Shown: positions 1-64,000 of the stretch, piece after piece
Numbering within the stretch: the first letter of the stretch is position 1
Layout of the letters: every line of letters begins with the position of its first letter
NCBI RefSeq assembly: GCF_026239675.1
Contig: NZ_JAPIVQ010000004.1
Coordinates: 310,001 to 374,000 of the forward strand
Source: Pedobacter sp. PLR
Lineage (GTDB): Bacteria > Bacteroidota > Bacteroidia > Sphingobacteriales > Sphingobacteriaceae
DNA length: 64,000 bases
Direction of reading: 5' to 3'
Made by a program: the position numbers and the translations under genes
The notes under the pieces: model-generated
Database searches by the model: none
What the model was told of the DNA's origin: nothing
Seen by the model: the letters and a program-made list of their open reading frames with translations, nothing else

Positions 1-773
1 TCGGCTACACTTAATCCAAAGGGTTCTTCGAAATTTATAGGGTGTAATAAGGCCGATGCATGTTTTAGCAACTGGTTTCGCTCTGCAGGGCCGGCAGCTC
101 CGACAAATTCAATATCGCCATTTAAAAAGGGGGCAATCCGGGAATTGAAATAATCCTGATCCTGAATAATGCCTGCAATGATCAGTCGTTTGTTGCTTTG
201 GATGGCAATTTGTATCGCTTCAGCAGTTCCTTTATCCGGGTGAATCCGCCCAAAAAACAAAAGATAGTCTTCAGGAACCGCATTAAACTCAAAAGAGGAA
301 GGATCTATCCCATTGTATACCGTTTTAAGGTATTGTAGCTCAGGGTGGCGATCTGCATCACTAATAGAAACATAATGACCCCGGGAATTATACTTCTGAT
401 ACACCGGAATGATCTTTTCTGAAGAAAAACCATGTATCGTGGTGATCATTGGAGTTTTGATTAACCTGGTGTAAGTAAGCGGCAGAAAGTCGTAATGGTT
501 GTGTATCAGGTCAAAAGACCCCGCTTTTTCCATCAGGTTACTGATGTGGAGGCATTCTACGACTTTCGCATCCTGATTCCTGTTTTCCTCATATCCTTCC
601 GCGATCACTGCATCAAGCTTTCCGGAAGTCAGCGAATCACCAGTTGCAAAAAGCGTAACTTCCAGCCCTGCCTCAACCAAACCCTCTGTTAAATTTGAAG
701 CCATCTGCTCCCATGGCCCGTAGTGCCTTGGAGGAGTTCTCCAGGCTACGGGCGCCAATACTGCGATTTTCAT
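1..773 (-). CDS. Glycosyltransferase family 4, partial (3' end beyond window)
   Basis: The first 257 codons of a GT4 (GT-B fold) glycosyltransferase are visible; the C-terminus lies before base 1. It starts at ATG 773, two bases after the stop of the larger glycosyltransferase upstream, so the two are surely co-transcribed. Visible features are an N-terminal Rossmann strand (MKIAVLAPVAWRTPPRHYG), a HNHYDFLP segment, the nucleotide-sugar-binding start FGRIHPDKGT near residue 180, and EEPFG at the very edge, the beginning of the GT4 E-x-F-G motif. Family knowledge: such enzymes transfer a sugar from a nucleotide donor, normally in the cytoplasm. Acceptor and donor cannot be told from sequence. 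Confidence 0.85.
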   Translation of the reverse strand, partial: MKIAVLAPVAWRTPPRHYGPWEQMASNLTEGLVEAGLEVTLFATGDSLTSGKLDAVIAEGYEENRNQDAKVVECLHISNLMEKAGSFDLIHNHYDFLPLTYTRLIKTPMITTIHGFSSEKIIPVYQKYNSRGHYVSISDADRHPELQYLKTVYNGIDPSSFEFNAVPEDYLLFFGRIHPDKGTAEAIQIAIQSNKRLIIAGIIQDQDYFNSRIAPFLNGDIEFVGAAGPAERNQLLKHASALLHPINFEEPFGLSVA

Positions 774-775
774 AC

Positions 776-3073
776 TTAAATCAGACGGTTATTTTCTTCT
801 GTTTTCTGAATACCAAATAACTCTCCGTCCTGAATGTATTCATACTCAGATTCTAAAGCCCTAAGCACGATTAAATGGGAGATCCAGTAAGCCAGTGTAC
901 TTTCTGCACCCTGATTTCTGTTGACGCCATGGGGCTGTAAGCCATCACCGCAACCTTTCGTTTCATGGTCATACAAAGGTAGGTGCAAGCTGTTTTCGCC
1001 CAAAAACCATTGATAACACAAATACATTTGTTTCACGTAGCTCAGGTCCAGCGTAATTTCATAAGCTTTGAAATACATCAATACCATGGCCATCGTTTCA
1101 ATTGCCTGCTGATCGTAAAGGGCCATTTGGCCACCTTCTTTAAACAGCCAGCCATCATTACCTACCGGATTCAGATAGCCGTCGTACATGGTATGTCTGG
1201 ATAAGAACTGCATACTCTCTAAAGCCATGGTCAAAGATTCTTCGTCCTTGCTTACCTCATAATGGCAAAGTAAGGCCAGTGGAAGAATGCCGTTGTCGTA
1301 GGTCATTTTGTCCTCAAACCAATGCCAGTTATCACTGCGGTTTAAGTTGTAAGCGGCTTTTAAGGGCACAATCAACAGGTTCATCTGCTCTTTAATGTGT
1401 CCGTCGTAAGGGTGGGCTTCCAGGTATTTCCCCAGTCCGACAACCGTATTTGCAATTCCCCTAAGGTGAGTTAGTTTGCTGAAATGTGGTGCAGATTTCA
1501 GGAAAAGATCTTTGGCAAATTCCCTGTAAGAATTATTTGGCGCATTACTGATCAGGTAACCTAATGCCCATACCGTACGACCAAAAGAATCTTCAGAGCC
1601 AACCTCGTCCAGATATTCCCGTTTAAAGCTGAGGAAATTTCTGAAATTCCCATCGTCACACTGCATGTATTGGATGAAGCTTAAATAAATGGGTAGTAAC
1701 TCTAAAGCAGCTTTACTTTTATTTTGCTGGTAAGCTAGAATAGCAAGGATGAGCGCCCTGGAATTATCGTCCAGGCAATAACCTTCTTTGAGGTTTGGAA
1801 TTCCATATTTTGCATGCTGCACAATACCGGTGTCATCGGTTAAGCGGTGCACGTGTGCCAGACTAAAAGCTGGCATCATGTCCGGGTCAATGATTTGTTT
1901 GCTACCGTTTTCTTTTTCGGAGAGATATTTGGAGACCGCCTCTTCAAGCACGTCAATATACACCTGACCAGTACTTGGCCAGCGTAAATGCAGGCCATAT
2001 TCATAGGCATTGCTGCGCAATTTCTTCAATTTAACTTCGTCCTCAAACAAGTCATTTACGATTTTCGCCAGTCCATCTGCATCTCTGAAATCAAATAAGT
2101 GTCCCCTGTTATCGGCAAGCAACTCCTGCGCATGCCAGTAAGGGGTAGAAATGACCGCTGCACCGGCGCCTACAGCATAAGATAAGGTACCACTGGTAAT
2201 CTGCGCCTCGTTCAGATAGGGGGTAATATACATGTCTGCTGCAGTGAGGTAATCAAACAACTCTTCTTCTGAAACAAATTTCTTAATGAAAGTCAGGTTG
2301 TTGGATACATTCAGTTTTTTTGCCAGTTTTTTCAGACTGTCCCGATACTCTTCTCCTGAATTTTTGATGACACCAGGGTGGGTAGTCCCCAGAATCACGT
2401 ACATGACATCCGGATTTTGTGCCACGATTTTTGGCAAGGCCTGAATCACTGTTTCCAATCCTTTGTTCCTGCTGATCAGTCCGAAAGTAAAGAGCACTTT
2501 TTTATTTTTGAAAGCCAGGGATTGCTTAACCGGATTGTCAGTTTTGGCTTCCAGATCCGGAACACCGTGTTCAATCAATTGTATTTTTGAAAATGGAATC
2601 CCATAAATACCCGTCAGGAAACCTACTGCACGGTGACTCATCACCACCACTCTGGAGGAGTGTTTTGCAATTTCCCTGATAATCGTCAGTTGCAGATAAT
2701 TTGGGTCTTTTAAAATGGTATGGAAAATTGTGATCAGTGGTTTTTGTAACCTGGCAATTAGAGGCAGGATATAGTTGCCACTTTCACCACCATAAATTCC
2801 GAACTCATGTTCGAGAATACAGGCATCAGCCAGACTGGTATTGATGTAATCTGCTGCGCGGATATAATCTTTTTGATTTTCCTGGCGGATGATGTATTTT
2901 ACTTCTTTAGGATATTCATATTCGTGTAAATGTTCTGAATCATTCATGGCCACTACAAAACTGTCGCCGGATATAGCCACTTTATCATGTCCAATTGCGC
3001 GTAGCAAGTTATGGTTAAACGTAGCGATGCCACATTCACGTGGTGGATAGGAAGAAATATAAGCGATTTTCAT
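776..3073 (-). CDS. GT4 glycosyltransferase with C-terminal alpha/alpha-toroid-like domain
   Basis: A 765-residue protein, about twice the usual GT4 length. Residues 1-380 look like a GT-B glycosyltransferase: SYPPRECGIATF at the N-terminus, EHEFGIYGGESGNY near residue 90, FTFGLISRNKGLET near 200 and AQITSGTLSYAVGAGAAV near 295, where other GT4 enzymes carry the donor-binding loop. Residues ~395-765 are helical with repeated aromatic-rich segments (GYCLDDNSRALILA, EDSFGRTVWALGYL, HWFEDKMTYDNGILPLALL), which suggests an (alpha/alpha)6 toroid as in many sugar-acting enzymes. It ends two bases before the next GT4 gene. Whether the C-terminal domain is catalytic or binds glycan cannot be decided. 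Divergent from the MFS gene at 3196. Confidence 0.8.
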   Translation of the reverse strand: MKIAYISSYPPRECGIATFNHNLLRAIGHDKVAISGDSFVVAMNDSEHLHEYEYPKEVKYIIRQENQKDYIRAADYINTSLADACILEHEFGIYGGESGNYILPLIARLQKPLITIFHTILKDPNYLQLTIIREIAKHSSRVVVMSHRAVGFLTGIYGIPFSKIQLIEHGVPDLEAKTDNPVKQSLAFKNKKVLFTFGLISRNKGLETVIQALPKIVAQNPDVMYVILGTTHPGVIKNSGEEYRDSLKKLAKKLNVSNNLTFIKKFVSEEELFDYLTAADMYITPYLNEAQITSGTLSYAVGAGAAVISTPYWHAQELLADNRGHLFDFRDADGLAKIVNDLFEDEVKLKKLRSNAYEYGLHLRWPSTGQVYIDVLEEAVSKYLSEKENGSKQIIDPDMMPAFSLAHVHRLTDDTGIVQHAKYGIPNLKEGYCLDDNSRALILAILAYQQNKSKAALELLPIYLSFIQYMQCDDGNFRNFLSFKREYLDEVGSEDSFGRTVWALGYLISNAPNNSYREFAKDLFLKSAPHFSKLTHLRGIANTVVGLGKYLEAHPYDGHIKEQMNLLIVPLKAAYNLNRSDNWHWFEDKMTYDNGILPLALLCHYEVSKDEESLTMALESMQFLSRHTMYDGYLNPVGNDGWLFKEGGQMALYDQQAIETMAMVLMYFKAYEITLDLSYVKQMYLCYQWFLGENSLHLPLYDHETKGCGDGLQPHGVNRNQGAESTLAYWISHLIVLRALESEYEYIQDGELFGIQKTEENNRLI

Positions 3074-3195
3074 AATAACATACGTTTTTTAAGCTATTAA
3101 CAATGGAGGTTCCGGAGATCGGGAGATCTCATCCCTAACAACATATGCGAAAGGGGATTGTTTTTTATACCTTTGAGGTTAATTATAGTTTTATT

Positions 3196-4407
3196 ATGAA
3201 TCCTGCTCCTTCTACGGGAAAAATGGTAGAAAATACCGTATTCCCCATTCTTTTCGCAATCAGTTTCTCGCATTTACTAAATGATACCATCCAATCTTTG
3301 ATTCCTGCCATTTACCCGGTAATTAAAGAGAGTTATAAGCTGAGTTTTTCACAGATTGGTCTGATAACCCTAATGTTTCAGATGTCTGCCTCCATATTTC
3401 AGCCTTTTGTAGGAATGTATACCGATAAAAAGCCGCAACCTTATTCTTTAGCGATAGGAATGGGGTTTACACTGATTGGATTGGTCACATTGTCGCTTTC
3501 TGACGGCTTTTATATGATGTTATTGTCTGTAGCATTAATTGGAACAGGCTCTTCCATCTTTCACCCGGAAGCATCCCGGATGGCACATGCGGCCTCGGGA
3601 GGCAGACGAGGCCTGGCGCAATCTATCTTTCAATTGGGTGGAAATGCAGGAAGTTCTTTAGGACCTTTGCTGGCTGCCTGGATCATTGTACCGCAAGGAC
3701 AATTCAGTGTGATCTGGTTTTCTTTAATCGCATTACTGGCGATTCTGATTTTAAGCAGGGTAGGAAGATGGTACAGAGGACATATGCTGAACAAAGCAAA
3801 GCAGGGCGCTTCCACAGAAGTGGTTGCCAGTAGGTTCTCCAGGAAGAAAGTCATCTTTGCCATCTCTATTTTATTGGTGCTTATTTTCTCTAAATACTTT
3901 TACATGGCCAGTCTGACCAGTTATTTTACGTTTTATGTGATCGAAAGATTCCATGTTTCCGTGCAGACTTCTCAATTGTACCTATTTGTATTCTTGTTTT
4001 CTGTAGCCGCAGGAACACTGATTGGTGGGCCTGTTGGCGATCGTTTCGGACGTAAATACGTGATCTGGTTTTCGATACTGGGTACCGCGCCATTTGCTTT
4101 AATGCTGCCTTATGCCAACTTATTCTGGACAGGCGTATTGATTGTGCCGATCGGTGTGATTCTGGCTTCGGCTTTCTCTGCGATTCTCGTTTATGCACAG
4201 GAGTTGATTCCTGGAAAAGTAGGATTAGTATCGGGATTGTTTTTCGGTTTTGCCTTCGGAATGGGAGGGATAGGCTCTGCCCTACTCGGAAAACTAGCAG
4301 ATAACACCAGTATCGCTTATGTGTTTCACATCTGTTCCTTCTTGCCGCTGATTGGCTTGCTAACCGGTTTCCTGCCAAATATTGAAGCCAGTAAAAAGAA
4401 AGCATAA
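3196..4407 (+). CDS. MFS exporter, fosmidomycin-resistance (Fsr) type
   Basis: A 403-residue, 12-helix major facilitator. The signature region matches the Fsr branch: SHLLNDTIQSLIPAIYPVIK early, then HPEASRMAHAASGGRRG and AQSIFQLGGNAGSSLGPLL around residues 115-160. Family knowledge: Fsr-type proteins are proton-driven inner-membrane exporters of fosmidomycin and related compounds; the physiological substrate is often unknown. The open frame extends 17 codons upstream to 3145, but I prefer the start at 3196 (MNPAPSTGK) because the upstream part is not conserved-looking and would be an odd N-terminus. It stands alone, divergent from the glycosyltransferases, and is followed by a bidirectional terminator. 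Confidence 0.82.
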   Translation: MNPAPSTGKMVENTVFPILFAISFSHLLNDTIQSLIPAIYPVIKESYKLSFSQIGLITLMFQMSASIFQPFVGMYTDKKPQPYSLAIGMGFTLIGLVTLSLSDGFYMMLLSVALIGTGSSIFHPEASRMAHAASGGRRGLAQSIFQLGGNAGSSLGPLLAAWIIVPQGQFSVIWFSLIALLAILILSRVGRWYRGHMLNKAKQGASTEVVASRFSRKKVIFAISILLVLIFSKYFYMASLTSYFTFYVIERFHVSVQTSQLYLFVFLFSVAAGTLIGGPVGDRFGRKYVIWFSILGTAPFALMLPYANLFWTGVLIVPIGVILASAFSAILVYAQELIPGKVGLVSGLFFGFAFGMGGIGSALLGKLADNTSIAYVFHICSFLPLIGLLTGFLPNIEASKKKA

Positions 4408-4423
4408 ATTATTTTTTTTTCAT

Positions 4424-4464
4424 AAAAATCCCCCAAAAAAGTTAAAACTTAATGGGGGATTTTT
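4424..4464. terminator. Bidirectional intrinsic terminator
   Basis: Perfect 11-bp inverted repeat, AAAAATCCCCC at 4424-4434 and GGGGGATTTTT at 4454-4464, separated by 19 nt. The A/T flanks give a U-tract in both directions, so it serves the MFS gene on the plus strand and the outer membrane protein gene on the minus strand. Confidence 0.85.
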
Positions 4465-4481
4465 AATAGAAGGGCTATTGC

Positions 4482-5108
4482 TTAAAAGTGATAATTCACT
4501 CCAATTAAAGGGTTTAATGTACTTAGACCAAAGTTAACGTGATCATTAGTGAATTTTCTCGTATCGGGGTATCCAACTGGTTTTGTAACGGATTTTGAGT
4601 AACCGACAAAAGGGAATGACATTTCTATTGCCCATTTCTTAGTCGGAAAGAAGGCTAATCCCGGTTGTAAGTTAGCACCATAATCCTGACGTCTTTCGTA
4701 TTGCTCTCTTGCAAAATCTGGATTTTGGGAGCCTTTTAATTTGTTAGTGTTCCAGGATACTTCAAATTCGGTAAAGAATCTAAAACGTTCCGTGATCGTT
4801 AAGTAGTAACGGGCAAAAGGAGCAACTCCAAAAGAAAGGTTCGTATTCTTGTTGTTTGGTACATTCTGTTGTTTAGTTTGGCTATATCCAACACTTAAAT
4901 TGGTTCCGATAGCAAAATTATCACCAATGAAATAACCTGCTTTTGGGGAGAATTTATAGGAATGAGTTTTGTACTCACTCATCGATCCTGTTTTATCTGA
5001 GCTAAAGTTGAAATGACCGCCGATCAGGGCTGTTCCTTTTTCTGTTTGTGCTTGTAGGGTAAATATGCTGGTGGATAATACTGCTATGGCAGCTACGAAT
5101 TTTTTCAT
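4482..5108 (-). CDS. Outer membrane beta-barrel protein (paralogue 2 of tandem pair)
   Basis: A 208-residue protein with a signal peptide ending about residue 20 (cleavage after LQAQ) and alternating-hydrophobicity strands ending in aromatic NPLIGVNYHF, the C-terminal signature recognised by the Bam machinery. It fits the small outer-membrane-barrel families common in Bacteroidota; no enzymatic function is visible. It aligns along its length with the gene just upstream (5140-5766): same length, same GYFIGDNFAIGT / GYFIKDNLAIGT segment, same GLAFFP / GLAFLP segment and nearly the same C-terminus. The 31-bp gap suggests one transcript. Confidence 0.8.
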   Translation of the reverse strand: MKKFVAAIAVLSTSIFTLQAQTEKGTALIGGHFNFSSDKTGSMSEYKTHSYKFSPKAGYFIGDNFAIGTNLSVGYSQTKQQNVPNNKNTNLSFGVAPFARYYLTITERFRFFTEFEVSWNTNKLKGSQNPDFAREQYERRQDYGANLQPGLAFFPTKKWAIEMSFPFVGYSKSVTKPVGYPDTRKFTNDHVNFGLSTLNPLIGVNYHF

Positions 5109-5139
5109 GTGCTTGTAAAATAATAGTAAGAAATGTTAA

Positions 5140-5766
5140 TTATAGGTGGTAGTTGACGCCAATAGACGGACGGATGGTATTGAAGCCAAAATTAAATTGA
5201 TTGGATCCAACATAATGTTTGTTTTCAGCATCGTCGCTGAGATCCTTCACCTGGGTATTCGAGTAATCAAGCAGGTTAAAACGTAGATTTACAGACCATC
5301 TTTTAGCGGGTAGAAAAGCAAGTCCGGGGGCAAGCGCTGCACCATACTCCTTGTATTTGCTTTCTTTACGGTAATACGGCTCGTGGAGCGCGAATTCTTC
5401 GGAATTTCCAATACCGGCAGCCAGCGCAAACTCAGCAAAAAAACTGAACTCAGAACTGATGTTTAAGTAATAACGGATAAAAGGAATTAAGGCATAAGAG
5501 GATTGCTTTTGAATGTAGTTTGAAGCGTTAATCTTGTTGGAGTAGTACCTTAGGCTGGTACCTATAGCGAGGTTGTCTTTAATGAAATAACCAGCTGTTG
5601 GGGAGATGCTGAGACTTTTCAGTTTATGGTTGTAAAACTGGCTTTCCTGGTTGCTCCTGAAGTAGCCTACGTTACCCCCGATCATCAACCGCCCTTTTTC
5701 AAGCTGCGCAGTTGCAGCTGTTCCGACGGCGCATAGTGCGGCCATCATGATAATTTTCTTCTTCAT
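5140..5766 (-). CDS. Outer membrane beta-barrel protein (paralogue 1 of tandem pair)
   Basis: A 208-residue protein with a signal peptide (cleavage after ATAQ, residue ~20) and a barrel ending in RPSIGVNYHL. It is the upstream member of a tandem duplication with 4482-5108. The sequence between TAGYFIKDNLAIGT and PGLAFLPAKRWSVNL carries predicted strands and little else of note. Family knowledge: such 8-stranded barrels in Bacteroidota are usually structural or of unknown role. Its promoter should lie in 5767-5858; no clear TAnnTTTG box was found there. Confidence 0.8.
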   Translation of the reverse strand: MKKKIIMMAALCAVGTAATAQLEKGRLMIGGNVGYFRSNQESQFYNHKLKSLSISPTAGYFIKDNLAIGTSLRYYSNKINASNYIQKQSSYALIPFIRYYLNISSEFSFFAEFALAAGIGNSEEFALHEPYYRKESKYKEYGAALAPGLAFLPAKRWSVNLRFNLLDYSNTQVKDLSDDAENKHYVGSNQFNFGFNTIRPSIGVNYHL

Positions 5767-5858
5767 GCTTTGATTTCATTTGTGTATCGTAATATTAATG
5801 AAAACAAATGGTTGTTATAATAATTATTAAATTTTAATTTAAATTTATTTTTAATAGA

Positions 5859-5889
5859 AAAAGCCTTCAGGTTATCTCTGAAGGCTTTT
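5859..5889 (-). terminator. Intrinsic terminator of clpB
   Basis: Perfect 12-bp stem, AAAAGCCTTCAG at 5859-5870 with CTGAAGGCTTTT at 5878-5889, 7-nt loop. On the minus strand it follows the clpB stop by 37 nt and ends in a T-rich run. Confidence 0.85.
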
Positions 5890-5926
5890 AATTTAACAAT
5901 GGTTGCAATTAAATAAGCGAGGTTGC

Positions 5927-8521
5927 TTATGCGTTGTTTAAAAACACGAATTTATTATCAAACGTATCTAATTTTATCTTGCTGTCCTTGTCTATTTTTC
6001 CAGCAAGAATTTCTTTAGACAATTCATTTAATATCCTTTTCTGGATGACACGTTTCAACGGTCTTGCTCCAAACTGAGGATCGTAACCTAGTTCTGCTAA
6101 CCAGTCTAACGCTTCTGGCGTAGCTTCGATCTCGATACCCATCTCAGCAAGCGTTTCTTTCACATGGTTGAACTGTAAGTCCACAATGTTTCTGATCTCG
6201 CTGCGGTTCAATGGGGTAAACATGATCAGCTCATCAATCCTGTTTAAGAACTCCGGTCTGATGGTTTGCTTTAAGATTTCGAACAATTCGCTCTTCGTCT
6301 TCGCAATTACCTCTTCGCGGTTTTCATCATTCAGGTCTTTGAAATTTTCCTGAATCATGTGTGCTCCAATATTTGAGGTCATGATGATAATGGTGTTTTT
6401 AAAGTTCACCATACGGCCCTTATTGTCTGTTAGACGACCATCATCCAGTACCTGCAATAAGATGTTGAACACATCCGGATGCGCTTTTTCGATCTCATCG
6501 AGCAAGATAACTGAATAAGGTTTCCTACGAACGGCTTCCGTTAACTGTCCACCTTCATCGTAACCTACATATCCCGGAGGCGCTCCAATCAATCTGGATA
6601 CCGCATGACGTTCCTGATATTCACTCATATCAATCCTGGTCATGGCGTTTTCATCGTTAAATAAGTACTCAGCCAATGCTTTAGCCAGCTCGGTTTTTCC
6701 CACACCGGTAGTACCCAGGAAGATGAATGAGCCAATCGGTTTGCGTTTATCCTGTAATCCGGCTCTTGACCTGCGAATCGCATCAGAAATGGCTTCAATC
6801 GCCTCATCCTGACCAGCCACACGTTTGTGTAACTCTTCTTCCAGATGAAGTAATTTTTCCCTTTCACTAGAGATCAGCTTGGTTACCGGAATACCAGTCC
6901 AACGGCCTACAACTCCTGCGATATCATCGGCAGTCACTTCCTCTTTCAGCATTCTGCTTTCCGATTGCTGACTTTCAAGTTTCACTTTCAGTTGTTCTAC
7001 TTTGTCCTGAGATTCCTTAATTTTTCCATAACGGATCTCTGCTACCTTACCATAATCTCCTGCACGTTCCGCCTGGTCTGCTTCCAGTTTATAATGTTCT
7101 ATTTGCTCACTTTCCGCGTTAATAGCATCTACCAGGTCTTTTTCACCCTGCCATTTGGCTTTCAGCTGATCGCGTTCCGCAGATATATTGGCAATTTCCT
7201 CAGCAAGAGACTGAACTTTTTTGTCGTCATTCTCTCTTTTGATCGCTTCACGCTCAATTTCCAGCTGCATAATCTTACGGTTCAGTTCATCCACTTCTTC
7301 CGGCACACTGTCCATTTCCAAACGTAGTTTAGAAGCGGCCTCGTCCATTAAGTCGATGGCTTTATCCGGTAAGAAACGATCGGAAATATAGCGTTGCGAC
7401 AGCTCTACTGCGGCAATGATCGCTCCATCCGTAATCCTCACTTTATGGTGAGTTTCATATTTTTCTTTCAATCCACGCAGAATCGAAATCGCATCCTGAG
7501 TATCCGGCTCACCCACCATTACCTTTTGGAAACGGCGTTCTAAGGCCTTATCTTTTTCAAGATATTTTTGATACTCATCAAGCGTAGTGGCTCCGATTGC
7601 GCGAAGTTCACCTCTGGCCAATGCAGGTTTTAAGATGTTGGCCGCATCCATAGCGCCTTCACCACCACCGGCACCTACCAAAGTGTGGATCTCATCAATG
7701 AAAAGAATGATGTCTCCATCGCTTTGAGTCACCTCTTTAACCACTGCTTTCAGGCGTTCCTCAAATTCTCCTTTGTACTTGGCACCTGCAATCAGGGCCC
7801 CCATATCTAATGAGAACACTGTTTTTGTCTTTAGATTGGTTGGAACGTCTCCCTGTATAATCCTGTGGGCAATACCTTCGGCGATGGCAGTTTTACCAAC
7901 ACCAGGTTCACCGATCAGGATCGGGTTGTTCTTAGTACGTCTTGAAAGAATCTGGATCACCCTTCTGATCTCTTCATCGCGACCAATTACAGGGTCAAGC
8001 TTTCCTGATTCTGCATATTCATTCAGGTTTCTTGCATATTTATTTAAAGCATTAAAAGTTGCCTCAGCATTCTGGTCGGTTACATGATTGTCTCCTCTCA
8101 AAGCTACAATAGCCTTTTTAAGGTCTTGCTCGGTAACGCCCTGATCCTTTAATAGCTTAGAAGTATTGTCATTTACAGAAAGTAAACCCAGTAAAAGGTG
8201 CTCTACTGAAACGAATTCATCTTTGAACTCTTTCAAATAAGTTTGCGCCTTTTGTAAAGCCGAGTTACTTCCTGAAGTTAAATACGGACTACTTCCGCTA
8301 ACTTTAGGAAACTTAGCTATCTGGCTATCTAAATGTTGGTTTACGACATTTAGATTTACATTTAATTTCTTTAAAACATAAGAAACCACATTTTCATCAA
8401 CAGTGAGCAGCCCTTTAAGTATATGCGCTGTCTCAATAGCTTGTTGCTGGTTGCCTTGAGCTATTTCAGAAGCCTGTTGAATCGCTTCCTGTGCTTTTAT
8501 AGTGAAATTGTTGAAGTTCAT
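5927..8521 (-). CDS. clpB: ATP-dependent disaggregase ClpB
   Basis: An 864-residue Hsp100 chaperone of normal ClpB length. In order: Clp N-domain repeats (1-145), first AAA+ ring with Walker A GEPGVGKT near 205 and Walker [16 protein letters not shown], a coiled-coil middle domain (~405-525) rich in Glu/Lys/Gln that is diagnostic of ClpB rather than ClpA or ClpC, and second AAA+ ring with GTTGVGKT near 605 and [14 protein letters not shown]. It acts with DnaK in the cytosol to dissolve protein aggregates. It is monocistronic with its own terminator. No CIRCE-type repeat and no clear -33/-7 promoter was seen upstream. Confidence 0.97.
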
Positions 8522-8890
8522 ATCATCTGTTAAACAAAGAAAATGCCATATTGTTCTTAAAAGAAACTTCGGAAATTATGTCTGATTAGATGAGATTTGT
8601 ATGACAAAGTGGCTGATTTACCGGGTGATTTACCTGAAAACCTGTCTGCGGAAAGCCGGATGCTGTAGGTTTAGTCCCGATTGTTAGAACTTGCAACAAC
8701 AAATCAGAAAATGGCTGGCCATTTCCTGGCCGGAAAGGCAATATTCTTCTTAAATTCGCAGACCTGCATGCTTTTCATCCGGTGATTTTCTGAATTTTCC
8801 CTTTTATATTTTTATAAAATAATAATAGCGTACGATTCAGAAAAAATTGCTCCGGAATGGCGACAGGTAAGAAATTATATAAGGAGAGAG
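8522..8890. other. Intergenic region between divergent clpB and MFS gene
   Basis: 369 bp with no credible gene. It must carry both divergent promoters, but I found no convincing TTTG/TAnnTTTG pair in either direction. A short inverted repeat around the TGGCCA-N5-TGGCC stretch near 8713-8732 is the only structure seen. A good ribosome binding site (AAGGAGAGAG) precedes the MFS start at 8891. Confidence 0.5.
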
Positions 8891-10120
8891 ATGAAGGAGT
8901 TTTTACGGTTATATTTAGATGCGTATCGTGGGCTATCCACACCGGCCTGGATGCTGGCACTGGTGATGCTGATCAATAGGAGTGGTGCTATGGTAATTCC
9001 TTTTCTGGGAATATACATGATCAATCATTTGAGTTTCTCTTTAGAGGATACCGGGATGGTATTGAGCTGTTTTGGTGTAGGTGCAGTGGCTGGTTCTTTT
9101 GCCGGCGGCTGGTTAACTGATAAAGTAGGGCACTTTAAAGTGCAACTTTTTAGCTTAATCTTTACAGTACCGATGTTCTTTCTGCTTCCTGAGCTGAATA
9201 CCGTAGTCAAACTGGCAGTAGGGGTGTTTATATTAAGTGTGATTTCTGAAACTTTCAGACCTGCAAACTCCGTATCTATTGCTTACTATTCGAAACCTGA
9301 TAACATCATCCGTTCTTTCTCTTTAAACCGCATGGCGATGAACCTCGGTTTTTCTATAGGCCCCGCATTGGGTGGATTCCTGGCGGCGATCTCTTATACC
9401 TTTTTATTTTATGGCAATGCAATAGCGGCTTTTTGTTCTGCGGTTCTGTTTTTCATTTACTTTAGAAATAGAAAAGGGAATGAGAAAACCAAAGAGAAAG
9501 CGGTGCTGCCGGAAAGTCCGGAAGCAGTTGTTGCCGGTAAATCTCCTTATAAAGATGTGTTGTTTATGCTGTTCAGTTTGCTTTGCAGTATTTTCACCAT
9601 CTGCTTTCTTCAATTGCTAAGTACACTGCCTTTATATTACAGAGAAGTATATCAAATGACGGAAGCTAATATCGGGGTCATCCTGGCTTTTAGCGGAATT
9701 GTTGTTTTTCTTTTGGAAATGCTGCTGGTACATATCGCGGAGAAGCGCTTTACCTCGAGGGATATCATGGTGATGGGAACCTTGCTTTGTGGTTTTTCTT
9801 TCCTGATTTTAAACCTTGCCCATGGCATATGGGTACTCTATATGGCAATGTTTGTCCTTTGTCTGGCGGAAATTCTGGCCATGCCTTTTATGGCGACTGT
9901 CACTTTGCAACGATCTACGATTCAAACACGGGGAGCCTATATGGGCGTTAATGCGCTCTGTACCTCTGCTGCACATGTGTTTTCTCCTTTCCTGGGGACG
10001 CGTGTTGCTGCAAATTATGGTTTCAACGTATTGTGGTGGGGAACGGCAGCGGTGTTGTTGTTAACCTCCATCGGCTTTTTCTTCGTGATGAAAAGAATGA
10101 AATTAAACACCATTAACTAA
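8891..10120 (+). CDS. MFS transporter (multidrug-type)
   Basis: A 409-residue, 12-helix major facilitator with the loop 2-3 motif GGWLTDKVGHFK (variant of G-x-x-x-D-R-x-G-R-R) around residue 75 and NRMAMNLGFSIGPALGGFL in helix 5, the drug-efflux type C motif. The central cytoplasmic loop (~residues 190-220) is short and charged. The start at 8891 is supported by an AAGGAGAG ribosome binding site 4-5 nt upstream. Followed after 7 bp by the secreted phosphodiesterase-like gene, so probably one operon. The substrate is unknown. Confidence 0.8.
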   Translation: MKEFLRLYLDAYRGLSTPAWMLALVMLINRSGAMVIPFLGIYMINHLSFSLEDTGMVLSCFGVGAVAGSFAGGWLTDKVGHFKVQLFSLIFTVPMFFLLPELNTVVKLAVGVFILSVISETFRPANSVSIAYYSKPDNIIRSFSLNRMAMNLGFSIGPALGGFLAAISYTFLFYGNAIAAFCSAVLFFIYFRNRKGNEKTKEKAVLPESPEAVVAGKSPYKDVLFMLFSLLCSIFTICFLQLLSTLPLYYREVYQMTEANIGVILAFSGIVVFLLEMLLVHIAEKRFTSRDIMVMGTLLCGFSFLILNLAHGIWVLYMAMFVLCLAEILAMPFMATVTLQRSTIQTRGAYMGVNALCTSAAHVFSPFLGTRVAANYGFNVLWWGTAAVLLLTSIGFFFVMKRMKLNTIN

Positions 10121-10127
10121 ATATCTT

Positions 10128-10958
10128 TTGAAAAATTCCCTTTTGTGGACGCGCCGGAATGCGCTCCTGATGCTGCTTGCGGTTTGTTTTTTTAGTGCCT
10201 CCGGGCAAAATGTTCGTGTAGGTTCCTGGAACCTTAAAGATTTTGGCCAATCCAAAACCGATGAAAATATCCTTTTTATAGCCAATGTGATTAAGCGCTT
10301 TGACGTGATTGCCATTCAGGAAGTGGTGGCCGGTTACGGCGGACCGAAGGCGGTAATCAGGCTTGCTGGAGCCTTAAACCAAACCGGTGACGTTTGGGAG
10401 TATTCATTTAGCCATGGTACTTCCAGTGACAGGTATAGTAAAGAACGCTATGCTTTCCTATGGAAAAGCAAAAAGATAAAGAAAGTCGGGGAGCCCTGGC
10501 TGGAGAAGAAATATCAACTGGAAGTAGAGCGTGAGCCTTATTTTGGTACCTTTCAGTTGGGGAAGAAAACATTTACCTTAGTTTCTTTTCATGCGAAGCC
10601 AAAAGCAAAACAGCCGGAAACGGAGATCAAATACCTGAAATTTCTGCCGGATTTACATCCAAAAGAAACCTTGATTTTTTGTGGAGATTTTAACCTTCCT
10701 CAGTCTCATTCCGTGTTTAATCCGCTAAGGAATATGGGCTATGTTTCGGCGATGGTCAATCAGAAAACCTCACTTAAACAAAAGGTGGTAAAGGGCGAAC
10801 ATCTGGCTTCAGAATATGACAACTTCTTTTATCATGGTGACAAGCTGAAGGTGATCAGTACAGGGATAGTACCTTTCTATACGCAGTTTGAAGAGTTGAA
10901 AGAGGCGCGGAGGATCTCCGATCATGTGCCGGTTTATCTGGAATTCTCCTTAAATTAA
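10128..10958 (+). CDS. Secreted endonuclease/exonuclease/phosphatase-family protein
   Basis: A 276-residue protein of the DNase I-like fold. After a signal peptide (basic WTRRN, hydrophobic core, SASG-Q end near residue 27) come the family motifs in order: GSWNLKDFG (metal/phosphate-binding Asn), VIAIQEV (catalytic Glu), FTLVSFHAKPK, LIFCGDFNLP (Asp and Asn) and RISDHVPVYLEF (catalytic Asp-His). All metal and catalytic positions are present, so it should be an active phosphodiesterase outside the cytoplasm; a nucleic acid, lipid or sugar phosphate could be the substrate. The start is TTG at 10128; an internal ATG at 10170 would give a shorter signal peptide without its basic n-region. Confidence 0.82.
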   Translation: MKNSLLWTRRNALLMLLAVCFFSASGQNVRVGSWNLKDFGQSKTDENILFIANVIKRFDVIAIQEVVAGYGGPKAVIRLAGALNQTGDVWEYSFSHGTSSDRYSKERYAFLWKSKKIKKVGEPWLEKKYQLEVEREPYFGTFQLGKKTFTLVSFHAKPKAKQPETEIKYLKFLPDLHPKETLIFCGDFNLPQSHSVFNPLRNMGYVSAMVNQKTSLKQKVVKGEHLASEYDNFFYHGDKLKVISTGIVPFYTQFEELKEARRISDHVPVYLEFSLN

Positions 10959-10967
10959 GGGCATACG

Positions 10968-11001
10968 AAAAATAGCCGTTCCAGGAAGGACGGCTATTTT
11001 T
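10968..11001. terminator. Bidirectional intrinsic terminator
   Basis: AAAAATAGCCG (10968-10978) pairs with CGGCTATTTTT (10991-11001) and the stem extends inwards by a further T-A, a T-G wobble and a C-G pair, leaving a small loop. It lies between convergent genes and has T-runs on both strands. Confidence 0.85.
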
Positions 11002-11037
11002 TATATGTTGATCTCTTTTGGAGACCGCAATGCAAAA

Positions 11038-11436
11038 TTAATTTAAGATTTCTGCTAGTTTTTGAGTCTGATGGTCAGCCAGTTTTTTTAGCGGTCCGGC
11101 AGCAAGCATTTTCATCATCATGTTCAGGTCTGCGGAGATAATCAAGGTAGCGGTAGTTCCACCATTTCCATTGTCTGCAACAGTCCATTTCAATTCTAAA
11201 TCAAAAGGAGGTTTCTCCGTTGGGATAGCTATTAATTCCTGGTTTTCTACGCGACTGGAAATCTTTATTGCCAATTTAGCCATGTTTTGGATGGTAAAGC
11301 TGGCTTCATCAGTTGTGGACGACCAATTGTAGATGTTTTCCGGCATCAATTGCTGATGATTATTCATATCAGCTAAAAATGCATAGACGTTCGCTACAGG
11401 CTGGTTGATGTCAGTAGTACTCTCAATAACTGTCAT
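11038..11436 (-). CDS. SRPBCC-family (START-like) small protein
   Basis: A 132-residue protein of the SRPBCC / polyketide cyclase fold: N-terminal VIESTTDINQPVANVYAFLADM forms the first strand plus the two small helices, a central run of beta strands follows, and a long C-terminal helix (MKMLAAGPLKKLADHQTQKLAEIL) closes the hydrophobic pocket. Family members bind hydrophobic ligands; no specific role can be assigned. It starts 7 bp after the pyrE stop and is co-transcribed with it, which suggests translational coupling rather than a role in pyrimidine synthesis. Confidence 0.75.
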   Translation of the reverse strand: MTVIESTTDINQPVANVYAFLADMNNHQQLMPENIYNWSSTTDEASFTIQNMAKLAIKISSRVENQELIAIPTEKPPFDLELKWTVADNGNGGTTATLIISADLNMMMKMLAAGPLKKLADHQTQKLAEILN

Positions 11437-11443
11437 TATGATT

Positions 11444-12103
11444 CTAGGTTAGTTGTTCTAATTCTTTTCCCCATTCTGATGGGTTTCTGCGCCATTTAGT
11501 CAATAGGTCTACATCATTTTGAGCAATGAAGCTATGTTCAGCAGCATATTCAATTAATGTATTGTAATTAGACAAGGTGGCGTAACGACATTTTGCCGCT
11601 TTAAAGTTTTCTTCAGCCTGGTCAAAACCATAGGTGAAGATAGACACTAAACCTGCTACAGATAATCCTGCATTTCTCAATGCTTCTACTGCCTGTAAGC
11701 TGCTTTTTCCGGTAGAAATCAAGTCTTCCACTACAACTACGCGTTGTCCTTCTACTATTTCTCCTTCAATCAGACTTCCGGTACCGTGTTCTTTTGCTTT
11801 CGCTCTCACATAAGCAAAAGGTAATCCCAATTCCTGGGCAACCAATACACCCTGAGGAATACCAGCCGTTGCTACTCCTGCAATCAGGTCCACAGAACCA
11901 AATTCTTCCTGGATCAATTGCGTCAGTTTTTGTCTGATGTATGTTCTTACTGAGGGATGGGAAAGTGTAACTCTATTATCGCAATAAATTGGAGATTTCC
12001 AACCTGAAGCCCATGTAAACGGGTTATTTGGTTGTAACTTTATTGCTTTTATTTGTAATAAAAATTCAGCTACCTTTAATTCAATATCACTTTTATTATA
12101 CAT
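11444..12103 (-). CDS. pyrE: Orotate phosphoribosyltransferase
   Basis: A 219-residue type I phosphoribosyltransferase. The PRPP-binding motif VVVVEDLISTGKSS lies near residue 120, with the flexible-loop KAKEHGTGS at ~103 (Lys and His used in catalysis) and NPFTWASGWKSPIYCDNR at the N-terminus, which is characteristic of PyrE. It converts orotate and PRPP to orotidine monophosphate, the fifth step of pyrimidine synthesis. A perfect TAnnTTTG box sits only 4 bp before the ATG, so the message may be leaderless. It is first in an operon with the SRPBCC gene. Confidence 0.95.
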   Translation of the reverse strand: MYNKSDIELKVAEFLLQIKAIKLQPNNPFTWASGWKSPIYCDNRVTLSHPSVRTYIRQKLTQLIQEEFGSVDLIAGVATAGIPQGVLVAQELGLPFAYVRAKAKEHGTGSLIEGEIVEGQRVVVVEDLISTGKSSLQAVEALRNAGLSVAGLVSIFTYGFDQAEENFKAAKCRYATLSNYNTLIEYAAEHSFIAQNDVDLLTKWRRNPSEWGKELEQLT

Positions 12104-12107
12104 GCTC

Positions 12108-12115
12108 CAAAATTA
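12108..12115 (-). promoter_or_regulatory. -7 box of the pyrE promoter
   Basis: On the minus strand this reads TAATTTTG, a perfect match to the Bacteroidota -7 consensus TAnnTTTG. It ends 4 bp before the pyrE ATG. No TTTG is visible at the expected -33 position. Confidence 0.5.
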
Positions 12116-12342
12116 AGGATTTTCATACGCTTGTCCTAGCACTACTTTGAATAATGTTCTTTTTGTGCTGTAGAAAATTGTAGAAAATCAATTGTTTAAC
12201 TATTTGTTTGATCTCTCAAATATCGTTAATTAAAGTCGGTGACCAAAGTTCTTTTTCCCGAACAATTGAAGGTCAGCATTTTAAAGAACCCGCGGTTTTA
12301 AAGAAGCCAAAAAAGTACCAGCTCCCGGATAGCGGGTCGTAT

Positions 12343-12567
12343 TTAAGTTTTTTCTACTGTGTAATCAATCACGATCCTACTCGTAGTAAATACATCAATA
12401 TTGAAATTGACAGTGTCCTTGCCATCAAATGAATAATCTTCATTCTCAAAAAGTCTGTTACCATCAACGTACACTTTGACATGGTCTTTTTTGTAATCAG
12501 CAGCAAATATAACCGCTGGTTTGATTTGATCTTTTTCTAATTGGAGATATACAGAATGCTCAGCCAT
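12343..12567 (-). CDS. Small hypothetical protein
   Basis: 74 residues (MAEHSVYLQLEKDQIKPAVI at the start) with a pattern of alternating beta strands ending in SRIVIDYTVEKT; no signal peptide, no cysteine and no motif I recognise. I prefer this strand over the overlapping 74-codon plus-strand frame because its composition is protein-like and because a small CCCG/CGGG hairpin with a T-run follows it (12310-12336). It sits between pyrE and the NUDIX gene in a patch of small accessory genes on the same strand. Confidence 0.5.
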   Translation of the reverse strand: MAEHSVYLQLEKDQIKPAVIFAADYKKDHVKVYVDGNRLFENEDYSFDGKDTVNFNIDVFTTSRIVIDYTVEKT

Positions 12568-12656
12568 ATCTATATTTTTTAAGTTTTCAGTGTCATTACC
12601 TCAACTAAACTATTAACAGCTGTTGTTCTTAAATGTGTTGAATTGCTGAAATAATT

Positions 12657-12809
12657 TCAATTTTCCTCCTCTTCTTCATCGCCATTTGTTAGTCTTTGTT
12701 TAATCAATTCCAAAATGTGATACAGCTCCGGATCATTGTTTTCTTTCGCAATAATCATCTCCAATTGCAGTTGCTCTATCATTTCCCGTTTCGTTTGTTT
12801 ACTTTCCAT
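12657..12809 (-). CDS. Very small acidic hypothetical protein (50 aa)
   Basis: A 50-residue frame starting at ATG 12809 behind an AGGGGA ribosome-binding-like sequence, 6-7 nt upstream. The product starts MESKQTKREMIEQLQLEM, is predicted to form one amphipathic helix or coiled coil, and ends in a run of Glu (DEEEEEN). Its helical heptad pattern and ribosome binding site make it more credible than a random frame of this length, but no family is recognised. It lies 90 bp upstream of the 74-residue gene on the same strand. Confidence 0.45.
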   Translation of the reverse strand: MESKQTKREMIEQLQLEMIIAKENNDPELYHILELIKQRLTNGDEEEEEN

Positions 12810-12973
12810 AATTTCCCCTACTATTATTTAGTGTAATAATGAGTCAATCAATAAGATCTAAACAAGCGATAGGAGGGATGGATGAGTTTTGTGATCAACA
12901 ACAATTAAGAATAATTTATGGTTTTGGTTTGCGCCAAATAAAGTAAGGTTTGTAAAAAGTAAAGTACAGCCCT

Positions 12974-13597
12974 TTACAGTGTAAACTCTATACGCTGCAC
13001 CAGGTAAGCCTTGCCGAAATTTGCCGGGTCATGGGTTACGGTTGCTTTAACAGACTTCCATTTTGGATAGATCGGTTTTTTATCTTTTCCATAGCTTTCC
13101 CGTATTTCCAACTCATGTTGCCAGATTTCTTCCAGTTGATCCTTTACTGCCGGACTGGCGTAACTGAGCTGTATTTTCTCCTGGATATATTGATATTGGT
13201 CATCTTTTTTCGTCAGGTAAATTGACGGACCACCGGGTAAGTAAGCTTTGATTAAGCTGATCTCAAAAGTTTCAGTTCCTGTATACTTCTGTTCCTCGAT
13301 CACCTTCAGAAAGTCAAACCATCGGTCCGAACCATCCTGAGGGGGCTCTTTTTCGAAATGAAAACGTGCTTTGACACGGTATGTATAACCGGGTTTCCTT
13401 TCTGTAAAGCCAATTAAAGACAATTCTGCCGGTTTATTTCCAGGTAGGAGTAACAAAGTCTCGCCCAGCGCTGCATAGCGGTGATCAACCAATAACTCAA
13501 CTTCCTGACCGTTTTTTAATTTATACGGGCCGTACAGCTCTTCTTTTGAACAGGCAGAAAGGAAAATAACCAAAAATAGTAAAGAGAAATATTTCAT
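12974..13597 (-). CDS. Hypothetical lipoprotein
   Basis: 207 residues with a short lipoprotein signal: LLFLVIFLSAC, lipobox LSAC with the lipidated Cys at position 16, followed by SKEELYGPYKL. The mature part is mostly beta (EVELLVDHRYAALGETLLLL, YTYRVKARFHFEKEPPQDG) and contains no catalytic motif I can name. It is probably anchored in a membrane facing the periplasm or exported to the surface. It is isolated, divergent from the NUDIX gene, with about 160 bp free of genes downstream. Confidence 0.65.
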   Translation of the reverse strand: MKYFSLLFLVIFLSACSKEELYGPYKLKNGQEVELLVDHRYAALGETLLLLPGNKPAELSLIGFTERKPGYTYRVKARFHFEKEPPQDGSDRWFDFLKVIEEQKYTGTETFEISLIKAYLPGGPSIYLTKKDDQYQYIQEKIQLSYASPAVKDQLEEIWQHELEIRESYGKDKKPIYPKWKSVKATVTHDPANFGKAYLVQRIEFTL

Positions 13598-13736
13598 AAC
13601 GTTAGAAAGATAAGGTGTTTAGCTGTGAAAACGTAGGGCGATCCGGAAACGCTACACTTAAAAGTAAATAACGGAATCTTTTAAATCAAACATCCCCAAT
13701 GGCCAGATCTTCGCTTTACAAAACCTTCCTTTTTTT

Positions 13737-13844
13737 TTGATATCATTTATTGGATAAATATTTATAATTTTAAAAACTCAAATATCCAGGTGATTTTGTA
13801 AGAATTTTGATTGAAAACCCCTTTAGAATACAATTCAAAGGGGT
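13737..13844 (+). promoter_or_regulatory. Candidate promoter and leader hairpin of the NUDIX gene
   Basis: The 304-bp gap 13598-13901 holds TTG at 13737-13739, then exactly 19 bp, then TATTTATA at 13759-13766 (an imperfect TAnnTTTG). Some 50 bp further, ACCCCTTT (13817-13824) pairs with AAAGGGGT (13837-13844), followed by CTGTTTTTTC, which looks like an intrinsic terminator 58 bp before the start codon. No plus-strand gene lies upstream for it to end, so it may attenuate the NUDIX transcript or terminate a short RNA. Confidence 0.3.
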
Positions 13845-13901
13845 CTGTTTTTTCTAAGGAAATTTTACGACCTGTAATAAAAAGCATTTTAAGCGCGAAG
13901 C

Positions 13902-14534
13902 ATGAAAAAATACAGCATTTACATCAACGACAATACTTTGTTTATTGCAGATTCTAAGCCTGTTCAGGAAAAAGAAATTCAGCAGTTAGAGGTTGAGGGC
14001 TTTGATTTCAGATTGTTCTACAAAAATTTACCTGCAAATACAGCTACAGATTTTTTACTATTGGTAGCTGATCCTAAAGCGGCATTTAGCCAGATTAAAA
14101 ATAACCTTACCTTAATTAAAGCTGCTGGTGGACTGGTAAAAAGTACGAAAGGCAACTACCTGTTTATTTTCAGAAACAAGAAATGGGATCTGCCAAAAGG
14201 AAAGGTAGAAAAAGGGGAGAGAATGAGGGAAGCTGCGGTTAGGGAAGTGGAAGAGGAGTGCGGAGTAAAAATTTACACCAACGACGAGAAGCTTTGCAAA
14301 ACCTACCATGTTTATCCAATGGGCACTAAATTGGTGTTAAAGAAAACCAAATGGTACAGCATGACCGTTAAAGGAGAACCGAAACTGATTCCCCAAAAGG
14401 AAGAAGGAATTACAAAAGCCAAGTGGTTAAATAAAACGGACCTGGCTCCTGTACTTATAAATACCTATCCATCTATCATCCAGGTACTGGAAGTAGGTTC
14501 CTTACTTGAGGAACGGGATAGCGTTTTGAGGTAA
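13902..14534 (+). CDS. NUDIX hydrolase
   Basis: A 210-residue protein. The NUDIX box runs from Gly in LPKGKVEKGE to EECGV (pattern G-x5-E-x7-R-E-x-x-E-E-x-G) around residues 107-129, complete with the metal-binding glutamates. The N-terminal ~85 residues form an extra domain of unknown role. Family knowledge: NUDIX enzymes cleave nucleoside diphosphates linked to another moiety; the particular substrate is not predictable here. It converges on coaD and the two coding regions overlap by 33 bp tail to tail, so neither can have a terminator between them. Confidence 0.85.
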   Translation: MKKYSIYINDNTLFIADSKPVQEKEIQQLEVEGFDFRLFYKNLPANTATDFLLLVADPKAAFSQIKNNLTLIKAAGGLVKSTKGNYLFIFRNKKWDLPKGKVEKGERMREAAVREVEEECGVKIYTNDEKLCKTYHVYPMGTKLVLKKTKWYSMTVKGEPKLIPQKEEGITKAKWLNKTDLAPVLINTYPSIIQVLEVGSLLEERDSVLR

Positions 14535-14966
14535 AAACTGGCTCACATCTCCGTGATTTCTAAGGATATCACGGACGATGGTCGAGCTGATTGCCGAATA
14601 TTCCGGCTTACTCAATATAAATATCGTCTCCATTTCCGGCATCATTGTCTGGTTGATCTGCGCAATTGCACGTTCATACTCAAAATCACCCACAGAGCGG
14701 ATTCCGCGAACCATATACTGCGCATTAATCTTCCTGCAAAAATCTACCGTCAGTCCTTCATAAAGCTGTACTTCTACTTTAGCTTCCGATTCAAAGACTG
14801 TTTTCACAATCTCTTCCCGCATTTCCGCAGAAAGGTAACTCTGTTTCGAACTGTTTAATCCAATACCAACTACTACTTTATCAAATAGCGGCAGGGCACG
14901 TTTCAGAATGTCCACATGGGCAATGGTAATCGGATCAAATGATCCTGGAAACAAGGCGATCTTCAT
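14502..14966 (-). CDS. coaD: Phosphopantetheine adenylyltransferase
   Basis: A 154-residue nucleotidyltransferase of standard CoaD length. Key motifs are GSFDPITIAHVDIL at residues 8-21 (the T/H-x-G-H-like ATP site, here TIAH), YMVRGIRSVGDFEYE and the C-terminal ISSTIVRDIL loop. It transfers AMP from ATP to 4'-phosphopantetheine in the penultimate step of coenzyme A synthesis. It belongs to a minus-strand group with rsmD and the DUF3822 gene upstream; its 3' end overlaps the NUDIX gene. Confidence 0.95.
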   Translation of the reverse strand: MKIALFPGSFDPITIAHVDILKRALPLFDKVVVGIGLNSSKQSYLSAEMREEIVKTVFESEAKVEVQLYEGLTVDFCRKINAQYMVRGIRSVGDFEYERAIAQINQTMMPEMETIFILSKPEYSAISSTIVRDILRNHGDVSQFLPQNAIPFLK

Positions 14967-14984
14967 CTTTTATATTTTATGACA

Positions 14985-15008
14985 ACAGCCACAGGTAAAT
15001 GTGGCTGT
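14985..15008. other. Hairpin between rsmD and coaD
   Basis: Perfect 9-bp inverted repeat ACAGCCACA / TGTGGCTGT with a 6-nt loop in the short rsmD-coaD gap. Neither side has a proper T-run, so it is more likely a stability or processing element than a full terminator. Confidence 0.4.
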
Positions 15009-15017
15009 CGGGGAGGG

Positions 15018-15557
15018 TTATTTTACTTTTTCAAAGAAACTAAAAGACGAATTTCCGTATCTTCTGGTCTCTTTAAAACCTGGTTGCGCATTCATCTTCA
15101 GTAAAGAAGGGTGTTCTACAATCAATAGACCGTTATCCGTAAGCAAATCGTTCTTGATCACCAATTCCGGAATTTTTGGAATCGTAGGTAAATCATAAGG
15201 AGGATCTGCGAAAATGATCTGGTATGATTTCTTATGTGTATCCAAAAACTTGAACACATCTGCTTTTTGTACGTCAATCACATCCAGCTTATGCCTGGCA
15301 ATCACTGATTGTACCCAAAAGATACATCCCGAATGTTTATCTACTGCCGTTACGCTTTTTGCCCCTCTGGAAGCGAACTCAAAGCTGATATTTCCTGTTC
15401 CGCAGAAAAGGTCCAGCACATCACAGCTGTCAAAATCGTAAGTATTGTAAAGAATGTTAAAAAGAGCTTCTTTGGCCATATCTGTAGTGGGCCTTACCGG
15501 TAAGCTTTCCGGGGCATTGAAACGAATGCCTTTTAATGTACCGCCAATTATTCGCAT
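15018..15557 (-). CDS. rsmD: 16S rRNA (guanine-966 N2)-methyltransferase
   Basis: A 179-residue class I SAM-dependent methyltransferase. It opens with MRIIGGTLKGIRFNAPE and RPTTDMAKEALFNIL, typical of RsmD, has the SAM-binding VLDLFCGTGNISFE (residues ~45-58) and the catalytic DPPY at ~117 (IIFADPPYDLP). It methylates G966 of 16S rRNA (E. coli numbering) during small-subunit assembly. Its start overlaps the end of the DUF3822 gene by 10 bp, indicating translational coupling. Confidence 0.93.
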   Translation of the reverse strand: MRIIGGTLKGIRFNAPESLPVRPTTDMAKEALFNILYNTYDFDSCDVLDLFCGTGNISFEFASRGAKSVTAVDKHSGCIFWVQSVIARHKLDVIDVQKADVFKFLDTHKKSYQIIFADPPYDLPTIPKIPELVIKNDLLTDNGLLIVEHPSLLKMNAQPGFKETRRYGNSSFSFFEKVK

Positions 15558-16378
15558 ATATCCAGTGCTAGCAAGCTGCTGTAATAATGAGCAGGCATGT
15601 CTTCTAAAATTTTGTGATCTACCTGATCACTTAAGGGAGTGTTAAAGGTTATTTTCTGGAAATATTTCTCCAGGCATTGGTAATAAGCATCATTTTCGTG
15701 AACGATGCCACTCAATAATACCGCTGTATCTTTGATGTTGATTTTAATCTGATTGATGATCAATAGCAGGTAATAATTAAACTCTTCTGCGTTCTCAATT
15801 TCGTAGCAATTGCGGAAAATCATTTGATCACCTTCGGTAAGTACAGCAGTAAAAGAAGCTGCCGTAAAATCAAGCAACAACGTTTTCTGCGCGCTATCCG
15901 GAACCATGGCCAGCATTGGTGCCACCTGGTCGAATAATTTACAACTCAACAGGGCATCTGCCAACGTTTCATCCATAAAACGCTGAAGCGTAAAAATAGA
16001 AGTGAAGCCGTAATTTGCAAATGGTCTTACATATAGCTTATCTGATTGCTCCTCAGTGAAGAACTTTGCGTATTGATCTAAATTTTTAGCGTCAAACAAT
16101 TCCGTCGGAATAGCAATCGAGTTTTCGCTGTATACAGCTACCTTAATGTCTTTAAAAGCCAGATTCAGGTAACTGTCATTTTTTAATTTTGTAGCCAGAT
16201 CCTGTGGAATGTTTTTAGATTCCTGCTGATCATAAACTGCTTTTAACTGGTTCGTGGTTTTGTCAATAATGGCATAGGAGAAGCTATCTGCGGTAATTTT
16301 TAACAATAAATTGCAGTCTGGCGCTGTACTAGGATCAAATTCCGGATCAACTAATAAAATGCTGTTTTTATGGCTCAT
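15548..16378 (-). CDS. DUF3822-family protein
   Basis: A ~276-residue protein of the family annotated as DUF3822 in Bacteroidota, probably with an actin/ASKHA-like ATPase fold: alternating strand segments such as KTLLLDFTAASFTAVLTEGD and a C-terminal AHYYSSLLALDICE. The usual location beside rsmD matches what is seen here. I choose ATG 16378 (MSHKNSILLVDPEF); the frame is open to a TTG at 16402, which has an AGGA upstream and remains possible. The function is not established. Confidence 0.75.
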   Translation of the reverse strand: MSHKNSILLVDPEFDPSTAPDCNLLLKITADSFSYAIIDKTTNQLKAVYDQQESKNIPQDLATKLKNDSYLNLAFKDIKVAVYSENSIAIPTELFDAKNLDQYAKFFTEEQSDKLYVRPFANYGFTSIFTLQRFMDETLADALLSCKLFDQVAPMLAMVPDSAQKTLLLDFTAASFTAVLTEGDQMIFRNCYEIENAEEFNYYLLLIINQIKINIKDTAVLLSGIVHENDAYYQCLEKYFQKITFNTPLSDQVDHKILEDMPAHYYSSLLALDICE

Positions 16379-16446
16379 CTGTATCAAATTATTTAAGATC
16401 AAAATTAATCCTTTTTTCTATAACATCACCATTGCATCTTTGTTAA

Positions 16447-17883
16447 ATGGATAAAGCATCAATTATAGCCCAGTCTTACGCGTTTACACCTACGGCCGAA
16501 CAGCTGGTTTTTTGCCGGGAAATGGCGGCTTTTTTAAGCCAAGGCTTAGATGATCAGTGTTTTATATTGAGGGGGTATGCAGGGACAGGAAAGACGACTT
16601 CTGTTGGCGCTCTCGTAAAAGCATTGCCGAAATTTGGCTTTAAAGCAGTGTTGATGGCGCCTACAGGGCGAGCGGCAAAGGTGATGAGCAACTATACCGG
16701 GCGTAAAGCACTCACTATTCATAAGAGAATCTATAGAAAAAGATCAGCAGTATCTACGGATATGTCTTTTCAGATTACCCCTAATTTGTCGGAGCATACG
16801 GTCTTTATTATCGATGAGGCCTCCATGATTGCCGATGAGTGGAATACACAAACAAGTTCTTCGTTTTTGAAGGATTTGATGCAATATGTATACAATCAGA
16901 AAAACTGTGCGGCGATATTTGTCGGAGATACGGCACAATTACCACCGGTTGGTAGTATCGACAGTCCGGCATTAAACAAAGAATATGTAGCGGCTAATTT
17001 TGGCATGTCGGTGCGGGCGGTAGAGCTTCAGGAGGTGGTGCGACAAGAGAAGGAATCCGGTATCCTTGCCAATGCCACCATGCTTCGGAAACTGATTAAT
17101 GAAGGATCATCGGAAGAGGCAGATGACATTGAACTGCCAAAATTCATGACTACCGGATATAGAGATATTTTCAGGATGACGGGTCTAAAGCTGGTTGAGG
17201 GCCTCGAATATGCCTACAGCAAATTTGGTATGGAAAATACACTGGTGGTCTGCAGGTCTAATAAATCAGCAAATATATACAACCAGCAAATCCGTTCACG
17301 CTTGCTTTACCGCGAAGAAGAACTGACTGGCGGCGACCAGATCATGGTGGTCAAGAATAACTATTTCTGGCTTCCCGACAATGAATCGGCTGCTTTTATT
17401 GCCAATGGTGATATGGCCAGAATCGTGCGGGTAAGGGGTACCGAAGAACGCTTTGGTTTCCGCTTTGCAGAAGTGGCCCTGGAGTTTCTGGATTTCCCTG
17501 ATGCCGGACAAATCTCCTGCAAAGTGATGCTTGATACCTTAACCGCCGAAACGCCCAACCTTTCTTATGAGCTGGGCAATAAATTGTTCGAAGCTTTAAA
17601 TGTAGAATACGAACACCTGACTAATAAAAGAGCGCGTTTCGCTGCCATTAAGGAGGATCCATATTACAATGCGCTGCAAATTAAATTCGCCTATGCGGTA
17701 ACCTGTCACAAAGCACAAGGTGGGCAATGGGATGCTGTTTTTGTAGACCAGGGCTATTTAACAGAAGAAATGATCGACCTCGATTTTTTACGTTGGCTAT
17801 ATACCGGCGTAACCAGAGCAAAAAGAGAATTATTTTTAGTAAATTTTGCTCCAAACCTTTTTGTTTCCCCATTAGAAGATTAA
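16447..17883 (+). CDS. RecD-like superfamily 1 ATP-dependent DNA helicase
   Basis: A 478-residue helicase with a compact SF1B core and no RecD2 N-terminal domain. Motifs: Walker A GYAGTGKTTS near residue 44, motif Ia LMAPTGRAAKVM, Walker B FIIDEASMIAD, motif III FVGDTAQLPPVGS, and the C-terminal YAVTCHKAQGGQWDAVFVD with LYTGVTRAKREL (UvrD_C_2 type motifs V and VI). Expected to be a 5'-3' translocase in DNA repair or recombination. The CATCTTTG sequence ending 4 bp before ATG is a near match to the -7 box, so the message may be leaderless. Divergent from the DUF3822 gene. Confidence 0.87.
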   Translation: MDKASIIAQSYAFTPTAEQLVFCREMAAFLSQGLDDQCFILRGYAGTGKTTSVGALVKALPKFGFKAVLMAPTGRAAKVMSNYTGRKALTIHKRIYRKRSAVSTDMSFQITPNLSEHTVFIIDEASMIADEWNTQTSSSFLKDLMQYVYNQKNCAAIFVGDTAQLPPVGSIDSPALNKEYVAANFGMSVRAVELQEVVRQEKESGILANATMLRKLINEGSSEEADDIELPKFMTTGYRDIFRMTGLKLVEGLEYAYSKFGMENTLVVCRSNKSANIYNQQIRSRLLYREEELTGGDQIMVVKNNYFWLPDNESAAFIANGDMARIVRVRGTEERFGFRFAEVALEFLDFPDAGQISCKVMLDTLTAETPNLSYELGNKLFEALNVEYEHLTNKRARFAAIKEDPYYNALQIKFAYAVTCHKAQGGQWDAVFVDQGYLTEEMIDLDFLRWLYTGVTRAKRELFLVNFAPNLFVSPLED

Positions 17884-17909
17884 CTTAACCTTAACTTATT
17901 CCGATTCAT

Positions 17910-18599
17910 ATGAAAGTTGCTTATTCTTTAAAACAGAAAATGAAAATCGCTACGTTTCTTTTTGCGATTATGGCCTGTATGATTCTAATCAGATTCCTGG
18001 AGGATAAAAGTGTGAAAAGCATGAATGAGTCTTTCGTTTCCATGTATAACGACCGCCTGGTTCCTGCAACCGACTTGTTTTACATCGCAGAAAACATCTT
18101 TGCGAAAAAACTTACCCTGGATAGTTTTCTTTATTCCGGAAATCCCGATAAAAAAGATGTCGACTTATTGAAACGTCAGTTTCAACAGTTCAATACCACG
18201 ATTGATTCTCTGATGAAAAAATATGAAAAGACTTTTCTGGTGAAACAGGAAAAGGAGGAATTGAAAGAATTGAAAATCCGGTTGATCGGTTCTATCGCGG
18301 CAGAACAACATGTGATTTCATTGACGGACAGTCATAGCATCTTAGATGGGCGAAAACTTTATGAGACTGTAGGGAGAGCAACTTCGAGAAGAACACTGCA
18401 ACAATTAACGGAGTTGATGACCATCCAGACACAGGTAGGGCAGGAATTGATTCAAAGCTCCGAATCTATGGTGTCCAGAAGTAAGCTGTACTCGACCTTG
18501 CAAATTGCCCTGGCCGTATTGATCGGGATTCTGGTAGTCGGGATTATCTCCGCTTCCAATGTGGTGCAGGTCAAAAATGATAAGTTCAATATGAACTAG
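17910..18599 (+). CDS. Four-helix-bundle sensor-like membrane protein without output domain
   Basis: A 229-residue protein laid out like the sensory half of a methyl-accepting chemoreceptor: N-terminal membrane segment (residues ~12-27), a long all-helical periplasmic stretch starting with MYNDRLVPATDLFYIAENIF (4HB_MCP type), and a second membrane segment near 193-215. It then stops after 14 residues (NVVQVKNDKFNMN), with no HAMP, kinase or MCP signalling domain. It lies 26 bp after the helicase gene and its stop codon overlaps that of the AraC gene on the other strand by 4 bp. A role as an accessory sensor for another protein is only a guess. Confidence 0.65.
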   Translation: MKVAYSLKQKMKIATFLFAIMACMILIRFLEDKSVKSMNESFVSMYNDRLVPATDLFYIAENIFAKKLTLDSFLYSGNPDKKDVDLLKRQFQQFNTTIDSLMKKYEKTFLVKQEKEELKELKIRLIGSIAAEQHVISLTDSHSILDGRKLYETVGRATSRRTLQQLTELMTIQTQVGQELIQSSESMVSRSKLYSTLQIALAVLIGILVVGIISASNVVQVKNDKFNMN

Positions 18600-19474
18600 A
18601 TAAAGGAACGTGTTCCGGAAAAACTGTCTCTAAACTCTTTTGGTGTACAGCTTTTCTTCTTTTTGAAAATACGGTTGAAGTTTGATATGTTGTTGAACCC
18701 GCATTTATAGGCGATCTCTGAAATTGTCTGTGTACTGGAAATCAGCATTTTTGTAGCATGGCCTAATCGGATCTCATTCAGGCTGTCAATGAAAGTGCTG
18801 CCTGTTCTCTTTTTGATAAACCTGCTGAAAGAAACTTCTGGCATACTTGCCGCCTTCGCCACTTCCTCCAGTGAAACCCCTTTATTGTAATTCGCATTCA
18901 TGTAATCGAACGCTTTTTCTATCCGCCGGCTGTTGTAATTGAACTGTTCATTGTTAAAACTGGAATTCGATAAGCTGCGCATATTCCTGGAAATGGAGAG
19001 GTCGTGCAGAATAGAAAAGAGTTCCAGAACAGAGTCAAAACCCTTCTTCTGACTTAAAGAAAGGATTCTCGGAATCAACCTTTCTATCGTATCCGCAGCA
19101 AACAAGATTCCTTTTTGTGCACGGTCAAACATATTGGAAATGAAACTCAATTGATTTCTTTTGAGTAAGCGATCATCAAACAGGTCTTTGTGGAATTGTA
19201 TGGTAATTTCCATAATTTCCTCGCTTTTACATTGATGGGTAAACCAGGCATGATACAGATTCGGTCCGATAAAGACCAGCTCCGCATCTGCGATCACCTC
19301 GATATGATCTCCTACAATCCTTTTAGCCCCTTTTGCATGTAAAATCAGGTTCAACTCGTACTCTTCATGGTAATGCAAAGGAAAGTCGAAGTCCTTTTTA
19401 GTCCTGGAGAAAATCGTAAAGCAATCACTCTGCGTTAAAGGGGTAATTTCCCTGACTATATTATTGGCCATCAT
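18596..19474 (-). CDS. AraC-family transcriptional regulator (cupin sensor)
   Basis: A 292-residue regulator. Residues ~20-110 form an AraC-type cupin with FPLHYHEEYELNLILHAKG, and residues ~190-290 hold the two helix-turn-helix motifs: GVSLEEVAKAASMPEVSFSR and TISEIAYKCGFNNISNFNRI. It is divergent from the symporter/GH130 pair, and the shared 162-bp intergenic region contains three AAAATAGTA repeats and a palindrome (see 19516-19631), so it most likely controls that operon in response to a sugar. The start could be Met1 or Met2 (MANNIVREITP). Confidence 0.85.
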   Translation of the reverse strand: MMANNIVREITPLTQSDCFTIFSRTKKDFDFPLHYHEEYELNLILHAKGAKRIVGDHIEVIADAELVFIGPNLYHAWFTHQCKSEEIMEITIQFHKDLFDDRLLKRNQLSFISNMFDRAQKGILFAADTIERLIPRILSLSQKKGFDSVLELFSILHDLSISRNMRSLSNSSFNNEQFNYNSRRIEKAFDYMNANYNKGVSLEEVAKAASMPEVSFSRFIKKRTGSTFIDSLNEIRLGHATKMLISSTQTISEIAYKCGFNNISNFNRIFKKKKSCTPKEFRDSFSGTRSFI

Positions 19475-19515
19475 ATAAATATAACAATCTGTAATTAATG
19501 AATTAGGATTATGTT

Positions 19516-19631
19516 AAAATAGTACTAGTCTAAACTAGTATTAATCACGTATTAATGAGCCTTTTTGTTTTGTAAATACAATTAATTGTTAAAATAGTAT
19601 TGAAGCTGTATGCGAAAATAGTATAGTTTTG
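19516..19631 (+). promoter_or_regulatory. Operator repeats and promoter of the symporter/GH130 operon
   Basis: Three copies of AAAATAGTA lie at 19516-19524, 19591-19599 and 19615-19623, plus the palindrome TACTAGT-N4-ACTAGTA at 19523-19540, which overlaps the first copy. Immediately after the third copy is TAGTTTTG (19624-19631), a perfect TAnnTTTG -7 box, ending 5 bp before the symporter ATG. A TTG lies 21 bp upstream of the box. The repeats are probably bound by the divergent AraC regulator. Confidence 0.55.
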
Positions 19632-19636
19632 ATTTT

Positions 19637-21466
19637 ATGAAGTTTCAACTCATTGATGTGCTCATTATCATCACCTATCTGATTAGTACGATCATTATTG
19701 GCTTTTGGTACCGTAAAAAGGCAAAAGAAAATAATCAGAGTTATATCATGGGGGGCAAATCATTGCCCTGGTATAAGCTGGGATTGAGCGATGCTTCTGA
19801 TATGTTTGACATTAGTGGCACCATGTGGATGGTGAGCCTGTGCTTTGTGTATGGGATGAAGAGTATCTGGATTCCCTGGTTATGGCCGGTATTTAATCAG
19901 GTTTTCCTGATGATGTATTTGTCGAAATGGCTGAGACGTTCTAATGCCACTACCGGCGCAGAATGGCTGTCTACCAGGTTCGGATTGAAAGGCCGCGGCG
20001 TTGGCGCCTCTCATAAAGTGGTCGTTGCTTTTGCCTTGCTGAGCTGTCTGGGCTTCCTCGCTTATGGCTTTATTGGCCTGGGTAAATTTGTAGAGATTTT
20101 TATTCCATGGGAATTTGTGAAAGCTTATGTGCCTTTTGAAGTCTCCCCACATTACGTGCCTCATTTTTATGGCATCATATTTACGCTATTTGCTATGTTT
20201 TACTCTATTCTGGGAGGAATGCATGGGATTGTGTTTGGCGACATGATCAAGTACGCAATCATGACGGTAGTTTGTATTTCTATTGCCGTGATAGCGATGA
20301 TTAACCTGAACGGTCAGCAGCTGAATGTGCCAAAAGGCTGGGATAGTCCTTTCTTCGGAACGCATTTAGCGCTCGACTGGACGGGCATCATCGATGATGT
20401 CAATAAAAAAATCGAAAGCGATGGCTACTCACTATTCAGCATTTTCTTTATGATGATGCTCTTTAAAGGTGCTTTTGCTTCCCTGGCCGGTCCGCCGCCA
20501 AACTATGATATGCAGAAAATTCTGTCTACAAAATCGCCTGAAGAAGCGAGTAAAATGAGTGGTTTTGTGTCTATTGTTTTGCTACCGATTCGTTATTCGC
20601 TCATCGTAGGCTTAACAGTTTTGGGTATTCTGTACTATGATCAAATGAACCTGAAAGGAATGGATGGGGCCATAGATTATGAAAGAATTTTGCCGGCAAG
20701 TATCAATAGTTTTGTTCCTGTTGGCTTGTTCGGCTTGGTGCTTACAGGGCTTTTAGGTGCTTTTATGGGCACTTTTAGCGGGACGCTTAACGCAGCGCAA
20801 GCCTACATCGTGAACGATGTATACCTCAAATATATCAATCCTACGGCCTCCAATAAAAAGATCATTTCCATGAATTATTTGTCTGGTATATTGGTGGTTG
20901 TGGTTGGAGTGATCCTGGGTTTCTTTGCCAGGGATGTAAATAGCGTGTTGCAGTGGATTGTATCCGCACTGTATGGTGGATATATCGCCGCCAATGTGTT
21001 GAAATGGCATTGGTGGAGGTTCAATTCCAATGGTTTTTTCTGGGGGATGTTTACCGGTATTGTTGCCGCTTTGGTGTTTACCCGATTCTTTTCAGGTGTA
21101 GAATTCCTGTACTATTTTCCATTGCTGTTCCTGCTTTCTTTAACAGGTTCTGTGATTGGAACGTATATGGCGCCGCCTACCGACGAGGAAACGCTGAAAA
21201 GCTTTTACAGAACCGTGCGGCCCTGGGGATTTTGGAAACCGGTGTATGAGCTGGTGTTAAAAGACGATCCTTCTTTTAAAGCGAATAAAAACTTTGGCAG
21301 GGATATGTTCAATGTGGTACTGGGCATCATCGCACAGCTTTGCCTGACCTTATTGCCGATGTACCTGATTTTAATGATGAAAATGCCCTTGATGATCACG
21401 ATAGCCGTACTGGCAGTCATTGTGTTCATTCTGAAAAGAACCTGGTGGAATAAACTCGAAGATTAA
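19637..21466 (+). CDS. Sodium:solute symporter (SSS family), probable sugar uptake
   Basis: A 609-residue inner-membrane transporter with about 14 hydrophobic segments, beginning FQLIDVLIIITYLISTIIIG and carrying the SSS features YIMGGKSLPWYKLGLSDASD (substrate/Na+ region, helix 1-2) and SGTLNAAQAYIVNDVYLKY in the core. A C-terminal soluble loop (PPTDEETLKSFYRTVRPWGF) precedes the last helices, as in sugar-transporting members. Ten base pairs separate it from the GH130 gene. In Bacteroides fragilis a sodium symporter neighbours the mannosyl-glucose phosphorylase, which supports uptake of a mannose-containing disaccharide here. Confidence 0.85.
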   Translation: MKFQLIDVLIIITYLISTIIIGFWYRKKAKENNQSYIMGGKSLPWYKLGLSDASDMFDISGTMWMVSLCFVYGMKSIWIPWLWPVFNQVFLMMYLSKWLRRSNATTGAEWLSTRFGLKGRGVGASHKVVVAFALLSCLGFLAYGFIGLGKFVEIFIPWEFVKAYVPFEVSPHYVPHFYGIIFTLFAMFYSILGGMHGIVFGDMIKYAIMTVVCISIAVIAMINLNGQQLNVPKGWDSPFFGTHLALDWTGIIDDVNKKIESDGYSLFSIFFMMMLFKGAFASLAGPPPNYDMQKILSTKSPEEASKMSGFVSIVLLPIRYSLIVGLTVLGILYYDQMNLKGMDGAIDYERILPASINSFVPVGLFGLVLTGLLGAFMGTFSGTLNAAQAYIVNDVYLKYINPTASNKKIISMNYLSGILVVVVGVILGFFARDVNSVLQWIVSALYGGYIAANVLKWHWWRFNSNGFFWGMFTGIVAALVFTRFFSGVEFLYYFPLLFLLSLTGSVIGTYMAPPTDEETLKSFYRTVRPWGFWKPVYELVLKDDPSFKANKNFGRDMFNVVLGIIAQLCLTLLPMYLILMMKMPLMITIAVLAVIVFILKRTWWNKLED

Positions 21467-21475
21467 TAGAATTAT

Positions 21476-22660
21476 ATGATGGATTACGACAAAAGACTGG
21501 AGGAGCTCAGCCGCGCCCATCAGTCTTTACTTACGCGAAGAAACAAACCGGAGAACTTAGGAAACGGTATTTTTAACAGATATGAACACCCGGTTTTAAC
21601 CGCTGCACATACGCCGCTGTACTGGCGTTATAATTTGAACAGAGAAAGTAACCCTTTTCTGATGGAACGTATTGGCATCAACTCCGTGTTTAATGCCGGA
21701 GCGATTAAGTGGAATAATAAATACCTGCTGATGGCCAGAGTTGAGGCGAGCGACAGGAAATCTTTCTTCGCCATTGCGGAAAGTGACAATGGGATTGATC
21801 AGTTTAAATTTTGGGAATATCCGGTCGTGATCCCCGAAACAGAATTGCCGGATACCAATGTGTATGATGTTAGACTAACCGTTCATGAAGATGGCTGGGT
21901 ATATGGCTTGTTTTGTACGGAAAGAAGAGATCCTGCGGCTTCGGAAGGAGACCAGTCGGCCGCATTGGCGCAATGTGGGATTATCCGTACTAAAGATTTA
22001 CTGACCTGGGAGCGTCTGGCAGATTTGAAAACCAGTGCTCAGCAGCAGCGAAACGTAGTGCTCCATCCTGAGTTTGTAGCTGGTAAATATGCGTTCTATA
22101 CGCGTCCACAGGATTCTTTTATTGAAGCCGGTAATGGCGGAGGAATTGCTTTTGGCCTTTCCGAATCCATAGAAAATGCCGAGATTCCGGAGGAGCTGCT
22201 GATCGATAAAAAGGAATACCATACGGTTTATGAAGCTAAAAACGGGCAGGGACCAGCACCTATAAAAACGAAATACGGTTGGTTGCACCTCGCTCATGGC
22301 GTTAGAAATACGGCTGCCGGACTAAGATATGTGCTGTATGTGTTTATGACGGACCTCCATGACCTGAGTCTGGTGATCCATAAGCCTGCTGGTTATTTTA
22401 TTGCACCGGAAGGAGCGGAGCGGATTGGCGATGTATCTAATGTGGTGTTTAGCAATGGCTGGATCGCTGATGAAGATGGCAATGTGTTTATATATTACGC
22501 GGCTTCAGATTCCAGGATTCATGTGGCCACAAGTACTATAGATCAATTGCTGGACTATGTATTGAACACACCGGAAGATGGCTTTAGATCGGCGGCAACA
22601 GTGCAGCGCATCTACAATTTAATTGATCAGAATAAAGAAAATAAAGACCTGCATCCTTAG
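21476..22660 (+). CDS. GH130 phosphorylase, probably 4-O-beta-D-mannosyl-D-glucose phosphorylase
   Basis: A 394-residue five-bladed beta-propeller enzyme of GH130. The N-terminal part HPVLTAAHTPLYWRYNLNRE, then NPFLMERIGINSVFNAGAI and NVYDVRLTVHEDGWVYGLFC, closely resembles the GH130_1 mannosyl-glucose phosphorylase of B. fragilis as I remember it; the catalytic Asp of the family lies in the YDVRL segment. It would split mannosyl-beta-1,4-glucose with phosphate to mannose-1-phosphate and glucose in the cytoplasm. It has no signal peptide. The usual partners (GH26 mannanase, mannobiose 2-epimerase) are absent from the window. The start at 21476 (MMDYDKR) could be one Met later. Confidence 0.8.
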   Translation: MMDYDKRLEELSRAHQSLLTRRNKPENLGNGIFNRYEHPVLTAAHTPLYWRYNLNRESNPFLMERIGINSVFNAGAIKWNNKYLLMARVEASDRKSFFAIAESDNGIDQFKFWEYPVVIPETELPDTNVYDVRLTVHEDGWVYGLFCTERRDPAASEGDQSAALAQCGIIRTKDLLTWERLADLKTSAQQQRNVVLHPEFVAGKYAFYTRPQDSFIEAGNGGGIAFGLSESIENAEIPEELLIDKKEYHTVYEAKNGQGPAPIKTKYGWLHLAHGVRNTAAGLRYVLYVFMTDLHDLSLVIHKPAGYFIAPEGAERIGDVSNVVFSNGWIADEDGNVFIYYAASDSRIHVATSTIDQLLDYVLNTPEDGFRSAATVQRIYNLIDQNKENKDLHP

Positions 22661-22699
22661 GGAAATTTTTAACCATGACAGGCCTTGAGGAAGTGCTCG

Positions 22700-22850
22700 G
22701 GTTGTGGTCGGGAAGAACGGCATATTGGAAAAGGGTTCCGTACAGGTTAAGTAACGGTTGCCGGTACTTTGGTGTAGGTTTACCTATCCAGACCCTTTCT
22801 TAACCGTAAGTCAACCGTACGGCAAATAAACGCTCTTCCCGACCAGAACC
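22700..22850. repeat. Long imperfect cruciform element (MITE-like or structured RNA)
   Basis: A 151-bp segment that is nearly palindromic as a whole. Outer arms 22700-22719 and 22831-22850 match 18 of 20 bp as inverted repeats. Inner arms 22738-22759 and 22802-22822 pair again (about 18 matches with one gap). The centre has a TAGGT-TT-ACCTA mini-hairpin (22775-22786). No obvious target duplication flanks it and no other copy was found in this window. Nested arms of this kind fit a miniature transposable element or an extragenic palindrome family. Confidence 0.6.
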
Positions 22851-22856
22851 AGAATC

Positions 22857-22886
22857 TTTCATAAATGAAATTAATATGTACTTTTG
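22857..22886 (+). promoter_or_regulatory. Promoter of the gtrA/GT39 operon
   Basis: TTTC at 22857-22860, an 18-bp spacer, then TACTTTTG at 22879-22886, a perfect TAnnTTTG. The predicted transcription start near 22891 leaves a leader of about 20 nt before ATG 22911. Confidence 0.6.
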
Positions 22887-22910
22887 CGGCACGTACCGAT
22901 TTCTATTTCT

Positions 22911-23321
22911 ATGATGAACCTTGCCCTGATTGAATTTAACCAGACCTTATTGTATAAGTTTATCAGATTTGGTGTGGTAGGTTTTTCTGGTCTGGCGATC
23001 GATTTTGGCATCACTTACCTTTGTAAGGAAAAGCTCAGGATTCATAAGTACGTATCCAGTTCATTGGGCTTTGCGGTCGCTACGGCTTCCAATTACACCC
23101 TTAACCGCAACTGGACTTTTGAAGACCATGCTTCGGCGAGCTTAACCCAATTTAGTAAGTTTTTTATGATTGCCCTGGTCGGCTTATTTCTAAGTAATAT
23201 TTTGATTTATCTGCTCAACGATAAATTGAAATGGAACTTCTATGTGGCCAAAGGTTGTGCCATTGTGGTGATTTCCCTCTGGAACTTCTTCGCCAATTAC
23301 CTGTATACTTTCTCTAGTTAA
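22911..23321 (+). CDS. GtrA-family membrane protein
   Basis: A 136-residue protein with four transmembrane helices, beginning KFIRFGVVGFSGLAIDFGI and containing ASNYTLNRNWTFED, both hallmarks of GtrA. Family knowledge: GtrA-like proteins are thought to help move or present undecaprenyl-phosphate-linked sugars in O-antigen or lipid glycosylation. The start is set at ATG 22911 (MMNLALIEFN); the frame extends to a TTG at 22884, but that lies within the -7 promoter box. The next gene, a GT39-type enzyme, begins 13 bp later and is the likely partner. Confidence 0.85.
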   Translation: MMNLALIEFNQTLLYKFIRFGVVGFSGLAIDFGITYLCKEKLRIHKYVSSSLGFAVATASNYTLNRNWTFEDHASASLTQFSKFFMIALVGLFLSNILIYLLNDKLKWNFYVAKGCAIVVISLWNFFANYLYTFSS

Positions 23322-23334
23322 AACCAATTCCCTG

Positions 23335-25038
23335 ATGCTGCAAACAAAAAAGAGTCCTGAGCAAATATTGTTTATTTTCTTAGGCATATGGACGATCTTG
23401 AACATCATTCAGGCCAGCTTTGTGGAAGTTCATGCGGATGAGGCTTATTACTGGGTTTACTCCAGGTTTTTAGACTGGGGCTATTTTGACCATCCACCAA
23501 TGGTGGCTTTGTTTATCAAATTAGGAGATATGTTGTTGCCTTCCACTTTGGGGATGCGCTTCCTGACGGTTTTAACCAGTTCTCTTTCTGTTTTCCTGCT
23601 CTGGAAAATTGTGAAACCTTACGGGGAGAATATCAAGCTTTTTATCTTGCTATTCAGTGCTGTGGTGCTGTTCCATGTTTATGGATTTATCACGACTCCT
23701 GATTCACCACTGTTCTTTTTTACCATCTTGTTTTTCTATGTCTACCAAAAATATGTAGCCTCAGATCAATTGAAATGGGCGTTGTTGCTGGCATTAGTGA
23801 TCGCCTGTTTGCTCTACAGTAAGTACCATGGCATTTTAGTGTTGTTCTTCACGATTCTTTCCAACCTAAAACTGCTGAAAAGACCTTCTTTCTGGCTGAT
23901 TGTTGGGGTAGCGATACTCGCTTTCCTTCCACATATCTGGTGGCAGGTGGAGAACAATTACCCTTCTTTTTACTATCATGTCATTGATCGCTCTGCGGCA
24001 TTTTATAAATCAAGATATACGACAGAGTATCTGCTGGCTCAGCTGGCACTCGCAGGCCCCTTAGTCGGTTGGTTTATGTACCGCGCCGCGGTGGTATTGA
24101 AAACACCTGATGCTTTTATCAAAGCAATTAAAGTTAACTTTTACGGGGTGTTTATCTTCTTCCTGTTCAGTACGCTGAAAGGTAGGGTAGAGGCACACTG
24201 GACCTTACCGGGAATGATCTGTCTGTTTATTCTGGCTTATCTTTATTTGTCAAAAAGAACGGTTCCTAAATGGTTTGAGAGACTGGCAATGGTCAATATA
24301 GTCTTGATTTTAATCACGAGAATCATCCTGTTGGTTCCTGTTCCTGCCCTGATGAAAATTGGTGTTGTTGCTTATTATTTTGGCAATGAGACCTGGGCAA
24401 AACAGATTCATGAAAAGGCAGGGGATGCTCCGGTAATTTTTACGGATTCTTTTCAGGTCCCTTCAAAGTATAATTATTATACCAGAAGCACGAAAGGCTT
24501 TGGATATGATTCGCGTAATTACCGCAAAAATCAATACGACATCTGGCCATTGGAAGATAGCCTAAGAAATAAACGTGTTTACCTTGCCTTGCCTTATAGC
24601 AGGGGCTTATCCGAACAAGATACCATTGAAACTGCAAAAGGCTTGTATTATGGGACCTGGGTAGATTCGGTAAGAATGTATCAAAAGGTTTCCGTTAATC
24701 CGGTAGAAATCCCTGCTGTGCTTGAAAAAAGCAGGCCATTAACCCTAAAACTGAAGATCAGTAATCCTTATGATCAGGAGATTTTCTTAGGAAATGCCGG
24801 TCAGAAATGGGCCTGTGTATTGGAATATGGTTATGAAAGAGCCGGGGATTTGGGAGAATTCAGGATAGTGAAAGCTAACCTGGACAAGCTGAGGATTCCG
24901 GCGAAACAATCAGTTATACTGGATGCCGAAATCCGTACACCTGAAGTGCCTGGTAAGTATAAACTGATCTTTTCTTTAAGAACAGCACCCTTTGCGGGTA
25001 GCAGAAATAGCAATATGATCTCTGTTGATGTTAAATAG
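23335..25038 (+). CDS. GT39/ArnT-like membrane glycosyltransferase
   Basis: A 567-residue GT-C-fold enzyme. The first periplasmic loop EVHADEAYYWVYSRFLDWGYFDHPPMV contains the catalytic-type Asp-Glu and the DHPP motif of the PMT_2/ArnT family. Around ten transmembrane helices fill residues 10-350, and the C-terminal ~200 residues form a soluble periplasmic domain ending in a beta-sandwich-like segment (VILDAEIRTPEVPGKYKLIF). It would transfer a sugar from a polyprenyl-phosphate carrier to a lipid or protein on the periplasmic side. Its pairing with GtrA supports a lipid-linked donor; the acceptor is unknown. Confidence 0.83.
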   Translation: MLQTKKSPEQILFIFLGIWTILNIIQASFVEVHADEAYYWVYSRFLDWGYFDHPPMVALFIKLGDMLLPSTLGMRFLTVLTSSLSVFLLWKIVKPYGENIKLFILLFSAVVLFHVYGFITTPDSPLFFFTILFFYVYQKYVASDQLKWALLLALVIACLLYSKYHGILVLFFTILSNLKLLKRPSFWLIVGVAILAFLPHIWWQVENNYPSFYYHVIDRSAAFYKSRYTTEYLLAQLALAGPLVGWFMYRAAVVLKTPDAFIKAIKVNFYGVFIFFLFSTLKGRVEAHWTLPGMICLFILAYLYLSKRTVPKWFERLAMVNIVLILITRIILLVPVPALMKIGVVAYYFGNETWAKQIHEKAGDAPVIFTDSFQVPSKYNYYTRSTKGFGYDSRNYRKNQYDIWPLEDSLRNKRVYLALPYSRGLSEQDTIETAKGLYYGTWVDSVRMYQKVSVNPVEIPAVLEKSRPLTLKLKISNPYDQEIFLGNAGQKWACVLEYGYERAGDLGEFRIVKANLDKLRIPAKQSVILDAEIRTPEVPGKYKLIFSLRTAPFAGSRNSNMISVDVK

Positions 25039-25102
25039 CTGATCCGTCAGGTAGTTATTTGTGAAGCTAACTGTCTGGCTAATGATCTGAATGGACAATT
25101 AG

Positions 25103-25393
25103 CTAGATAGACAGTTGTTTTAGTAAGGTCATCTGATCAATCATTCCGGAATGTCTCCAGACGATTTCTCCGTTTTTAAAGACCATAAATGTAGGTACTG
25201 ACTTTACGTTGTATCTGATGGCTGCGGCCTGGTTTTTATCGATATTAATCTTGATCACACGGGCATTGCCTTCGGTAATTCTTGCAACTTCCTGAACGAT
25301 AGGGTTCATGGCTTTACAAGGGCCACACCAATCTGCATGAAAGTCTACCAGTATTGGCGTACCTGATTGTATCAAATCTTGAAATGCACTCAT
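25103..25393 (-). CDS. Thioredoxin
   Basis: A 96-residue cytoplasmic thioredoxin. The active site is ADWCGPCKAMNP at residues ~20-31 (classic WCGPC), with the cis-proline segment KSVPTFMVFKNGE near 65-77. It is slightly shorter than E. coli TrxA (109) at the N-terminus, with no signal peptide. It reduces protein disulfides. The stop codon lies inside an imperfect hairpin (AACTGTCT 25069-25076 with AGACAGTT 25109-25116) that may end both this gene and the convergent GT39 gene. Confidence 0.93.
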   Translation of the reverse strand: MSAFQDLIQSGTPILVDFHADWCGPCKAMNPIVQEVARITEGNARVIKINIDKNQAAAIRYNVKSVPTFMVFKNGEIVWRHSGMIDQMTLLKQLSI

Positions 25394-25493
25394 AGCTGTA
25401 TTATTTAGGGATGGTAGACTGGTAATCCGGAGAAAAACAACGCATCGCTGTGTTGGTTCTCTCCGGTTAGCAATAAGGTTTATTCATTAAAAA

Positions 25494-25790
25494 TTAATGA
25501 GCATCATAAATGATTACTTTCTCAAAAAGACCACGGAATTCATCCAAAAATGCTTTATGTAATTCATGAACCTGGTACACATCGTGTCCGGCAAGATCTG
25601 AAAAGAATAAGATTAAAGAGAAAGAATAAGTGGTGTCTACTACTGCACGGTCAATAGGAGCAGGAGTACCGATATGGAAAGCTTCAACCGATTCGATTGC
25701 TTCTAATCCTTCAAGGCCGTTTCTGAAAGCGGCTTTTTGATCTTCAGTAGTGTCGGCTTTTAGCCAGAATAAAACGTGATGAGCTAACAT
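25494..25790 (-). CDS. Dabb-family (stress-responsive alpha/beta barrel) protein
   Basis: A 98-residue ferredoxin-like protein of the Dabb family: N-terminal MLAHHVLFWLKADTTEDQ, where the HHV..W strand starts the fold, GLEGLEAIESVEAFHIGTP in the middle, and SFSLILFFSDLAGHDVYQVH near the end. These form dimeric alpha/beta barrels; some bind small aromatic ligands, and most bacterial members have no known role. It is upstream of trx on the same strand with a 100-bp gap. A longer minus-strand frame that overlaps its 5' end (25744-26040) is not a gene. Confidence 0.8.
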   Translation of the reverse strand: MLAHHVLFWLKADTTEDQKAAFRNGLEGLEAIESVEAFHIGTPAPIDRAVVDTTYSFSLILFFSDLAGHDVYQVHELHKAFLDEFRGLFEKVIIYDAH

Positions 25791-26130
25791 ATATTAAGGT
25801 TTTTTGGTAAATATAGGGAATTGTATGGTGCCGGAGAAAGCGGATTTGAATATTCCGTTTGGCAGGAAAAAAATGGAAGGTTGGTAAAAGAAACCGGAGA
25901 AAGATATGGGTCCTCCTCCGGTAACTTAATCTAGCGTGCATGAATAGAAACGGGAATGGGCGGCTAAACGCTACAGCGGCATTCCATTTTTTTTTAAGAA
26001 TCTTACAAAAAGCAACGAATAGGGAAGTTGAAAAGCACAATATTTTGGCATTATACTTATGAAATTGTTAATTTAAAAACATTGAGGTTACATTGGTTTA
26101 ATTTTGATAAATTAGTTTCGGGATTTCCAA
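25791..26130. other. Intergenic region upstream of the sigma/FecR/SusCD cluster
   Basis: 340 bp without a credible gene; the minus-strand 98-codon frame here is rich in Phe/Arg/His and looks like a chance frame. TTG at 26093-26095 followed by TAGTTTCG at 26113-26120 (7 of 8 to TAnnTTTG, spacer 17) may be the promoter of the sigma factor gene at 26131. Confidence 0.45.
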
Positions 26131-26724
26131 ATGCGAGCAAAATATATCATTTCCGACCAGGATCTTCAGGCTAAATTAATGGCCGGGGAGGAGTCTGCTT
26201 TTTCGGAACTTTATGACCGTTATAACGATGCGCTTGCTGCTTATATTAAGCGGTTTGTGCATTCTTCAGCTTTGGCGGAAGACCTCAGTCAGGAGGTTTT
26301 TATAAAGATCTGGCAGTATAAATCGAAACTTAATGAGGTCAGGTCATTTAAAGCTTACCTGTTTATCATGGCCAGAAACCATACACTCAATAGCCTTAAA
26401 AAGGCAATGAGGTCTGATGTGGCCATGGCCGAAGTGCTCAGTAGCTTCGTGGAACAAAGAAATGATACGGAAGAAGAGCTGTTGAGTAAGGAATATCTGC
26501 AGTATCTGGAGAAAGCTTTGTCGGAATTACCGGTAAGGACCAGGGAGATTTTTAAACTTTGTCGCCAGGAAGGAAAAAGTTATGATGAGGTTGCCTGTGC
26601 CCTTGGGATTTCCAGAAATGCAGTGAAAAATCACATGGTCGGCTCCATGAAAATATTAAGTGCTTCCGTGAAAAAAGACCTTGGGATATCCCTAAGCATA
26701 CTTCTGACTGTTTTCCTGAAATAA
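26131..26724 (+). CDS. ECF RNA polymerase sigma factor (FecI-like)
   Basis: A 197-residue sigma-70 family protein of the ECF type. Region 2 is FSELYDRYNDALAAYIKRF with LAEDLSQEVFIKIWQYK (residues ~25-70), and region 4 is LSELPVRTREIFKLCRQ with SYDEVACALGISRNAVKNHM (~130-175). It lies 72 bp upstream of a fecR gene and then susC. In Bacteroidota this arrangement carries a surface signal: substrate binding at the STN-bearing SusC is passed to FecR, which releases the sigma factor. The start at ATG 26131 is well placed. Confidence 0.93.
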   Translation: MRAKYIISDQDLQAKLMAGEESAFSELYDRYNDALAAYIKRFVHSSALAEDLSQEVFIKIWQYKSKLNEVRSFKAYLFIMARNHTLNSLKKAMRSDVAMAEVLSSFVEQRNDTEEELLSKEYLQYLEKALSELPVRTREIFKLCRQEGKSYDEVACALGISRNAVKNHMVGSMKILSASVKKDLGISLSILLTVFLK

Positions 26725-26796
26725 TTAAAAAAATAAATCATTTTCAGCTACCCTGGTACCCCTCGAATATTGTCTTAATATTTGAACGGACATCCT

Positions 26797-27918
26797 ATGG
26801 AAGAGAATAATTTTTATGAAGCCCTTGTACAGCGTTATCTGAAAAATCAGTTGACCGATCAGGAGCTTGAACTTTTTGCCGAACTGGTAAGAACCGGCAA
26901 ACTGGACGATCAATTGTTTGAAGCCTGGAATGCGGATATCGACATTACAGCCGAAGATGAACTGGATTTTAACCGTACCCAAAAAGTAAGGTTTTTATGG
27001 CCTAAAGCGGTCGCAGCAGCGGCAGTTTTAATCATGCTCTCTTTTGCCGGATACTTCTATTATCAAAAGTATTCATCCGCAACTCCTGTGGAGCTTACTG
27101 CAAATCTTCATGACGCGGATCCTGGTGGAAATAAGGCTACCCTGACCTTAGCCGATGGTTCAAAAATATCGCTGACGGATGCCAATAATGGCGAACTGGC
27201 CAAACAAAGTGGGGTGAGGATTTCAAAAAGTAAAAACGGGGAACTGGTCTATTCGGTGATTGCAACCGATACCAAACTGCCTGTTTTTAATACGATTAGC
27301 ACGCCAAGAGGTGGGGTATACCAGGTGAATCTTCCGGATGGCACAAAGGTATGGCTCAACGCGGCATCCTCCATAAAATTTCCCACCACATTTGCTCATC
27401 TGAAGGAGCGGAAAGTGGAGCTAGAAGGAGAGGCCTATTTCGAAGTCGCAAAAAACAAGAAACTTCCTTTTATCGTATCCACAAGCGGTCAGCAGCTCAA
27501 AGTGCTGGGTACGCATTTTAATGTCAATGCTTATGATGATGAAGATGAGGTGAAAACGACACTCCTTGAGGGAAGCCTGAAAGTTTTTGCCGCAAATTCG
27601 ATTTTACTGAAACCCGGGCAGCAGGCCCATGTGAATAGAAAGGGATCGCGGAATGTTCAGCTGAGCCCCGCAAATATAGCACAGGTAATGGCCTGGAAGA
27701 ATGGGTTCTTCCATTTTGAAAAAGATAACCTTCATGCGGTGATGCGACAATTATCGCGCTGGTATGATGTGGAAGTAGTTTATGAAGTTGACCGCAACGA
27801 TGATGAGTTTATGGGTGACATTCCCAGAGGAATCAAGCTATCTGAAGTCCTCAAAATGTTGGCTTTTGAAGGAACACAATTTAAGATTGACGGCCACAAA
27901 CTCATCGTCAAAAAATAA
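26797..27918 (+). CDS. FecR-family anti-sigma factor
   Basis: A 373-residue inner-membrane protein. The cytoplasmic N-terminal part binds sigma, one membrane helix (AVAAAAVLIMLSFAGYFYY) lies near residues 70-90, and the periplasmic part has the FecR signature TPRGGVYQVNLPDGTKVWLN with RKVELEGEAYFEVAK and a C-terminal DUF4974-like module (NLHAVMRQLSRWYDVEVVYE). The reported frame opens at TTG 26782, but ATG 26797 (MEENNFYEALV) is the natural start. It sits between the ECF sigma gene and susC, whose STN domain is its expected partner. Confidence 0.93.
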   Translation: MEENNFYEALVQRYLKNQLTDQELELFAELVRTGKLDDQLFEAWNADIDITAEDELDFNRTQKVRFLWPKAVAAAAVLIMLSFAGYFYYQKYSSATPVELTANLHDADPGGNKATLTLADGSKISLTDANNGELAKQSGVRISKSKNGELVYSVIATDTKLPVFNTISTPRGGVYQVNLPDGTKVWLNAASSIKFPTTFAHLKERKVELEGEAYFEVAKNKKLPFIVSTSGQQLKVLGTHFNVNAYDDEDEVKTTLLEGSLKVFAANSILLKPGQQAHVNRKGSRNVQLSPANIAQVMAWKNGFFHFEKDNLHAVMRQLSRWYDVEVVYEVDRNDDEFMGDIPRGIKLSEVLKMLAFEGTQFKIDGHKLIVKK

Positions 27919-28002
27919 AACCATATAACCGAACTGTTAAACCAAACTTCTTTCGCTTATGAAAATATAAATACTTAAAAACAACGCTTTTATGAAGGAA
28001 TT

Positions 28003-28032
28003 AACAGGACCCTGCTCGAACAGGGCCCTGTT
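28003..28032 (+). promoter_or_regulatory. Strong GC-rich hairpin in the susC leader
   Basis: AACAGGACCCTG (28003-28014) pairs with CAGGGCCCTGTT (28021-28032) at 11 of 12 positions around a 6-nt loop. It lies about 100 bp before susC, has no T-run after it, and lies inside a possible 21-codon frame (27992-28057). It may regulate or stabilise the susC message, or mark the end of the fecR transcript. Confidence 0.45.
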
Positions 28033-28128
28033 GCCCCCATCCGATCATATCAGATAGGAACATCGTTCCGGTTGACCTCAAAAAAAACTTATTGGATAAT
28101 TAATGAATAAACCAAAACATTCAAAAAT

Positions 28129-31100
28129 ATGAAATTAAACTCATGTAGTAAAGTCCCTTTTATGAGGCGGCTTTGCTCAAACCAGACTTTATTGGCCATG
28201 AAACTGACCGTAATTTTAATCTTCTTCAGCTGCCTTCAGGTATCTGCAGATGGGTTCTCCCAAAAAATTACGCTTTCAAAAAGAAACACCACATTCAACG
28301 CAATTTTTGAAAGCATTAAAAAACAAAGTGGTTATACTTTCTTTTACAATAATAGACTGATCAAACAGGAAGGCCTGATTAGTGTTGAACTGGCAGATGT
28401 AAGCCTGGACGATGCATTAACACAGATCTTCAGGAACCGTCCATATTCTTATATGATCCTCAATAAAACGGTGGTGATTAAAAAGAAAGCCATGGAATTG
28501 GTTAGGATTGCTCCTTTAACTCCCGGAGCTGCGGTTGCAATGCTGCAGATCAAAGGAAAAGTAGTGGATACAGAAGGAAATCCTTTACCTGGTGCTTCAA
28601 TTATTGTGAAAGGGACCAAAGAAGGTGCTTCTTCGAGTACCTCCGGTGATTTCCTGATCAATGCGAAAGCAGGAGATGTATTGGTGGTCAGGTACCTCGG
28701 CTATGCCACAAGGGAAATCACAGTGACCTCCGGTACTTCGGTAATGACAGTGGTACTGGAAGCGCAAAAACAAGACCTTTCTGAGGTTGTCGTGACCGCT
28801 TTAGGTGTAAAACGTGCTGAGAAATCATTGGGTTATGCGGTTCAAAAGATTGCAGGTGATAAAGTGCAGACCGTGAAAGGTGTTGACCTTGGAACTTCCT
28901 TAACAGGACAGGTTGCAGGTTTGGTGGTTAAAAACTCCACAGAATTTAATGCCAGGCCAACACTGCAACTTAGAGGCGAAGGTGTTTTATTGGTCATCGA
29001 TGGGGTCCCTTATGGGAACATGACGCTTCGTGACGTTCCTGCTGATGATATTGAAAGCATGGATTTGTTAAAAGGTTCTACTGCTTCCGCTTTATATGGC
29101 TCACGTGCCGACGGTGGGGTTTTATTGATTACGACCAAAAAGGGTGCTGCGGGTAAAGGTTTTGCCGTTGACATCAATAGCAATACCATGTTTCAGCTGG
29201 GGTATCTGGCCGTTCCGGAAGTACAGAGTTCTTATGGCCGCGGACAAAATGGGGTGATCGACAATGATTACGTTTGGGGTCCAAAGTTAGATGTAGGTAA
29301 CACTGCCAGAGACTGGAATCCGGTGACCAAACAGTTCGAGGATAATCGTCCATTGGTTTCTGTAGGAAAGGACAACCTGAAGAATTTTATGAATACGGGT
29401 ATCATCACCAATAATAACATTTCCATTGCCCAGACCGGTGAAAATGGAAGTTTCAGGATTGGCTTAAACCACATTTATAATAAAGGACAGTTTCCAAATC
29501 AGAAGCTGAACATGTTTAACCTAACTTCCGGAGGGGAGATCAGGGTCAATGATAAATTTAAAATTGAAAGTCATTTTGGTCTGAGTAGGCGTAACGCTCC
29601 GCAAATATGGGGTGGTGGTTATGACTTACAGGGATACCTTTACCAATTGGTGATGTGGACTGGTACGGAGTACGATATCCGCGATTATAAAGATTATTGG
29701 GTGGTTCCAAATAAAACGCAAAACTGGATGTATACCAACTGGTATGACAATCCTTATCTGATTGCAAATGAAAAGTTAAATGGGAAAACGGAGAATACGG
29801 TTAATGCAAACGTAACTGCAAATTATAAGTTTAATGAAGATTTTAACCTGATGTTGCGTTTGGGTTATGACAACTATAACAACACAGAAACCATGCGTAA
29901 TCCTACGGCGAACATCTACTCTACCAGAGGTGGATGGAATGCAAGAGGGATGTATGGGATTAATAATACCTCCGGATATAGTACCAATGATGACCTGATT
30001 TTAACCTATAAAAAGAAACTGAACAAATGGTCATTTGATGGATTGGCAGGTGGAACCATTTATTATTATGCAGATCAGGGGTTGAGATCGACTACCAAAA
30101 ATGGCTTGATCTCTCCAACCTTCTTTTCATTGGCAGGTTCTATTGAACCACCAACAGTTGCGCCATACCATAAAGCCAGACAAATCAATAGTCTTTACGG
30201 ACGTGCTTCCATTGGTTGGAATGATGCGATATTCTTAGATGTGACCGGTAGAAATGACTGGAATTCGGCACAACCGAAATCGTCGAGAGACTATTTTTAT
30301 CCTTCTATCGGTTCCAGTGTAGTCCTTTCTGAATTGATGAAATTCCCGGCAGTAGTAGATATGTTTAAACTGCGCGGGTCATGGACGATCTTTAAAAATG
30401 CATTCGACCCTTATGCTATTAATAATGTGTATAGCACAGGTACTGCGGTATGGAATACGTTAAACTCCGGTAGTTATCCTAATTATCTGTTGGGTGAAGG
30501 CTTGTTGCCGAGTTCGCAGCGTACCTGGGAAGTTGGTGCTGTAGGTTACCTGTTTAAAAAACGCCTGCATTTCGATGTTGCCTATTTTAACAAGTATTAT
30601 TATAACCGTCAAACAGATTTGGCAGGAGGAAGTAATACTGCTTTTTTACCTAATTCAAGTGGTTTCAGCATGGCAATTGTCAATACGAAAGAAACTTTTG
30701 AACGTCGTGGTGTTGAGATTACGGTAGATGGATCGGTGATTAAAGGCAGAGATTTCGAATGGTATGCAACGATGAACTGGGCACAACAACACCGCTATTA
30801 TGTTGATTTGGATCCTTTATATTCTCCGGACGACCTATGGACTAAAAAAGGAGAAAGACTGGATACTTATAAAGCGGCTTATTGGCTGACAGATCCTCAG
30901 GGCAATATCATCTACAATAACGGTTCTCCGGTAAGAAGTGATTACAGTAAGAAATATGGCTATGGTGAACCTGATTTTAGCTTCGGCTTTATCAATAGTT
31001 TCAGGTATAAAAACTGGAACATGAATGTAAATATTGATGGTCGTATTGGCGGTCTGATGTACAATTATATGTATGATAAGATGTGGGATACAGGTACAAA

Positions 31101-31530
31101 CCCTGATTCTGATAATCAGTACCGCTATGATCAGGTGGTAAACGGCAAGAATAATTATGTGGGTCAAGGAGTTAAAGTGATCTCAGGAGCGGTAGTTTTT
31201 GATAAGTACGGCCAGGTGATCAGCGATACCCGTCAGTATGCCCCTAATGATGTCCAGGTAGGCTACCAGGATCATGCACAGAAATTCAGAGGTGGTGATA
31301 TGGGGATTCAAAATGAGTCTTTTGTGAAACTTCGTGAACTGTCACTGGGCTATAGTTTCGCACCAAAATTGATCAGCAAATTAGGGCTAAAGAGCGCCTC
31401 GTTCTCTGTTACAGGTCAAAACTTGTGGATGTGGACCAACTTTAAATACTCAGATCCTGATGTGGATACCGAGAATCTGAATTCACCATCACAACGTATG
31501 TTGGGTTTCAATTTTAAAGTAGGCTTCTAA
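28129..31530 (+). CDS. SusC/RagA-type TonB-dependent outer membrane transporter with STN domain
   Basis: 1133 residues. After a signal sequence (cleavage near residue 40) come an STN domain (TTFNAIFESIKKQSGYTFFY to KTVVIKK, ~55-120), a carboxypeptidase-regulatory-like domain (KGKVVDTEGNPLPGASIIVK, ~140-210), a plug (QDLSEVVVTALGVKRAEKSL to ALYGSRADGGVLLITTKKG) and a 22-strand barrel ending LGFNFKVGF. The STN domain signals to FecR. The plug looks shorter than usual between GQVAGLVVKNSTEFNARPTL and LRGEGVLLVIDGVPYG, where SusC proteins normally have a longer SIRG loop. It imports its substrate with the SusD lid encoded next; the following genes suggest an amine-containing substrate. Confidence 0.95.
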   Translation: MKLNSCSKVPFMRRLCSNQTLLAMKLTVILIFFSCLQVSADGFSQKITLSKRNTTFNAIFESIKKQSGYTFFYNNRLIKQEGLISVELADVSLDDALTQIFRNRPYSYMILNKTVVIKKKAMELVRIAPLTPGAAVAMLQIKGKVVDTEGNPLPGASIIVKGTKEGASSSTSGDFLINAKAGDVLVVRYLGYATREITVTSGTSVMTVVLEAQKQDLSEVVVTALGVKRAEKSLGYAVQKIAGDKVQTVKGVDLGTSLTGQVAGLVVKNSTEFNARPTLQLRGEGVLLVIDGVPYGNMTLRDVPADDIESMDLLKGSTASALYGSRADGGVLLITTKKGAAGKGFAVDINSNTMFQLGYLAVPEVQSSYGRGQNGVIDNDYVWGPKLDVGNTARDWNPVTKQFEDNRPLVSVGKDNLKNFMNTGIITNNNISIAQTGENGSFRIGLNHIYNKGQFPNQKLNMFNLTSGGEIRVNDKFKIESHFGLSRRNAPQIWGGGYDLQGYLYQLVMWTGTEYDIRDYKDYWVVPNKTQNWMYTNWYDNPYLIANEKLNGKTENTVNANVTANYKFNEDFNLMLRLGYDNYNNTETMRNPTANIYSTRGGWNARGMYGINNTSGYSTNDDLILTYKKKLNKWSFDGLAGGTIYYYADQGLRSTTKNGLISPTFFSLAGSIEPPTVAPYHKARQINSLYGRASIGWNDAIFLDVTGRNDWNSAQPKSSRDYFYPSIGSSVVLSELMKFPAVVDMFKLRGSWTIFKNAFDPYAINNVYSTGTAVWNTLNSGSYPNYLLGEGLLPSSQRTWEVGAVGYLFKKRLHFDVAYFNKYYYNRQTDLAGGSNTAFLPNSSGFSMAIVNTKETFERRGVEITVDGSVIKGRDFEWYATMNWAQQHRYYVDLDPLYSPDDLWTKKGERLDTYKAAYWLTDPQGNIIYNNGSPVRSDYSKKYGYGEPDFSFGFINSFRYKNWNMNVNIDGRIGGLMYNYMYDKMWDTGTNPDSDNQYRYDQVVNGKNNYVGQGVKVISGAVVFDKYGQVISDTRQYAPNDVQVGYQDHAQKFRGGDMGIQNESFVKLRELSLGYSFAPKLISKLGLKSASFSVTGQNLWMWTNFKYSDPDVDTENLNSPSQRMLGFNFKVGF

Positions 31531-31548
31531 CCATTAAATAAAATTCAT

Positions 31549-33111
31549 ATGAAAACTATAGTTTTAAAATATATAGCAATTTTGCCGGTGTTGGCAATGA
31601 TGAGTGCTGGTTGTCAGAAGTTTGAAGATATCAATTCGAATCCGGACAGAACAGCAGAAGTAAGTTCTTCTATCCTGGCTACAGGTATGATTCTGAACAT
31701 TACCAGAACTGAAATTTCTGCACAGAAAGCGTTTATTCAGCCTTTTCTATTGGGTAAATACATCACCTGGGGTGAAGGTCAGGAAAACCTCCAGTATAAT
31801 AAACTAGGCAGAGCAGATTTTGGCCGTCTGACGGTATTGCGTAATATTCCGCCAATGGAAAAATATGCGACAACCGAAGGTTTGAAGAAATCTTATCAGG
31901 CGCTGGGACATTTTATCAGGGCATGGCAGTTTTTTCATGCCAGTATGCAGGTAGGTGATATGCCCTATACAGACGCCATTAAAGGCGAAAGTGAAAAGGT
32001 GTTACAGCCAAAGTATGATACGCAAAAGACGGTGTTTTTAGGTATTTTAAATGAGCTGGATCAGGCCAATCAGTTGTTTTCTGAAGGTGCGAATTTTGAT
32101 GGCGATCCGATTTATGCCGGTAAGACAGACAGCTGGAGAAGGTTAACCAATAGTTTTGAACTTCATGTACTGATCAATTTGTATAAAAAAACCGCTGATG
32201 CAGATTTAAAAGTAGTGGAACGCTTTAAAGATATCGTTGCCAACCGCCCTTTAATGCGCGATTATAAAGACAACTTTGCGCTGGCTTATAACAATGTTGC
32301 CGGACAAAATTACCCATGGTCTGATGTTCCGGCTGGTTCCGGGAATTCATTCGTGAAGTCTAATTACACCATGCTTTCGAATACTTTATTAGCTCCGATG
32401 AAAGCATTAAAAGATCAACGCTTATTCTATTATGCGAAACCTTCTCCGGTTAAAATTATCGCCGGATTGTTAGCCTCAGATTATAATGCTTATCCGGGTG
32501 TGGATCCTTCCGATGCTTTCTCCAGTCTTCAGACACGCAGGGTAGGAAAAGATTATGCGGATCTGAATAACCGTTATGTGCAGTTGGTCAATGCGGAAGC
32601 GGTTAGTTTGTTCAGTTACTGGGATCTGCAATTTATTTTGGCAGAAGCCAATGTGAGAGGATGGGTTACAGGTGCTGCTGCACAAACGTATTATGCTGCC
32701 GGAATTAGTAGCTCCATGAATTTTGTAGCTGCCAGTACGCCTGATTTGGCCGATTATCACCACAATATGAAAATGGATGCCGCTTACATTAATGCTTTTC
32801 CAGCTGCTGCCGGTGTGGCTTTAGCAGGTACACCAGCGCAACAGATTGAACAGATTATTACACAAAAGTATCTGGCTAATTTCTTACAGGGTGGTAAGTT
32901 TAATGCCTGGATGGAGAACAGAAGGACTGGTTTCCCCGTGTTCACATTAAATAGCAATACCAACTTAAATACGCCGACTACTAATTTCCCGTTACGCTGG
33001 TTGTATCCTGGTAATGAACTGGATTATAATGCAGCCAATGTGTCTGCCGCAATTCAGAATCAATACGGTGGAAATGATGATGTTAATCAGATCATGTGGA
33101 TCTTAAAGTAA
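31549..33111 (+). CDS. SusD/RagB-family surface lipoprotein
   Basis: A 520-residue lipoprotein: signal ending AMMSAGC with the lipidated Cys at position 22, followed by QKFEDINSNPDRTAE, which is typical of the SusD-like family with 'INxNP' after the lipid anchor. The body is helical with TPR-like segments (SYQALGHFIRAWQFFHASMQ) and the C-terminal NFPLRWLYPGNELDYN expected of a SusD fold. It forms the hinged lid over the SusC barrel and captures substrate at the cell surface. It begins 18 bp after susC. Confidence 0.93.
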   Translation: MKTIVLKYIAILPVLAMMSAGCQKFEDINSNPDRTAEVSSSILATGMILNITRTEISAQKAFIQPFLLGKYITWGEGQENLQYNKLGRADFGRLTVLRNIPPMEKYATTEGLKKSYQALGHFIRAWQFFHASMQVGDMPYTDAIKGESEKVLQPKYDTQKTVFLGILNELDQANQLFSEGANFDGDPIYAGKTDSWRRLTNSFELHVLINLYKKTADADLKVVERFKDIVANRPLMRDYKDNFALAYNNVAGQNYPWSDVPAGSGNSFVKSNYTMLSNTLLAPMKALKDQRLFYYAKPSPVKIIAGLLASDYNAYPGVDPSDAFSSLQTRRVGKDYADLNNRYVQLVNAEAVSLFSYWDLQFILAEANVRGWVTGAAAQTYYAAGISSSMNFVAASTPDLADYHHNMKMDAAYINAFPAAAGVALAGTPAQQIEQIITQKYLANFLQGGKFNAWMENRRTGFPVFTLNSNTNLNTPTTNFPLRWLYPGNELDYNAANVSAAIQNQYGGNDDVNQIMWILK

Positions 33112-33164
33112 GATTTAATGTTATATTAGTAATACAGTAATTTCATGTAAATAACTACTAGCCT

Positions 33165-34481
33165 ATGACGCCAACTAAGGGTTTAAAGAAAACACTGACT
33201 CCTTTTATGTTATGGGGTCTTGGTGTAGGTTATGTTATATCAGGCATGTATTTCGGATGGAATCTCGGCCTTGAAAAAGGTGGGACAGGAGGGATGGCGA
33301 TTGCTACCCTTGTCATCATGCTGATGTATATTACGTTTACATTTAGTTACGCAGAATTGGCTTGCGCAATTCCTAAAGCAGGAGGTGTGTTTGATTATGC
33401 AAACAGAGCAATGGGCGAAAATATCGGTTTTATAGCCGGTATTGCCCAAATTGTTGAATTTATATTGGCACCGCCGGCGATTGCATTCGCCATCGGTGCC
33501 TATTTTAATGCTTTCTACCCTCAGGTACCTATTCTCACAAGTGCCATCTCCATCTATTTTATCTTTACCGCACTGAATGTTTATGGCGTGAAGGCTGCCG
33601 CATCTTTTGAGGTGATCATCACCGTTTTCGCGGTTGGTGAATTGCTGTTGTTTTCCGGACTGGCCTTGCCAAAGTTTGAAATGGTGAATCTGACACACCA
33701 TGCTTTGCCTAACGGCTGGAGCGGTGTGTTTGCGGCCATCCCCTTTGCCATCTGGTTTTTTCTTGGGATTGAAGGGATCGCCAATGTGGCCGAGGAGACA
33801 AAGAATCCCCAAAGGGATATCAGCAGGGGCTTTGGATGGGCAATTTTTACACTGGCGATTTTATGTGTCCTGGTTTTTATCGGGGCAACAGGTATTGCCG
33901 GCTGGGAAGCTATCGTTTATAAAAACGGATTGAGCGGAGAGACTTCCGATTCACCGCTCCCGCTGGCATTGGCGAAGATCACAGGGAACAATCATTTGAT
34001 GTATCATTTGCTGATTACAGTTGGCTTATTCGGATTGGTAGCCTCCTTTCATGGCTTGATTCTGGCTGCGGGACGTTCCACTTACGAGATGGGCCGTGTA
34101 CATCATATCCCTTCTTTTTTAGGGAAAATATCTCCGCGTTTTCATACGCCGGCAAATGCCCTGATCGGGAATATGCTGATCGGTATTCTTGCCCTGCTCT
34201 CCGGAAAAACTTCTGAAATTATCATCGTTTCCGTCTTCGGTGCGCTAACGCTTTATATCATTTCCATGATCTCCATCATGATTTTAAGGAAAAGAGAACC
34301 GGAATTGCCACGCCCTTTCCGTTTGCGATTTTACCCTTTGTTTCCAATCATTGCCTTAGTAATAGCCACGATATCCATCATCGCTATGTTTATTTTTAAC
34401 CCTAAACTGGGATTGATCTATTGCTCCATTTTAGTGGTTACCTTTTTATTATACAGGACTATTAAATCGGAAGATAAATGA
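33165..34481 (+). CDS. APC-family permease, ethanolamine type
   Basis: A 438-residue transporter with 12 hydrophobic segments. The N-terminal MLWGLGVGYVISGMYFGWNLG and the following TFSYAELACAIPKAGGVFDY and ANRAMGENIGFIAGIAQIVE closely resemble the ethanolamine permease branch (Eat) of the amino acid-polyamine-organocation family. It would take up an amine across the inner membrane. It follows susD by 53 bp and its stop overlaps the start of the glutamine-synthetase-like gene by 4 bp (ATGA), so transport and the first enzymatic step are translationally coupled. Ethanolamine, alaninol and other small amino alcohols all fit. Confidence 0.82.
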   Translation: MTPTKGLKKTLTPFMLWGLGVGYVISGMYFGWNLGLEKGGTGGMAIATLVIMLMYITFTFSYAELACAIPKAGGVFDYANRAMGENIGFIAGIAQIVEFILAPPAIAFAIGAYFNAFYPQVPILTSAISIYFIFTALNVYGVKAAASFEVIITVFAVGELLLFSGLALPKFEMVNLTHHALPNGWSGVFAAIPFAIWFFLGIEGIANVAEETKNPQRDISRGFGWAIFTLAILCVLVFIGATGIAGWEAIVYKNGLSGETSDSPLPLALAKITGNNHLMYHLLITVGLFGLVASFHGLILAAGRSTYEMGRVHHIPSFLGKISPRFHTPANALIGNMLIGILALLSGKTSEIIIVSVFGALTLYIISMISIMILRKREPELPRPFRLRFYPLFPIIALVIATISIIAMFIFNPKLGLIYCSILVVTFLLYRTIKSEDK

Positions 34482-35836
34482 CAACAGAAGAAATTTTAGC
34501 TTATGTAAAACAACATCCCTCAGGGAAAGTGAAAATAGCCGTTGCGGATATTGATGGGGTTTTAAGGGGTAAATATATTGCAACAGAGAAGTTCCTGTCT
34601 ATTCTGGGAGGGAGGCTCGGCTTTTGCGATGTGACCTTTGGATGGGATATGGGCGATGTGGCCTACGATAATGTCAAATATACCGGATGGCATACCGGTT
34701 ATCCCGATGCGCAGGTGAAATTAGACCTGCAGACTTTTCGTAAGATTCCATGGGAAAATGATGTGCCGTTTTTTTTAGGTGATTTTGTTGATGAACATGG
34801 CAAGGCTTTGTATGCTTGCCCGCGGCAGTTGCTCCATAAGGTGTGTGCTGAGGCAGAAGACATGGGTTTCAAGCCATTTTTTTCTCAGGAATTTGAGTGG
34901 TTCAATTTCGCGGAGACTCCGGAGTCTGTCCATCAAAAGAATTTTCAGCAGCTGCAGCCTTTAACGCCGGGGATGTTCGGGTATTCCATCCTGCGCAGCA
35001 GTCTGAAAAATAGCTATATGAGCGATCTGTTTGAACTCCTGTGCAAATTTGGAATTCCTGTTGAAGGTTTACATACCGAAACGGGGCCCGGTGTTTATGA
35101 GGCAGCGATTAAATATGCAGGAGTAATAGAGGCGGCAGATCAGGCGGTATTGTTTAAAACAGCAGTGAAAGAGATTGCTTATCAGCATGGTATTATGGCC
35201 ACTTTTATGGCTAAAATCAATGAAAATCTGCCGGGTTGCAGTGGTCATGTGCACCAGAGTTTATGGGATAAAGAGGGCAAACATAACCTGTTTTATGAGG
35301 AGCATGAGGCCTCGAATATGAGTACAGTGATGAAGGCATATATTGCCGGACAATTACATTGTCTGCCTTATATCTTGCCCATGATTGCGCCCACAATTAA
35401 TAGTTATAAAAGATTGGTGGAAGGTGCCTGGGCACCGACCACGTTAACCTGGGGAATCGACAATAGAACGGTCGCCTTGAGGGCATTGCCAGGTCATTCA
35501 AAAACCACGCGTTTGGAAACGAGGGTGGTGGGCTCAGATACGAATCCCTACCTGGCGCTATCGGCTTGTCTGGCTGCCGGACTGTACGGGATCAAAAATA
35601 ATCTGGTATTGGATAAAGCCATTACACAAGGAAATGGCTACAAGGATATTTCCAATGGCGTGCTCCCGGGTAGTTTAGCCGAGGCCACAAAGAAGATGAA
35701 GGAATCGCCTTTGGCTGCTACTTTATTCGGTGCTGAGTTTGTAGAACATTTCACATTGACCAGAGAATGGGAATGTAAACAGTATGCGAAGGCCGTGACG
35801 GACTGGGAAATGAAAAGATATTTTGAAATTATTTAA
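34478..35836 (+). CDS. Glutamine-synthetase-like gamma-glutamyl-amine ligase
   Basis: A 452-residue member of the glutamine synthetase fold, about the length of GS I and of PuuA. The active-site landmarks are present: EFEWFNF and ETGPGVYEAAIKYA (metal-binding Glu), GCSGHVHQSL (metal-binding His) and SYKRLVEGAWAPTTLTWGID with RLETRVVGSDTNPY. The N-terminal DMGDVAYD lacks the FDGSS-type ammonia-site loop of true glutamine synthetase, which fits PuuA, GlnA4 or IpuC-like enzymes that ligate glutamate to an amine with ATP. Between the permease and dehydrogenases it probably makes gamma-glutamyl-ethanolamide or a relative. Confidence 0.82.
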   Translation: MTTEEILAYVKQHPSGKVKIAVADIDGVLRGKYIATEKFLSILGGRLGFCDVTFGWDMGDVAYDNVKYTGWHTGYPDAQVKLDLQTFRKIPWENDVPFFLGDFVDEHGKALYACPRQLLHKVCAEAEDMGFKPFFSQEFEWFNFAETPESVHQKNFQQLQPLTPGMFGYSILRSSLKNSYMSDLFELLCKFGIPVEGLHTETGPGVYEAAIKYAGVIEAADQAVLFKTAVKEIAYQHGIMATFMAKINENLPGCSGHVHQSLWDKEGKHNLFYEEHEASNMSTVMKAYIAGQLHCLPYILPMIAPTINSYKRLVEGAWAPTTLTWGIDNRTVALRALPGHSKTTRLETRVVGSDTNPYLALSACLAAGLYGIKNNLVLDKAITQGNGYKDISNGVLPGSLAEATKKMKESPLAATLFGAEFVEHFTLTREWECKQYAKAVTDWEMKRYFEII

Positions 35837-35847
35837 ACCCGCTCACT

Positions 35848-36996
35848 ATGATATTGGATAGAATACATCAGTTTAATTTTCCGACTACGATTCGTTTTGG
35901 TGTTGGTGCGATCAAGGAGTTACCAGGTTATTTAAAAGCCAATGGCTTAAGTCGGCCATTACTGGTGACCGATCCTACGGTAGCTGCCTTGCCTTTTTTT
36001 AGCGCTATAGTTGCAGATCTGGAAGCTCATCATTGCGCTGTAGTGGTTTTCAGTGAGATTCATAAAAATCCGGTGAAGAGTGATGTTTATAAAGGAACGG
36101 AGGTTTGGGACCAGAATTCAAGAGATTGTGTGATCGGAATTGGTGGTGGTGCAGCTTTAGATGTGGCCAGAGCTATCGTTTTACGGGTGAACCATCGGGA
36201 AGATTTATTCAAGTATGATGATTTGATTGGTGGTGATGTGTTTGTAACGAATGAGGTGCCCCATTTTATTACCGTTCCTACGACTTCCGGTACCGGGAGT
36301 GAAGTAGGTAGAAGTGCAATTATTTCTGATGATGAGACGCATCAAAAGAAGATTTTGTTTTCGCCGAAGCTGATGGCTAAAATTGTATTCGCAGACCCTT
36401 TGTTGACGATGGATTTACCGCCACACATTACCGCTGCGACCGGAATGGACGCACTGACTCACAATATGGAAGCTTTCCTCGCCAAAAATTACCATCCTTT
36501 ATGTGATGGAATTGCACTGGAAGGGATTGGCTTGATTAGAGACTCCTTGGTAACTGCCACACTTCAGCCAGATGTGGAGAGTCGCAGTAAAATGTTATTG
36601 GCTTCTATGATGGGTGCCATCGCTTTTCAAAAGGGTTTAGGTGTGGTTCATTCTCTGGCACATCCACTTTCTTCTTTATTAGATACCCATCATGGTTTAG
36701 CGAACGCAGTGAATATTCCCTACGGAATGGCCTTTAATATTGCTGGTTTTGAGGATAGATTTGCCAGGATGGCAAGGGCACTAGGCTTGAAAGAGAAAAC
36801 CGGTGAAGCAGTGGTAAATTACCTTTTTGAACTCAATGCTAAGTTGGGTATTCCCCGTCATTTGAGGGATATTGGGGTTTCAATGGAACATATTGATACC
36901 CTGGCTGATCTCGCTTTTGCAGATTTTGCACACCCAAATAACCCTAAGCCAGTGAGCCGGGAGGATTTTAAAGCCTTGTATTTAAAGGCGCTGTAG
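35848..36996 (+). CDS. Iron-containing alcohol dehydrogenase
   Basis: A 382-residue group III alcohol dehydrogenase. NAD(P)-binding GIGGGAALDVARAI lies near residue 95, PTTSGTGSEVGRSA near 145, and the metal ligands are in GMDALTHNMEAF (Asp/His), HSLAHPL and DTHHGLANA. All four metal-binding residues seem to be present. It should oxidise a primary alcohol to an aldehyde, with the amine group already blocked as a gamma-glutamyl amide if the operon reading is right. It starts 11 bp after the ligase gene. Confidence 0.88.
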   Translation: MILDRIHQFNFPTTIRFGVGAIKELPGYLKANGLSRPLLVTDPTVAALPFFSAIVADLEAHHCAVVVFSEIHKNPVKSDVYKGTEVWDQNSRDCVIGIGGGAALDVARAIVLRVNHREDLFKYDDLIGGDVFVTNEVPHFITVPTTSGTGSEVGRSAIISDDETHQKKILFSPKLMAKIVFADPLLTMDLPPHITAATGMDALTHNMEAFLAKNYHPLCDGIALEGIGLIRDSLVTATLQPDVESRSKMLLASMMGAIAFQKGLGVVHSLAHPLSSLLDTHHGLANAVNIPYGMAFNIAGFEDRFARMARALGLKEKTGEAVVNYLFELNAKLGIPRHLRDIGVSMEHIDTLADLAFADFAHPNNPKPVSREDFKALYLKAL

Positions 36997-37040
36997 GTTT
37001 TATTGTACCAGATTTAGTAATTACAAAAATGATTTGATCC

Positions 37041-37757
37041 ATGCGGAAAAAGATAGGAATTAGCTTTACGGAAGCTGGTTTTCAAAATTATTGGAATTGG
37101 TTTACTGCGGTTGATCTGGGGGAAGATCTGGAATTGCTGGAACTCTCTTTTGAAAAAGGAAACACGGAAGATATTGCGAAATGCGATGGTTTTGTGCTAA
37201 CAGGAGGGATCGATGTGACCCCTGCCATTTCTGGCGGAGCAGAAGATTATCCTTACCGGCCAGCGCAGTTCTCCCCGGAAAGGGATGAATTTGAAAAACA
37301 GATTTATGCCTTTGCAAAAGCAGAACAATTGCCTTTATTGGGCATTTGCAGGGGAATGCAATACATCAATATTCTGGAAGGAGGCGCTGTTTTTGATGAC
37401 ATCGGAGAACCGGAGAATGCAATTCATAAAAAAGGAGCAATAGATAAAGTTCATGAGGTGAAGGTGATTGAAGGCTCTTTATTAGCCGGTATTACCATGG
37501 AGAATAAAGGTATCGTGAACAGTGCGCACCATCAGGCAGTAGACCCGGATCGTCTCGCTGAAAACTTAATGATCAATGCCTATTCGGTTTCAGGAAATGG
37601 CATGGTGGAAGGCTTAGAGTATAAGGATAAAAAGAACCATGGCTTTATGCTTGGGGTACAATGGCATCCGGAAAGAATGGAGGAAAAGGAAATCCAGCCT
37701 TTCTCTCAAAAGATCAAAGAACAATTTATTCAGGAAATAAGAACCCATCGAAAATGA
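37041..37757 (+). CDS. Gamma-glutamyl-amide hydrolase, class I GATase (PuuD-like)
   Basis: A 238-residue class I glutamine amidotransferase-like enzyme of peptidase family C26. The nucleophile elbow is PLLGICRGMQYIN (Cys near residue 101) and the catalytic His-Glu are in VQWHPERM near the C-terminus; FVLTGGIDVTP forms the oxyanion part. Family members (PuuD, IpuF-like) cleave gamma-glutamyl amides. Here it would free the oxidised amine, for example glycine from gamma-glutamyl-glycine, and regenerate glutamate. Its stop overlaps the aldehyde dehydrogenase ATG in an ATGA. Confidence 0.88.
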   Translation: MRKKIGISFTEAGFQNYWNWFTAVDLGEDLELLELSFEKGNTEDIAKCDGFVLTGGIDVTPAISGGAEDYPYRPAQFSPERDEFEKQIYAFAKAEQLPLLGICRGMQYINILEGGAVFDDIGEPENAIHKKGAIDKVHEVKVIEGSLLAGITMENKGIVNSAHHQAVDPDRLAENLMINAYSVSGNGMVEGLEYKDKKNHGFMLGVQWHPERMEEKEIQPFSQKIKEQFIQEIRTHRK

Positions 37758-39118
37758 ACATTATAAATCCAGCTACTGAAGAAATCATTAAGACAGTTCA
37801 GGAAGACAGCCTTGCTTTATTGCATGAAAAATATGCGGTTCTCCGTCAGGCACAAAAAGAATGGGCAAAGAAAAGTTTAGCGGAACGATTGAGTGTTGTA
37901 CAGCGCTTTTTTGACCTGTTAGGGGTAGAAACAGAAGGTTTGGCTGCGGTATTGACTGCTGAAGTGGGGAAACCAATACAGCAGTCGCGGAATGAAATTA
38001 AGGGGGCAAGAACGCGGATTTCCTGGATGATAAATAATGCGGAACGTTATTTATCTGAAGAATTGGTAACGGATACAGCAGCGCTTCAGGAGAAGATTTC
38101 TTACGAGCCTTTAGGTGTGATTTGTAATATTTCTGCCTGGAATTATCCTTATCTGGTAGGCGTAAATGTGTTTGTTCCGGCACTGATTGCCGGAAATGCT
38201 GTGCTGTATAAACCTTCTGAATATGCAACGATAACAGGACTTGAAATTGAAAGGTTATGGGAAAAGTCGGGATTACCCGATGGCATTTTTAAGGTCGCTA
38301 TTGGTGGGAAGGAAACAGGGGAGGCTTTGCTGGATCTTGATTTCGATGGTTACTTTTTTACAGGTTCCTACCGCACCGGAAAATATATTTATGAAAGGGT
38401 AGCTAAGAAAATGGTGCCTTGTCAGCTCGAATTAGGAGGGAAGGATCCGTTATATGTGGCAAATGATGTGCCTGATGTGGCTGCGGTAGCCATAGGGACG
38501 GCGGATGGTGCGTTTTATAATAATGGTCAGAGTTGTTGTGCTGTGGAGCGTATTTATGTTCATGAAGATGTTTATCAAGCTTATGAAACTGCATTTTTGA
38601 AAGAAGTAGAATCCTGGAAAATAGGTTTGCCAACAGAAGAAGTCGTTTACATTGCTGCGTTAACGAGGAAGGAGCAGCTGGATGTGTTAGAGGATCAGGT
38701 ACAGGATGCGTTGTCAAAAGGAGCGATACTGTTGTGCGGAGGGAAAAGAAGGCCGGGGAAGGGCTATTATTTCGAACCAACGGTATTGATCGGGGTAACC
38801 AATGAGATGAAAGTGATGCGGGAAGAAAGTTTCGGTCCGATCATAGGTATCATGAAGGTGAAAGATGATCAGGAAGCGATTGCGCTAATGAAAGACAGTG
38901 ATTATGGTCTGACTGCCGCGGTATATTCTGCTGATGGGGATCGCGCTCAGCGGATTCTTGGCGATATTGATGCCGGTTCCGGATATTGGAATTGTTGTGA
39001 CCGGGTAAGTGCAGGTTTGCCCTGGAGTGGCAGGAAACATTCCGGTTTTGGCGCTACGCTTTCTCATCAGGGATTACGCGCTTTTGTGAAGCCGAAAGCC
39101 TGGCATCTGAGGAAATAA
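37754..39118 (+). CDS. NAD(P)-dependent aldehyde dehydrogenase
   Basis: A 454-residue ALDH superfamily enzyme. SAWNYPYLVGVNVFVPALIA holds the catalytic Asn, LELGGKDPLYV the general-base Glu, and NNGQSCCAVERIYV the catalytic Cys followed by a second Cys; the PSEYATITGL segment lies in the cofactor site. The frame is open to 37661, but the true start is ATG 37754 (MNIINPATEEI), overlapping the stop of the hydrolase gene by 4 bp. It would oxidise gamma-glutamyl-aminoaldehyde to the acid, completing alcohol-to-acid conversion begun by the iron alcohol dehydrogenase. It is the last gene of the operon. Confidence 0.9.
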   Translation: MNIINPATEEIIKTVQEDSLALLHEKYAVLRQAQKEWAKKSLAERLSVVQRFFDLLGVETEGLAAVLTAEVGKPIQQSRNEIKGARTRISWMINNAERYLSEELVTDTAALQEKISYEPLGVICNISAWNYPYLVGVNVFVPALIAGNAVLYKPSEYATITGLEIERLWEKSGLPDGIFKVAIGGKETGEALLDLDFDGYFFTGSYRTGKYIYERVAKKMVPCQLELGGKDPLYVANDVPDVAAVAIGTADGAFYNNGQSCCAVERIYVHEDVYQAYETAFLKEVESWKIGLPTEEVVYIAALTRKEQLDVLEDQVQDALSKGAILLCGGKRRPGKGYYFEPTVLIGVTNEMKVMREESFGPIIGIMKVKDDQEAIALMKDSDYGLTAAVYSADGDRAQRILGDIDAGSGYWNCCDRVSAGLPWSGRKHSGFGATLSHQGLRAFVKPKAWHLRK

Positions 39119-39147
39119 GTTGCCTCCGGTATTTTGAAGGCAACTTA
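39116..39147 (+). terminator. Probable terminator of the amine catabolism operon
   Basis: TAAGTTGCCT (39116-39125, containing the aldehyde dehydrogenase stop codon) pairs perfectly with AGGCAACTTA (39138-39147), loop 12 nt. The following sequence is only moderately T-rich. Confidence 0.5.
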
Positions 39148-39218
39148 ACGTAATTATTTATCTTCTCTGGTAGCCTTGCTTTTTGTGTAGTTTTTCATGC
39201 TGATCCAGGCAGATATGC

Positions 39219-40256
39219 TTAAAGTTTAGCCCTGGTTTCTTTTCTGATGACCGGGGCAATCTGAGTGCCCAGTAATTCAATGGTTTTCAATACCTGTTTG
39301 TGCGAAATAGATCCGGTTACAAGTTGCGCCAGGAATCTCGTGTTTTTGAAAAGTTCATACTGATGCATGATTTTATCAATCGCCTGTTGTGGACTTCCTA
39401 CCACCAATGGCCCATCAGTACGCAGATAATCGAATTGATGTCTGCTCATCGGCGACCATCCTCTGTCTTTACCTACGCGGTTCATCAATTGCTCATAAGA
39501 TGGGTAAAACTCATCGGCAGCCTGTTGTGCGTTTTCTGCTACGTAAAACTGCGAACTAATCGCCAGTTGAAGTTTAGCGGGATCATGTCCGGCTTCCTTC
39601 GCTGATTTACGGTAGAGGTTGATAAATGGTACGAATTGCTCTGGTGGGCTACCCAGGATGGCTACTGCCATAGGAAGGTTCATTTTTCCTGCCCGCTGTG
39701 CCGATGCCGGTGTGCCACCTACGCCGATCCATACCGGTATTGAAGGTTGGATGGGACGTGGATATACGCCTCTGTTTACAATAGAACTGCGGTGCTTTCC
39801 TTTCCAGGTCACGATTTCTTCCTCATTTAGCTGAAGTAATAAGGCTAGCTTTTCCGTGAAAAGTTCATCGTAATCATTCAGGTTATAACCGAATAAGGGG
39901 AATGATTCTGTAAATGATCCTCTACCCGCAATAATTTCAGCCCTTCCGTTGGAGATTAAATCTACGGTAGTAAAGTTCTGAAAAGTCCGTACGGGATCTG
40001 CCGAACTCAATACGGTTACGGAGCTTGATAATTTTATGTTTTTAGTGATGGCCGCTGCCGCAGCCATCATAATCTCAGGAGCAGAAATGACAAAATCGGA
40101 ACGATGATGCTCTCCGAATGCAAAAACGTCGAGACCGACTTCGTCTGCAAGCTTTACTTCTTCTAATAATTCCTGAACCCTTTTATGCGCGTTAACTGCT
40201 TTTCCTGCTACGCGATCAGGTTGTAATTCTCCAAATGTACTGATCCCAATTTCCAT
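39219..40256 (-). CDS. LLM-class flavin-dependent oxidoreductase
   Basis: A 345-residue luciferase-like TIM barrel. It starts MEIGISTFGELQPD, has DVFAFGEHHRSDFVIS near residue 45 and SNGRAEIIAGRGSFTESFPLFG near 105, typical of the alkane monooxygenase-like LLM group, and GGTPASAQRAG near 180. Such proteins use FMNH2 or F420 supplied by a reductase; here FMN is expected. The substrate is unknown. It is a single gene, convergent with the amine operon, in no obvious functional cluster. Confidence 0.85.
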   Translation of the reverse strand: MEIGISTFGELQPDRVAGKAVNAHKRVQELLEEVKLADEVGLDVFAFGEHHRSDFVISAPEIMMAAAAAITKNIKLSSSVTVLSSADPVRTFQNFTTVDLISNGRAEIIAGRGSFTESFPLFGYNLNDYDELFTEKLALLLQLNEEEIVTWKGKHRSSIVNRGVYPRPIQPSIPVWIGVGGTPASAQRAGKMNLPMAVAILGSPPEQFVPFINLYRKSAKEAGHDPAKLQLAISSQFYVAENAQQAADEFYPSYEQLMNRVGKDRGWSPMSRHQFDYLRTDGPLVVGSPQQAIDKIMHQYELFKNTRFLAQLVTGSISHKQVLKTIELLGTQIAPVIRKETRAKL

Positions 40257-40409
40257 GTGTCAATTTTAATGTGCTTTGCTTTTATGATTTTAATGCAGCT
40301 TGCTATTCGGTTTTTAATGCTGGCGTTGTATTTTATTGGTACTGATTTCTCCTACCCTAAGTGATAACCAAGAGGCCTGTTTTTAGTTTTAATTTATACC
40401 CTGATTTTA

Positions 40410-41375
40410 TTATTTGAATTCATTTTCAACACTGGTTCTCAAATCATAAAGTAGCCATTGTTGCTGGTTAATGGTTGCTTTCTCAGCTACCAATAGCTTG
40501 AGGAAGTCCTTAACACCAATCGGTTCATTACCGTTGCCATGAATAAGCACAATACTTCCTGCGTGGCTCTGCTGTCCTTTTGCAAGCCAGGCATCGCTTC
40601 CAATTGGAATAATACCATAGCTGGTCACTTTGTCTACTAACTTTTGATCCGATACCAAACCTGGAAACCTAAAGAATACCGAAGGTAGTAATCCCCTTTC
40701 GATCATGGCCTGTTCCATCCCTAATATTTCAAAATTAAGGTCAGTTCCCGGTTCCATCAGAAAGTTGAGCGCTAACGGAGCTTTTGGATCATAATGATGG
40801 TTATAGGTATGGTTAGTCCAGGTGATACTTAAATCTCCCGACTTTTCAAGTCCCTGTAACCAGGTGATGTCGGCGCTATGGCTTAGCATAAACTTTCCGG
40901 TGAGGGATAAGGCCACAGGAACAGGGCGCTCTTGTTTTTGAAATGCAGCGATCAATGAACTGAAAATACTTCTGTCCAATGGTTTATGGGAAGGGCATAA
41001 ATCTATGGTAAGCGTAATCCCTTTTTCCTTTGGAAAGCCATGTGTAATTCCTGCATCCTGAAGGTTTAGTGATTGTTGTTGCGCCGTTTTAATGGCCTTA
41101 TAATAGGGTGTTTTTTTGAGGTATGTTTCAAATTCTGGAAATGTAACCGGCCTTACTGAAATCTGTTTACTGCTTATTATTTGCGTTTCCAGGGTCTGTG
41201 GATTCACAATGAGGTAGGAGTGCTGACCTGATTCTTCAAATTGTCGTAAGACAAGTATCTTTTTTCCGCCGTAACTGCCGGTTGCAAAGTAAGTTTTGTA
41301 CTGTTTTATTTCTTTTTGAGCCAGAGAAATAAGGCTACAGAACAAGAGTATCAGCGTGACGTATAATTTTATCAT
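40410..41375 (-). CDS. Secreted polysaccharide-deacetylase-like protein, altered metal site
   Basis: A 321-residue protein with a signal peptide (ILLFCSLISLAQ-K, cleavage near 19). A ~110-residue N-terminal part of unknown fold precedes a NodB-type domain. Motif 1 is LTIDLCPSH where active deacetylases have T-F-D-D-G-P: the first Asp (base) remains and the second (metal ligand) is Leu. Motif 2 is intact, HTYNH (the H-x3-H metal site), and FFRFPGLVSD resembles motif 3. It may be a modified enzyme or use its metal differently. It stands alone between the LLM gene and the small genes at 41.5 kb. Confidence 0.7.
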   Translation of the reverse strand: MIKLYVTLILLFCSLISLAQKEIKQYKTYFATGSYGGKKILVLRQFEESGQHSYLIVNPQTLETQIISSKQISVRPVTFPEFETYLKKTPYYKAIKTAQQQSLNLQDAGITHGFPKEKGITLTIDLCPSHKPLDRSIFSSLIAAFQKQERPVPVALSLTGKFMLSHSADITWLQGLEKSGDLSITWTNHTYNHHYDPKAPLALNFLMEPGTDLNFEILGMEQAMIERGLLPSVFFRFPGLVSDQKLVDKVTSYGIIPIGSDAWLAKGQQSHAGSIVLIHGNGNEPIGVKDFLKLLVAEKATINQQQWLLYDLRTSVENEFK

Positions 41376-41490
41376 CTGTTGATGGTATAGAATTATGATT
41401 AAGATAGCGATATTTGCCAGATATCAGGCTTAGCTATGGGAATTTTAACGCCTGTTTTACCAGAACCATTGTCAAACAAAAGAACACATC

Positions 41491-41679
41491 ATGACGGAAA
41501 TTGAATTTTTAGATTATTGCAAAGCCCAGGTTAGCGGGGAACTTAAAGAAGAAGATATTGTATTAATGCTGACTGCCTGGGGGAAAATTAAATATTCTAT
41601 CGGATACAATCAGGCATTGAAAGATAGTGATACTGAGCTGGATAGTTCAGTGAATGATGTTAATCAGGAAGAAGAGTAA
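41491..41679 (+). CDS. Small acidic hypothetical protein
   Basis: 62 residues, starting MTEIEFLDYCKAQVSGEL and ending in an acidic tail (SSVNDVNQEEE). It is predicted mostly helical, soluble, with one Cys. No ribosome binding site is visible, which is usual in this phylum. It is followed after 20 bp by the zinc-ribbon gene. No family recognised. Confidence 0.5.
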   Translation: MTEIEFLDYCKAQVSGELKEEDIVLMLTAWGKIKYSIGYNQALKDSDTELDSSVNDVNQEEE

Positions 41680-41699
41680 ATTCTTAGCATTTCGTAATT

Positions 41700-41978
41700 A
41701 TGATTTTACATCAATCTCTTTTAATTATTGGCACTATTTCTATTGTGAAATTAGTGCTTTATCCAGGTTTAGTGATTGTTATGGTCATTTTCTTCAGGAA
41801 AGCTAATCAGGACAAATCAAAGTTTGGGATAAACCTCAAAAGAGTTTATTGCCCTGTATGTAAAACGAAACAGTCAATAATCAGGATACCTAAGAACAAG
41901 ATGCAAATGCTTTATGGTGGAACTACTTGTCCGAAATGCCAGACTAACCTTGACAAGTATGGGGATATCATATTGTAA
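41700..41978 (+). CDS. Small membrane protein with a zinc-ribbon
   Basis: 92 residues: one hydrophobic helix at ~5-30 (LLIIGTISIVKLVLYPGLVI and on) followed by a soluble tail with two CxxC pairs, YCPVCKTKQS (residues ~51-60) and TTCPKCQTNL (~75-84). The 20-residue spacing fits a zinc-ribbon facing the cytoplasm. No enzymatic function is visible. It lies upstream of the HMA-AraC cluster but lacks the shared promoter motif, so it may not belong to it. Confidence 0.55.
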   Translation: MILHQSLLIIGTISIVKLVLYPGLVIVMVIFFRKANQDKSKFGINLKRVYCPVCKTKQSIIRIPKNKMQMLYGGTTCPKCQTNLDKYGDIIL

Positions 41979-42049
41979 TTCGTACAGTTATTTCCTGTTT
42001 TAACTTTCCAGGGTGTCTGAAGATTAACCGGATTTTCAGGCTGAAATTA

Positions 42050-42105
42050 TATAAGTTTTTTCAGAAATTATGTAGTTTTTGCCCCTTATAAGTAAGCTAT
42101 GTTTG
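42050..42105 (+). promoter_or_regulatory. HMA-AraC-type promoter, site 1 (regulator 1)
   Basis: Half-site TATAA at 42050-42054 and the variant TGTAG at 42071-42075, exactly 21 bp apart, then a perfect -7 box TATGTTTG at 42098-42105. The most divergent of the five sites, yet its geometry is the same. The box ends 6 bp before the ATG of the first regulator. Confidence 0.6.
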
Positions 42106-42111
42106 CTTTAA

Positions 42112-42675
42112 ATGAAGGTGTCAATCAAGAATATGGTATGTTGCAGGTGCATCACAGTTGTCAGACAGGGCTTTGAAAAGATGCATGTAACACCCGTCCG
42201 GGTGCTGATGGGGGAAGTTGAATTAGCAGAGGATCTCTCTATCATACAGCTTTGTTATTTAAAGAATTGGTTGTCAGAAATGGGGTTTGAGTTATTAGAC
42301 GACCGTAAAATGGTGCTGGTAGAAAGAGTCAAGAATCTCATTATTGAAATTATTCATGGGGCTGATCGAGTTAATCTAACCATTAAATTATCCTACCTGA
42401 TTCAGCAAAAGATCCGCATAGATTATAATTACATCAGCTCACTTTTTTCCAATATTGAAGGCATCACTATTGAGCAATATATCATTCTGCAGCGTATAGA
42501 AAGAGCCAAAGAATTTTTAGAATACAATGAACTTACGTTAAGTGAGATTGCTCATAAATTAGGTTATAGTAGTGTCCAGTATCTTTCTACTCAGTTCAAA
42601 AAAGCCACGGGTTTTACCCCTTCTCATTTTAAAAAGATAAAAGAAAATACGCGCAAGTCATTAGACAAGTTGTAA
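42112..42675 (+). CDS. HMA-AraC fusion regulator 1
   Basis: 187 residues. Residues 1-65 look like a heavy-metal-associated (HMA) module: SIKNMVCCRCITVVRQGFEK carries the M-x-C-x-x-C metal motif (plus an extra Cys), followed by the MGEVELAED strand and a helix ending LSEMGFELL, in place of the HMA 'GY' end. Residues ~95-180 are an AraC-type double helix-turn-helix: YNYISSLFSNIEGITIEQYI and TLSEIAHKLGYSSVQYLSTQ. It lacks the usual cupin sensor, so metal binding is the likely signal. It is a clear paralogue of the next gene, 76 bp downstream. Its own promoter carries the shared half-sites, so autoregulation is likely. Confidence 0.75.
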   Translation: MKVSIKNMVCCRCITVVRQGFEKMHVTPVRVLMGEVELAEDLSIIQLCYLKNWLSEMGFELLDDRKMVLVERVKNLIIEIIHGADRVNLTIKLSYLIQQKIRIDYNYISSLFSNIEGITIEQYIILQRIERAKEFLEYNELTLSEIAHKLGYSSVQYLSTQFKKATGFTPSHFKKIKENTRKSLDKL

Positions 42676-42679
42676 ATTC

Positions 42680-42734
42680 TATAAACTATTCCCTAAATAG
42701 TGTAACCTCAATTTTATCCTGTGTTTTATTTTTG
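42680..42734 (+). promoter_or_regulatory. HMA-AraC-type promoter, site 2 (regulator 2)
   Basis: TATAA at 42680-42684 and TGTAA at 42701-42705 (21 bp apart), then TATTTTTG at 42727-42734. Predicted transcription start about 10 nt before ATG 42752. No TTTG at the -33 position. Confidence 0.7.
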
Positions 42735-42751
42735 AGTATAAATTTTTTGTT

Positions 42752-43339
42752 ATGAAAAAGAACAATAAGTTATTCATTAAAGGGATGGTTTGTAACCGCT
42801 GCATTACCGTGTTAAGCGATGAACTATTCAAACTCGGTTTAGATGTTTCGAGTATAAATTTGGGCGAGGTCATCTTAAAAGAGAATAACAAAACTCCTGT
42901 TGATGAAGAAACCGTAAAAGCGGTTTTACAAAAGCATGGATTTGAGCTGCTGACTGATAAGAATGAGCAATTGATCAGCCATATTAAACATGCTGTCGAA
43001 CTTGGTATCAACGAACAATCTGAAACCGGAGACCCGGTAAGATTTTCAAAGCTGATTAGTGATGAATTACAAAGAGACTATGATTCCCTGAGCGCCATAT
43101 TTTCCATTGCCCAGGGTAATACACTGGAAAAGTATATTATACAAAAGAGAATTGAGGAAGTAAAGGCACTTTTAGTGTATACCGATAAGTCTTTAACCGA
43201 TATCGCTCATACCCTTGGCTATAGCAGTGTGGCTTATCTGTCGAGGCAATTAAAGAAAAATACGGGATTCGATTTTGCACATTACAAAAGAATCAGGCGA
43301 GACAAACTTGCCATTATGAAGAAAAGTAAGCGCGAATAA
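42752..43339 (+). CDS. HMA-AraC fusion regulator 2
   Basis: 195 residues with the same layout as regulator 1. The N-terminal HMA-like module has LFIKGMVCNRCITVLSDELF, with M-x-C-x-x-C at the canonical place, then the strand VSSINLGEVILKE and a helix ending LQKHGFELL. The AraC-type DNA-binding part spans ~105-190: YDSLSAIFSIAQGNTLEKYI and SLTDIAHTLGYSSVAYLSRQ, followed by a basic tail (KRIRRDK...KKSKRE). Matching segments (GFELL, IAH-LGYSSV-YLS) show a tandem duplication. Followed by a strong terminator, so it forms its own unit under site 2. Confidence 0.78.
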   Translation: MKKNNKLFIKGMVCNRCITVLSDELFKLGLDVSSINLGEVILKENNKTPVDEETVKAVLQKHGFELLTDKNEQLISHIKHAVELGINEQSETGDPVRFSKLISDELQRDYDSLSAIFSIAQGNTLEKYIIQKRIEEVKALLVYTDKSLTDIAHTLGYSSVAYLSRQLKKNTGFDFAHYKRIRRDKLAIMKKSKRE

Positions 43340-43400
43340 TCTTAATAAGATGAAGCTTGAAAGGAAGCACTCAATCAGATAAAAAACATAAAAAAACTCT

Positions 43401-43432
43401 AATGCCCGGCCTTTAGCCGGGCATTTTTTTTT
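43401..43432 (+). terminator. Strong intrinsic terminator after regulator 2
   Basis: Perfect 10-bp stem AATGCCCGGC (43401-43410) / GCCGGGCATT (43416-43425), 5-nt loop, then an uninterrupted T-run to 43432. It separates the regulator from the efflux operon, which has its own promoter just downstream. Confidence 0.92.
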
Positions 43433-43453
43433 AAAATATTCCTCCAGAAATTC

Positions 43454-43509
43454 TATAACACTTAGCCGCAATAGTATAAAGCTGAGGGTAGGCTATGCCC
43501 CTAGATTTG
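43454..43509 (+). promoter_or_regulatory. HMA-AraC-type promoter, site 3 (RND efflux operon)
   Basis: TATAA at 43454-43458 and TATAA at 43475-43479, 21 bp apart, with AAATTC and CAATAG before them; then TAGATTTG at 43502-43509. The predicted start near 43515 gives a ~40-nt leader. The -33 position reads AAAG, not TTTG. Confidence 0.72.
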
Positions 43510-43554
43510 TACCCATTAAAATAACTATTTGTTCCACCATTTATTAATCCTATC

Positions 43555-44625
43555 ATGTTAAAAGATACAAATAAACTAAAAGTTATTTTCCTTCCTGTGC
43601 TCTGTAGCATGCTGCTGGTTGCCTGTGAGGCCAGTAAGGAAAAAACGCAAAAACCCTCTGCTGCGGCAAGTGCTGAGGCGAACAAATTAGACGTGGATGC
43701 CATCGTCGTAAATGAAGAAAACCTGAATCATGAAGAAGTCATTGTGGGCACGATGGCTCCATTCCAGGAAGTTGCTATCGTTAGTGAAATCGCACAGAAA
43801 ATTATTCAGGTTGCTTTTCAGGACGGAGGATATGTCAATAAAGGCCAGTTGCTTTATAAATTAAACGATGCCGACCTGAAAGCCCGGTTAAAGGGATTGA
43901 ATTCCGAGCTTCAATTAGCCCGCCTCAATGAGCAAAGGATAGCCAATCTGCTAAAAACGGAAACGGTAAATCAGCAGCAATACGATGAAACAGCGGTGAA
44001 ATTACACGCGCTGGAAGCCCAACGGGAAGTACTCCAGGTAGCACTGAATAAGACCGAAATCAAGGCCCCTTTTTCAGGGAATATCGGTATTTCAAAGGTC
44101 GATCCGGGTTCTTTTGTTTCACCGGGAACGGAACTGGTGAGCCTGCAGGACCATGGTACCATTAAGATAAACTTCTCTGTACCGGAAAAGTACCTTCCAC
44201 TGGTTAAAACAGGTAGTAAAATTAATTTTACAACCGCAGTTTCTGATCAGCAACAGTCAGCCAGCATTAAAGCGACTGAACCGGGCCTTAACGCCCAAAA
44301 CAGGGCATTACAGGTACAGGCAATCACTGCTAATCCTGGTGGAAAGTTTCGGTCAGGTTTGTCTGTTAAGATCCATTTTTCGACCTCCGCAAAAGATGCA
44401 AAAGCGATTAATTTACCAACTGAAGCACTCATCCCAGGCGAAGCAGGATATAGTGTTTTTGTAGTTAAAAATGGCTCGGCCAAATCAATGCCGGTCAGTA
44501 TTGGCAACAGAACTGAAACCGTAGCCACTATCATCTCTGGTTTAAACAATGGCGACAGTGTCATTGTGTCCAATCTTCTTCGTCTTGGCGACGGTGTGCC
44601 GGTTCAGGCTGCTGTGTCCAAATAA
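43555..44625 (+). CDS. RND efflux periplasmic adaptor (lipoprotein)
   Basis: A 356-residue membrane fusion protein. The lipoprotein signal ends LCSMLLVAC with lipobox LVAC (Cys at ~24). Order: barrel-sandwich half (IVSEIAQKIIQVAFQDGGYV), helical hairpin (ELQLARLNEQRIANLLKTET to QREVLQVALNKTEIK), second barrel-sandwich half (APFSGNIGISKVDPGSFV), beta-barrel and membrane-proximal domain (GYSVFVVKNGSAKSMPVSIG). It bridges the RND pump and the TolC-type channel encoded next (21-bp gap). The promoter carries the shared half-sites. Confidence 0.92.
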   Translation: MLKDTNKLKVIFLPVLCSMLLVACEASKEKTQKPSAAASAEANKLDVDAIVVNEENLNHEEVIVGTMAPFQEVAIVSEIAQKIIQVAFQDGGYVNKGQLLYKLNDADLKARLKGLNSELQLARLNEQRIANLLKTETVNQQQYDETAVKLHALEAQREVLQVALNKTEIKAPFSGNIGISKVDPGSFVSPGTELVSLQDHGTIKINFSVPEKYLPLVKTGSKINFTTAVSDQQQSASIKATEPGLNAQNRALQVQAITANPGGKFRSGLSVKIHFSTSAKDAKAINLPTEALIPGEAGYSVFVVKNGSAKSMPVSIGNRTETVATIISGLNNGDSVIVSNLLRLGDGVPVQAAVSK

Positions 44626-44646
44626 TCTATTTCAAATATTAAAGAC

Positions 44647-47600
44647 ATGAGTTTATCATCATTAAGTATAAAAAAACCGGTTCTGGCGGGTGTGTTTTCC
44701 GCCTTTATCGTTGTTATGGGGATTGTTGGCTGGAAATACTTAGGAGTCAGGGAATATCCCCTCACAGAACCACCAGTGATCTCAGTGGTTACCTATTATC
44801 CGGGTGCGAGTCCTGATGTGATTGCTTCCAAAATTACCAAACCCATGGAAGAATCTATTGCCGAATCCAATGGCGTCAGAACAATTTCTTCTGAATCCAG
44901 GGAGCAGGTAAGTGTGATTTCTATAGAATTTAACAGAGATATCGACCTGGAAGATGCGCTGAATGATGTCCGCGATAAAGTGGCCAAATCCAGAAAACAG
45001 CTTCCTGCCGATGTAGATCCGCCTGTTGTTGAAAAGGCTTCCTCACCCGATAACCTCGTTGCCTTTTTAGAGGTAGAAAGCGATACCAAGGACATCAGGG
45101 AAGTCAGCCACCTTGCGGCTACGGTCATAAAAGACAGAATGCAGTCTATTCCAGGCGTAAACAGTGTTGCCGTTGTTGGGGAACACAAGTATGCCATGCG
45201 ACTACAGTTTGACCCGGCTAAACTGGCCGCTTATATGCTCACGCCCGAAGACATCCGACAGGCATTGTCAAGAGAGAACATTGACCTGCCTTCCGGAAGA
45301 ATAGAAGGTGCAAACAATGAGCTAAGTGTACGTACCCTCGGCCGTTTAACTTCGGTGGAAGATTTCAATGAAATGATCATTAAACGCGAGGGTAATACCG
45401 TAGTTCGCTTAAAAGATATTGGATCTGCGAAACTGGGAGAAGAAAACGAACGAACTGCAATTATCAATGAAACCGGCAATTTAAACCGTGTTGGTGTCGG
45501 CATTGCCGTCCAGATTCAAAGGGGTGCTAACGCGATTAAGGTCGTGGATGAATTTCATACCAGATTAGATCAGTTACGTAAAGAAGTTCCCAAAGAGTAT
45601 CGTCTGATTGTTGGTTTCGATTTCACCAGCCCTGTGCGTAAATCCATTAAGGAAGTAGAAGAAACTCTTTTTATAGCCTTCGGTTTAGTGGTGCTGATTA
45701 TCTTTCTTTTCCTCCGCGACTGGCGTTCTACCATTATCCCGGTACTGGCCATTCCGGTTTCCATCCTTTCGGCATTTTTCATTATGTATGTGGCCGGATT
45801 TTCCATCAATGTACTTACCCTGCTGGGATTAGTGCTTTCGATAGGTTTGGTGGTTGATGATGCGATTGTGGTACTGGAAAATATCTATAAAAAGATCGAA
45901 GAAGGCATGTCGCCAATTCAGGCTGCTTTCAAAGGTTCTAAAGAAATTTATTTCGCGGTAATCTCTACCACCATCACCCTGGCTGCGGTATTTATGCCAA
46001 TTGTTTTTATGGGTGGGATCAGTGGCCAGTTGTTTAAAGAATTTGCCATTGTGGTATCGGGTTCCGTACTGGTTTCCGCTTTTGTGGCCTTAACGCTTTC
46101 GCCAATGTTAAGTGCCTTGTTGTTGAAAAAGAACGACAAGCCAAACTGGTTGTACAGAAACACAGAGCCCTTTTTTATCCGCTTAAATAATGGTTATGCG
46201 AATTTATTAACTGCCTTTATGAAACGCCGCTGGTTAGCTCCTGTATTTTTAATCGGTACGGCCAGTCTTATTTATTTTATTGGGAAAAAGCTCCCTTCTG
46301 AGCTTGCTCCGATAGAAGACAGATCGAACATGAGTTTGATCGCTATTGCCCCGGAAGGTGTTTCTTTTGATTACATGCAAAAGAGAATGATCGAAGTCGG
46401 GAAATTTGTGAACGATTCTACGGGTAGCAGGTTGTATCAAACGTATTCTATGGTCGGTATTTCCTTTATTCCGGCGCCGGCACCAGTTAATATCGCTGTC
46501 CAGAGTATTTATCTGAACGATCCTGGAAAAGGTAAAGCTTCTACCCAGGATTTATACAATAAATACGCCATGGCATCTGGTCAGTTCAAGGGTTTTCTTT
46601 TATTCCCTTACCTGCCACCTACAATTGGTACGCGTTATGGCGGTGGTATGCCGGTACAGTACGTACTTCAGGCGCCAACATTGGATAGCCTGAACAAGGT
46701 GCTTCCGAAGTTTCTGGCTGCCGCAAGACAGAGTAAAAAGCTCATGTTCGTAGATGCCGATCTGAAAATTAATAAACCAGAATTAAAGATCAATATAGAC
46801 CGGCAAAAAGCCGCCTTAATGGGCGTTTCTGTGCAGGAAATCTCAAGAGCTTTACAGCTTTCGTTCTCTGGCCAGCGTTATGGTTATTTCCTGCGATCAG
46901 ACAGGCAATACGAAGTGATCGGTCAGGTAGAACGCAAGAATAGGAACGACATCAGTGATCTTCGTTCCATTTATGTTCGTTCCGCTGATCAGCAAATGAT
47001 CTCTTTGGATAATCTGGTGACGATTGATGAAGGTATCAGTCCGGCTGCGATTTATCGCTATGACCAATATACTTCTGCCACTGTTTCTGCCGGATTAGCA
47101 CCAGGTGTAAGTCTGGAAGCTGGTATTGAAGAGATGGCACGCATCAAAAAGGAAGTATTGAACGAAAACTTCAAAACGAGTTTAGCGGGTCAGTCCAGAG
47201 ATTACGAAGAAAGTCAGGGCAATATCGCATCTACACTTATTCTGGCCCTGTTGCTGGTTTATATGATCATGGCCGCACAATTTGAAAGTCTGCGTGATCC
47301 GCTCATTATCATGCTTACCGTGCCGATGGCCGTAACAGGTGCAATCCTGAGTCTATACTGGTTTGACCAGAGTTTAAATGTGTTCAGCCAGATCGGAATC
47401 ATCACCCTGGTGGGATTAATTACTAAAAATGGTATCCTGATCGTAGAATTTGCCAATCATTTGAAAGAACAAGGACTTTCAAAATATGATGCGGCGATAC
47501 AAGCTGCGGTATCTCGTTTCCGTCCCATTCTGATGACCTCTCTGGCGATGATATTTGGTGCCTTGCCAATTGCCCTTACGGTGAACAGCCGTCAGTCGCT

Positions 47601-47763
47601 GGGAATTGTAATTGCAGGCGGATTGACCTTTGCGGGGATTCTTACCCTGTTTATTATCCCTGCGGTTTATTCTTACCTGTCAGGAACCAAGCGTAAAGAA
47701 GTGGTTGAAGAAGAAAATGAGGAAACGGAATCAGCGCATGCTGACCTATTAAAACAATTATAA
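44647..47763 (+). CDS. RND efflux transporter, HAE1 (AcrB-like) type
   Basis: A 1038-residue, 12-helix RND pump. The proton relay in helix 4 is LSIGLVVDDAIVVLENIYKK, the two-Asp form of the HAE1 drug/hydrophobe pumps rather than the DGAVV form of heavy-metal (HME) pumps. Two large periplasmic porter loops follow helices 1 and 7. It exports substrate to the adaptor and outer membrane factor encoded on either side. It overlaps the TolC gene by one base (TAATG). Control by a metal-domain regulator with a drug-type pump is notable. Confidence 0.93.
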   Translation: MSLSSLSIKKPVLAGVFSAFIVVMGIVGWKYLGVREYPLTEPPVISVVTYYPGASPDVIASKITKPMEESIAESNGVRTISSESREQVSVISIEFNRDIDLEDALNDVRDKVAKSRKQLPADVDPPVVEKASSPDNLVAFLEVESDTKDIREVSHLAATVIKDRMQSIPGVNSVAVVGEHKYAMRLQFDPAKLAAYMLTPEDIRQALSRENIDLPSGRIEGANNELSVRTLGRLTSVEDFNEMIIKREGNTVVRLKDIGSAKLGEENERTAIINETGNLNRVGVGIAVQIQRGANAIKVVDEFHTRLDQLRKEVPKEYRLIVGFDFTSPVRKSIKEVEETLFIAFGLVVLIIFLFLRDWRSTIIPVLAIPVSILSAFFIMYVAGFSINVLTLLGLVLSIGLVVDDAIVVLENIYKKIEEGMSPIQAAFKGSKEIYFAVISTTITLAAVFMPIVFMGGISGQLFKEFAIVVSGSVLVSAFVALTLSPMLSALLLKKNDKPNWLYRNTEPFFIRLNNGYANLLTAFMKRRWLAPVFLIGTASLIYFIGKKLPSELAPIEDRSNMSLIAIAPEGVSFDYMQKRMIEVGKFVNDSTGSRLYQTYSMVGISFIPAPAPVNIAVQSIYLNDPGKGKASTQDLYNKYAMASGQFKGFLLFPYLPPTIGTRYGGGMPVQYVLQAPTLDSLNKVLPKFLAAARQSKKLMFVDADLKINKPELKINIDRQKAALMGVSVQEISRALQLSFSGQRYGYFLRSDRQYEVIGQVERKNRNDISDLRSIYVRSADQQMISLDNLVTIDEGISPAAIYRYDQYTSATVSAGLAPGVSLEAGIEEMARIKKEVLNENFKTSLAGQSRDYEESQGNIASTLILALLLVYMIMAAQFESLRDPLIIMLTVPMAVTGAILSLYWFDQSLNVFSQIGIITLVGLITKNGILIVEFANHLKEQGLSKYDAAIQAAVSRFRPILMTSLAMIFGALPIALTVNSRQSLGIVIAGGLTFAGILTLFIIPAVYSYLSGTKRKEVVEEENEETESAHADLLKQL

Positions 47764-49106
47764 TGAAAAGGAAAATTTTAAATATACCACTGGCTTTGCT
47801 GCTTCTGTTTTCGGGCAAAGCTTTACATGCCCAGGAAAGAGAGTTAAGTCTTGCGGAGGCATTAGCAATGGCCGCAAAGGGCAATAAAGAACTTCAGATA
47901 CAAACGCTGGAAGAGATTCGTTATAAGGAGATTACCCGGGAAACGAAGAGTCGGTTACTACCCGGTATTTCGGCAACTGCGGGCTATTCCCGTTACTTCG
48001 ACCGCCAGGTAATCTTTCTTCCGGGCACATTTGCCGGCACCACTAATCCTGTCCAGGATGTTGCAGTGGGAGGGAAGAATGCTTTCAATGGGTTTTTATC
48101 CTTAAATCAGCCCGTATTTATGGAAAATGCGCGCCGCCAAAAGCAGGCCGCTGAGCTCAATGAAAAGATTCAGAAAGAAAAAACAACTGACCTGGAGAGC
48201 CGGTTGGCTTTTCAGATCTCAGCCAGTTATTTTGACCTGCTGTTAATGAACAGCCAGCTCAGTTTACAACAGCAAAGCTTGTCGCGGAATAACAGGGCCC
48301 TGGTAGATACCAGAGCATTGTTTGCGCAGGGGAGAAGCCTGAAAGTAGACACCTTGAGAAGCTATATCGCAGTTGAGAATTTAAGGTCATCGATATCCTA
48401 TCTGAGAAACAACATCGAGGTCAGTGGGATTCAGTTAAAAAGGCTGATAGGTTTAAATGAGGCTGTAGAAATTAAGCCGACTGACAGTCTGAATGTGGAA
48501 CAGGATCAGGCGGAATTTTATACGTTGGACCAGGCTTTAAAAACCGCTGAATTGAATCGCCATGATATCAGACTGCAAAAACTTTCTATTGAACAGCAGG
48601 AAAAGCAATTGTCTGTCAGCAAAGCAGAACGCCTGCCCCAGGCTTCTATTATAGGACAGTACCAGTTGCAGTCACAGGCTGATAACCTGAGTTTAGGAAG
48701 TTATACGGTACCCCGCACTTCATTTCTGGGATTTCAGGTTACTGTACCGATTTTTAACGGAAACCGTACCAATGCGCAGATCAATCAGGCCCGCATTAAA
48801 GTACGGCAGGAAAACATCCGGTTAAATGATGTGAAGGAAGAAATGAATGCGGAGTTGGCGGCCATCATCAGCAGGTGGAAGGAAGCCAATGCACAGCTCC
48901 ATATTCAAAAAACAACGGTAGATGCGGCAGAGTTAAATTATACCATGATGAACGACCGTTATCAAAACGGATTAAGTTCCAGACTGGAGTTAACCGATGC
49001 CGAATTGGCCCTGACACAAGGTAAAATCAACTATTTACAGTCGGTATATCACCTTAAGGTGCTGTATGTTGAGTTACAGCGATCTTTGGGTTTATTAAAA
49101 TTATAG
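47763..49106 (+). CDS. TolC-family outer membrane efflux protein
   Basis: A 447-residue outer membrane factor: signal peptide with cleavage after ALHAQ (~residue 24), then two OEP repeats of long helices, e.g. KQKAAELNEKIQKEKTTDLE and DAAELNYTMMNDRYQNGLSS, the latter with the typical 'Y..G..S..E..DAE' ending. It forms the trimeric exit duct for the RND pump encoded immediately upstream. Third gene of the adaptor-pump-channel operon. Confidence 0.92.
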   Translation: MKRKILNIPLALLLLFSGKALHAQERELSLAEALAMAAKGNKELQIQTLEEIRYKEITRETKSRLLPGISATAGYSRYFDRQVIFLPGTFAGTTNPVQDVAVGGKNAFNGFLSLNQPVFMENARRQKQAAELNEKIQKEKTTDLESRLAFQISASYFDLLLMNSQLSLQQQSLSRNNRALVDTRALFAQGRSLKVDTLRSYIAVENLRSSISYLRNNIEVSGIQLKRLIGLNEAVEIKPTDSLNVEQDQAEFYTLDQALKTAELNRHDIRLQKLSIEQQEKQLSVSKAERLPQASIIGQYQLQSQADNLSLGSYTVPRTSFLGFQVTVPIFNGNRTNAQINQARIKVRQENIRLNDVKEEMNAELAAIISRWKEANAQLHIQKTTVDAAELNYTMMNDRYQNGLSSRLELTDAELALTQGKINYLQSVYHLKVLYVELQRSLGLLKL

Positions 49107-49120
49107 GGATCCTAAAACTC

Positions 49121-49175
49121 TATAACATATTCCGGTAATTGTATAAAATCCCGGAGGCGGTGTTCTCTAATTTTG
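49121..49175 (+). promoter_or_regulatory. HMA-AraC-type promoter, site 4 (MFS/flavoreductase)
   Basis: TATAA at 49121-49125 and TATAA at 49142-49146 (21 bp apart), preceded by AAACTC and TAATTG; -7 box TAATTTTG at 49168-49175. Predicted start near 49181, about 12 nt before ATG 49193. The best match to the consensus of the five. Confidence 0.75.
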
Positions 49176-49192
49176 GCACAAATAATAAATTT

Positions 49193-50617
49193 ATGTCAAG
49201 AAATAAAACACAACCAATTATAGAAGTGCTGCCTTACGCCAAGCGATGGGCAGCACTTTCTTTGCTATGTATGGCTCAGTTCATTGTAATTATGGATACC
49301 TCCATCATAGGGGTGGCCTTACCGGCCATCAAAACCGATCTGGGTTATTCGCAAACCGGACTTCAATGGATATTTAATGCCTACGTTATTGTTTTTGGCG
49401 GTTTCCTGCTTTTAGGTGGCCGTTTGTCCGACCTGTTTGGCTCCCGCAAGGTTTTCATGTGGGGATTTGCAATTTTAACGGCTGCTTCCCTTTTAGCTGG
49501 AGTTGCCTGGTCAGAAGCCATTTTAAATACCGGTAGAGCATTGCAGGGTCTTGGTGCTGCTTTTATCGCGCCAGCAGCATTAACGCTGGTTTTAACCAAA
49601 TTTACTGACCCAAAAGAACTGAATAAAGCCCTGGGATTCTGGGGTGCTGCCGCTGCGGCAGGTGGTTCTGCCGGTGTATTCTTTGGTGGTGCGATTACGC
49701 AATGGCTTTCCTGGGAATGGGTTTTCCTGATCAATATCCCTTTGGGCCTGATCGTGCTGGCACTAAGCCCTGGTTTATTACTTAAAGGCGCAACGCGAAA
49801 AGGAAAAGTAGATGTTCTTGGCGCTGTACTGGCTACAGCAGCATTAATCCTGATGGTGTATGCTATTGTTTCTGCTGAAGCTGCGGGCTGGGCTTCGCTT
49901 CAAACCATTGGACTACTGGCTTTAGCGGTAGCGCTGTTTATCGTCTTCCTTGTCGTACAAAAAAACAAAAAGGAGCCATTGGTACCCCTATCTATTTTCA
50001 AGGTGCCTAACCTTTCAGGCGGTAATCTGGTGATGGGCCTATTGGCAGGAGCATGGATTCCACTATGGTTTTTCCTGAATCTTTATTTACAACAGGTATT
50101 GAATTATTCAGCTTTCCATAGCGGCCTTGCCTTACTGCCAATGACCTTTGCCATCATGATCCTAATGATGGGGGTTACCGGAAAGCTGGTCGCAAAATTT
50201 GGTTTTAAAAGCACCCTTATCGCTGGTTTTATAGCGCTTACGGCTTCCCTGATTCTTTTTAGTACGGTTCCCGTAGATGGATCTTTTATGGTTAACGTAT
50301 TACCGGCATCGCTGTTAGGAGCACTGGGAATGTCGCTGGCCTATATTCCCGGAACGATCGCTTCCATGTCGGGCGCCAAACCGGAAGAAACCGGACTGGC
50401 TTCTGGCCTGGTGAATACCAGTTATCAGATTGGTTCGGCGATGGGACTTGCGATTATCGTCGCGATTATAGCCTCAAAAACGGATATGGTACAGGCCGGG
50501 GGGACAGCAGATATAAGTCTATTGAATGAAAGTTTCCGTACTGCATTTAAATCTGCGGCTGTAGTAAGTGGCTTAGGCGCATTAATCGCTGTTTTTTCCA
50601 TCAAGACATTCAAATAA
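49193..50617 (+). CDS. MFS exporter, DHA2 (EmrB/QacA) family
   Basis: A 474-residue protein with 14 predicted helices. Motifs of DHA2 drug exporters: VIMDTSIIGVALPAIKTDLG in helix 1, GGRLSDLFGSRKVF in loop 2-3 and GFWGAAAAAGGSAGVFFGG in helix 5. The frame opens at TTG 49139, but that lies between the operator half-sites and -7 box; the natural start is ATG 49193 (MSRNKTQPIIEV). The flavoreductase gene follows with no intergenic base, so the two are translationally coupled. The substrate is unknown. Confidence 0.88.
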   Translation: MSRNKTQPIIEVLPYAKRWAALSLLCMAQFIVIMDTSIIGVALPAIKTDLGYSQTGLQWIFNAYVIVFGGFLLLGGRLSDLFGSRKVFMWGFAILTAASLLAGVAWSEAILNTGRALQGLGAAFIAPAALTLVLTKFTDPKELNKALGFWGAAAAAGGSAGVFFGGAITQWLSWEWVFLINIPLGLIVLALSPGLLLKGATRKGKVDVLGAVLATAALILMVYAIVSAEAAGWASLQTIGLLALAVALFIVFLVVQKNKKEPLVPLSIFKVPNLSGGNLVMGLLAGAWIPLWFFLNLYLQQVLNYSAFHSGLALLPMTFAIMILMMGVTGKLVAKFGFKSTLIAGFIALTASLILFSTVPVDGSFMVNVLPASLLGALGMSLAYIPGTIASMSGAKPEETGLASGLVNTSYQIGSAMGLAIIVAIIASKTDMVQAGGTADISLLNESFRTAFKSAAVVSGLGALIAVFSIKTFK

Positions 50618-51682
50618 ATGAAAAGGTATAAAATGATCTGGCCATGCCATAAAGTGATCAGGGAGACAAAAGATGCGGTAACCCTTGAATTTGACATATC
50701 AGGATCAAAATTCAAATACTTACCCGGGCAATTTATTAATATCAGCCAGGTGGTAAATGGAGAGAAAATAACCCGTTCCTATTCTTTGTCGTCCTCACCA
50801 GATCTTGACCCTTATCCTGCCATCACTGTAAAACGGGTAAAAGATGGACTGCTGAGTAATTACCTCGTTGATAATGCGGAGCAAATCCGCGAATTGGAAA
50901 TAGAAGGGCCTTACGGTTCATTTGTTGCGCTTAAAAGCAGTTATCAATGTAAGGATGTGGTGTTATTATCAGGGGGAAGTGGCGTAACACCGCTTCTTTC
51001 TATTGCTAAGTCCTTATTAAGTAAATCACCTGAGGTTAAGGTTACCTTAATTTATGCAAACCGGAATTGGCCCGACGTGATCTTTGCAGCTGCGATTGAA
51101 GCATTAACACTTCAATATAAGGAGCGGCTAAGCCTGGTCCATTCCCTATCACAGCAGGATGGAGCAAAGCCTATGTTCACAGGAACTTTAATTGAGGATA
51201 GATTGAGCAAGTTACTGGTCAAAAAGCTATTGATGAAGGCAATTACCGGAAAACCAGCAGACAGTCAATTCTTTCTTTGCGGGCCTTCAGGGCTGATGAA
51301 AATCTATCAGGAGGCATTAGAATCTTTACATGTTCCCGAAACAGGGATTTTTATGGAACGATTTACTGAGGAGGAGGTACCTGCGGAACAGCTAAATCTG
51401 CCTGAGATCACACGCGAAGTACTGGTTCATTTTTATGAGCAAACTCATTTGATTGAAATCGCGCCGGGAGCAACGTTGTTGACTGCTGCACTAAAAGAGG
51501 GGATTGCTTTCGGGCATTCCTGTAGAGCAGGAAGTTGTGGTGCCTGTGTCGCTATATTAACTTCAGGAAAGGTTAGGATGGCTAAAAACTATGCGCTAAC
51601 GAAAGAGGAAGTCGCGCAAGGCATGATTTTGCTGTGCCAGAGCTACCCTCTGACTGAGGATATTACCATCGAGTTTGATTAA
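50618..51682 (+). CDS. Flavin reductase with C-terminal 2Fe-2S ferredoxin domain (PaaE-like)
   Basis: 354 residues. A ferredoxin-NADP reductase core comes first: RSYSLSSSPDLDPY (flavin-binding RxYS), LLSGGSGVTPLLSIAKSLL (NAD(P) phosphate loop) and FFLCGPSGLMKIY. A plant-type ferredoxin domain follows from ~270, with FGHSCRAGSCGACVAIL (C-x4-C-x2-C) and ILLCQSYP (fourth Cys). This order is that of class IA-like oxygenase reductases such as PaaE and HmpX. It passes electrons from NAD(P)H to an unidentified oxygenase or other acceptor. No oxygenase gene lies nearby. It is coupled to the MFS gene. Confidence 0.87.
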   Translation: MKRYKMIWPCHKVIRETKDAVTLEFDISGSKFKYLPGQFINISQVVNGEKITRSYSLSSSPDLDPYPAITVKRVKDGLLSNYLVDNAEQIRELEIEGPYGSFVALKSSYQCKDVVLLSGGSGVTPLLSIAKSLLSKSPEVKVTLIYANRNWPDVIFAAAIEALTLQYKERLSLVHSLSQQDGAKPMFTGTLIEDRLSKLLVKKLLMKAITGKPADSQFFLCGPSGLMKIYQEALESLHVPETGIFMERFTEEEVPAEQLNLPEITREVLVHFYEQTHLIEIAPGATLLTAALKEGIAFGHSCRAGSCGACVAILTSGKVRMAKNYALTKEEVAQGMILLCQSYPLTEDITIEFD

Positions 51683-51687
51683 AATTT

Positions 51688-51743
51688 CATAAAATATTGC
51701 GGCAATTGTGTAAAAGCTGTACCTGTCCCGGGAGATAACTTTG
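51688..51743 (+). promoter_or_regulatory. HMA-AraC-type promoter, site 5 (HMA chaperone genes)
   Basis: CATAA at 51688-51692 and TGTAA at 51709-51713 (21 bp apart), the second preceded by CAATTG; -7 box TAACTTTG at 51736-51743. Predicted start near 51749, 8 nt before the first ATG. Confidence 0.7.
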
Positions 51744-51756
51744 TACTATAAAACTA

Positions 51757-51966
51757 ATGATTATGGAAACACTTAATTTAAAGATAAGCGGAATGGCAAG
51801 TGCTCATTGTGTTGGCGTAGTAAGAAATATAATAGTTAGACAAGACGGTGTAGCTATTGAAAATATCGAATTCGGACAAGCAACTGTAAGTTATAACCCG
51901 GAGAAAGTTAAACCAGAAACCATTATTCAGGAGATTGAAAAGATGGGATATAAGGTTGATCAATAA
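51757..51966 (+). CDS. Small HMA-like protein with altered metal motif
   Basis: 69 residues, a single HMA fold: LNLKISGMASAHCVGVVRNI, the strand IENIEFGQATVSYNP and IIQEIEKMGYKVDQ at the end (the GYKV loop of metallochaperones). The usual GM-x-C-x-x-C reads GM-A-S-A-H-C here: the first Cys is Ser and a His precedes the second. It could bind metal through His/Cys, bind a different ligand, or be inert. Met3 (51763) may be the actual start. First gene of a group with another HMA protein and a His-rich protein. Confidence 0.75.
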   Translation: MIMETLNLKISGMASAHCVGVVRNIIVRQDGVAIENIEFGQATVSYNPEKVKPETIIQEIEKMGYKVDQ

Positions 51967-51978
51967 ATTGTCCGGGAA

Positions 51979-52431
51979 ATGAAACTGCTAGGTTTAGACA
52001 TCAGCGACCTGAAGGATGGTTATTGCATTTCAACAGTAACACTTTCCGTATTAAAGACTCCCGGAGCATATCTGATTGCGGTACTGCCAGGTGTTATGGT
52101 CATCTCCTATGAACCCCTGTTAACCTCTGTCGAGAAAATAACCAGGGCTGTAACACGACTGGGATATAAGATTAAAAGAATAGTTCAACAAAATACATTA
52201 ACACAAATATTAGCATCAATGAAAACATTAAAATTTAAAACGAACATCAAATGTTCGGGATGCCTGGCAAGAGTTTCTCCGATTCTGAATGAGGCCATAG
52301 GAGAAGACAACTGGGAAGTAGACGTGAAAACACCGGAAAAAATATTGACTGTTGTCTCCGATGAGGTGGATGAAAGCTCCATCATTTTTGCAATTAATGA
52401 AGCCGGTTTTATTGCAGACCGCTTAAATTAA
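51979..52431 (+). CDS. Two-domain HMA-like protein
   Basis: 150 residues in two HMA-like halves. The first (~1-70) has LDISDLKDGYCISTVTLSVL, keeping only the second Cys position, and ends in TRLGYKIKR. The second (~81-150) has TLKFKTNIKCSGCLARVSPI with an intact CxxC and ends NEAGFIADRLN. An in-frame ATG at 52219 (MKTLKFKTN...) looks exactly like the start of a stand-alone copper-chaperone-like protein, so two products from one frame are possible. It lies 12 bp after the preceding HMA gene. Confidence 0.72.
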   Translation: MKLLGLDISDLKDGYCISTVTLSVLKTPGAYLIAVLPGVMVISYEPLLTSVEKITRAVTRLGYKIKRIVQQNTLTQILASMKTLKFKTNIKCSGCLARVSPILNEAIGEDNWEVDVKTPEKILTVVSDEVDESSIIFAINEAGFIADRLN

Positions 52432-52444
52432 AAATAGTAAATCA

Positions 52445-52478
52445 GAGAATAAGTTGCTCCCTGGAGCAGCTTATTCTC
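52445..52478 (+). other. Long hairpin before the His-rich protein gene
   Basis: A 16-bp stem (one G-T wobble) formed by 52445-52460 and 52463-52478 with a 2-nt loop. No T-run follows on the plus strand; it lies 29 nt before the next ATG. It may be an mRNA processing or stability element that separates the HMA and His-rich protein messages. Confidence 0.5.
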
Positions 52479-52506
52479 CAGTAATCACATTCTAAATAAT
52501 AAGGAT

Positions 52507-53232
52507 ATGGAAAATAGCGAATACAATATGGAACTCAGTACTGAGCCACAACACATTGTTCCGGAACAAGAAACCAGTTTAACCTTAACGCTTCAAAAAC
52601 CGGTAAAATTAGAATTGTCGCATGAACAGAAAATTCACCTGATCATCGTGAATGAAGACCTTTCGTATTTTAACCACATTCATCCGGTAGAAACTATCGC
52701 AGGTTATACGGTTAAAACAACGTTCCCTGCCAGTGGTAAATTTTATCTTTTTGCGGACTATAAGCCGGAGGGAAGTCCCCAGGTGGTTAGTAAACTGGAA
52801 GTATATGTCCCGGGTTCCGCGCCATCTCCTGCTATATATCGGGAAGAAAAACTAACTGGAAATTCAGGGGCTTATAGCATCTCTCTGATTGCGGATGAGG
52901 GTAAGTTTACAAGCGGCCACATGATGATTGATGGTATCCTGAAAAAGGATGGAGCAGAAATTGATCCGGCAACAATAGATGATTTCTTAGGAGCAAAAGC
53001 CCATGTCGTATTAATCAGCGCTGAGGATAAAGCATATATCCATGCTCATCCTGAGGTGGAAAACGGAAGGTATAAATTGCATGCTTCCTTTCCGAAACCA
53101 GGTGTTTACAGAGGCTGGATACAGTTTCAGGCCGAAGGAAGGGTACACACAACGGATTATGTGATCAACGTTGTTCAAGGACAGCATCATATTGGAGGCG
53201 GACATGCAGAAGCATTAAAAGCACATCACTAA
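52507..53232 (+). CDS. His-rich predicted metal-binding protein with two HxHP motifs
   Basis: A 241-residue, mostly beta protein without signal peptide. Two repeated modules each end in the same motif: SYFNHIHPVET near residue 60 and AYIHAHPEVEN near 182, both followed by a 'Y.L.ASFP..G.Y' strand pattern. The C-terminal tail is His-rich (GQHHIGGGHAEALKAHH). The HxHP pairs, together with neighbouring HMA proteins, suggest copper or other soft-metal binding. I recall similar proteins near copper-handling genes but cannot name the family with confidence. Confidence 0.6.
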   Translation: MENSEYNMELSTEPQHIVPEQETSLTLTLQKPVKLELSHEQKIHLIIVNEDLSYFNHIHPVETIAGYTVKTTFPASGKFYLFADYKPEGSPQVVSKLEVYVPGSAPSPAIYREEKLTGNSGAYSISLIADEGKFTSGHMMIDGILKKDGAEIDPATIDDFLGAKAHVVLISAEDKAYIHAHPEVENGRYKLHASFPKPGVYRGWIQFQAEGRVHTTDYVINVVQGQHHIGGGHAEALKAHH

Positions 53233-53263
53233 TTTTTAAACATCCCCCTCAATTTTTTTAATT

Positions 53264-53339
53264 ACAAAGCCCTCCAGAGATACACTGCCCCCAAAAAGTT
53301 AGACACTATTTGGGGGCAGTGTAAGATGAAGGGCTTTGT
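53264..53339. terminator. Bidirectional terminator with nested insertion
   Basis: Outer arms ACAAAGCCCT (53264-53273) and AGGGCTTTGT (53330-53339) are a perfect 10-bp inverted repeat between two convergent genes. Its loop is filled by a second, 15-bp perfect palindrome (53281-53323). The outer pair was probably the original terminator. Confidence 0.65.
53281..53323. mobile_element. 43-bp IS-end-like palindromic remnant
   Basis: TACACTGCCCCCAAA (53281-53295) and TTTGGGGGCAGTGTA (53309-53323) are perfect inverted repeats around AAGTTAGACACTA. CTGCCCCCAAAAAGTTAGAC is familiar from the ends of IS3-family elements in Bacteroidota (from memory, not searched). An AGA triplet flanks both sides (53278-53280 and 53324-53326), consistent with a 3-bp target duplication. 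No transposase is present. Confidence 0.5.
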
Positions 53340-53348
53340 GATATTTGT

Positions 53349-53756
53349 TTAATCGTTATTGATCAACTCTTCATCAAACAGTTCAAAAAACAGATTCTGT
53401 AATTTATGAACGTGTTGTAGTGTTTTAAAATCTCCGGTATCATCATTTGATGGTACTTGCTTATAGCAGTCATAATACTCATCTTCTGCCACATGAAATA
53501 GGAAGAAATTGAAATCCTCATGCTGAAAGTAACCACCACCATTGTCTTTAAAACCAAGTTTGTTAACCAGCCAGTCAGCGTCCAATAGGATAGGCTTAAC
53601 CTGATCCTGACTGCATTCTACCATTGCAATCTCTGTTTTGTAGGCTATCTTTTGACCTGGCAGTATACCGAGTACTTCGCAAGGACTGGCGATGTCATTT
53701 AAGCCCTTAGCGTCTGTAAAAACGTAATTGCCAATTCTTAATTCGTTTAAATTCAT
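53349..53756 (-). CDS. Conserved hypothetical protein of Bacteroidota
   Basis: 135 residues. MNLNELRIGNYVFTDAKGLN at the start and HVHKLQNLFFELFDEELIN at the end match a small protein type that recurs in Bacteroidota genomes (ELRIGNY at the start, HxLQNL-F at the end). The middle predicts beta strands plus an acidic patch (HVAEDEYYDCYKQVPSNDD). No signal peptide, no catalytic motif, no known role. Convergent with the His-rich protein gene. Confidence 0.65.
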   Translation of the reverse strand: MNLNELRIGNYVFTDAKGLNDIASPCEVLGILPGQKIAYKTEIAMVECSQDQVKPILLDADWLVNKLGFKDNGGGYFQHEDFNFFLFHVAEDEYYDCYKQVPSNDDTGDFKTLQHVHKLQNLFFELFDEELINND

Positions 53757-54054
53757 ATCTTTTTGTAAATAACTGATCTGCCTTAAAACAACAACATACT
53801 TTGAAAGTCTGAAAGTTACCAGGTAAGGCGCCTTAAGTTAGGTTTGCGAAGCTAAGGTTCTTTCTGTATACATTTGTGCCGTTAAATTGTAATTACCCAT
53901 TTTAACATATTTAGCCTCTGAATTTCATTTTTTTTGACATAAGGTCAAATATCTTGTGATTGATTTGCCTGAGGTGTTCTTCTGTTTTTTATATCAAAAT
54001 TATATTGTTTTTCTGAAAAAAAACCTTTGCTTTACGATATAGAAAATATCATGT
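53757..54054. other. Intergenic region with a possible promoter
   Basis: 298 bp, AT-rich, no gene seen. TACATTTG at 53869-53876 is a perfect -7 box on the plus strand, with TTTG at 53843-53846 (spacer 22, longer than ideal). If used, it would give the 54055 gene a leader of ~170 nt. Confidence 0.35.
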
Positions 54055-56415
54055 ATGTCCAGTAGATTGTTTTTATTTTTATTATTCATTTTTGTTTTTA
54101 TTGTGGATATTGGAGCGTGTTTGGCTCAAAATTTCACTTTAAAGGGAAGGGTTGTTGGTAATAGTCAAAATAACATTAAATATGTCAACGCCTTATTATT
54201 GAGGAGTGATAGTGTTATCGCAGGAAAAGCTGTAACAGATAGTTTAGGTAGGTTTTCTATAATTGTCGAAAAAGGTAATTATGTTTTTGTTGTAGAGCAG
54301 TTTGGCGTTAGGCTTTTAAAGAAGGATATTTTTTTGAATCAGGATACAGACATGGGGGAGATAAAAATTAATGAAACTGTTGTATTGGAGGGGGTTGCTA
54401 TAAACGGTCGCCGGAAGTTAATTGAGCGAAAGGTGGATAGATTGGTTTTTAATGTAGAGAAATCGGTCTACAGTTCAGGAACAAATGTTTTAGATGTTTT
54501 AGCTAATACTCCGTTAGTTTCTGCTAATGATCAGGGAGTTAGTGTAATCGGAAAAGGATCTGTAAAGGTTATGATAAATGACAGAATCCTTCAAATGTCA
54601 AATCAAGAGTTGGCCTCCTATTTACGGACATTGCCTTCGAATGATATTTCAAAAATTGAAGTTATAACTTCTCCACCAGCTAAGTATGATGCAGAGGGAA
54701 ACAGTGGGCTAATCAACATTGTCACAAAGAAAGTGCTTAAAGATCTATTTAGTGGTAATCTATCTACAACTTTTGTGAAGAATTCAAAAGAATCATATCA
54801 GAATAATTTAGGTTTAAACTATAACACTACTAATTTTCAGAGCTCATTAGGGTTAAGGCATTCCGATAGAAATATGGGGGTTTATGAAAACCAAGATGTA
54901 TTATTTAATACTGGAAAGGCGCTCAATAATCATACAGACCGGGTAGACAACAACAAGAATTTAGGGGTTAATATAGATATGGCTTTTAAAACATCTAAAA
55001 GAAACACCATAGGTTTAGTCTATGACTACAGCAATACCAGGAACACCTACGAAAGTACAAACAAGGTTTCTTATTTAACGGGTTCTGTATTGGATTCATT
55101 GCTTACTACTAGCTCCTCCTACAAGAATCCGTCAGATATCCATGTACTAAGTGTGTATGATGATCTTGTCCTGGACTCGATAGGTTCCAGGCTTAGTTTT
55201 GCACTTAACTATTTTAATAATAAACCAGAAACCAATCTTGAATTTGTAACTAATAACACCGTGAATACTTTACGTGTTTTAAATACAAGCGGATTGTGGT
55301 ACAAGGTCTTGTCGGGGCAAATAGATTATGCGCTGCCTGCAAAATGGGTAAACCTGGAGTCTGGATTGAAATTCACACGATTTGACAACAATTCTGATAT
55401 AAAGTACTTGGAATTTAGAGATAATCAATATGAGCTCAATAATGATGGAAATAATCAATTTCAATTGATTGAGGATAACTATGCCGCTTATCTTTCCTTA
55501 AATAAAAACCTAAATGATTATTGGACTGTAAAAGGAGGGTTAAGGTATGAATACACTGACTTAAAATCTTCTGCCTCTTCCGGAAACACTAATTATACAA
55601 CAAATTACGGGAAATTATTTCCGACTCTTAATTTAATGTATAAGACTAATAGTAATACATATACACTAAATTATAACAAACGGATTAACCGTCCCCGACT
55701 GCGTCAACTGAATCCTTTTAAATGGTATTCTAACCCGTATATATACATTGTAGGTAATCCACTTCTACAGCCATCCATCAGCCATAATCTTGAATTTAAT
55801 TACCTATATGATGGCATGTTTACGGCTAGCGTTTTTGGTACACAACAGGAAAATGCATTTGGCTCCATCATAAAAATTGAGGAAGGAATAAAAGAGACAA
55901 AAATGGAAAATATTTATACCATTCGAAACCTTGGGCTCAATATGTCATTTGAGAGAGATATTCTATCCAAATGGAATTTATCAGTAACTACGGTTGGGTT
56001 TTATTCCAAGGCTGCGAGTAGTTATCGTGAAGTCGCGCCATTAGAGGGCTGGTCTGCTAATTATTCTATCAATAATACTTTTACTATTTCAAAACAAAAC
56101 TCCTGGTTATTCTTCCTGAATTTCCGTCATATATTATCAGGTACAGAATCAAACGTAGAAAGTCGACCCTTAACTAATCTCACCCTCGGAACAAGGTTTA
56201 ACTTATTCCAGGATAAATTAACTTTTAACCTGCGGGGAAGTGATTTACTAAAAGGGGACATCAGTAAAGGGCATTTGATCTACAATGACTTTGTACAATA
56301 CTATAACAATTACTATGATAACAGGAGTTTCACGGCTAGTATAAGCTATAATTTTGGTGCAGGAAAATCATCAGGCAGGAATATGAAATTTAATGATCAA
56401 TACAGGGCCAACTAA
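54055..56415 (+). CDS. Large outer membrane beta-barrel protein (TonB-receptor-like)
   Basis: 786 residues. Signal peptide ends about residue 25 (CLAQ-N), then a carboxypeptidase-regulatory-like beta-sandwich (FTLKGRVVGNSQNNIKYVNA, ~25-110), a plug-like domain (NVLDVLANTPLVSANDQGVS to YDAEGNSGLINIVTKK), and a long barrel with many Asn/Tyr-rich strands ending FTASISYNFGAGKSSGRNMK. It belongs with the outer-membrane-barrel family 3 proteins of Bacteroidota, which resemble TonB-dependent receptors but are smaller. The coding sequence is more AT-rich than its neighbours (many ATA, TTA and AAT codons), which may point to separate acquisition. Confidence 0.85.
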   Translation: MSSRLFLFLLFIFVFIVDIGACLAQNFTLKGRVVGNSQNNIKYVNALLLRSDSVIAGKAVTDSLGRFSIIVEKGNYVFVVEQFGVRLLKKDIFLNQDTDMGEIKINETVVLEGVAINGRRKLIERKVDRLVFNVEKSVYSSGTNVLDVLANTPLVSANDQGVSVIGKGSVKVMINDRILQMSNQELASYLRTLPSNDISKIEVITSPPAKYDAEGNSGLINIVTKKVLKDLFSGNLSTTFVKNSKESYQNNLGLNYNTTNFQSSLGLRHSDRNMGVYENQDVLFNTGKALNNHTDRVDNNKNLGVNIDMAFKTSKRNTIGLVYDYSNTRNTYESTNKVSYLTGSVLDSLLTTSSSYKNPSDIHVLSVYDDLVLDSIGSRLSFALNYFNNKPETNLEFVTNNTVNTLRVLNTSGLWYKVLSGQIDYALPAKWVNLESGLKFTRFDNNSDIKYLEFRDNQYELNNDGNNQFQLIEDNYAAYLSLNKNLNDYWTVKGGLRYEYTDLKSSASSGNTNYTTNYGKLFPTLNLMYKTNSNTYTLNYNKRINRPRLRQLNPFKWYSNPYIYIVGNPLLQPSISHNLEFNYLYDGMFTASVFGTQQENAFGSIIKIEEGIKETKMENIYTIRNLGLNMSFERDILSKWNLSVTTVGFYSKAASSYREVAPLEGWSANYSINNTFTISKQNSWLFFLNFRHILSGTESNVESRPLTNLTLGTRFNLFQDKLTFNLRGSDLLKGDISKGHLIYNDFVQYYNNYYDNRSFTASISYNFGAGKSSGRNMKFNDQYRAN

Positions 56416-56451
56416 AAGTAGCAGGAGCAGACCGAAAAGCCTTAAAACAAC

Positions 56452-56486
56452 AACAGGCCGGCAAGTTTATGTCTTGCCGACCTGTT
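56452..56486. terminator. Bidirectional terminator of ssrA and the barrel gene
   Basis: AACAGGCCGGCAAG (56452-56465) pairs with CTTGCCGACCTGTT (56473-56486) at 13 of 14 positions, 7-nt loop. On the minus strand it follows the tmRNA 3' end directly and is followed by GTTTTAAG. Confidence 0.8.
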
Positions 56487-56489
56487 TTG

Positions 56490-56853
56490 TGGAGCCGAAG
56501 GGGTTCGAACCCTTGTCCAGTTGTGTGTTAAGTTATGCCTTCTACATGCTTGTTTTCCAATTTATTGTCGGGAGCAGACGGGCCGGAAACCTACCTTGTC
56601 TTTTTCCTTAGGTATTTTATCTCGCCGCTATACCATACCTTATAGCAGCCAGCATTGTTATTTCGATGCCCCATATTCTAACCTAACAATGCAGCAGTCA
56701 GAGGGACAAAAGCTAGCGAAATTCTAAATTAGGCAGCTAAGGCGTAGTTATTTTCGCCAATTATAGTGTGAACGTTCTCTTTTAAGTGCTCTCCGTACAA
56801 CGCACTGCATGCTAACATACGTAGCGCCACCCTGTCAAATCCAAAACGGCCCC
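56490..56853 (-). ncRNA. ssrA: Transfer-messenger RNA (tmRNA)
   Basis: About 364 nt on the minus strand. The 5' end GGGGCCGTTTTGGATTTGAC (from 56853) and 3' end GGGTTCGAACCC...CGGCTCC (to ~56491) form the tRNA-like acceptor and T-arm (GGGGCCG pairs with CGGCTCC). The tag frame at 56758-56729 reads GENNYALAA-stop, close to the tags of other Bacteroidota; the preceding alanine comes from the charged tmRNA. It rescues stalled ribosomes and marks the peptide for proteolysis. The template has ACAA where ACCA would be, so the CCA end must be added after transcription. The plus-strand frames here are not genes. Confidence 0.96.
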
Positions 56854-56881
56854 ATGTGTTAGTAACACAAATCTACGAAAT

Positions 56882-58084
56882 TTATGCCATAGTTCTACCA
56901 GGATATTGTTTTAATGCAATTTCAAGACAATCCATAGACTTGTTAATATCATCAGTATTTAATACATATGCCATTCTCACTTCGTTTTTTCCGGAACCTG
57001 GAGTTGAGTAGAATCCTGTAGCAGGAGCCATCATAACGGTCTGTCCTTCATGCTCAAAGCTTTCCAGCATCCACTGACAAAATACATCAGCATCATCAAT
57101 AGGGAACTTTGCTACCACGTAAAATGCACCACCTGGATTCGGACAAAAAACACCTTCAATAGCGTTCAATCTTTTTACAATCGTGTCTCTGCGAAGTGTA
57201 TATTCTTTATTAACGGCTTCAAAATAACTATCAGGGGTATCCACAGCTGCGGTTCCTGCAATTTGTTCCACCATACCCGGACTTAATCTTGCTTGCGCAA
57301 ATTTTAACCCTGATTGGATCACTTCCTTGTTTTTGGTAATCAGACAACCTAATCTTGCGCCACAAGCACTGTATCTTTTAGATACGGTATCAAGGACCAC
57401 TACGTTTTCATCAAGACCATCTAAGTGCATTGGAGAGATAAACTCTTTTCCATCATAGCAGAATTCGCGGTAAGCCTCATCAGAGAATAAGAATAAATCG
57501 TATTTCAGACAAAGTTCTTTCAACGCTTCTAATTCTTCTTTTGAATACAAGTAACCAGTAGGGTTATTAGGATTACAAATGATGATTGCTTTGGTACGAG
57601 GCGTGATTAATTTCTCAAATTCAGCGATAGGAGGAAGGGCAAAGCCATTCTCAATATGTGATAAGATCGGTTTTACCACCACATTGCTCATACAGGCAAA
57701 GCCATTGTAGTTCGCATAGAAAGGTTCTGGAATGATGATTTCATCACCTTCGTTTACGCAGGTTTGCATAGCGATAGTGATCGCCTCAGATCCACCAACG
57801 GTTACCAAAATATCCGCAGGAGTGATATTGTAACCTAATTTATTATAGTATTCTGCTAATTTGGTTCTGTAAGATAATGTTCCTTCAGATGGCGTATAAG
57901 CCCATACATCGAAGTCTATGTTTTTGATGGCATTTAACATGCCTTCCGGTGTTGCAATATCCGGTTGTCCAATGTTCAAATGAAAAACTTTTTTACCATC
58001 CTTTTTTGCCTGGTCAGCAAATGGAGTTAGCTTTCTGATTGGTGATGCGGGCATTTGAAACCCTTTTTCTGAAATGTTAGGCAT
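56882..58084 (-). CDS. Class I/II PLP-dependent aminotransferase (aspartate aminotransferase-like)
   Basis: A 400-residue fold-type I enzyme. VTVGGSEAITIAMQTCVNEGDEII forms the PLP phosphate and ring site (~95-118), IIICNPNNPTGYLYS holds the substrate carboxylate region, LFLFSDEAYREFCYD the PLP pyridine-N Asp, and DTVSKRYSACGARLGC the Schiff-base Lys. Typical length and motifs for aspartate-type aminotransferases of subgroup I-alpha. The exact amino-acid pair is not determined. It is on the same strand as tmRNA, 28 bp upstream of it, and 98 bp downstream of the DUF1573 gene's terminator. Confidence 0.92.
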   Translation of the reverse strand: MPNISEKGFQMPASPIRKLTPFADQAKKDGKKVFHLNIGQPDIATPEGMLNAIKNIDFDVWAYTPSEGTLSYRTKLAEYYNKLGYNITPADILVTVGGSEAITIAMQTCVNEGDEIIIPEPFYANYNGFACMSNVVVKPILSHIENGFALPPIAEFEKLITPRTKAIIICNPNNPTGYLYSKEELEALKELCLKYDLFLFSDEAYREFCYDGKEFISPMHLDGLDENVVVLDTVSKRYSACGARLGCLITKNKEVIQSGLKFAQARLSPGMVEQIAGTAAVDTPDSYFEAVNKEYTLRRDTIVKRLNAIEGVFCPNPGGAFYVVAKFPIDDADVFCQWMLESFEHEGQTVMMAPATGFYSTPGSGKNEVRMAYVLNTDDINKSMDCLEIALKQYPGRTMA

Positions 58085-58097
58085 ATCGCAAAAATAA

Positions 58098-58123
58098 AAG
58101 ACCTCGTTGTATAACGAGGTCTT
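58098..58123 (-). terminator. Intrinsic terminator of the DUF1573 gene
   Basis: Perfect 11-bp stem AAGACCTCGTT (58098-58108) / AACGAGGTCTT (58113-58123) with a 4-nt loop. On the minus strand it is followed by TTTATTTTTG and lies 13 bp before the aminotransferase ATG. Confidence 0.85.
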
Positions 58124-58146
58124 AATAAAAAATATCGTTTATAAAA

Positions 58147-58539
58147 TTACTTGGTTGGAGCAGTTACGGTTTCACCTTTAATGTATAAAACTTTAGTAGT
58201 GGTTTTAGCATTTGAAGTGATGGTAATCGCTTTGCTAAATGGCATTGCAGCACCAGTTGGGTTATAAGTAACTTTAATAGTACCCGCTTCTCCTTTTTTA
58301 ACAGGAACCTGCGTGTATTCAGGAACAGTACAACCACAAGTAGTCTCTACTTTTGAAATAATCAATGGTTGATCTCCGATGTTAACGAACTTAAACTCAA
58401 TGGTTGCAGCTTTGTTTACAGGGATTTTACCAAAATCGTTCAGCTCCTTGTCAAATTTAAATTCAGCTGGTTTTGTTTGAGCGTTAGTAGCAACACTTAC
58501 TCCTAAAATTAATGTAAATAATAGTAATAACTTTTTCAT
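58147..58539 (-). CDS. DUF1573-family periplasmic protein
   Basis: 130 residues: signal peptide (cleavage after TNAQ, ~residue 21) and one Ig-like domain of the DUF1573 family: FKFDKELNDFGKIPVNKAAT, FKFVNIGDQPLIISKVETTC and GCTVPEYTQVPVKKGEAGTI, with the characteristic TTCGCT in the middle. Such proteins are abundant in Bacteroidota; their role is unknown, perhaps in cell-envelope contacts. It is monocistronic with a terminator and divergent from the fused E1 gene. Confidence 0.9.
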   Translation of the reverse strand: MKKLLLLFTLILGVSVATNAQTKPAEFKFDKELNDFGKIPVNKAATIEFKFVNIGDQPLIISKVETTCGCTVPEYTQVPVKKGEAGTIKVTYNPTGAAMPFSKAITITSNAKTTTKVLYIKGETVTAPTK

Positions 58540-58643
58540 GATTATGGTGATTTAAAGCAAATTTAAACTTTTGATTCATAAATCAAAAAGTATTCCAATA
58601 TATAAATTACAGAACAGCCATAAGTCATACTTTAGATTTTATG

Positions 58644-58651
58644 TATCTTTG
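58644..58651 (+). promoter_or_regulatory. -7 box of the E1 gene promoter
   Basis: TATCTTTG, a perfect TAnnTTTG, 20 bp before ATG 58672. No TTTG lies at the expected -33 distance. Confidence 0.5.
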
Positions 58652-58671
58652 TGCCCTAACTAATATTGCTT

Positions 58672-61095
58672 ATGATGCCGGATATTACACCTACTACCAA
58701 TCCTATTGATGCTTCAGAGTTAAGTTTTGATGACTTTAAGACTATTGTGGTAAACGATTATAAAATAGCTTTCGAAAGTAGACAAGCCAGTTTATTAGGT
58801 CGTAAGGAGGTATTAACGGGCAAGGCTAAGTTTGGTATTTTTGGTGACGGAAAGGAAATTCCTCAGATTGCCATGGCCAAGGCCTTTAAGAATGGAGACT
58901 GGCGCTCCGGATATTACAGAGACCAGACTTTTGCATTTGCTACAGGCATTTGTACCATCAAAGAATTTTTTGCCCAATTATATGCCAACCCTAGTGTTGA
59001 AGCTGAACCTGCATCCGCAGGCAGACAAATGAACTGTCACTTTGCAAGCCGTACTATTGATGAGGACGGAAACTGGAAAGATCAGACAGCCATGAAAAAC
59101 TGTTCTTCAGACATTGCACCTACAGGTGCACAAATGGCGAGATTAGTCGGACTGGCTTATGCCTCGAAACTGTTCAGACAAAATGAAGAACTGGATTACC
59201 TGAAAAACTTCTCTGTAAAAGGAAATGAAGTGGCTTTCGGAACAATTGGCAATGCCTCTACTTCCGAAGGTATCTTTTTCGAAGCAATCAACGCAGCCGG
59301 AGTATTGCAAATACCTATGGCCATCTCTATCTGGGACGATGGTTACGGAATTTCTGTTCCTGCAAAGTATCAAACCACTAAAGAAGATATTTCTGAGATT
59401 CTTAAAGGTTTCCAAAGGGATGAAAATGCCGGTGGATATGAGATCTATAAAGTAAGAGGCTGGGATTACCCGGCTTTATGTGAAACCTACCAGAGAGCAA
59501 TCGATGTATGCCGTACAGAACATGTTCCGGTAATGATCCACGTAACAGAAGTGACACAACCACAAGGACATTCTACTTCTGGTTCTCATGAGCGCTATAA
59601 AGATAAAGCACGTTTAGAGTGGGAAAAAGAGTTCGATTGTATCGTTCAGATGCGTAAATGGATGATTGAATCAGCCATTATCTCTGAAGATGAACTTGTC
59701 GAAATGGAAAACACGGCTAAGAAAATGGTTCGTGATACCCAAAAAGAAGCATGGGATGAGTTCCTTGCCTCTATAAAAACTGAAAAAGATCAGGTAATTG
59801 AACTGATCGATAAGGTAGCTAACGGAAATCCTGCAATCAGCAAAATTACCGCGCAACTGGCCGGTACGCCGGATGCAATGCGTAAAGAAGTGATTTCTTC
59901 CGCCAGAAAAGCATTGCGCTTAACGGTTCAACATTTATCAACAGAAAGAACGGAGCTGCTGCAATGGTATAATGAACAAAGTGAGCTTAACGCAGAAAGA
60001 TACAATTCAAAACTATTTACCGATGGAAAAGAAAGCCCGTTCTTAATTGATATGCTTCCTGCTGAATACAGCGATTCCAGCAAAATGGTAGATGGCCGAG
60101 AATTGTTAAACGCTTGTTTTGATGCGAACTTTGGCCGCGATCCAAGGTTAGTGGCTTTTGGTGAGGATTTGGGTGCTATTGGTGATGTAAATCAGGGTTT
60201 TGCTGGTCTACAGGCTAAATATGGCGACCTGAGAATCACCGATACAGGCATCAGAGAGATGACTATTGTTGGACAGGGAATCGGATTGGCAATGAGAGGT
60301 TTAAGGCCAATTGCTGAAATTCAATACCTGGACTATCTGTTATTCGCCCTGAATGTATTGAGTGATGATCTGGCAAGTTTATCTTACCGCACTAAAGCCG
60401 GACAAAAAGCACCGGTAATTATCAGAACCCGCGGTCATAGATTGGAAGGCGTATGGCACTCCGGATCTCCTATGGGACTGATTCTTGGCTCATTGCGTGG
60501 ATTACACATCTGTGTGCCTCGTAATATGACTCAGGCTGCCGGTATATATAACACGTTGTTCAGATCTGATGAGCCTGCTTTAGTGATTGAATGCCTTAAT
60601 GGTTATAGATTAAAAGAGAAACTTCCTGAAAATGTAGGCGATTTTACTGTTCCATTAGGTAAAGCCGAAGTGATTAAAGAAGGAACTGATATCACAATTG
60701 TTTCTTACGGATCAACATTGAGAGTGGTAGAAGAAGCTGCCGAAGAACTGGCTCAGTTTGGTATTTCTGTAGAAATCATCGACCCTCAGACTTTACTTCC
60801 TTTTGATACAGATAAACTTTGTGCGCAGTCCTTAACTAAAACCAATAAATTATTGGTTGTTGATGAAGATGTGCCGGGTGGTGGATCTGCTTTTATCTTA
60901 CAACAGATTTTAGAAGAGCAACAGGGTTATTATAGCCTGGATGCACAGCCAAAAACGATCAGTGCAAAAGCACATCGTCCTCCGTATGGTTCTGATGGTG
61001 ATTATTTCACTAAACCTTCAGTAGATGATATCGTAGAGACTGTTTATCAAATGATGCACGAGCATAATGCCGCTAAATTCCCCGCTATATTTTAA
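58672..61095 (+). CDS. 2-oxoacid dehydrogenase E1, alpha and beta fused
   Basis: 807 residues with both E1 subunits in one chain. Residues 1-~400 are E1-alpha: SGYYRDQTFAFATG, the thiamine diphosphate-binding FGTIGNASTSEGIFFEAINA and GISVPAKYQT. Residues ~455-807 are E1-beta: PRLVAFGEDLGAIGDVNQGF, TDTGIREMTIVGQGIGLAMR and the C-terminal transketolase-like LLVVDEDVPGGGSAFILQQI. The substrate is probably a branched-chain 2-oxoacid or pyruvate; E2 and E3 are not nearby. The frame has a TTG four residues earlier (58666), but ATG 58672 is preferred. The fusion is common in Bacteroidota. Confidence 0.9.
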   Translation: MMPDITPTTNPIDASELSFDDFKTIVVNDYKIAFESRQASLLGRKEVLTGKAKFGIFGDGKEIPQIAMAKAFKNGDWRSGYYRDQTFAFATGICTIKEFFAQLYANPSVEAEPASAGRQMNCHFASRTIDEDGNWKDQTAMKNCSSDIAPTGAQMARLVGLAYASKLFRQNEELDYLKNFSVKGNEVAFGTIGNASTSEGIFFEAINAAGVLQIPMAISIWDDGYGISVPAKYQTTKEDISEILKGFQRDENAGGYEIYKVRGWDYPALCETYQRAIDVCRTEHVPVMIHVTEVTQPQGHSTSGSHERYKDKARLEWEKEFDCIVQMRKWMIESAIISEDELVEMENTAKKMVRDTQKEAWDEFLASIKTEKDQVIELIDKVANGNPAISKITAQLAGTPDAMRKEVISSARKALRLTVQHLSTERTELLQWYNEQSELNAERYNSKLFTDGKESPFLIDMLPAEYSDSSKMVDGRELLNACFDANFGRDPRLVAFGEDLGAIGDVNQGFAGLQAKYGDLRITDTGIREMTIVGQGIGLAMRGLRPIAEIQYLDYLLFALNVLSDDLASLSYRTKAGQKAPVIIRTRGHRLEGVWHSGSPMGLILGSLRGLHICVPRNMTQAAGIYNTLFRSDEPALVIECLNGYRLKEKLPENVGDFTVPLGKAEVIKEGTDITIVSYGSTLRVVEEAAEELAQFGISVEIIDPQTLLPFDTDKLCAQSLTKTNKLLVVDEDVPGGGSAFILQQILEEQQGYYSLDAQPKTISAKAHRPPYGSDGDYFTKPSVDDIVETVYQMMHEHNAAKFPAIF

Positions 61096-61133
61096 TCGTA
61101 CTTAGAAAGATACGATCATAAAAAAGTATGATC

Positions 61134-61172
61134 AAAAAAAAAGGTGTTCCTCAACAGAACACCTTTTTTTTT
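61134..61172. terminator. Bidirectional terminator between E1 and aroC
   Basis: An A-run plus AAGGTGTTC pairs with GAACACCTT plus a T-run (7-nt loop between 61149 and 61157), giving a strong terminator on both strands. A smaller inverted repeat GATCATA/TATGATC (61114-61133) lies just before it. Confidence 0.9.
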
Positions 61173-61232
61173 GATCATTTGATTAGCATGATCTGATATT
61201 TTAACAGGACACACTGTTTTTTTAGCGCTGGA

Positions 61233-62327
61233 TTAATCCAGTTTACTACTCTTATTTCTAAGGAACTGATCTGCCAATACCAAGGCTGCCATTGCTTCCA
61301 CAATCACAACTGCACGAGGTACTACACATGGATCATGACGACCTTTTCCTTTAATTTCTGCGGCTTCACCCGCTGCATTAATGGTCTGTTGATTGTGCAT
61401 AATCGTTGCTACAGGCTTAAATGCGACTGTAAAGTCAATTTCCATCCCGTTAGCTATACCTCCCTGAATTCCTCCGGAGAAGTTGGTTAATGTTTTAGGC
61501 TGATCTTTTCCAACAAGGAAGATGTCATTGTGTTCTGATCCTCTCATTTCGCTTCCGCTAAATCCTGAACCATATTCGAAGCCATGTACCGCATTGATGC
61601 TCAACATTGCTTTTCCAAGGTCTGCATGCAATTTATCAAAAACAGGTTCGCCTAAGCCAACCGGACAGTTTCTGATGATACAGCTTACTTTTCCGCCAAT
61701 AGTATCTCCATCTTTTCTAATCTCATCAATACATTCGATCATCTCCTTTGCCGTAGCCGGATCTGCGCAACGTACGATGTTCTCTTCTCTGATCGCTAAA
61801 AGCTCATCTATTGTTAAAGAAGATTCCAGATTTGGTGCATTGATCTTGCCTACTGCTGATACATGAGCAAAGATTTCAATGCCCTGGTGTTTTAAAAACA
61901 ACTTGGCAATGGCACCAGCAGCTACGCGTGCAGCGGTTTCTCTGGCAGAGGAACGGCCACCACCACGGTGATCGCGGATACCATACTTAGCATCATACGT
62001 ATAATCGGCATGAGAAGGACGGTAAACATCTGTATTGTGACTGTAATCTTTACTACGTTGATCTTCATTCGGAATCAGCATCGCAATAGGAGTACCGGTA
62101 CTTTTCCCTTCAAATACACCAGAAAGGATTTGAACAGTATCGCTTTCTTTCCTTTGTGTGGTGATTTTTGATTGTCCAGGTCTGCGCTTGTCCAGTTCCG
62201 ACTGAATAAACTCCAGATCTATGGGCAATTGTGCCGGACAACCATCTAAAATAACACCAATAGCTGCACCATGTGATTCGCCAAAAGTGCTGATGCGAAA
62301 TAATTGTCCGAATGTATTACCTGCCAT
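61233..62327 (-). CDS. aroC: Chorismate synthase
   Basis: 364 residues, full length. It has the three classical signatures: [20 protein letters not shown] at residues ~14-33, the [20 protein letters not shown] region near 125-145, and [20 protein letters not shown] near the C-terminus. It converts 5-enolpyruvylshikimate-3-phosphate to chorismate and needs reduced FMN. It follows aroA by 24 bp in the same operon. Confidence 0.96.
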
Positions 62328-62351
62328 TTTTCGTTAGTTTTATAGGTTAAT

Positions 62352-63605
62352 TTAAATCACTGTAACTGTAAATCCTGCTTTTTCCAGGTCTTTCCAAAAG
62401 TCAGGGTATGATTTCTCCACCACATCCATTTCTTCCAGTACCACTTCTTTGATCAGCAAACTCAGCGGAGCAAAAGCCATCGCCATGCGGTGATCTTCAT
62501 AAGTACCGAAAGTAACGCGCTCAGGGAAATGAAGGTTTTCGCAGTTTAAAGTATAAACCAGGTTGTCCTCATTTAAAGTTACACCAATTTTTGCAAGTTC
62601 ATTTTGTAAAGCTTTAACACGGTCAGTTTCCTTAATTTTCAAGGTCTCCAGTCCGGTGAAAGCAAGGTTTTGCTTCAAAGCTGCCGCGCATACAATAATC
62701 GTTTGTGCTAAATCCGGACAATCTTTAAGGTCTAAAACCTCGTCGCTGAAATTCTTATCTGTAGAGCTAAGTGTGATTCCCTCAGCTGTAGTTGCCGTTT
62801 TTACCCCAAAAGCAGTCATAATAGACCTGATCCGGCTATCGCCTTGCAAGCTTTTTTCCTTTAAATAAGGAAGCGAGATTTCTGCTTTTGTGGCCAGACA
62901 AGCAATGCTGTACCAGTAAGAAGCAGCGCTCCAATCTGGTTCCACTACTAGTGTTGCAGGTTTAAAAGGTTGTGGTTTGATGCTGATATTCTGGCCATCC
63001 CATGAATGACTGATGCCAGCTTCCTGCAACATATTCAAGGTCATGTTTACATAAGGAAGGGAAGTTAATTCACCTTCAATCTGTAAAGTAAGGCCCTGCT
63101 CCAGGGTTGGGGCAATCATTAACAAGGCAGAAATATACTGACTGCTAATGTCACCTTTAATTTTTACAGTTGCCGTGGTTTGTTTTAATGGGCCTTGAAT
63201 GTTCAATGGCGGAAAGCCATCTTTTTCAGCATAACTGATATCGGCACCTACTGCTTTTAAAGCTTCTGCCAGAATACCGATCGGACGTTGTTTCATTCTT
63301 TCGGTACCAGTCAGCAAAAACTGCCCTGGAAGGGTAGGAAGGTAAGCCGTTAAAAAGCGCATGGCAGTACCCGCAGGTCCCACATCAACGGTTTGTTGAT
63401 GTGGAGTTGCGGTTGAAATCTGATTTAAGATGCGTTCAAGTGTAACGGAATCGGCAGCGATAGACATATTCTCTACTTTAACCGCTCCTTTACTTGAAGC
63501 ACTAATGATTAATGCCCTGTTGCACTCGCTTTTTGAACCCGTAAGGGTGATCTCTGTATGGATTTCTGTGTTTCCGGTAAAAGAAACAAGTGCATGCTTA
63601 CTCAT
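62352..63605 (-). CDS. aroA: 3-phosphoshikimate 1-carboxyvinyltransferase (EPSP synthase)
   Basis: 417 residues, somewhat divergent and short of the ~430 usual. Landmarks: LTGSKSECNRALIISASSKG (shikimate-3-phosphate site), VGPAGTAMRFLTAYLPTLPG (PEP-binding loop, with A-G-T-A-M-R as in class I), DISSQYISALLMIAP and the C-terminal FGTYEDHRMAMAFAPL. It joins PEP to shikimate-3-phosphate. It starts 2 bp after the stop of the DAHP synthase/chorismate mutase gene and precedes aroC. Confidence 0.94.
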   Translation of the reverse strand: MSKHALVSFTGNTEIHTEITLTGSKSECNRALIISASSKGAVKVENMSIAADSVTLERILNQISTATPHQQTVDVGPAGTAMRFLTAYLPTLPGQFLLTGTERMKQRPIGILAEALKAVGADISYAEKDGFPPLNIQGPLKQTTATVKIKGDISSQYISALLMIAPTLEQGLTLQIEGELTSLPYVNMTLNMLQEAGISHSWDGQNISIKPQPFKPATLVVEPDWSAASYWYSIACLATKAEISLPYLKEKSLQGDSRIRSIMTAFGVKTATTAEGITLSSTDKNFSDEVLDLKDCPDLAQTIIVCAAALKQNLAFTGLETLKIKETDRVKALQNELAKIGVTLNEDNLVYTLNCENLHFPERVTFGTYEDHRMAMAFAPLSLLIKEVVLEEMDVVEKSYPDFWKDLEKAGFTVTVI

Positions 63606-63607
63606 TC

Positions 63608-64000
63608 TTAAGATTTAACTTCTGTATGTGTTTCTGCTGCAATACCTTTTTCTGCTTTGCCAGCATTCATAATTTCTGTTTGCTTACGGATAGACTCACC
63701 GTGAACCAATTCTAAGAATTTCTCTGTAAAGTTCAGGTCTAGTTTCAATGCTTTTGCAAATGCTTTTCCTTTGTTCATGATCGAATCCCAACGGTTAACC
63801 TGTAAGATCGTTACCTGGTTATCACGTTTGAACTCACCAATTTTACCTACGATCGCCATACGCTCACCTAGTTTTTGTAACAATTGATCATCGATTTTGT
63901 CGATTTGCTTACGTAAGTCAGCCAATTGATCTACAAATACTTCGTTCTGAGATTCTGGTTCACGAACAGTTAAACGCTCTACTAACTCGCTTAAAGCAGC
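63608..64000 (-). CDS. Bifunctional DAHP synthase/chorismate mutase, 3' part only
   Basis: The frame is open from the window edge (64000) to the stop at 63608; 130 codons are seen. Residues after VDQLADLRKQIDKIDDQLLQ form a helical AroQ-type chorismate mutase domain (LGERMAIVGKIGEFKRDNQV, then a C-terminal helix with LVHGESIRKQTEIM). The upstream part (ALSELVERLTVREPESQ) looks like the tail of a DAHP synthase domain, an arrangement I know from Bacteroidota; that domain itself lies outside the window. The apparent start MADLRKQ at 63925 is an internal TTG and not a real start. First known gene of the aroA-aroC operon. Confidence 0.82.
   Translation of the reverse strand, partial: AALSELVERLTVREPESQNEVFVDQLADLRKQIDKIDDQLLQKLGERMAIVGKIGEFKRDNQVTILQVNRWDSIMNKGKAFAKALKLDLNFTEKFLELVHGESIRKQTEIMNAGKAEKGIAAETHTEVKS

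Follow-up and report, generated by a model that had tools for sequence, protein, structure and literature searches.

What does a bacterium do with a glutamine-synthetase-like enzyme that is encoded between an ethanolamine-type permease and two dehydrogenases? This question is raised by a locus of Pedobacter sp. PLR (GCF_026239675.1) on the forward strand of contig NZ_JAPIVQ010000004.1, positions 310,001-374,000; the whole stretch of 64,000 nucleotides is called the window here, and coordinates are relative to it. The genes concerned are the following:

26131..26724, + strand: ECF-type sigma factor (Pfam Sigma70_r2, r4_2), probable regulator of the SusCD unit
26782..27918, + strand: FecR anti-sigma factor (Pfam FecR, FecR_C)
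28129..31530, + strand: SusC-like TonB-dependent outer-membrane transporter with N-terminal STN domain (TIGR04056, 497.7 bits, cut-off 368.25; STN, Plug, CarbopepD_reg_2)
31549..33111, + strand: SusD-like surface lipoprotein (PF12771)
33165..34481, + strand: ethanolamine permease, APC family (TIGR00908, 438.8 bits, cut-off 381.75)
34478..35836, + strand: predicted glutamine-synthetase-like gamma-glutamyl-amine ligase (PF00120)
35848..36996, + strand: iron-containing alcohol dehydrogenase (Fe-ADH), proposed gamma-glutamyl-ethanolamide dehydrogenase (PF00465/PF25137)
37041..37757, + strand: class I GATase/peptidase C26, proposed gamma-glutamylglycine hydrolase (PF07722)
37754..39118, + strand: aldehyde dehydrogenase (ALDH), proposed gamma-glutamyl-aminoacetaldehyde dehydrogenase (PF00171)

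The first-pass annotation had described five genes on one strand, from the permease to the ALDH, with two ATGA overlaps. The open reading frames and their TIGR and Pfam matches bear out this order and strand, and the overlaps lie at 34478-34481 (permease/ligase) and 37754-37757 (GATase/ALDH). The ALDH most likely starts at 37754 rather than at the mechanical frame start, 37661, and the FecR frame begins with TTG, so that its true start may lie slightly downstream. The unit is, moreover, larger than the five genes: SusC and SusD, the adjacent pair typical of SusCD nutrient uptake, precede the permease with a gap of 53 bp, and the ECF sigma and FecR genes stand before them. Promoter and terminator scans gave no more sites than shuffled sequence (29 versus 34.5 and 13 versus 13.2, observed versus shuffled).

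We propose, with a probability of roughly three in four, that the operon lets Pedobacter use ethanolamine, probably from phospholipid headgroups, by capping it with glutamate. SusC and SusD, in a putative role, would move a compound derived from the headgroup through the outer membrane, with ethanolamine imported into the cytoplasm by the permease; the ligase would join it, in an ATP-dependent reaction, to the gamma-carboxyl of glutamate, giving gamma-glutamyl-ethanolamide. The Fe-ADH would oxidise this alcohol to an aldehyde without a free amine, the ALDH would convert the aldehyde to gamma-glutamylglycine, and the C26 hydrolase would return glutamate and release glycine, which could feed glycine cleavage; a glycine decarboxylase is encoded in the genome. 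Gene order, protein families, catalytic residues, conservation, permease family and co-occurrence are read from the sequence, whereas the reactions, their substrates and the part played by SusCD are all inferred. The same route from ethanolamine to glutamate and glycine had been put forward in the first-pass annotation, and it stands as the best, still inferential, reading, to which the EutB-linked permease relatives, the non-overlap of EutB and operon, the loss of the ammonium site, a pathway in the literature that shares three of the four enzyme families, and phospholipase C (PLC) and e(P4) phosphatase genes beside the operon in some relatives all contribute. Counted against it were the ligase lineage, the similarity of the ligase to IpuC, relatives on the polyamine side, the clade-2 ligases, the variable hydrolase, the rarity of SusCD, the siting of the genome's own PLC genes on other contigs, an e(P4) search of this genome that gave no match, and the phosphocholine-specific name of the PLC model.

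The ligase retains the metal-site, arginine and ATP-site residues of glutamine synthetase (GS), namely the equivalents of E129, E131, E212, E220, H269, E357, H271, R321, R339, R344 and R359. Its ammonium-site residues are lost (GS E327 is replaced by W and Y179 by F, and also N264 by P); the GS D50 column holds D but is poorly aligned and was counted neither way. The same active site occurs in the clade-2 ligases, which come from 41 loci with another gene cluster lacking ADH and ALDH. A pocket signature was dropped as a substrate discriminator, C364 being the one fixed difference when 18 operon ligases were compared with 12 of clade 2. The 351-aa protein of the clade-2 cluster has a predicted structure of mean pLDDT 41.2, and searches with its relatives gave no PDB match and Pfam matches only far below cut-off.

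The residues checked in the other enzymes are invariant, in alignments that excluded ADH and ALDH rows of less than 300 residues: D201, H205, H268, H272, H281 and H282 of the Fe-ADH in 113 of 113 rows (window plus 112 relatives), E226, C261 and C262 of the ALDH in 106 of 106 (window plus 105), and C103, H209 and E211 of the GATase in 105 of 105 (window plus 104). The cluster contains the alcohol and aldehyde dehydrogenases expected of ethanolamine gamma-glutamylation.

Neither ancestry nor fold of the ligase was accepted as evidence for the substrate. The Csal_0679 (5dm3) clade (14 rows, support 100/99) excludes the window ligase, which is 35% identical to a Csal-type ligase of Ruegeria, and the tree, from which GlnA4 is absent, holds PuuA and a few other rows on long branches; an assignment by ancestry was therefore rejected. 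With the ligase placed beyond the Csal_0679 lineage, the substrate assignment is drawn from gene context. The ligase structure model (mean pLDDT 81.5) is best matched in VIA-align by 5dm3, titled Csal_0679 (Z 43.3), tied within 1 with Staphylococcus aureus glutamine synthetase (42.5), and in Foldseek by 11zs, a Brucella melitensis glutamine synthetase; these matches, rejected as guides to the substrate, reflect only the common fold.

Gene context points to ethanolamine. Relatives of the permease, which exceeds the TIGR00908 cut-off, are found at 43-49% identity in the EutB region of 16 of 16 EutB loci from a same-family sample, directly before eutB in the three loci listed gene by gene, and the two that were scanned reach 504.6 and 508.4 bits with the same model. 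From these two lines of evidence, the ethanolamine transporter of the gamma-glutamylation pathway is predicted to be present. EutB itself (PF06751) had no match in the Pedobacter sp. PLR genome, while the E. coli control matched. No genome was shared between the 86 distinct operon/ligase genomes and the 35 EutB genomes searched. Within the genus (145 genomes), 65 carry the operon or ligase and 11 EutB (P ~0.001, kinship ignored), the operon being assumed, for 25 of the 64 further genomes with the ligase, from a ligase identity of at least 74%; in the family sample, the non-overlap has P = 0.10. If the proposed reading holds, gamma-glutamylation and the ammonia-lyase route seem to stand in for one another among related species.

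The chemistry is not new, as the ethanolamine gamma-glutamylation pathway has been published for Streptomyces (PMC6529630), Phaeobacter (PMC10132767) and Chromohalobacter (PMC9397018). What differs is the hydrolase family, the transporter, the separate ligase lineage and, in some lineages, the link to SusCD; in search listings, with subscription journals largely outside their scope, no description of the pathway in Bacteroidota was apparent. The C. salexigens table (PMC9397018) gives a PF00120 ligase, a PF00465 iron-dependent dehydrogenase and a PF00171 ALDH, as in the window, together with a PF05013 hydrolase of the formylglutamate-amidohydrolase type, unlike the PF07722 C26 GATase found here. 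The PF05013 hydrolase is not common to all published forms, because a glutamine amidotransferase is given for the Streptomyces cluster. The same steps are proposed for Phaeobacter MED193 from a single operon with a TRAP transporter (PMC10132767), whereas the window has an APC permease. GlnA4 of Streptomyces coelicolor makes gamma-glutamyl-ethanolamide in vitro, and its cluster includes an ALDH and the amidotransferase, with a short-chain dehydrogenase (SDR) where the window has Fe-ADH; in other Streptomyces, an ethanolamine permease gene is described as well (PMC6529630). Two Bacteroidota loci (L116 and L117) combine GlnA4-cluster gene content (a Csal-side ligase, SDR, ALDH and GATase) with a permease 63% identical to that of the window. 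The fork placing these permeases among the operon permeases has support of 94/90, in a tree where PuuP and the IpuC-linked permeases sit on very long branches.

The same capping chemistry could instead serve another amino alcohol, such as the alaninol of the isopropylamine (Ipu) pathway, 1-amino-2-propanol or aminopropanol, which we regard as unlikely. Among the 30 plasmid records listed of 179, the nearest ligases to bear a name more specific than glutamine synthetase are a pair of IpuC annotations (38.6-38.9% identity); in the ligase tree, the IpuC group falls on the side of the window with weak support (94/39), and the Fe-ADH matches 4-hydroxybutyrate-dehydrogenase and lactaldehyde-reductase models, all below cut-off. 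Around the IpuC gene of Paenarthrobacter aurescens TC1 plasmid pTC1 (38.6%; locus L226), GATase and ALDH genes lie nearby, as in the window, but P450, ferredoxin, ferredoxin reductase and SDR genes adjoin, and no permease occurs in the stretch inspected. P450 and ferredoxin genes are also present in the two loci that group with it in the tree (L225 and L227), two of the three loci having an SDR too; no such P450/ferredoxin oxidation system or SDR partner is found among the window genes scanned, from 26131 to 43339. The L225 and L227 permeases have no NCBIfam match at E 1e-60, TIGR00908 included, and the permease family, the EutB exclusion and the PLC and e(P4) neighbours all favour ethanolamine.

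It is very improbable that the operon serves polyamines or GABA in the manner of Puu while its alcohol dehydrogenase performs a side task. The ligase, ALDH and C26 hydrolase are enzyme classes shared with E. coli Puu, and the hydrolase is 33% identical to PuuD over 177 residues. The gamma-glutamylputrescine synthetase model also matches the ligase, but at 184 bits, far under its cut-off of 650, and the identity to PuuA is 28.8%. Gene surroundings were inspected for ten plasmid relatives of the ligase; two of the five that are 44-47% identical adjoin ABC transporters annotated as spermidine/putrescine, which suggests polyamines at those loci. The operon genes, however, include no FAD-dependent gamma-glutamylputrescine oxidase, the E. 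coli PuuB that stands where the window has an alcohol dehydrogenase, and the permease passes the ethanolamine model and no putrescine model.

The operon is conserved as a unit. After removal of 10 loci with an identical ligase stretch from 188, 178 non-redundant loci remained, 114 of which, the window itself excluded, are of the operon type (ligase plus ADH); the named scan of relatives covered the best 80 of 579. The permease accompanies 102 of the 114 operons, the GATase 104 and the ALDH 107, and the five-gene association is not due to chance, since all five genes are present in 89 of the 99 loci with enough flank, from several families of the phylum. GATase and ALDH share one open frame in six loci, with one further locus where the ALDH is broken. 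The hydrolase varies: it is absent from the operon in three loci (L089, L188 and L199), and its identity falls to 31-39% in many loci where the ligase remains above 60%. In many Bacteroidota, related ligases (53-65% identical) do belong to another cluster that has neither ADH nor ALDH, as one would expect of a nitrogen-scavenging or detoxifying enzyme whose neighbours share no common pathway, but the retention of the full set and the recurrent GATase-ALDH fusions leave that explanation scarcely any probability.

SusCD lies near 16 of the 114 operons, 13 of these within the genus. The window SusD is 59-65% identical to its counterparts next to this operon in L038, L039, L043 and L164, and 33% to its best paralogue in its own genome; its best solved chain, 3mx3, is labelled merely as a SusD homologue. 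The ECF sigma gene holds the same position in 13 fetched Pedobacter SusCD loci (66-87% identical; 30-34% in L038, L039 and L043). In 7 of 114 loci, the operon has PLC genes next to it in the same orientation, and none of the 41 clade-2 loci has one nearby; by a rough estimate from hand-entered counts (28 copies) and a simple placement model, 0.015 adjacencies are expected by chance and 5 were seen, three of the five genomes belonging to one genus. In L039 and L043, an e(P4) phosphatase gene sits between SusD and the permease, L039 being counted as ligase-only, despite the adjoining SusCD and e(P4), because its contig stops after the ligase. The Pedobacter sp. PLR genome has two PLC genes over cut-off, both on other contigs; an e(P4) search of it gave no match, and the controls were likewise unmatched. 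In Flavobacterium johnsoniae, the SusCD-like PusCD complexes lie beside phosphodiesterase and phosphatase genes and are induced by phosphate depletion, and it has been suggested that SusCD pairs take up lipid headgroups there to scavenge phosphate; ethanolamine catabolism is not described, the word ethanolamine being absent from the main text (PMC8115612).

Tentatively, at somewhat less than even odds, the SusCD-linked form may be a phospholipid-headgroup utilisation locus, a counterpart of the polysaccharide utilisation locus: PLC and e(P4) would cut off the headgroup, SusCD would import phosphoethanolamine, glycerophosphoethanolamine or a related fragment under the control of the ECF sigma and anti-sigma factors, and glutamate capping would give glycine without ammonia-lyase, B12 or microcompartment. 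The dedicated link of SusCD to ethanolamine catabolism would be the new element. As the PLC model is named phosphocholine-specific, the headgroup could also be choline.

Ethanolamine is a common membrane-lipid headgroup, and its turnover therefore matters for carbon and nitrogen cycling. The distinctive feature here is that the predicted glutamate-capping operon is accompanied, in some relatives, by enzymes that cut lipids and by a system for uptake through the outer membrane. If our reading is true, many Bacteroidota would degrade ethanolamine with neither vitamin B12 nor a microcompartment, using a route already described in other phyla. A SusCD pair would also gain a concrete ligand class, matching what has been suggested for the phosphate-responsive SusCD of Flavobacterium (PMC8115612).

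The five genes that the first-pass annotation had assigned to this operon are all present, in the order claimed and on a single strand, with the two reported ATGA overlaps located at 34478-34481 and 37754-37757; we place the start of the aldehyde dehydrogenase (ALDH) gene at 37754. SusC and SusD genes upstream of the permease had been overlooked.

28129-31530, SusC
31549-33111, SusD, separated from the permease by 53 bp
33165-34481, forward strand, permease matching the ethanolamine permease model TIGR00908 (438.8 bits; cut-off 381.75)
34478-35836, forward strand, glutamine synthetase (GS)-like ligase (PF00120), scoring below cut-off with the models for GlnA, type III GS and gamma-glutamylputrescine synthetase
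35848-36996, forward strand, iron alcohol dehydrogenase (Fe-ADH; PF00465)
37041-37757, forward strand, class I GATase of the peptidase C26 family (PF07722), the predicted hydrolase
37754-39118, forward strand, ALDH (PF00171)

No terminator-like site was found on the forward strand of the SusD-permease gap, and genes for an ECF sigma factor and the anti-sigma factor FecR lie upstream of SusC and SusD. The window SusD shares 33% identity with its best paralogue in the host genome (5.8 Mb) and 59-65% with copies adjoining the same operon in four loci of relatives (L038, L039, L043 and L164). In L038, L039 and L043, however, the sigma factor and FecR genes show just 30-39% identity to those of the window, so that the regulators of these three loci may be non-orthologous. 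Another locus, L042, retains a SusD remnant of 67 residues, while in L079 the ALDH and SusC matches are each split in two pieces, suggesting frameshifts or sequence errors. On the opposite strand, 39219-40256 encodes a luciferase-like monooxygenase and 40410-41375 a protein that matches no Pfam family; counterparts of the two lie downstream of the operon in 5 and 9 of the fetched loci, respectively. Further on lie two tandem short AraC-type regulators (HTH_18; 42112-42675 and 42752-43339), each with a Cys motif in its N-terminal half that by eye looks metal-binding, and downstream of them a gene pair that by eye resembles RND efflux genes (43555-47763).

Ligase matches at E 1e-60 occurred in 49 of 151 family genomes, 52 of 395 phylum genomes and 65 of 145 genus genomes; these samples overlap, and the family and phylum matches include other ligase clades. 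The stretches around 108 matches and 80 named loci (the best 80 of 579 named matches), less 10 duplicates, gave 178 loci: 114 operon-type (ligase plus ADH, the window not counted), 41 clade-2 (related ligases in another cluster), 13 ligase-only and 10 distant. Among those best 80, the nearest named ligases belong to Pedobacter polysacchareus (91%) and P. gandavensis (90%), which would place the host genome in Pedobacter, and operon carriers include Chitinophaga, Solitalea, Parapedobacter, Olivibacter, Niabella, Aquirufa, Cyclobacterium and Ilyomonas. The operon-type loci encode the permease in 102, the GATase in 104 and the ALDH in 107 of the 114 cases, and the complete five-gene set was found in 89 of the 99 with enough flank. 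Three loci with enough flank (L089, L188 and L199) carry no GATase gene between ADH and ALDH; there, the hydrolase would be expected to be encoded elsewhere. In six others (L099, L156, L181, L201, L208 and L215) a single open frame, 693-695 codons long when measured from where the alignment starts, spans GATase and ALDH, and L153 has the fusion layout with a broken ALDH; such recurrent fusion fits successive steps of one pathway.

Catalytic residues are likewise retained: C103, H209 and E211 of the hydrolase (105/105 rows), D201 and five histidines of the Fe-ADH (113/113) and E226, C261 and C262 of the ALDH (106/106) are invariant. In an alignment with E. coli GlnA, all six metal-site residues are conserved in the ligase, along with the ATP-site histidine and each of the four arginines checked; E327, Y179 and N264 are replaced by W, F and P, respectively. 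The window has D in the D50 column, which is poorly aligned and was counted neither way. In the Streptomyces ligases PauA7 and GlnA4, E327 and D50, key residues for ammonium, are reported as not conserved and Y179 as replaced (PMC6529630).

Several lines of evidence support ethanolamine as the probable substrate. All 16 EutB genomes among the 151 of the family sample have, in the fetched EutB region, a permease related to the window's (43-49% identity). In the three regions whose genes were listed individually it stands immediately upstream of eutB, and the two such permeases that were scanned scored 504.6 and 508.4 bits with TIGR00908; the permeases of two IpuC-like loci had no NCBIfam match at the threshold used. 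Two Bacteroidota loci, L116 and L117, combine a permease that shares 63% identity with that of the window and exceeds the TIGR00908 cut-off with a ligase on the side of Csal_0679 (Chromohalobacter; 5dm3), an SDR, an ALDH and a GATase (assigned by eye), the content described for the Streptomyces GlnA4 cluster (PMC6529630). The 86 genomes with the operon or ligase and the 35 with EutB have none in common; in the genus sample the figures are 65 and 11 of 145, none shared (P ~0.001, uncorrected for kinship), and the family sample alone gives P = 0.10.

Lipid-cutting neighbours point the same way. Of the 114 operon loci, 7 (L035, L038, L041 from Olivibacter sitiensis, L042, L043, L164 from Ilyomonas limi and L194 from Cyclobacterium) have a phospholipase C (PLC) gene next to the operon and in the same orientation; none was found near the 41 clade-2 loci. 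The PLC of L035, which shares its genus label with Solitalea longa, matches TIGR03396 with 797 bits; L164 reads SusC-SusD-PLC-permease-ligase-ADH-GATase-ALDH, and in L039 and L043 an e(P4)-family phosphatase gene stands between SusD and the permease. These enzymes could release ethanolamine from phosphatidylethanolamine, but the PLC model itself is named phosphocholine-specific. Counting against this reading, the PLC matches of the host genome (two genes above cut-off and one weaker match) all lie on contigs other than the window's, and SusCD accompanies just 16 of the 114 operons, of which 13 belong to the genus itself.

Other amines are possible substrates, because the closest plasmid relatives of the ligase among the 30 of 179 matches listed (44-47% identity) sit in varied surroundings: of five read, two adjoin ABC transporters annotated as spermidine/putrescine and three have an ALDH and no Fe-ADH. 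One of the five, on a Legionella lytica plasmid, stands among consecutive genes for a ligase, an ALDH, an Fe-ADH and a protein annotated as GMP synthase, the last without a match to the window hydrolase in pairwise comparison. Also counting against ethanolamine, in the ligase tree the Csal_0679 clade (support 100/99) leaves out the window ligase, on whose side the IpuC (gamma-glutamylisopropylamide synthetase) group falls with weak support (94/39); identity is 38.6-38.9% to two plasmid ligases annotated as IpuC versus 35% to a Csal-type ligase. Clade-2 ligases, 53-65% identical and with active-site residues in common with the window ligase, have neither ADH nor ALDH beside them in the five loci for which every gene was listed (L050, L055, L066, L070 and L075). 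Their cluster comprises a GlnII-like GS (by eye), a small opposite-strand protein, the ligase, a family-less protein and a HAD phosphatase; in L050 the small protein is GGACT, the middle one has no family and the phosphatase is HAD-IIA. The family-less protein (344-374 aa, no significant family match, kinase-like by eye) accompanies the ligase in 41 non-redundant loci (e.g., L106-L112, L209, L212-L214 and L216), and EutB also occurs in 15 of the 30 clade-2 carrier genomes of the family sample.

On the strength of the permease, L116 and L117, the EutB exclusion and the PLC and e(P4) neighbours, the glutamate-capping ethanolamine route postulated from the operon alone is supported rather than proven, at a probability of about three in four. 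We infer every reaction from sequence: the permease would import ethanolamine, the ligase would spend ATP and glutamate to form gamma-glutamyl-ethanolamide, Fe-ADH and then ALDH would oxidise its free end (yielding, by analogy, two NADH), and the C26 hydrolase would cleave gamma-glutamylglycine, recovering glutamate. The glycine could be used by glycine decarboxylase, which was found in the host genome.

Among the papers listed by the literature searches, which covered few subscription journals, none appeared to be on the pathway in Bacteroidota. Elsewhere, a gamma-glutamylation route has been proposed for Chromohalobacter salexigens, for which a review table lists PF00120, PF00465, PF00171 and PF05013 (PMC9397018); Phaeobacter makes the route enzymes from a single operon on phosphorylethanolamine and has an ethanolamine-binding TRAP protein (PMC10132767); the first step has been demonstrated in vitro in Streptomyces (PMC6529630); and in Flavobacterium, phosphate scavenging has been suggested to involve SusCD import of lipid headgroups (PMC8115612). 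Because the route is thus published in other bacteria and the window differs from it in the family of its hydrolase, its transporter, the lineage of its ligase and an added SusCD/sigma/FecR unit, we call the form carried by this Pedobacter a variant of a known route.
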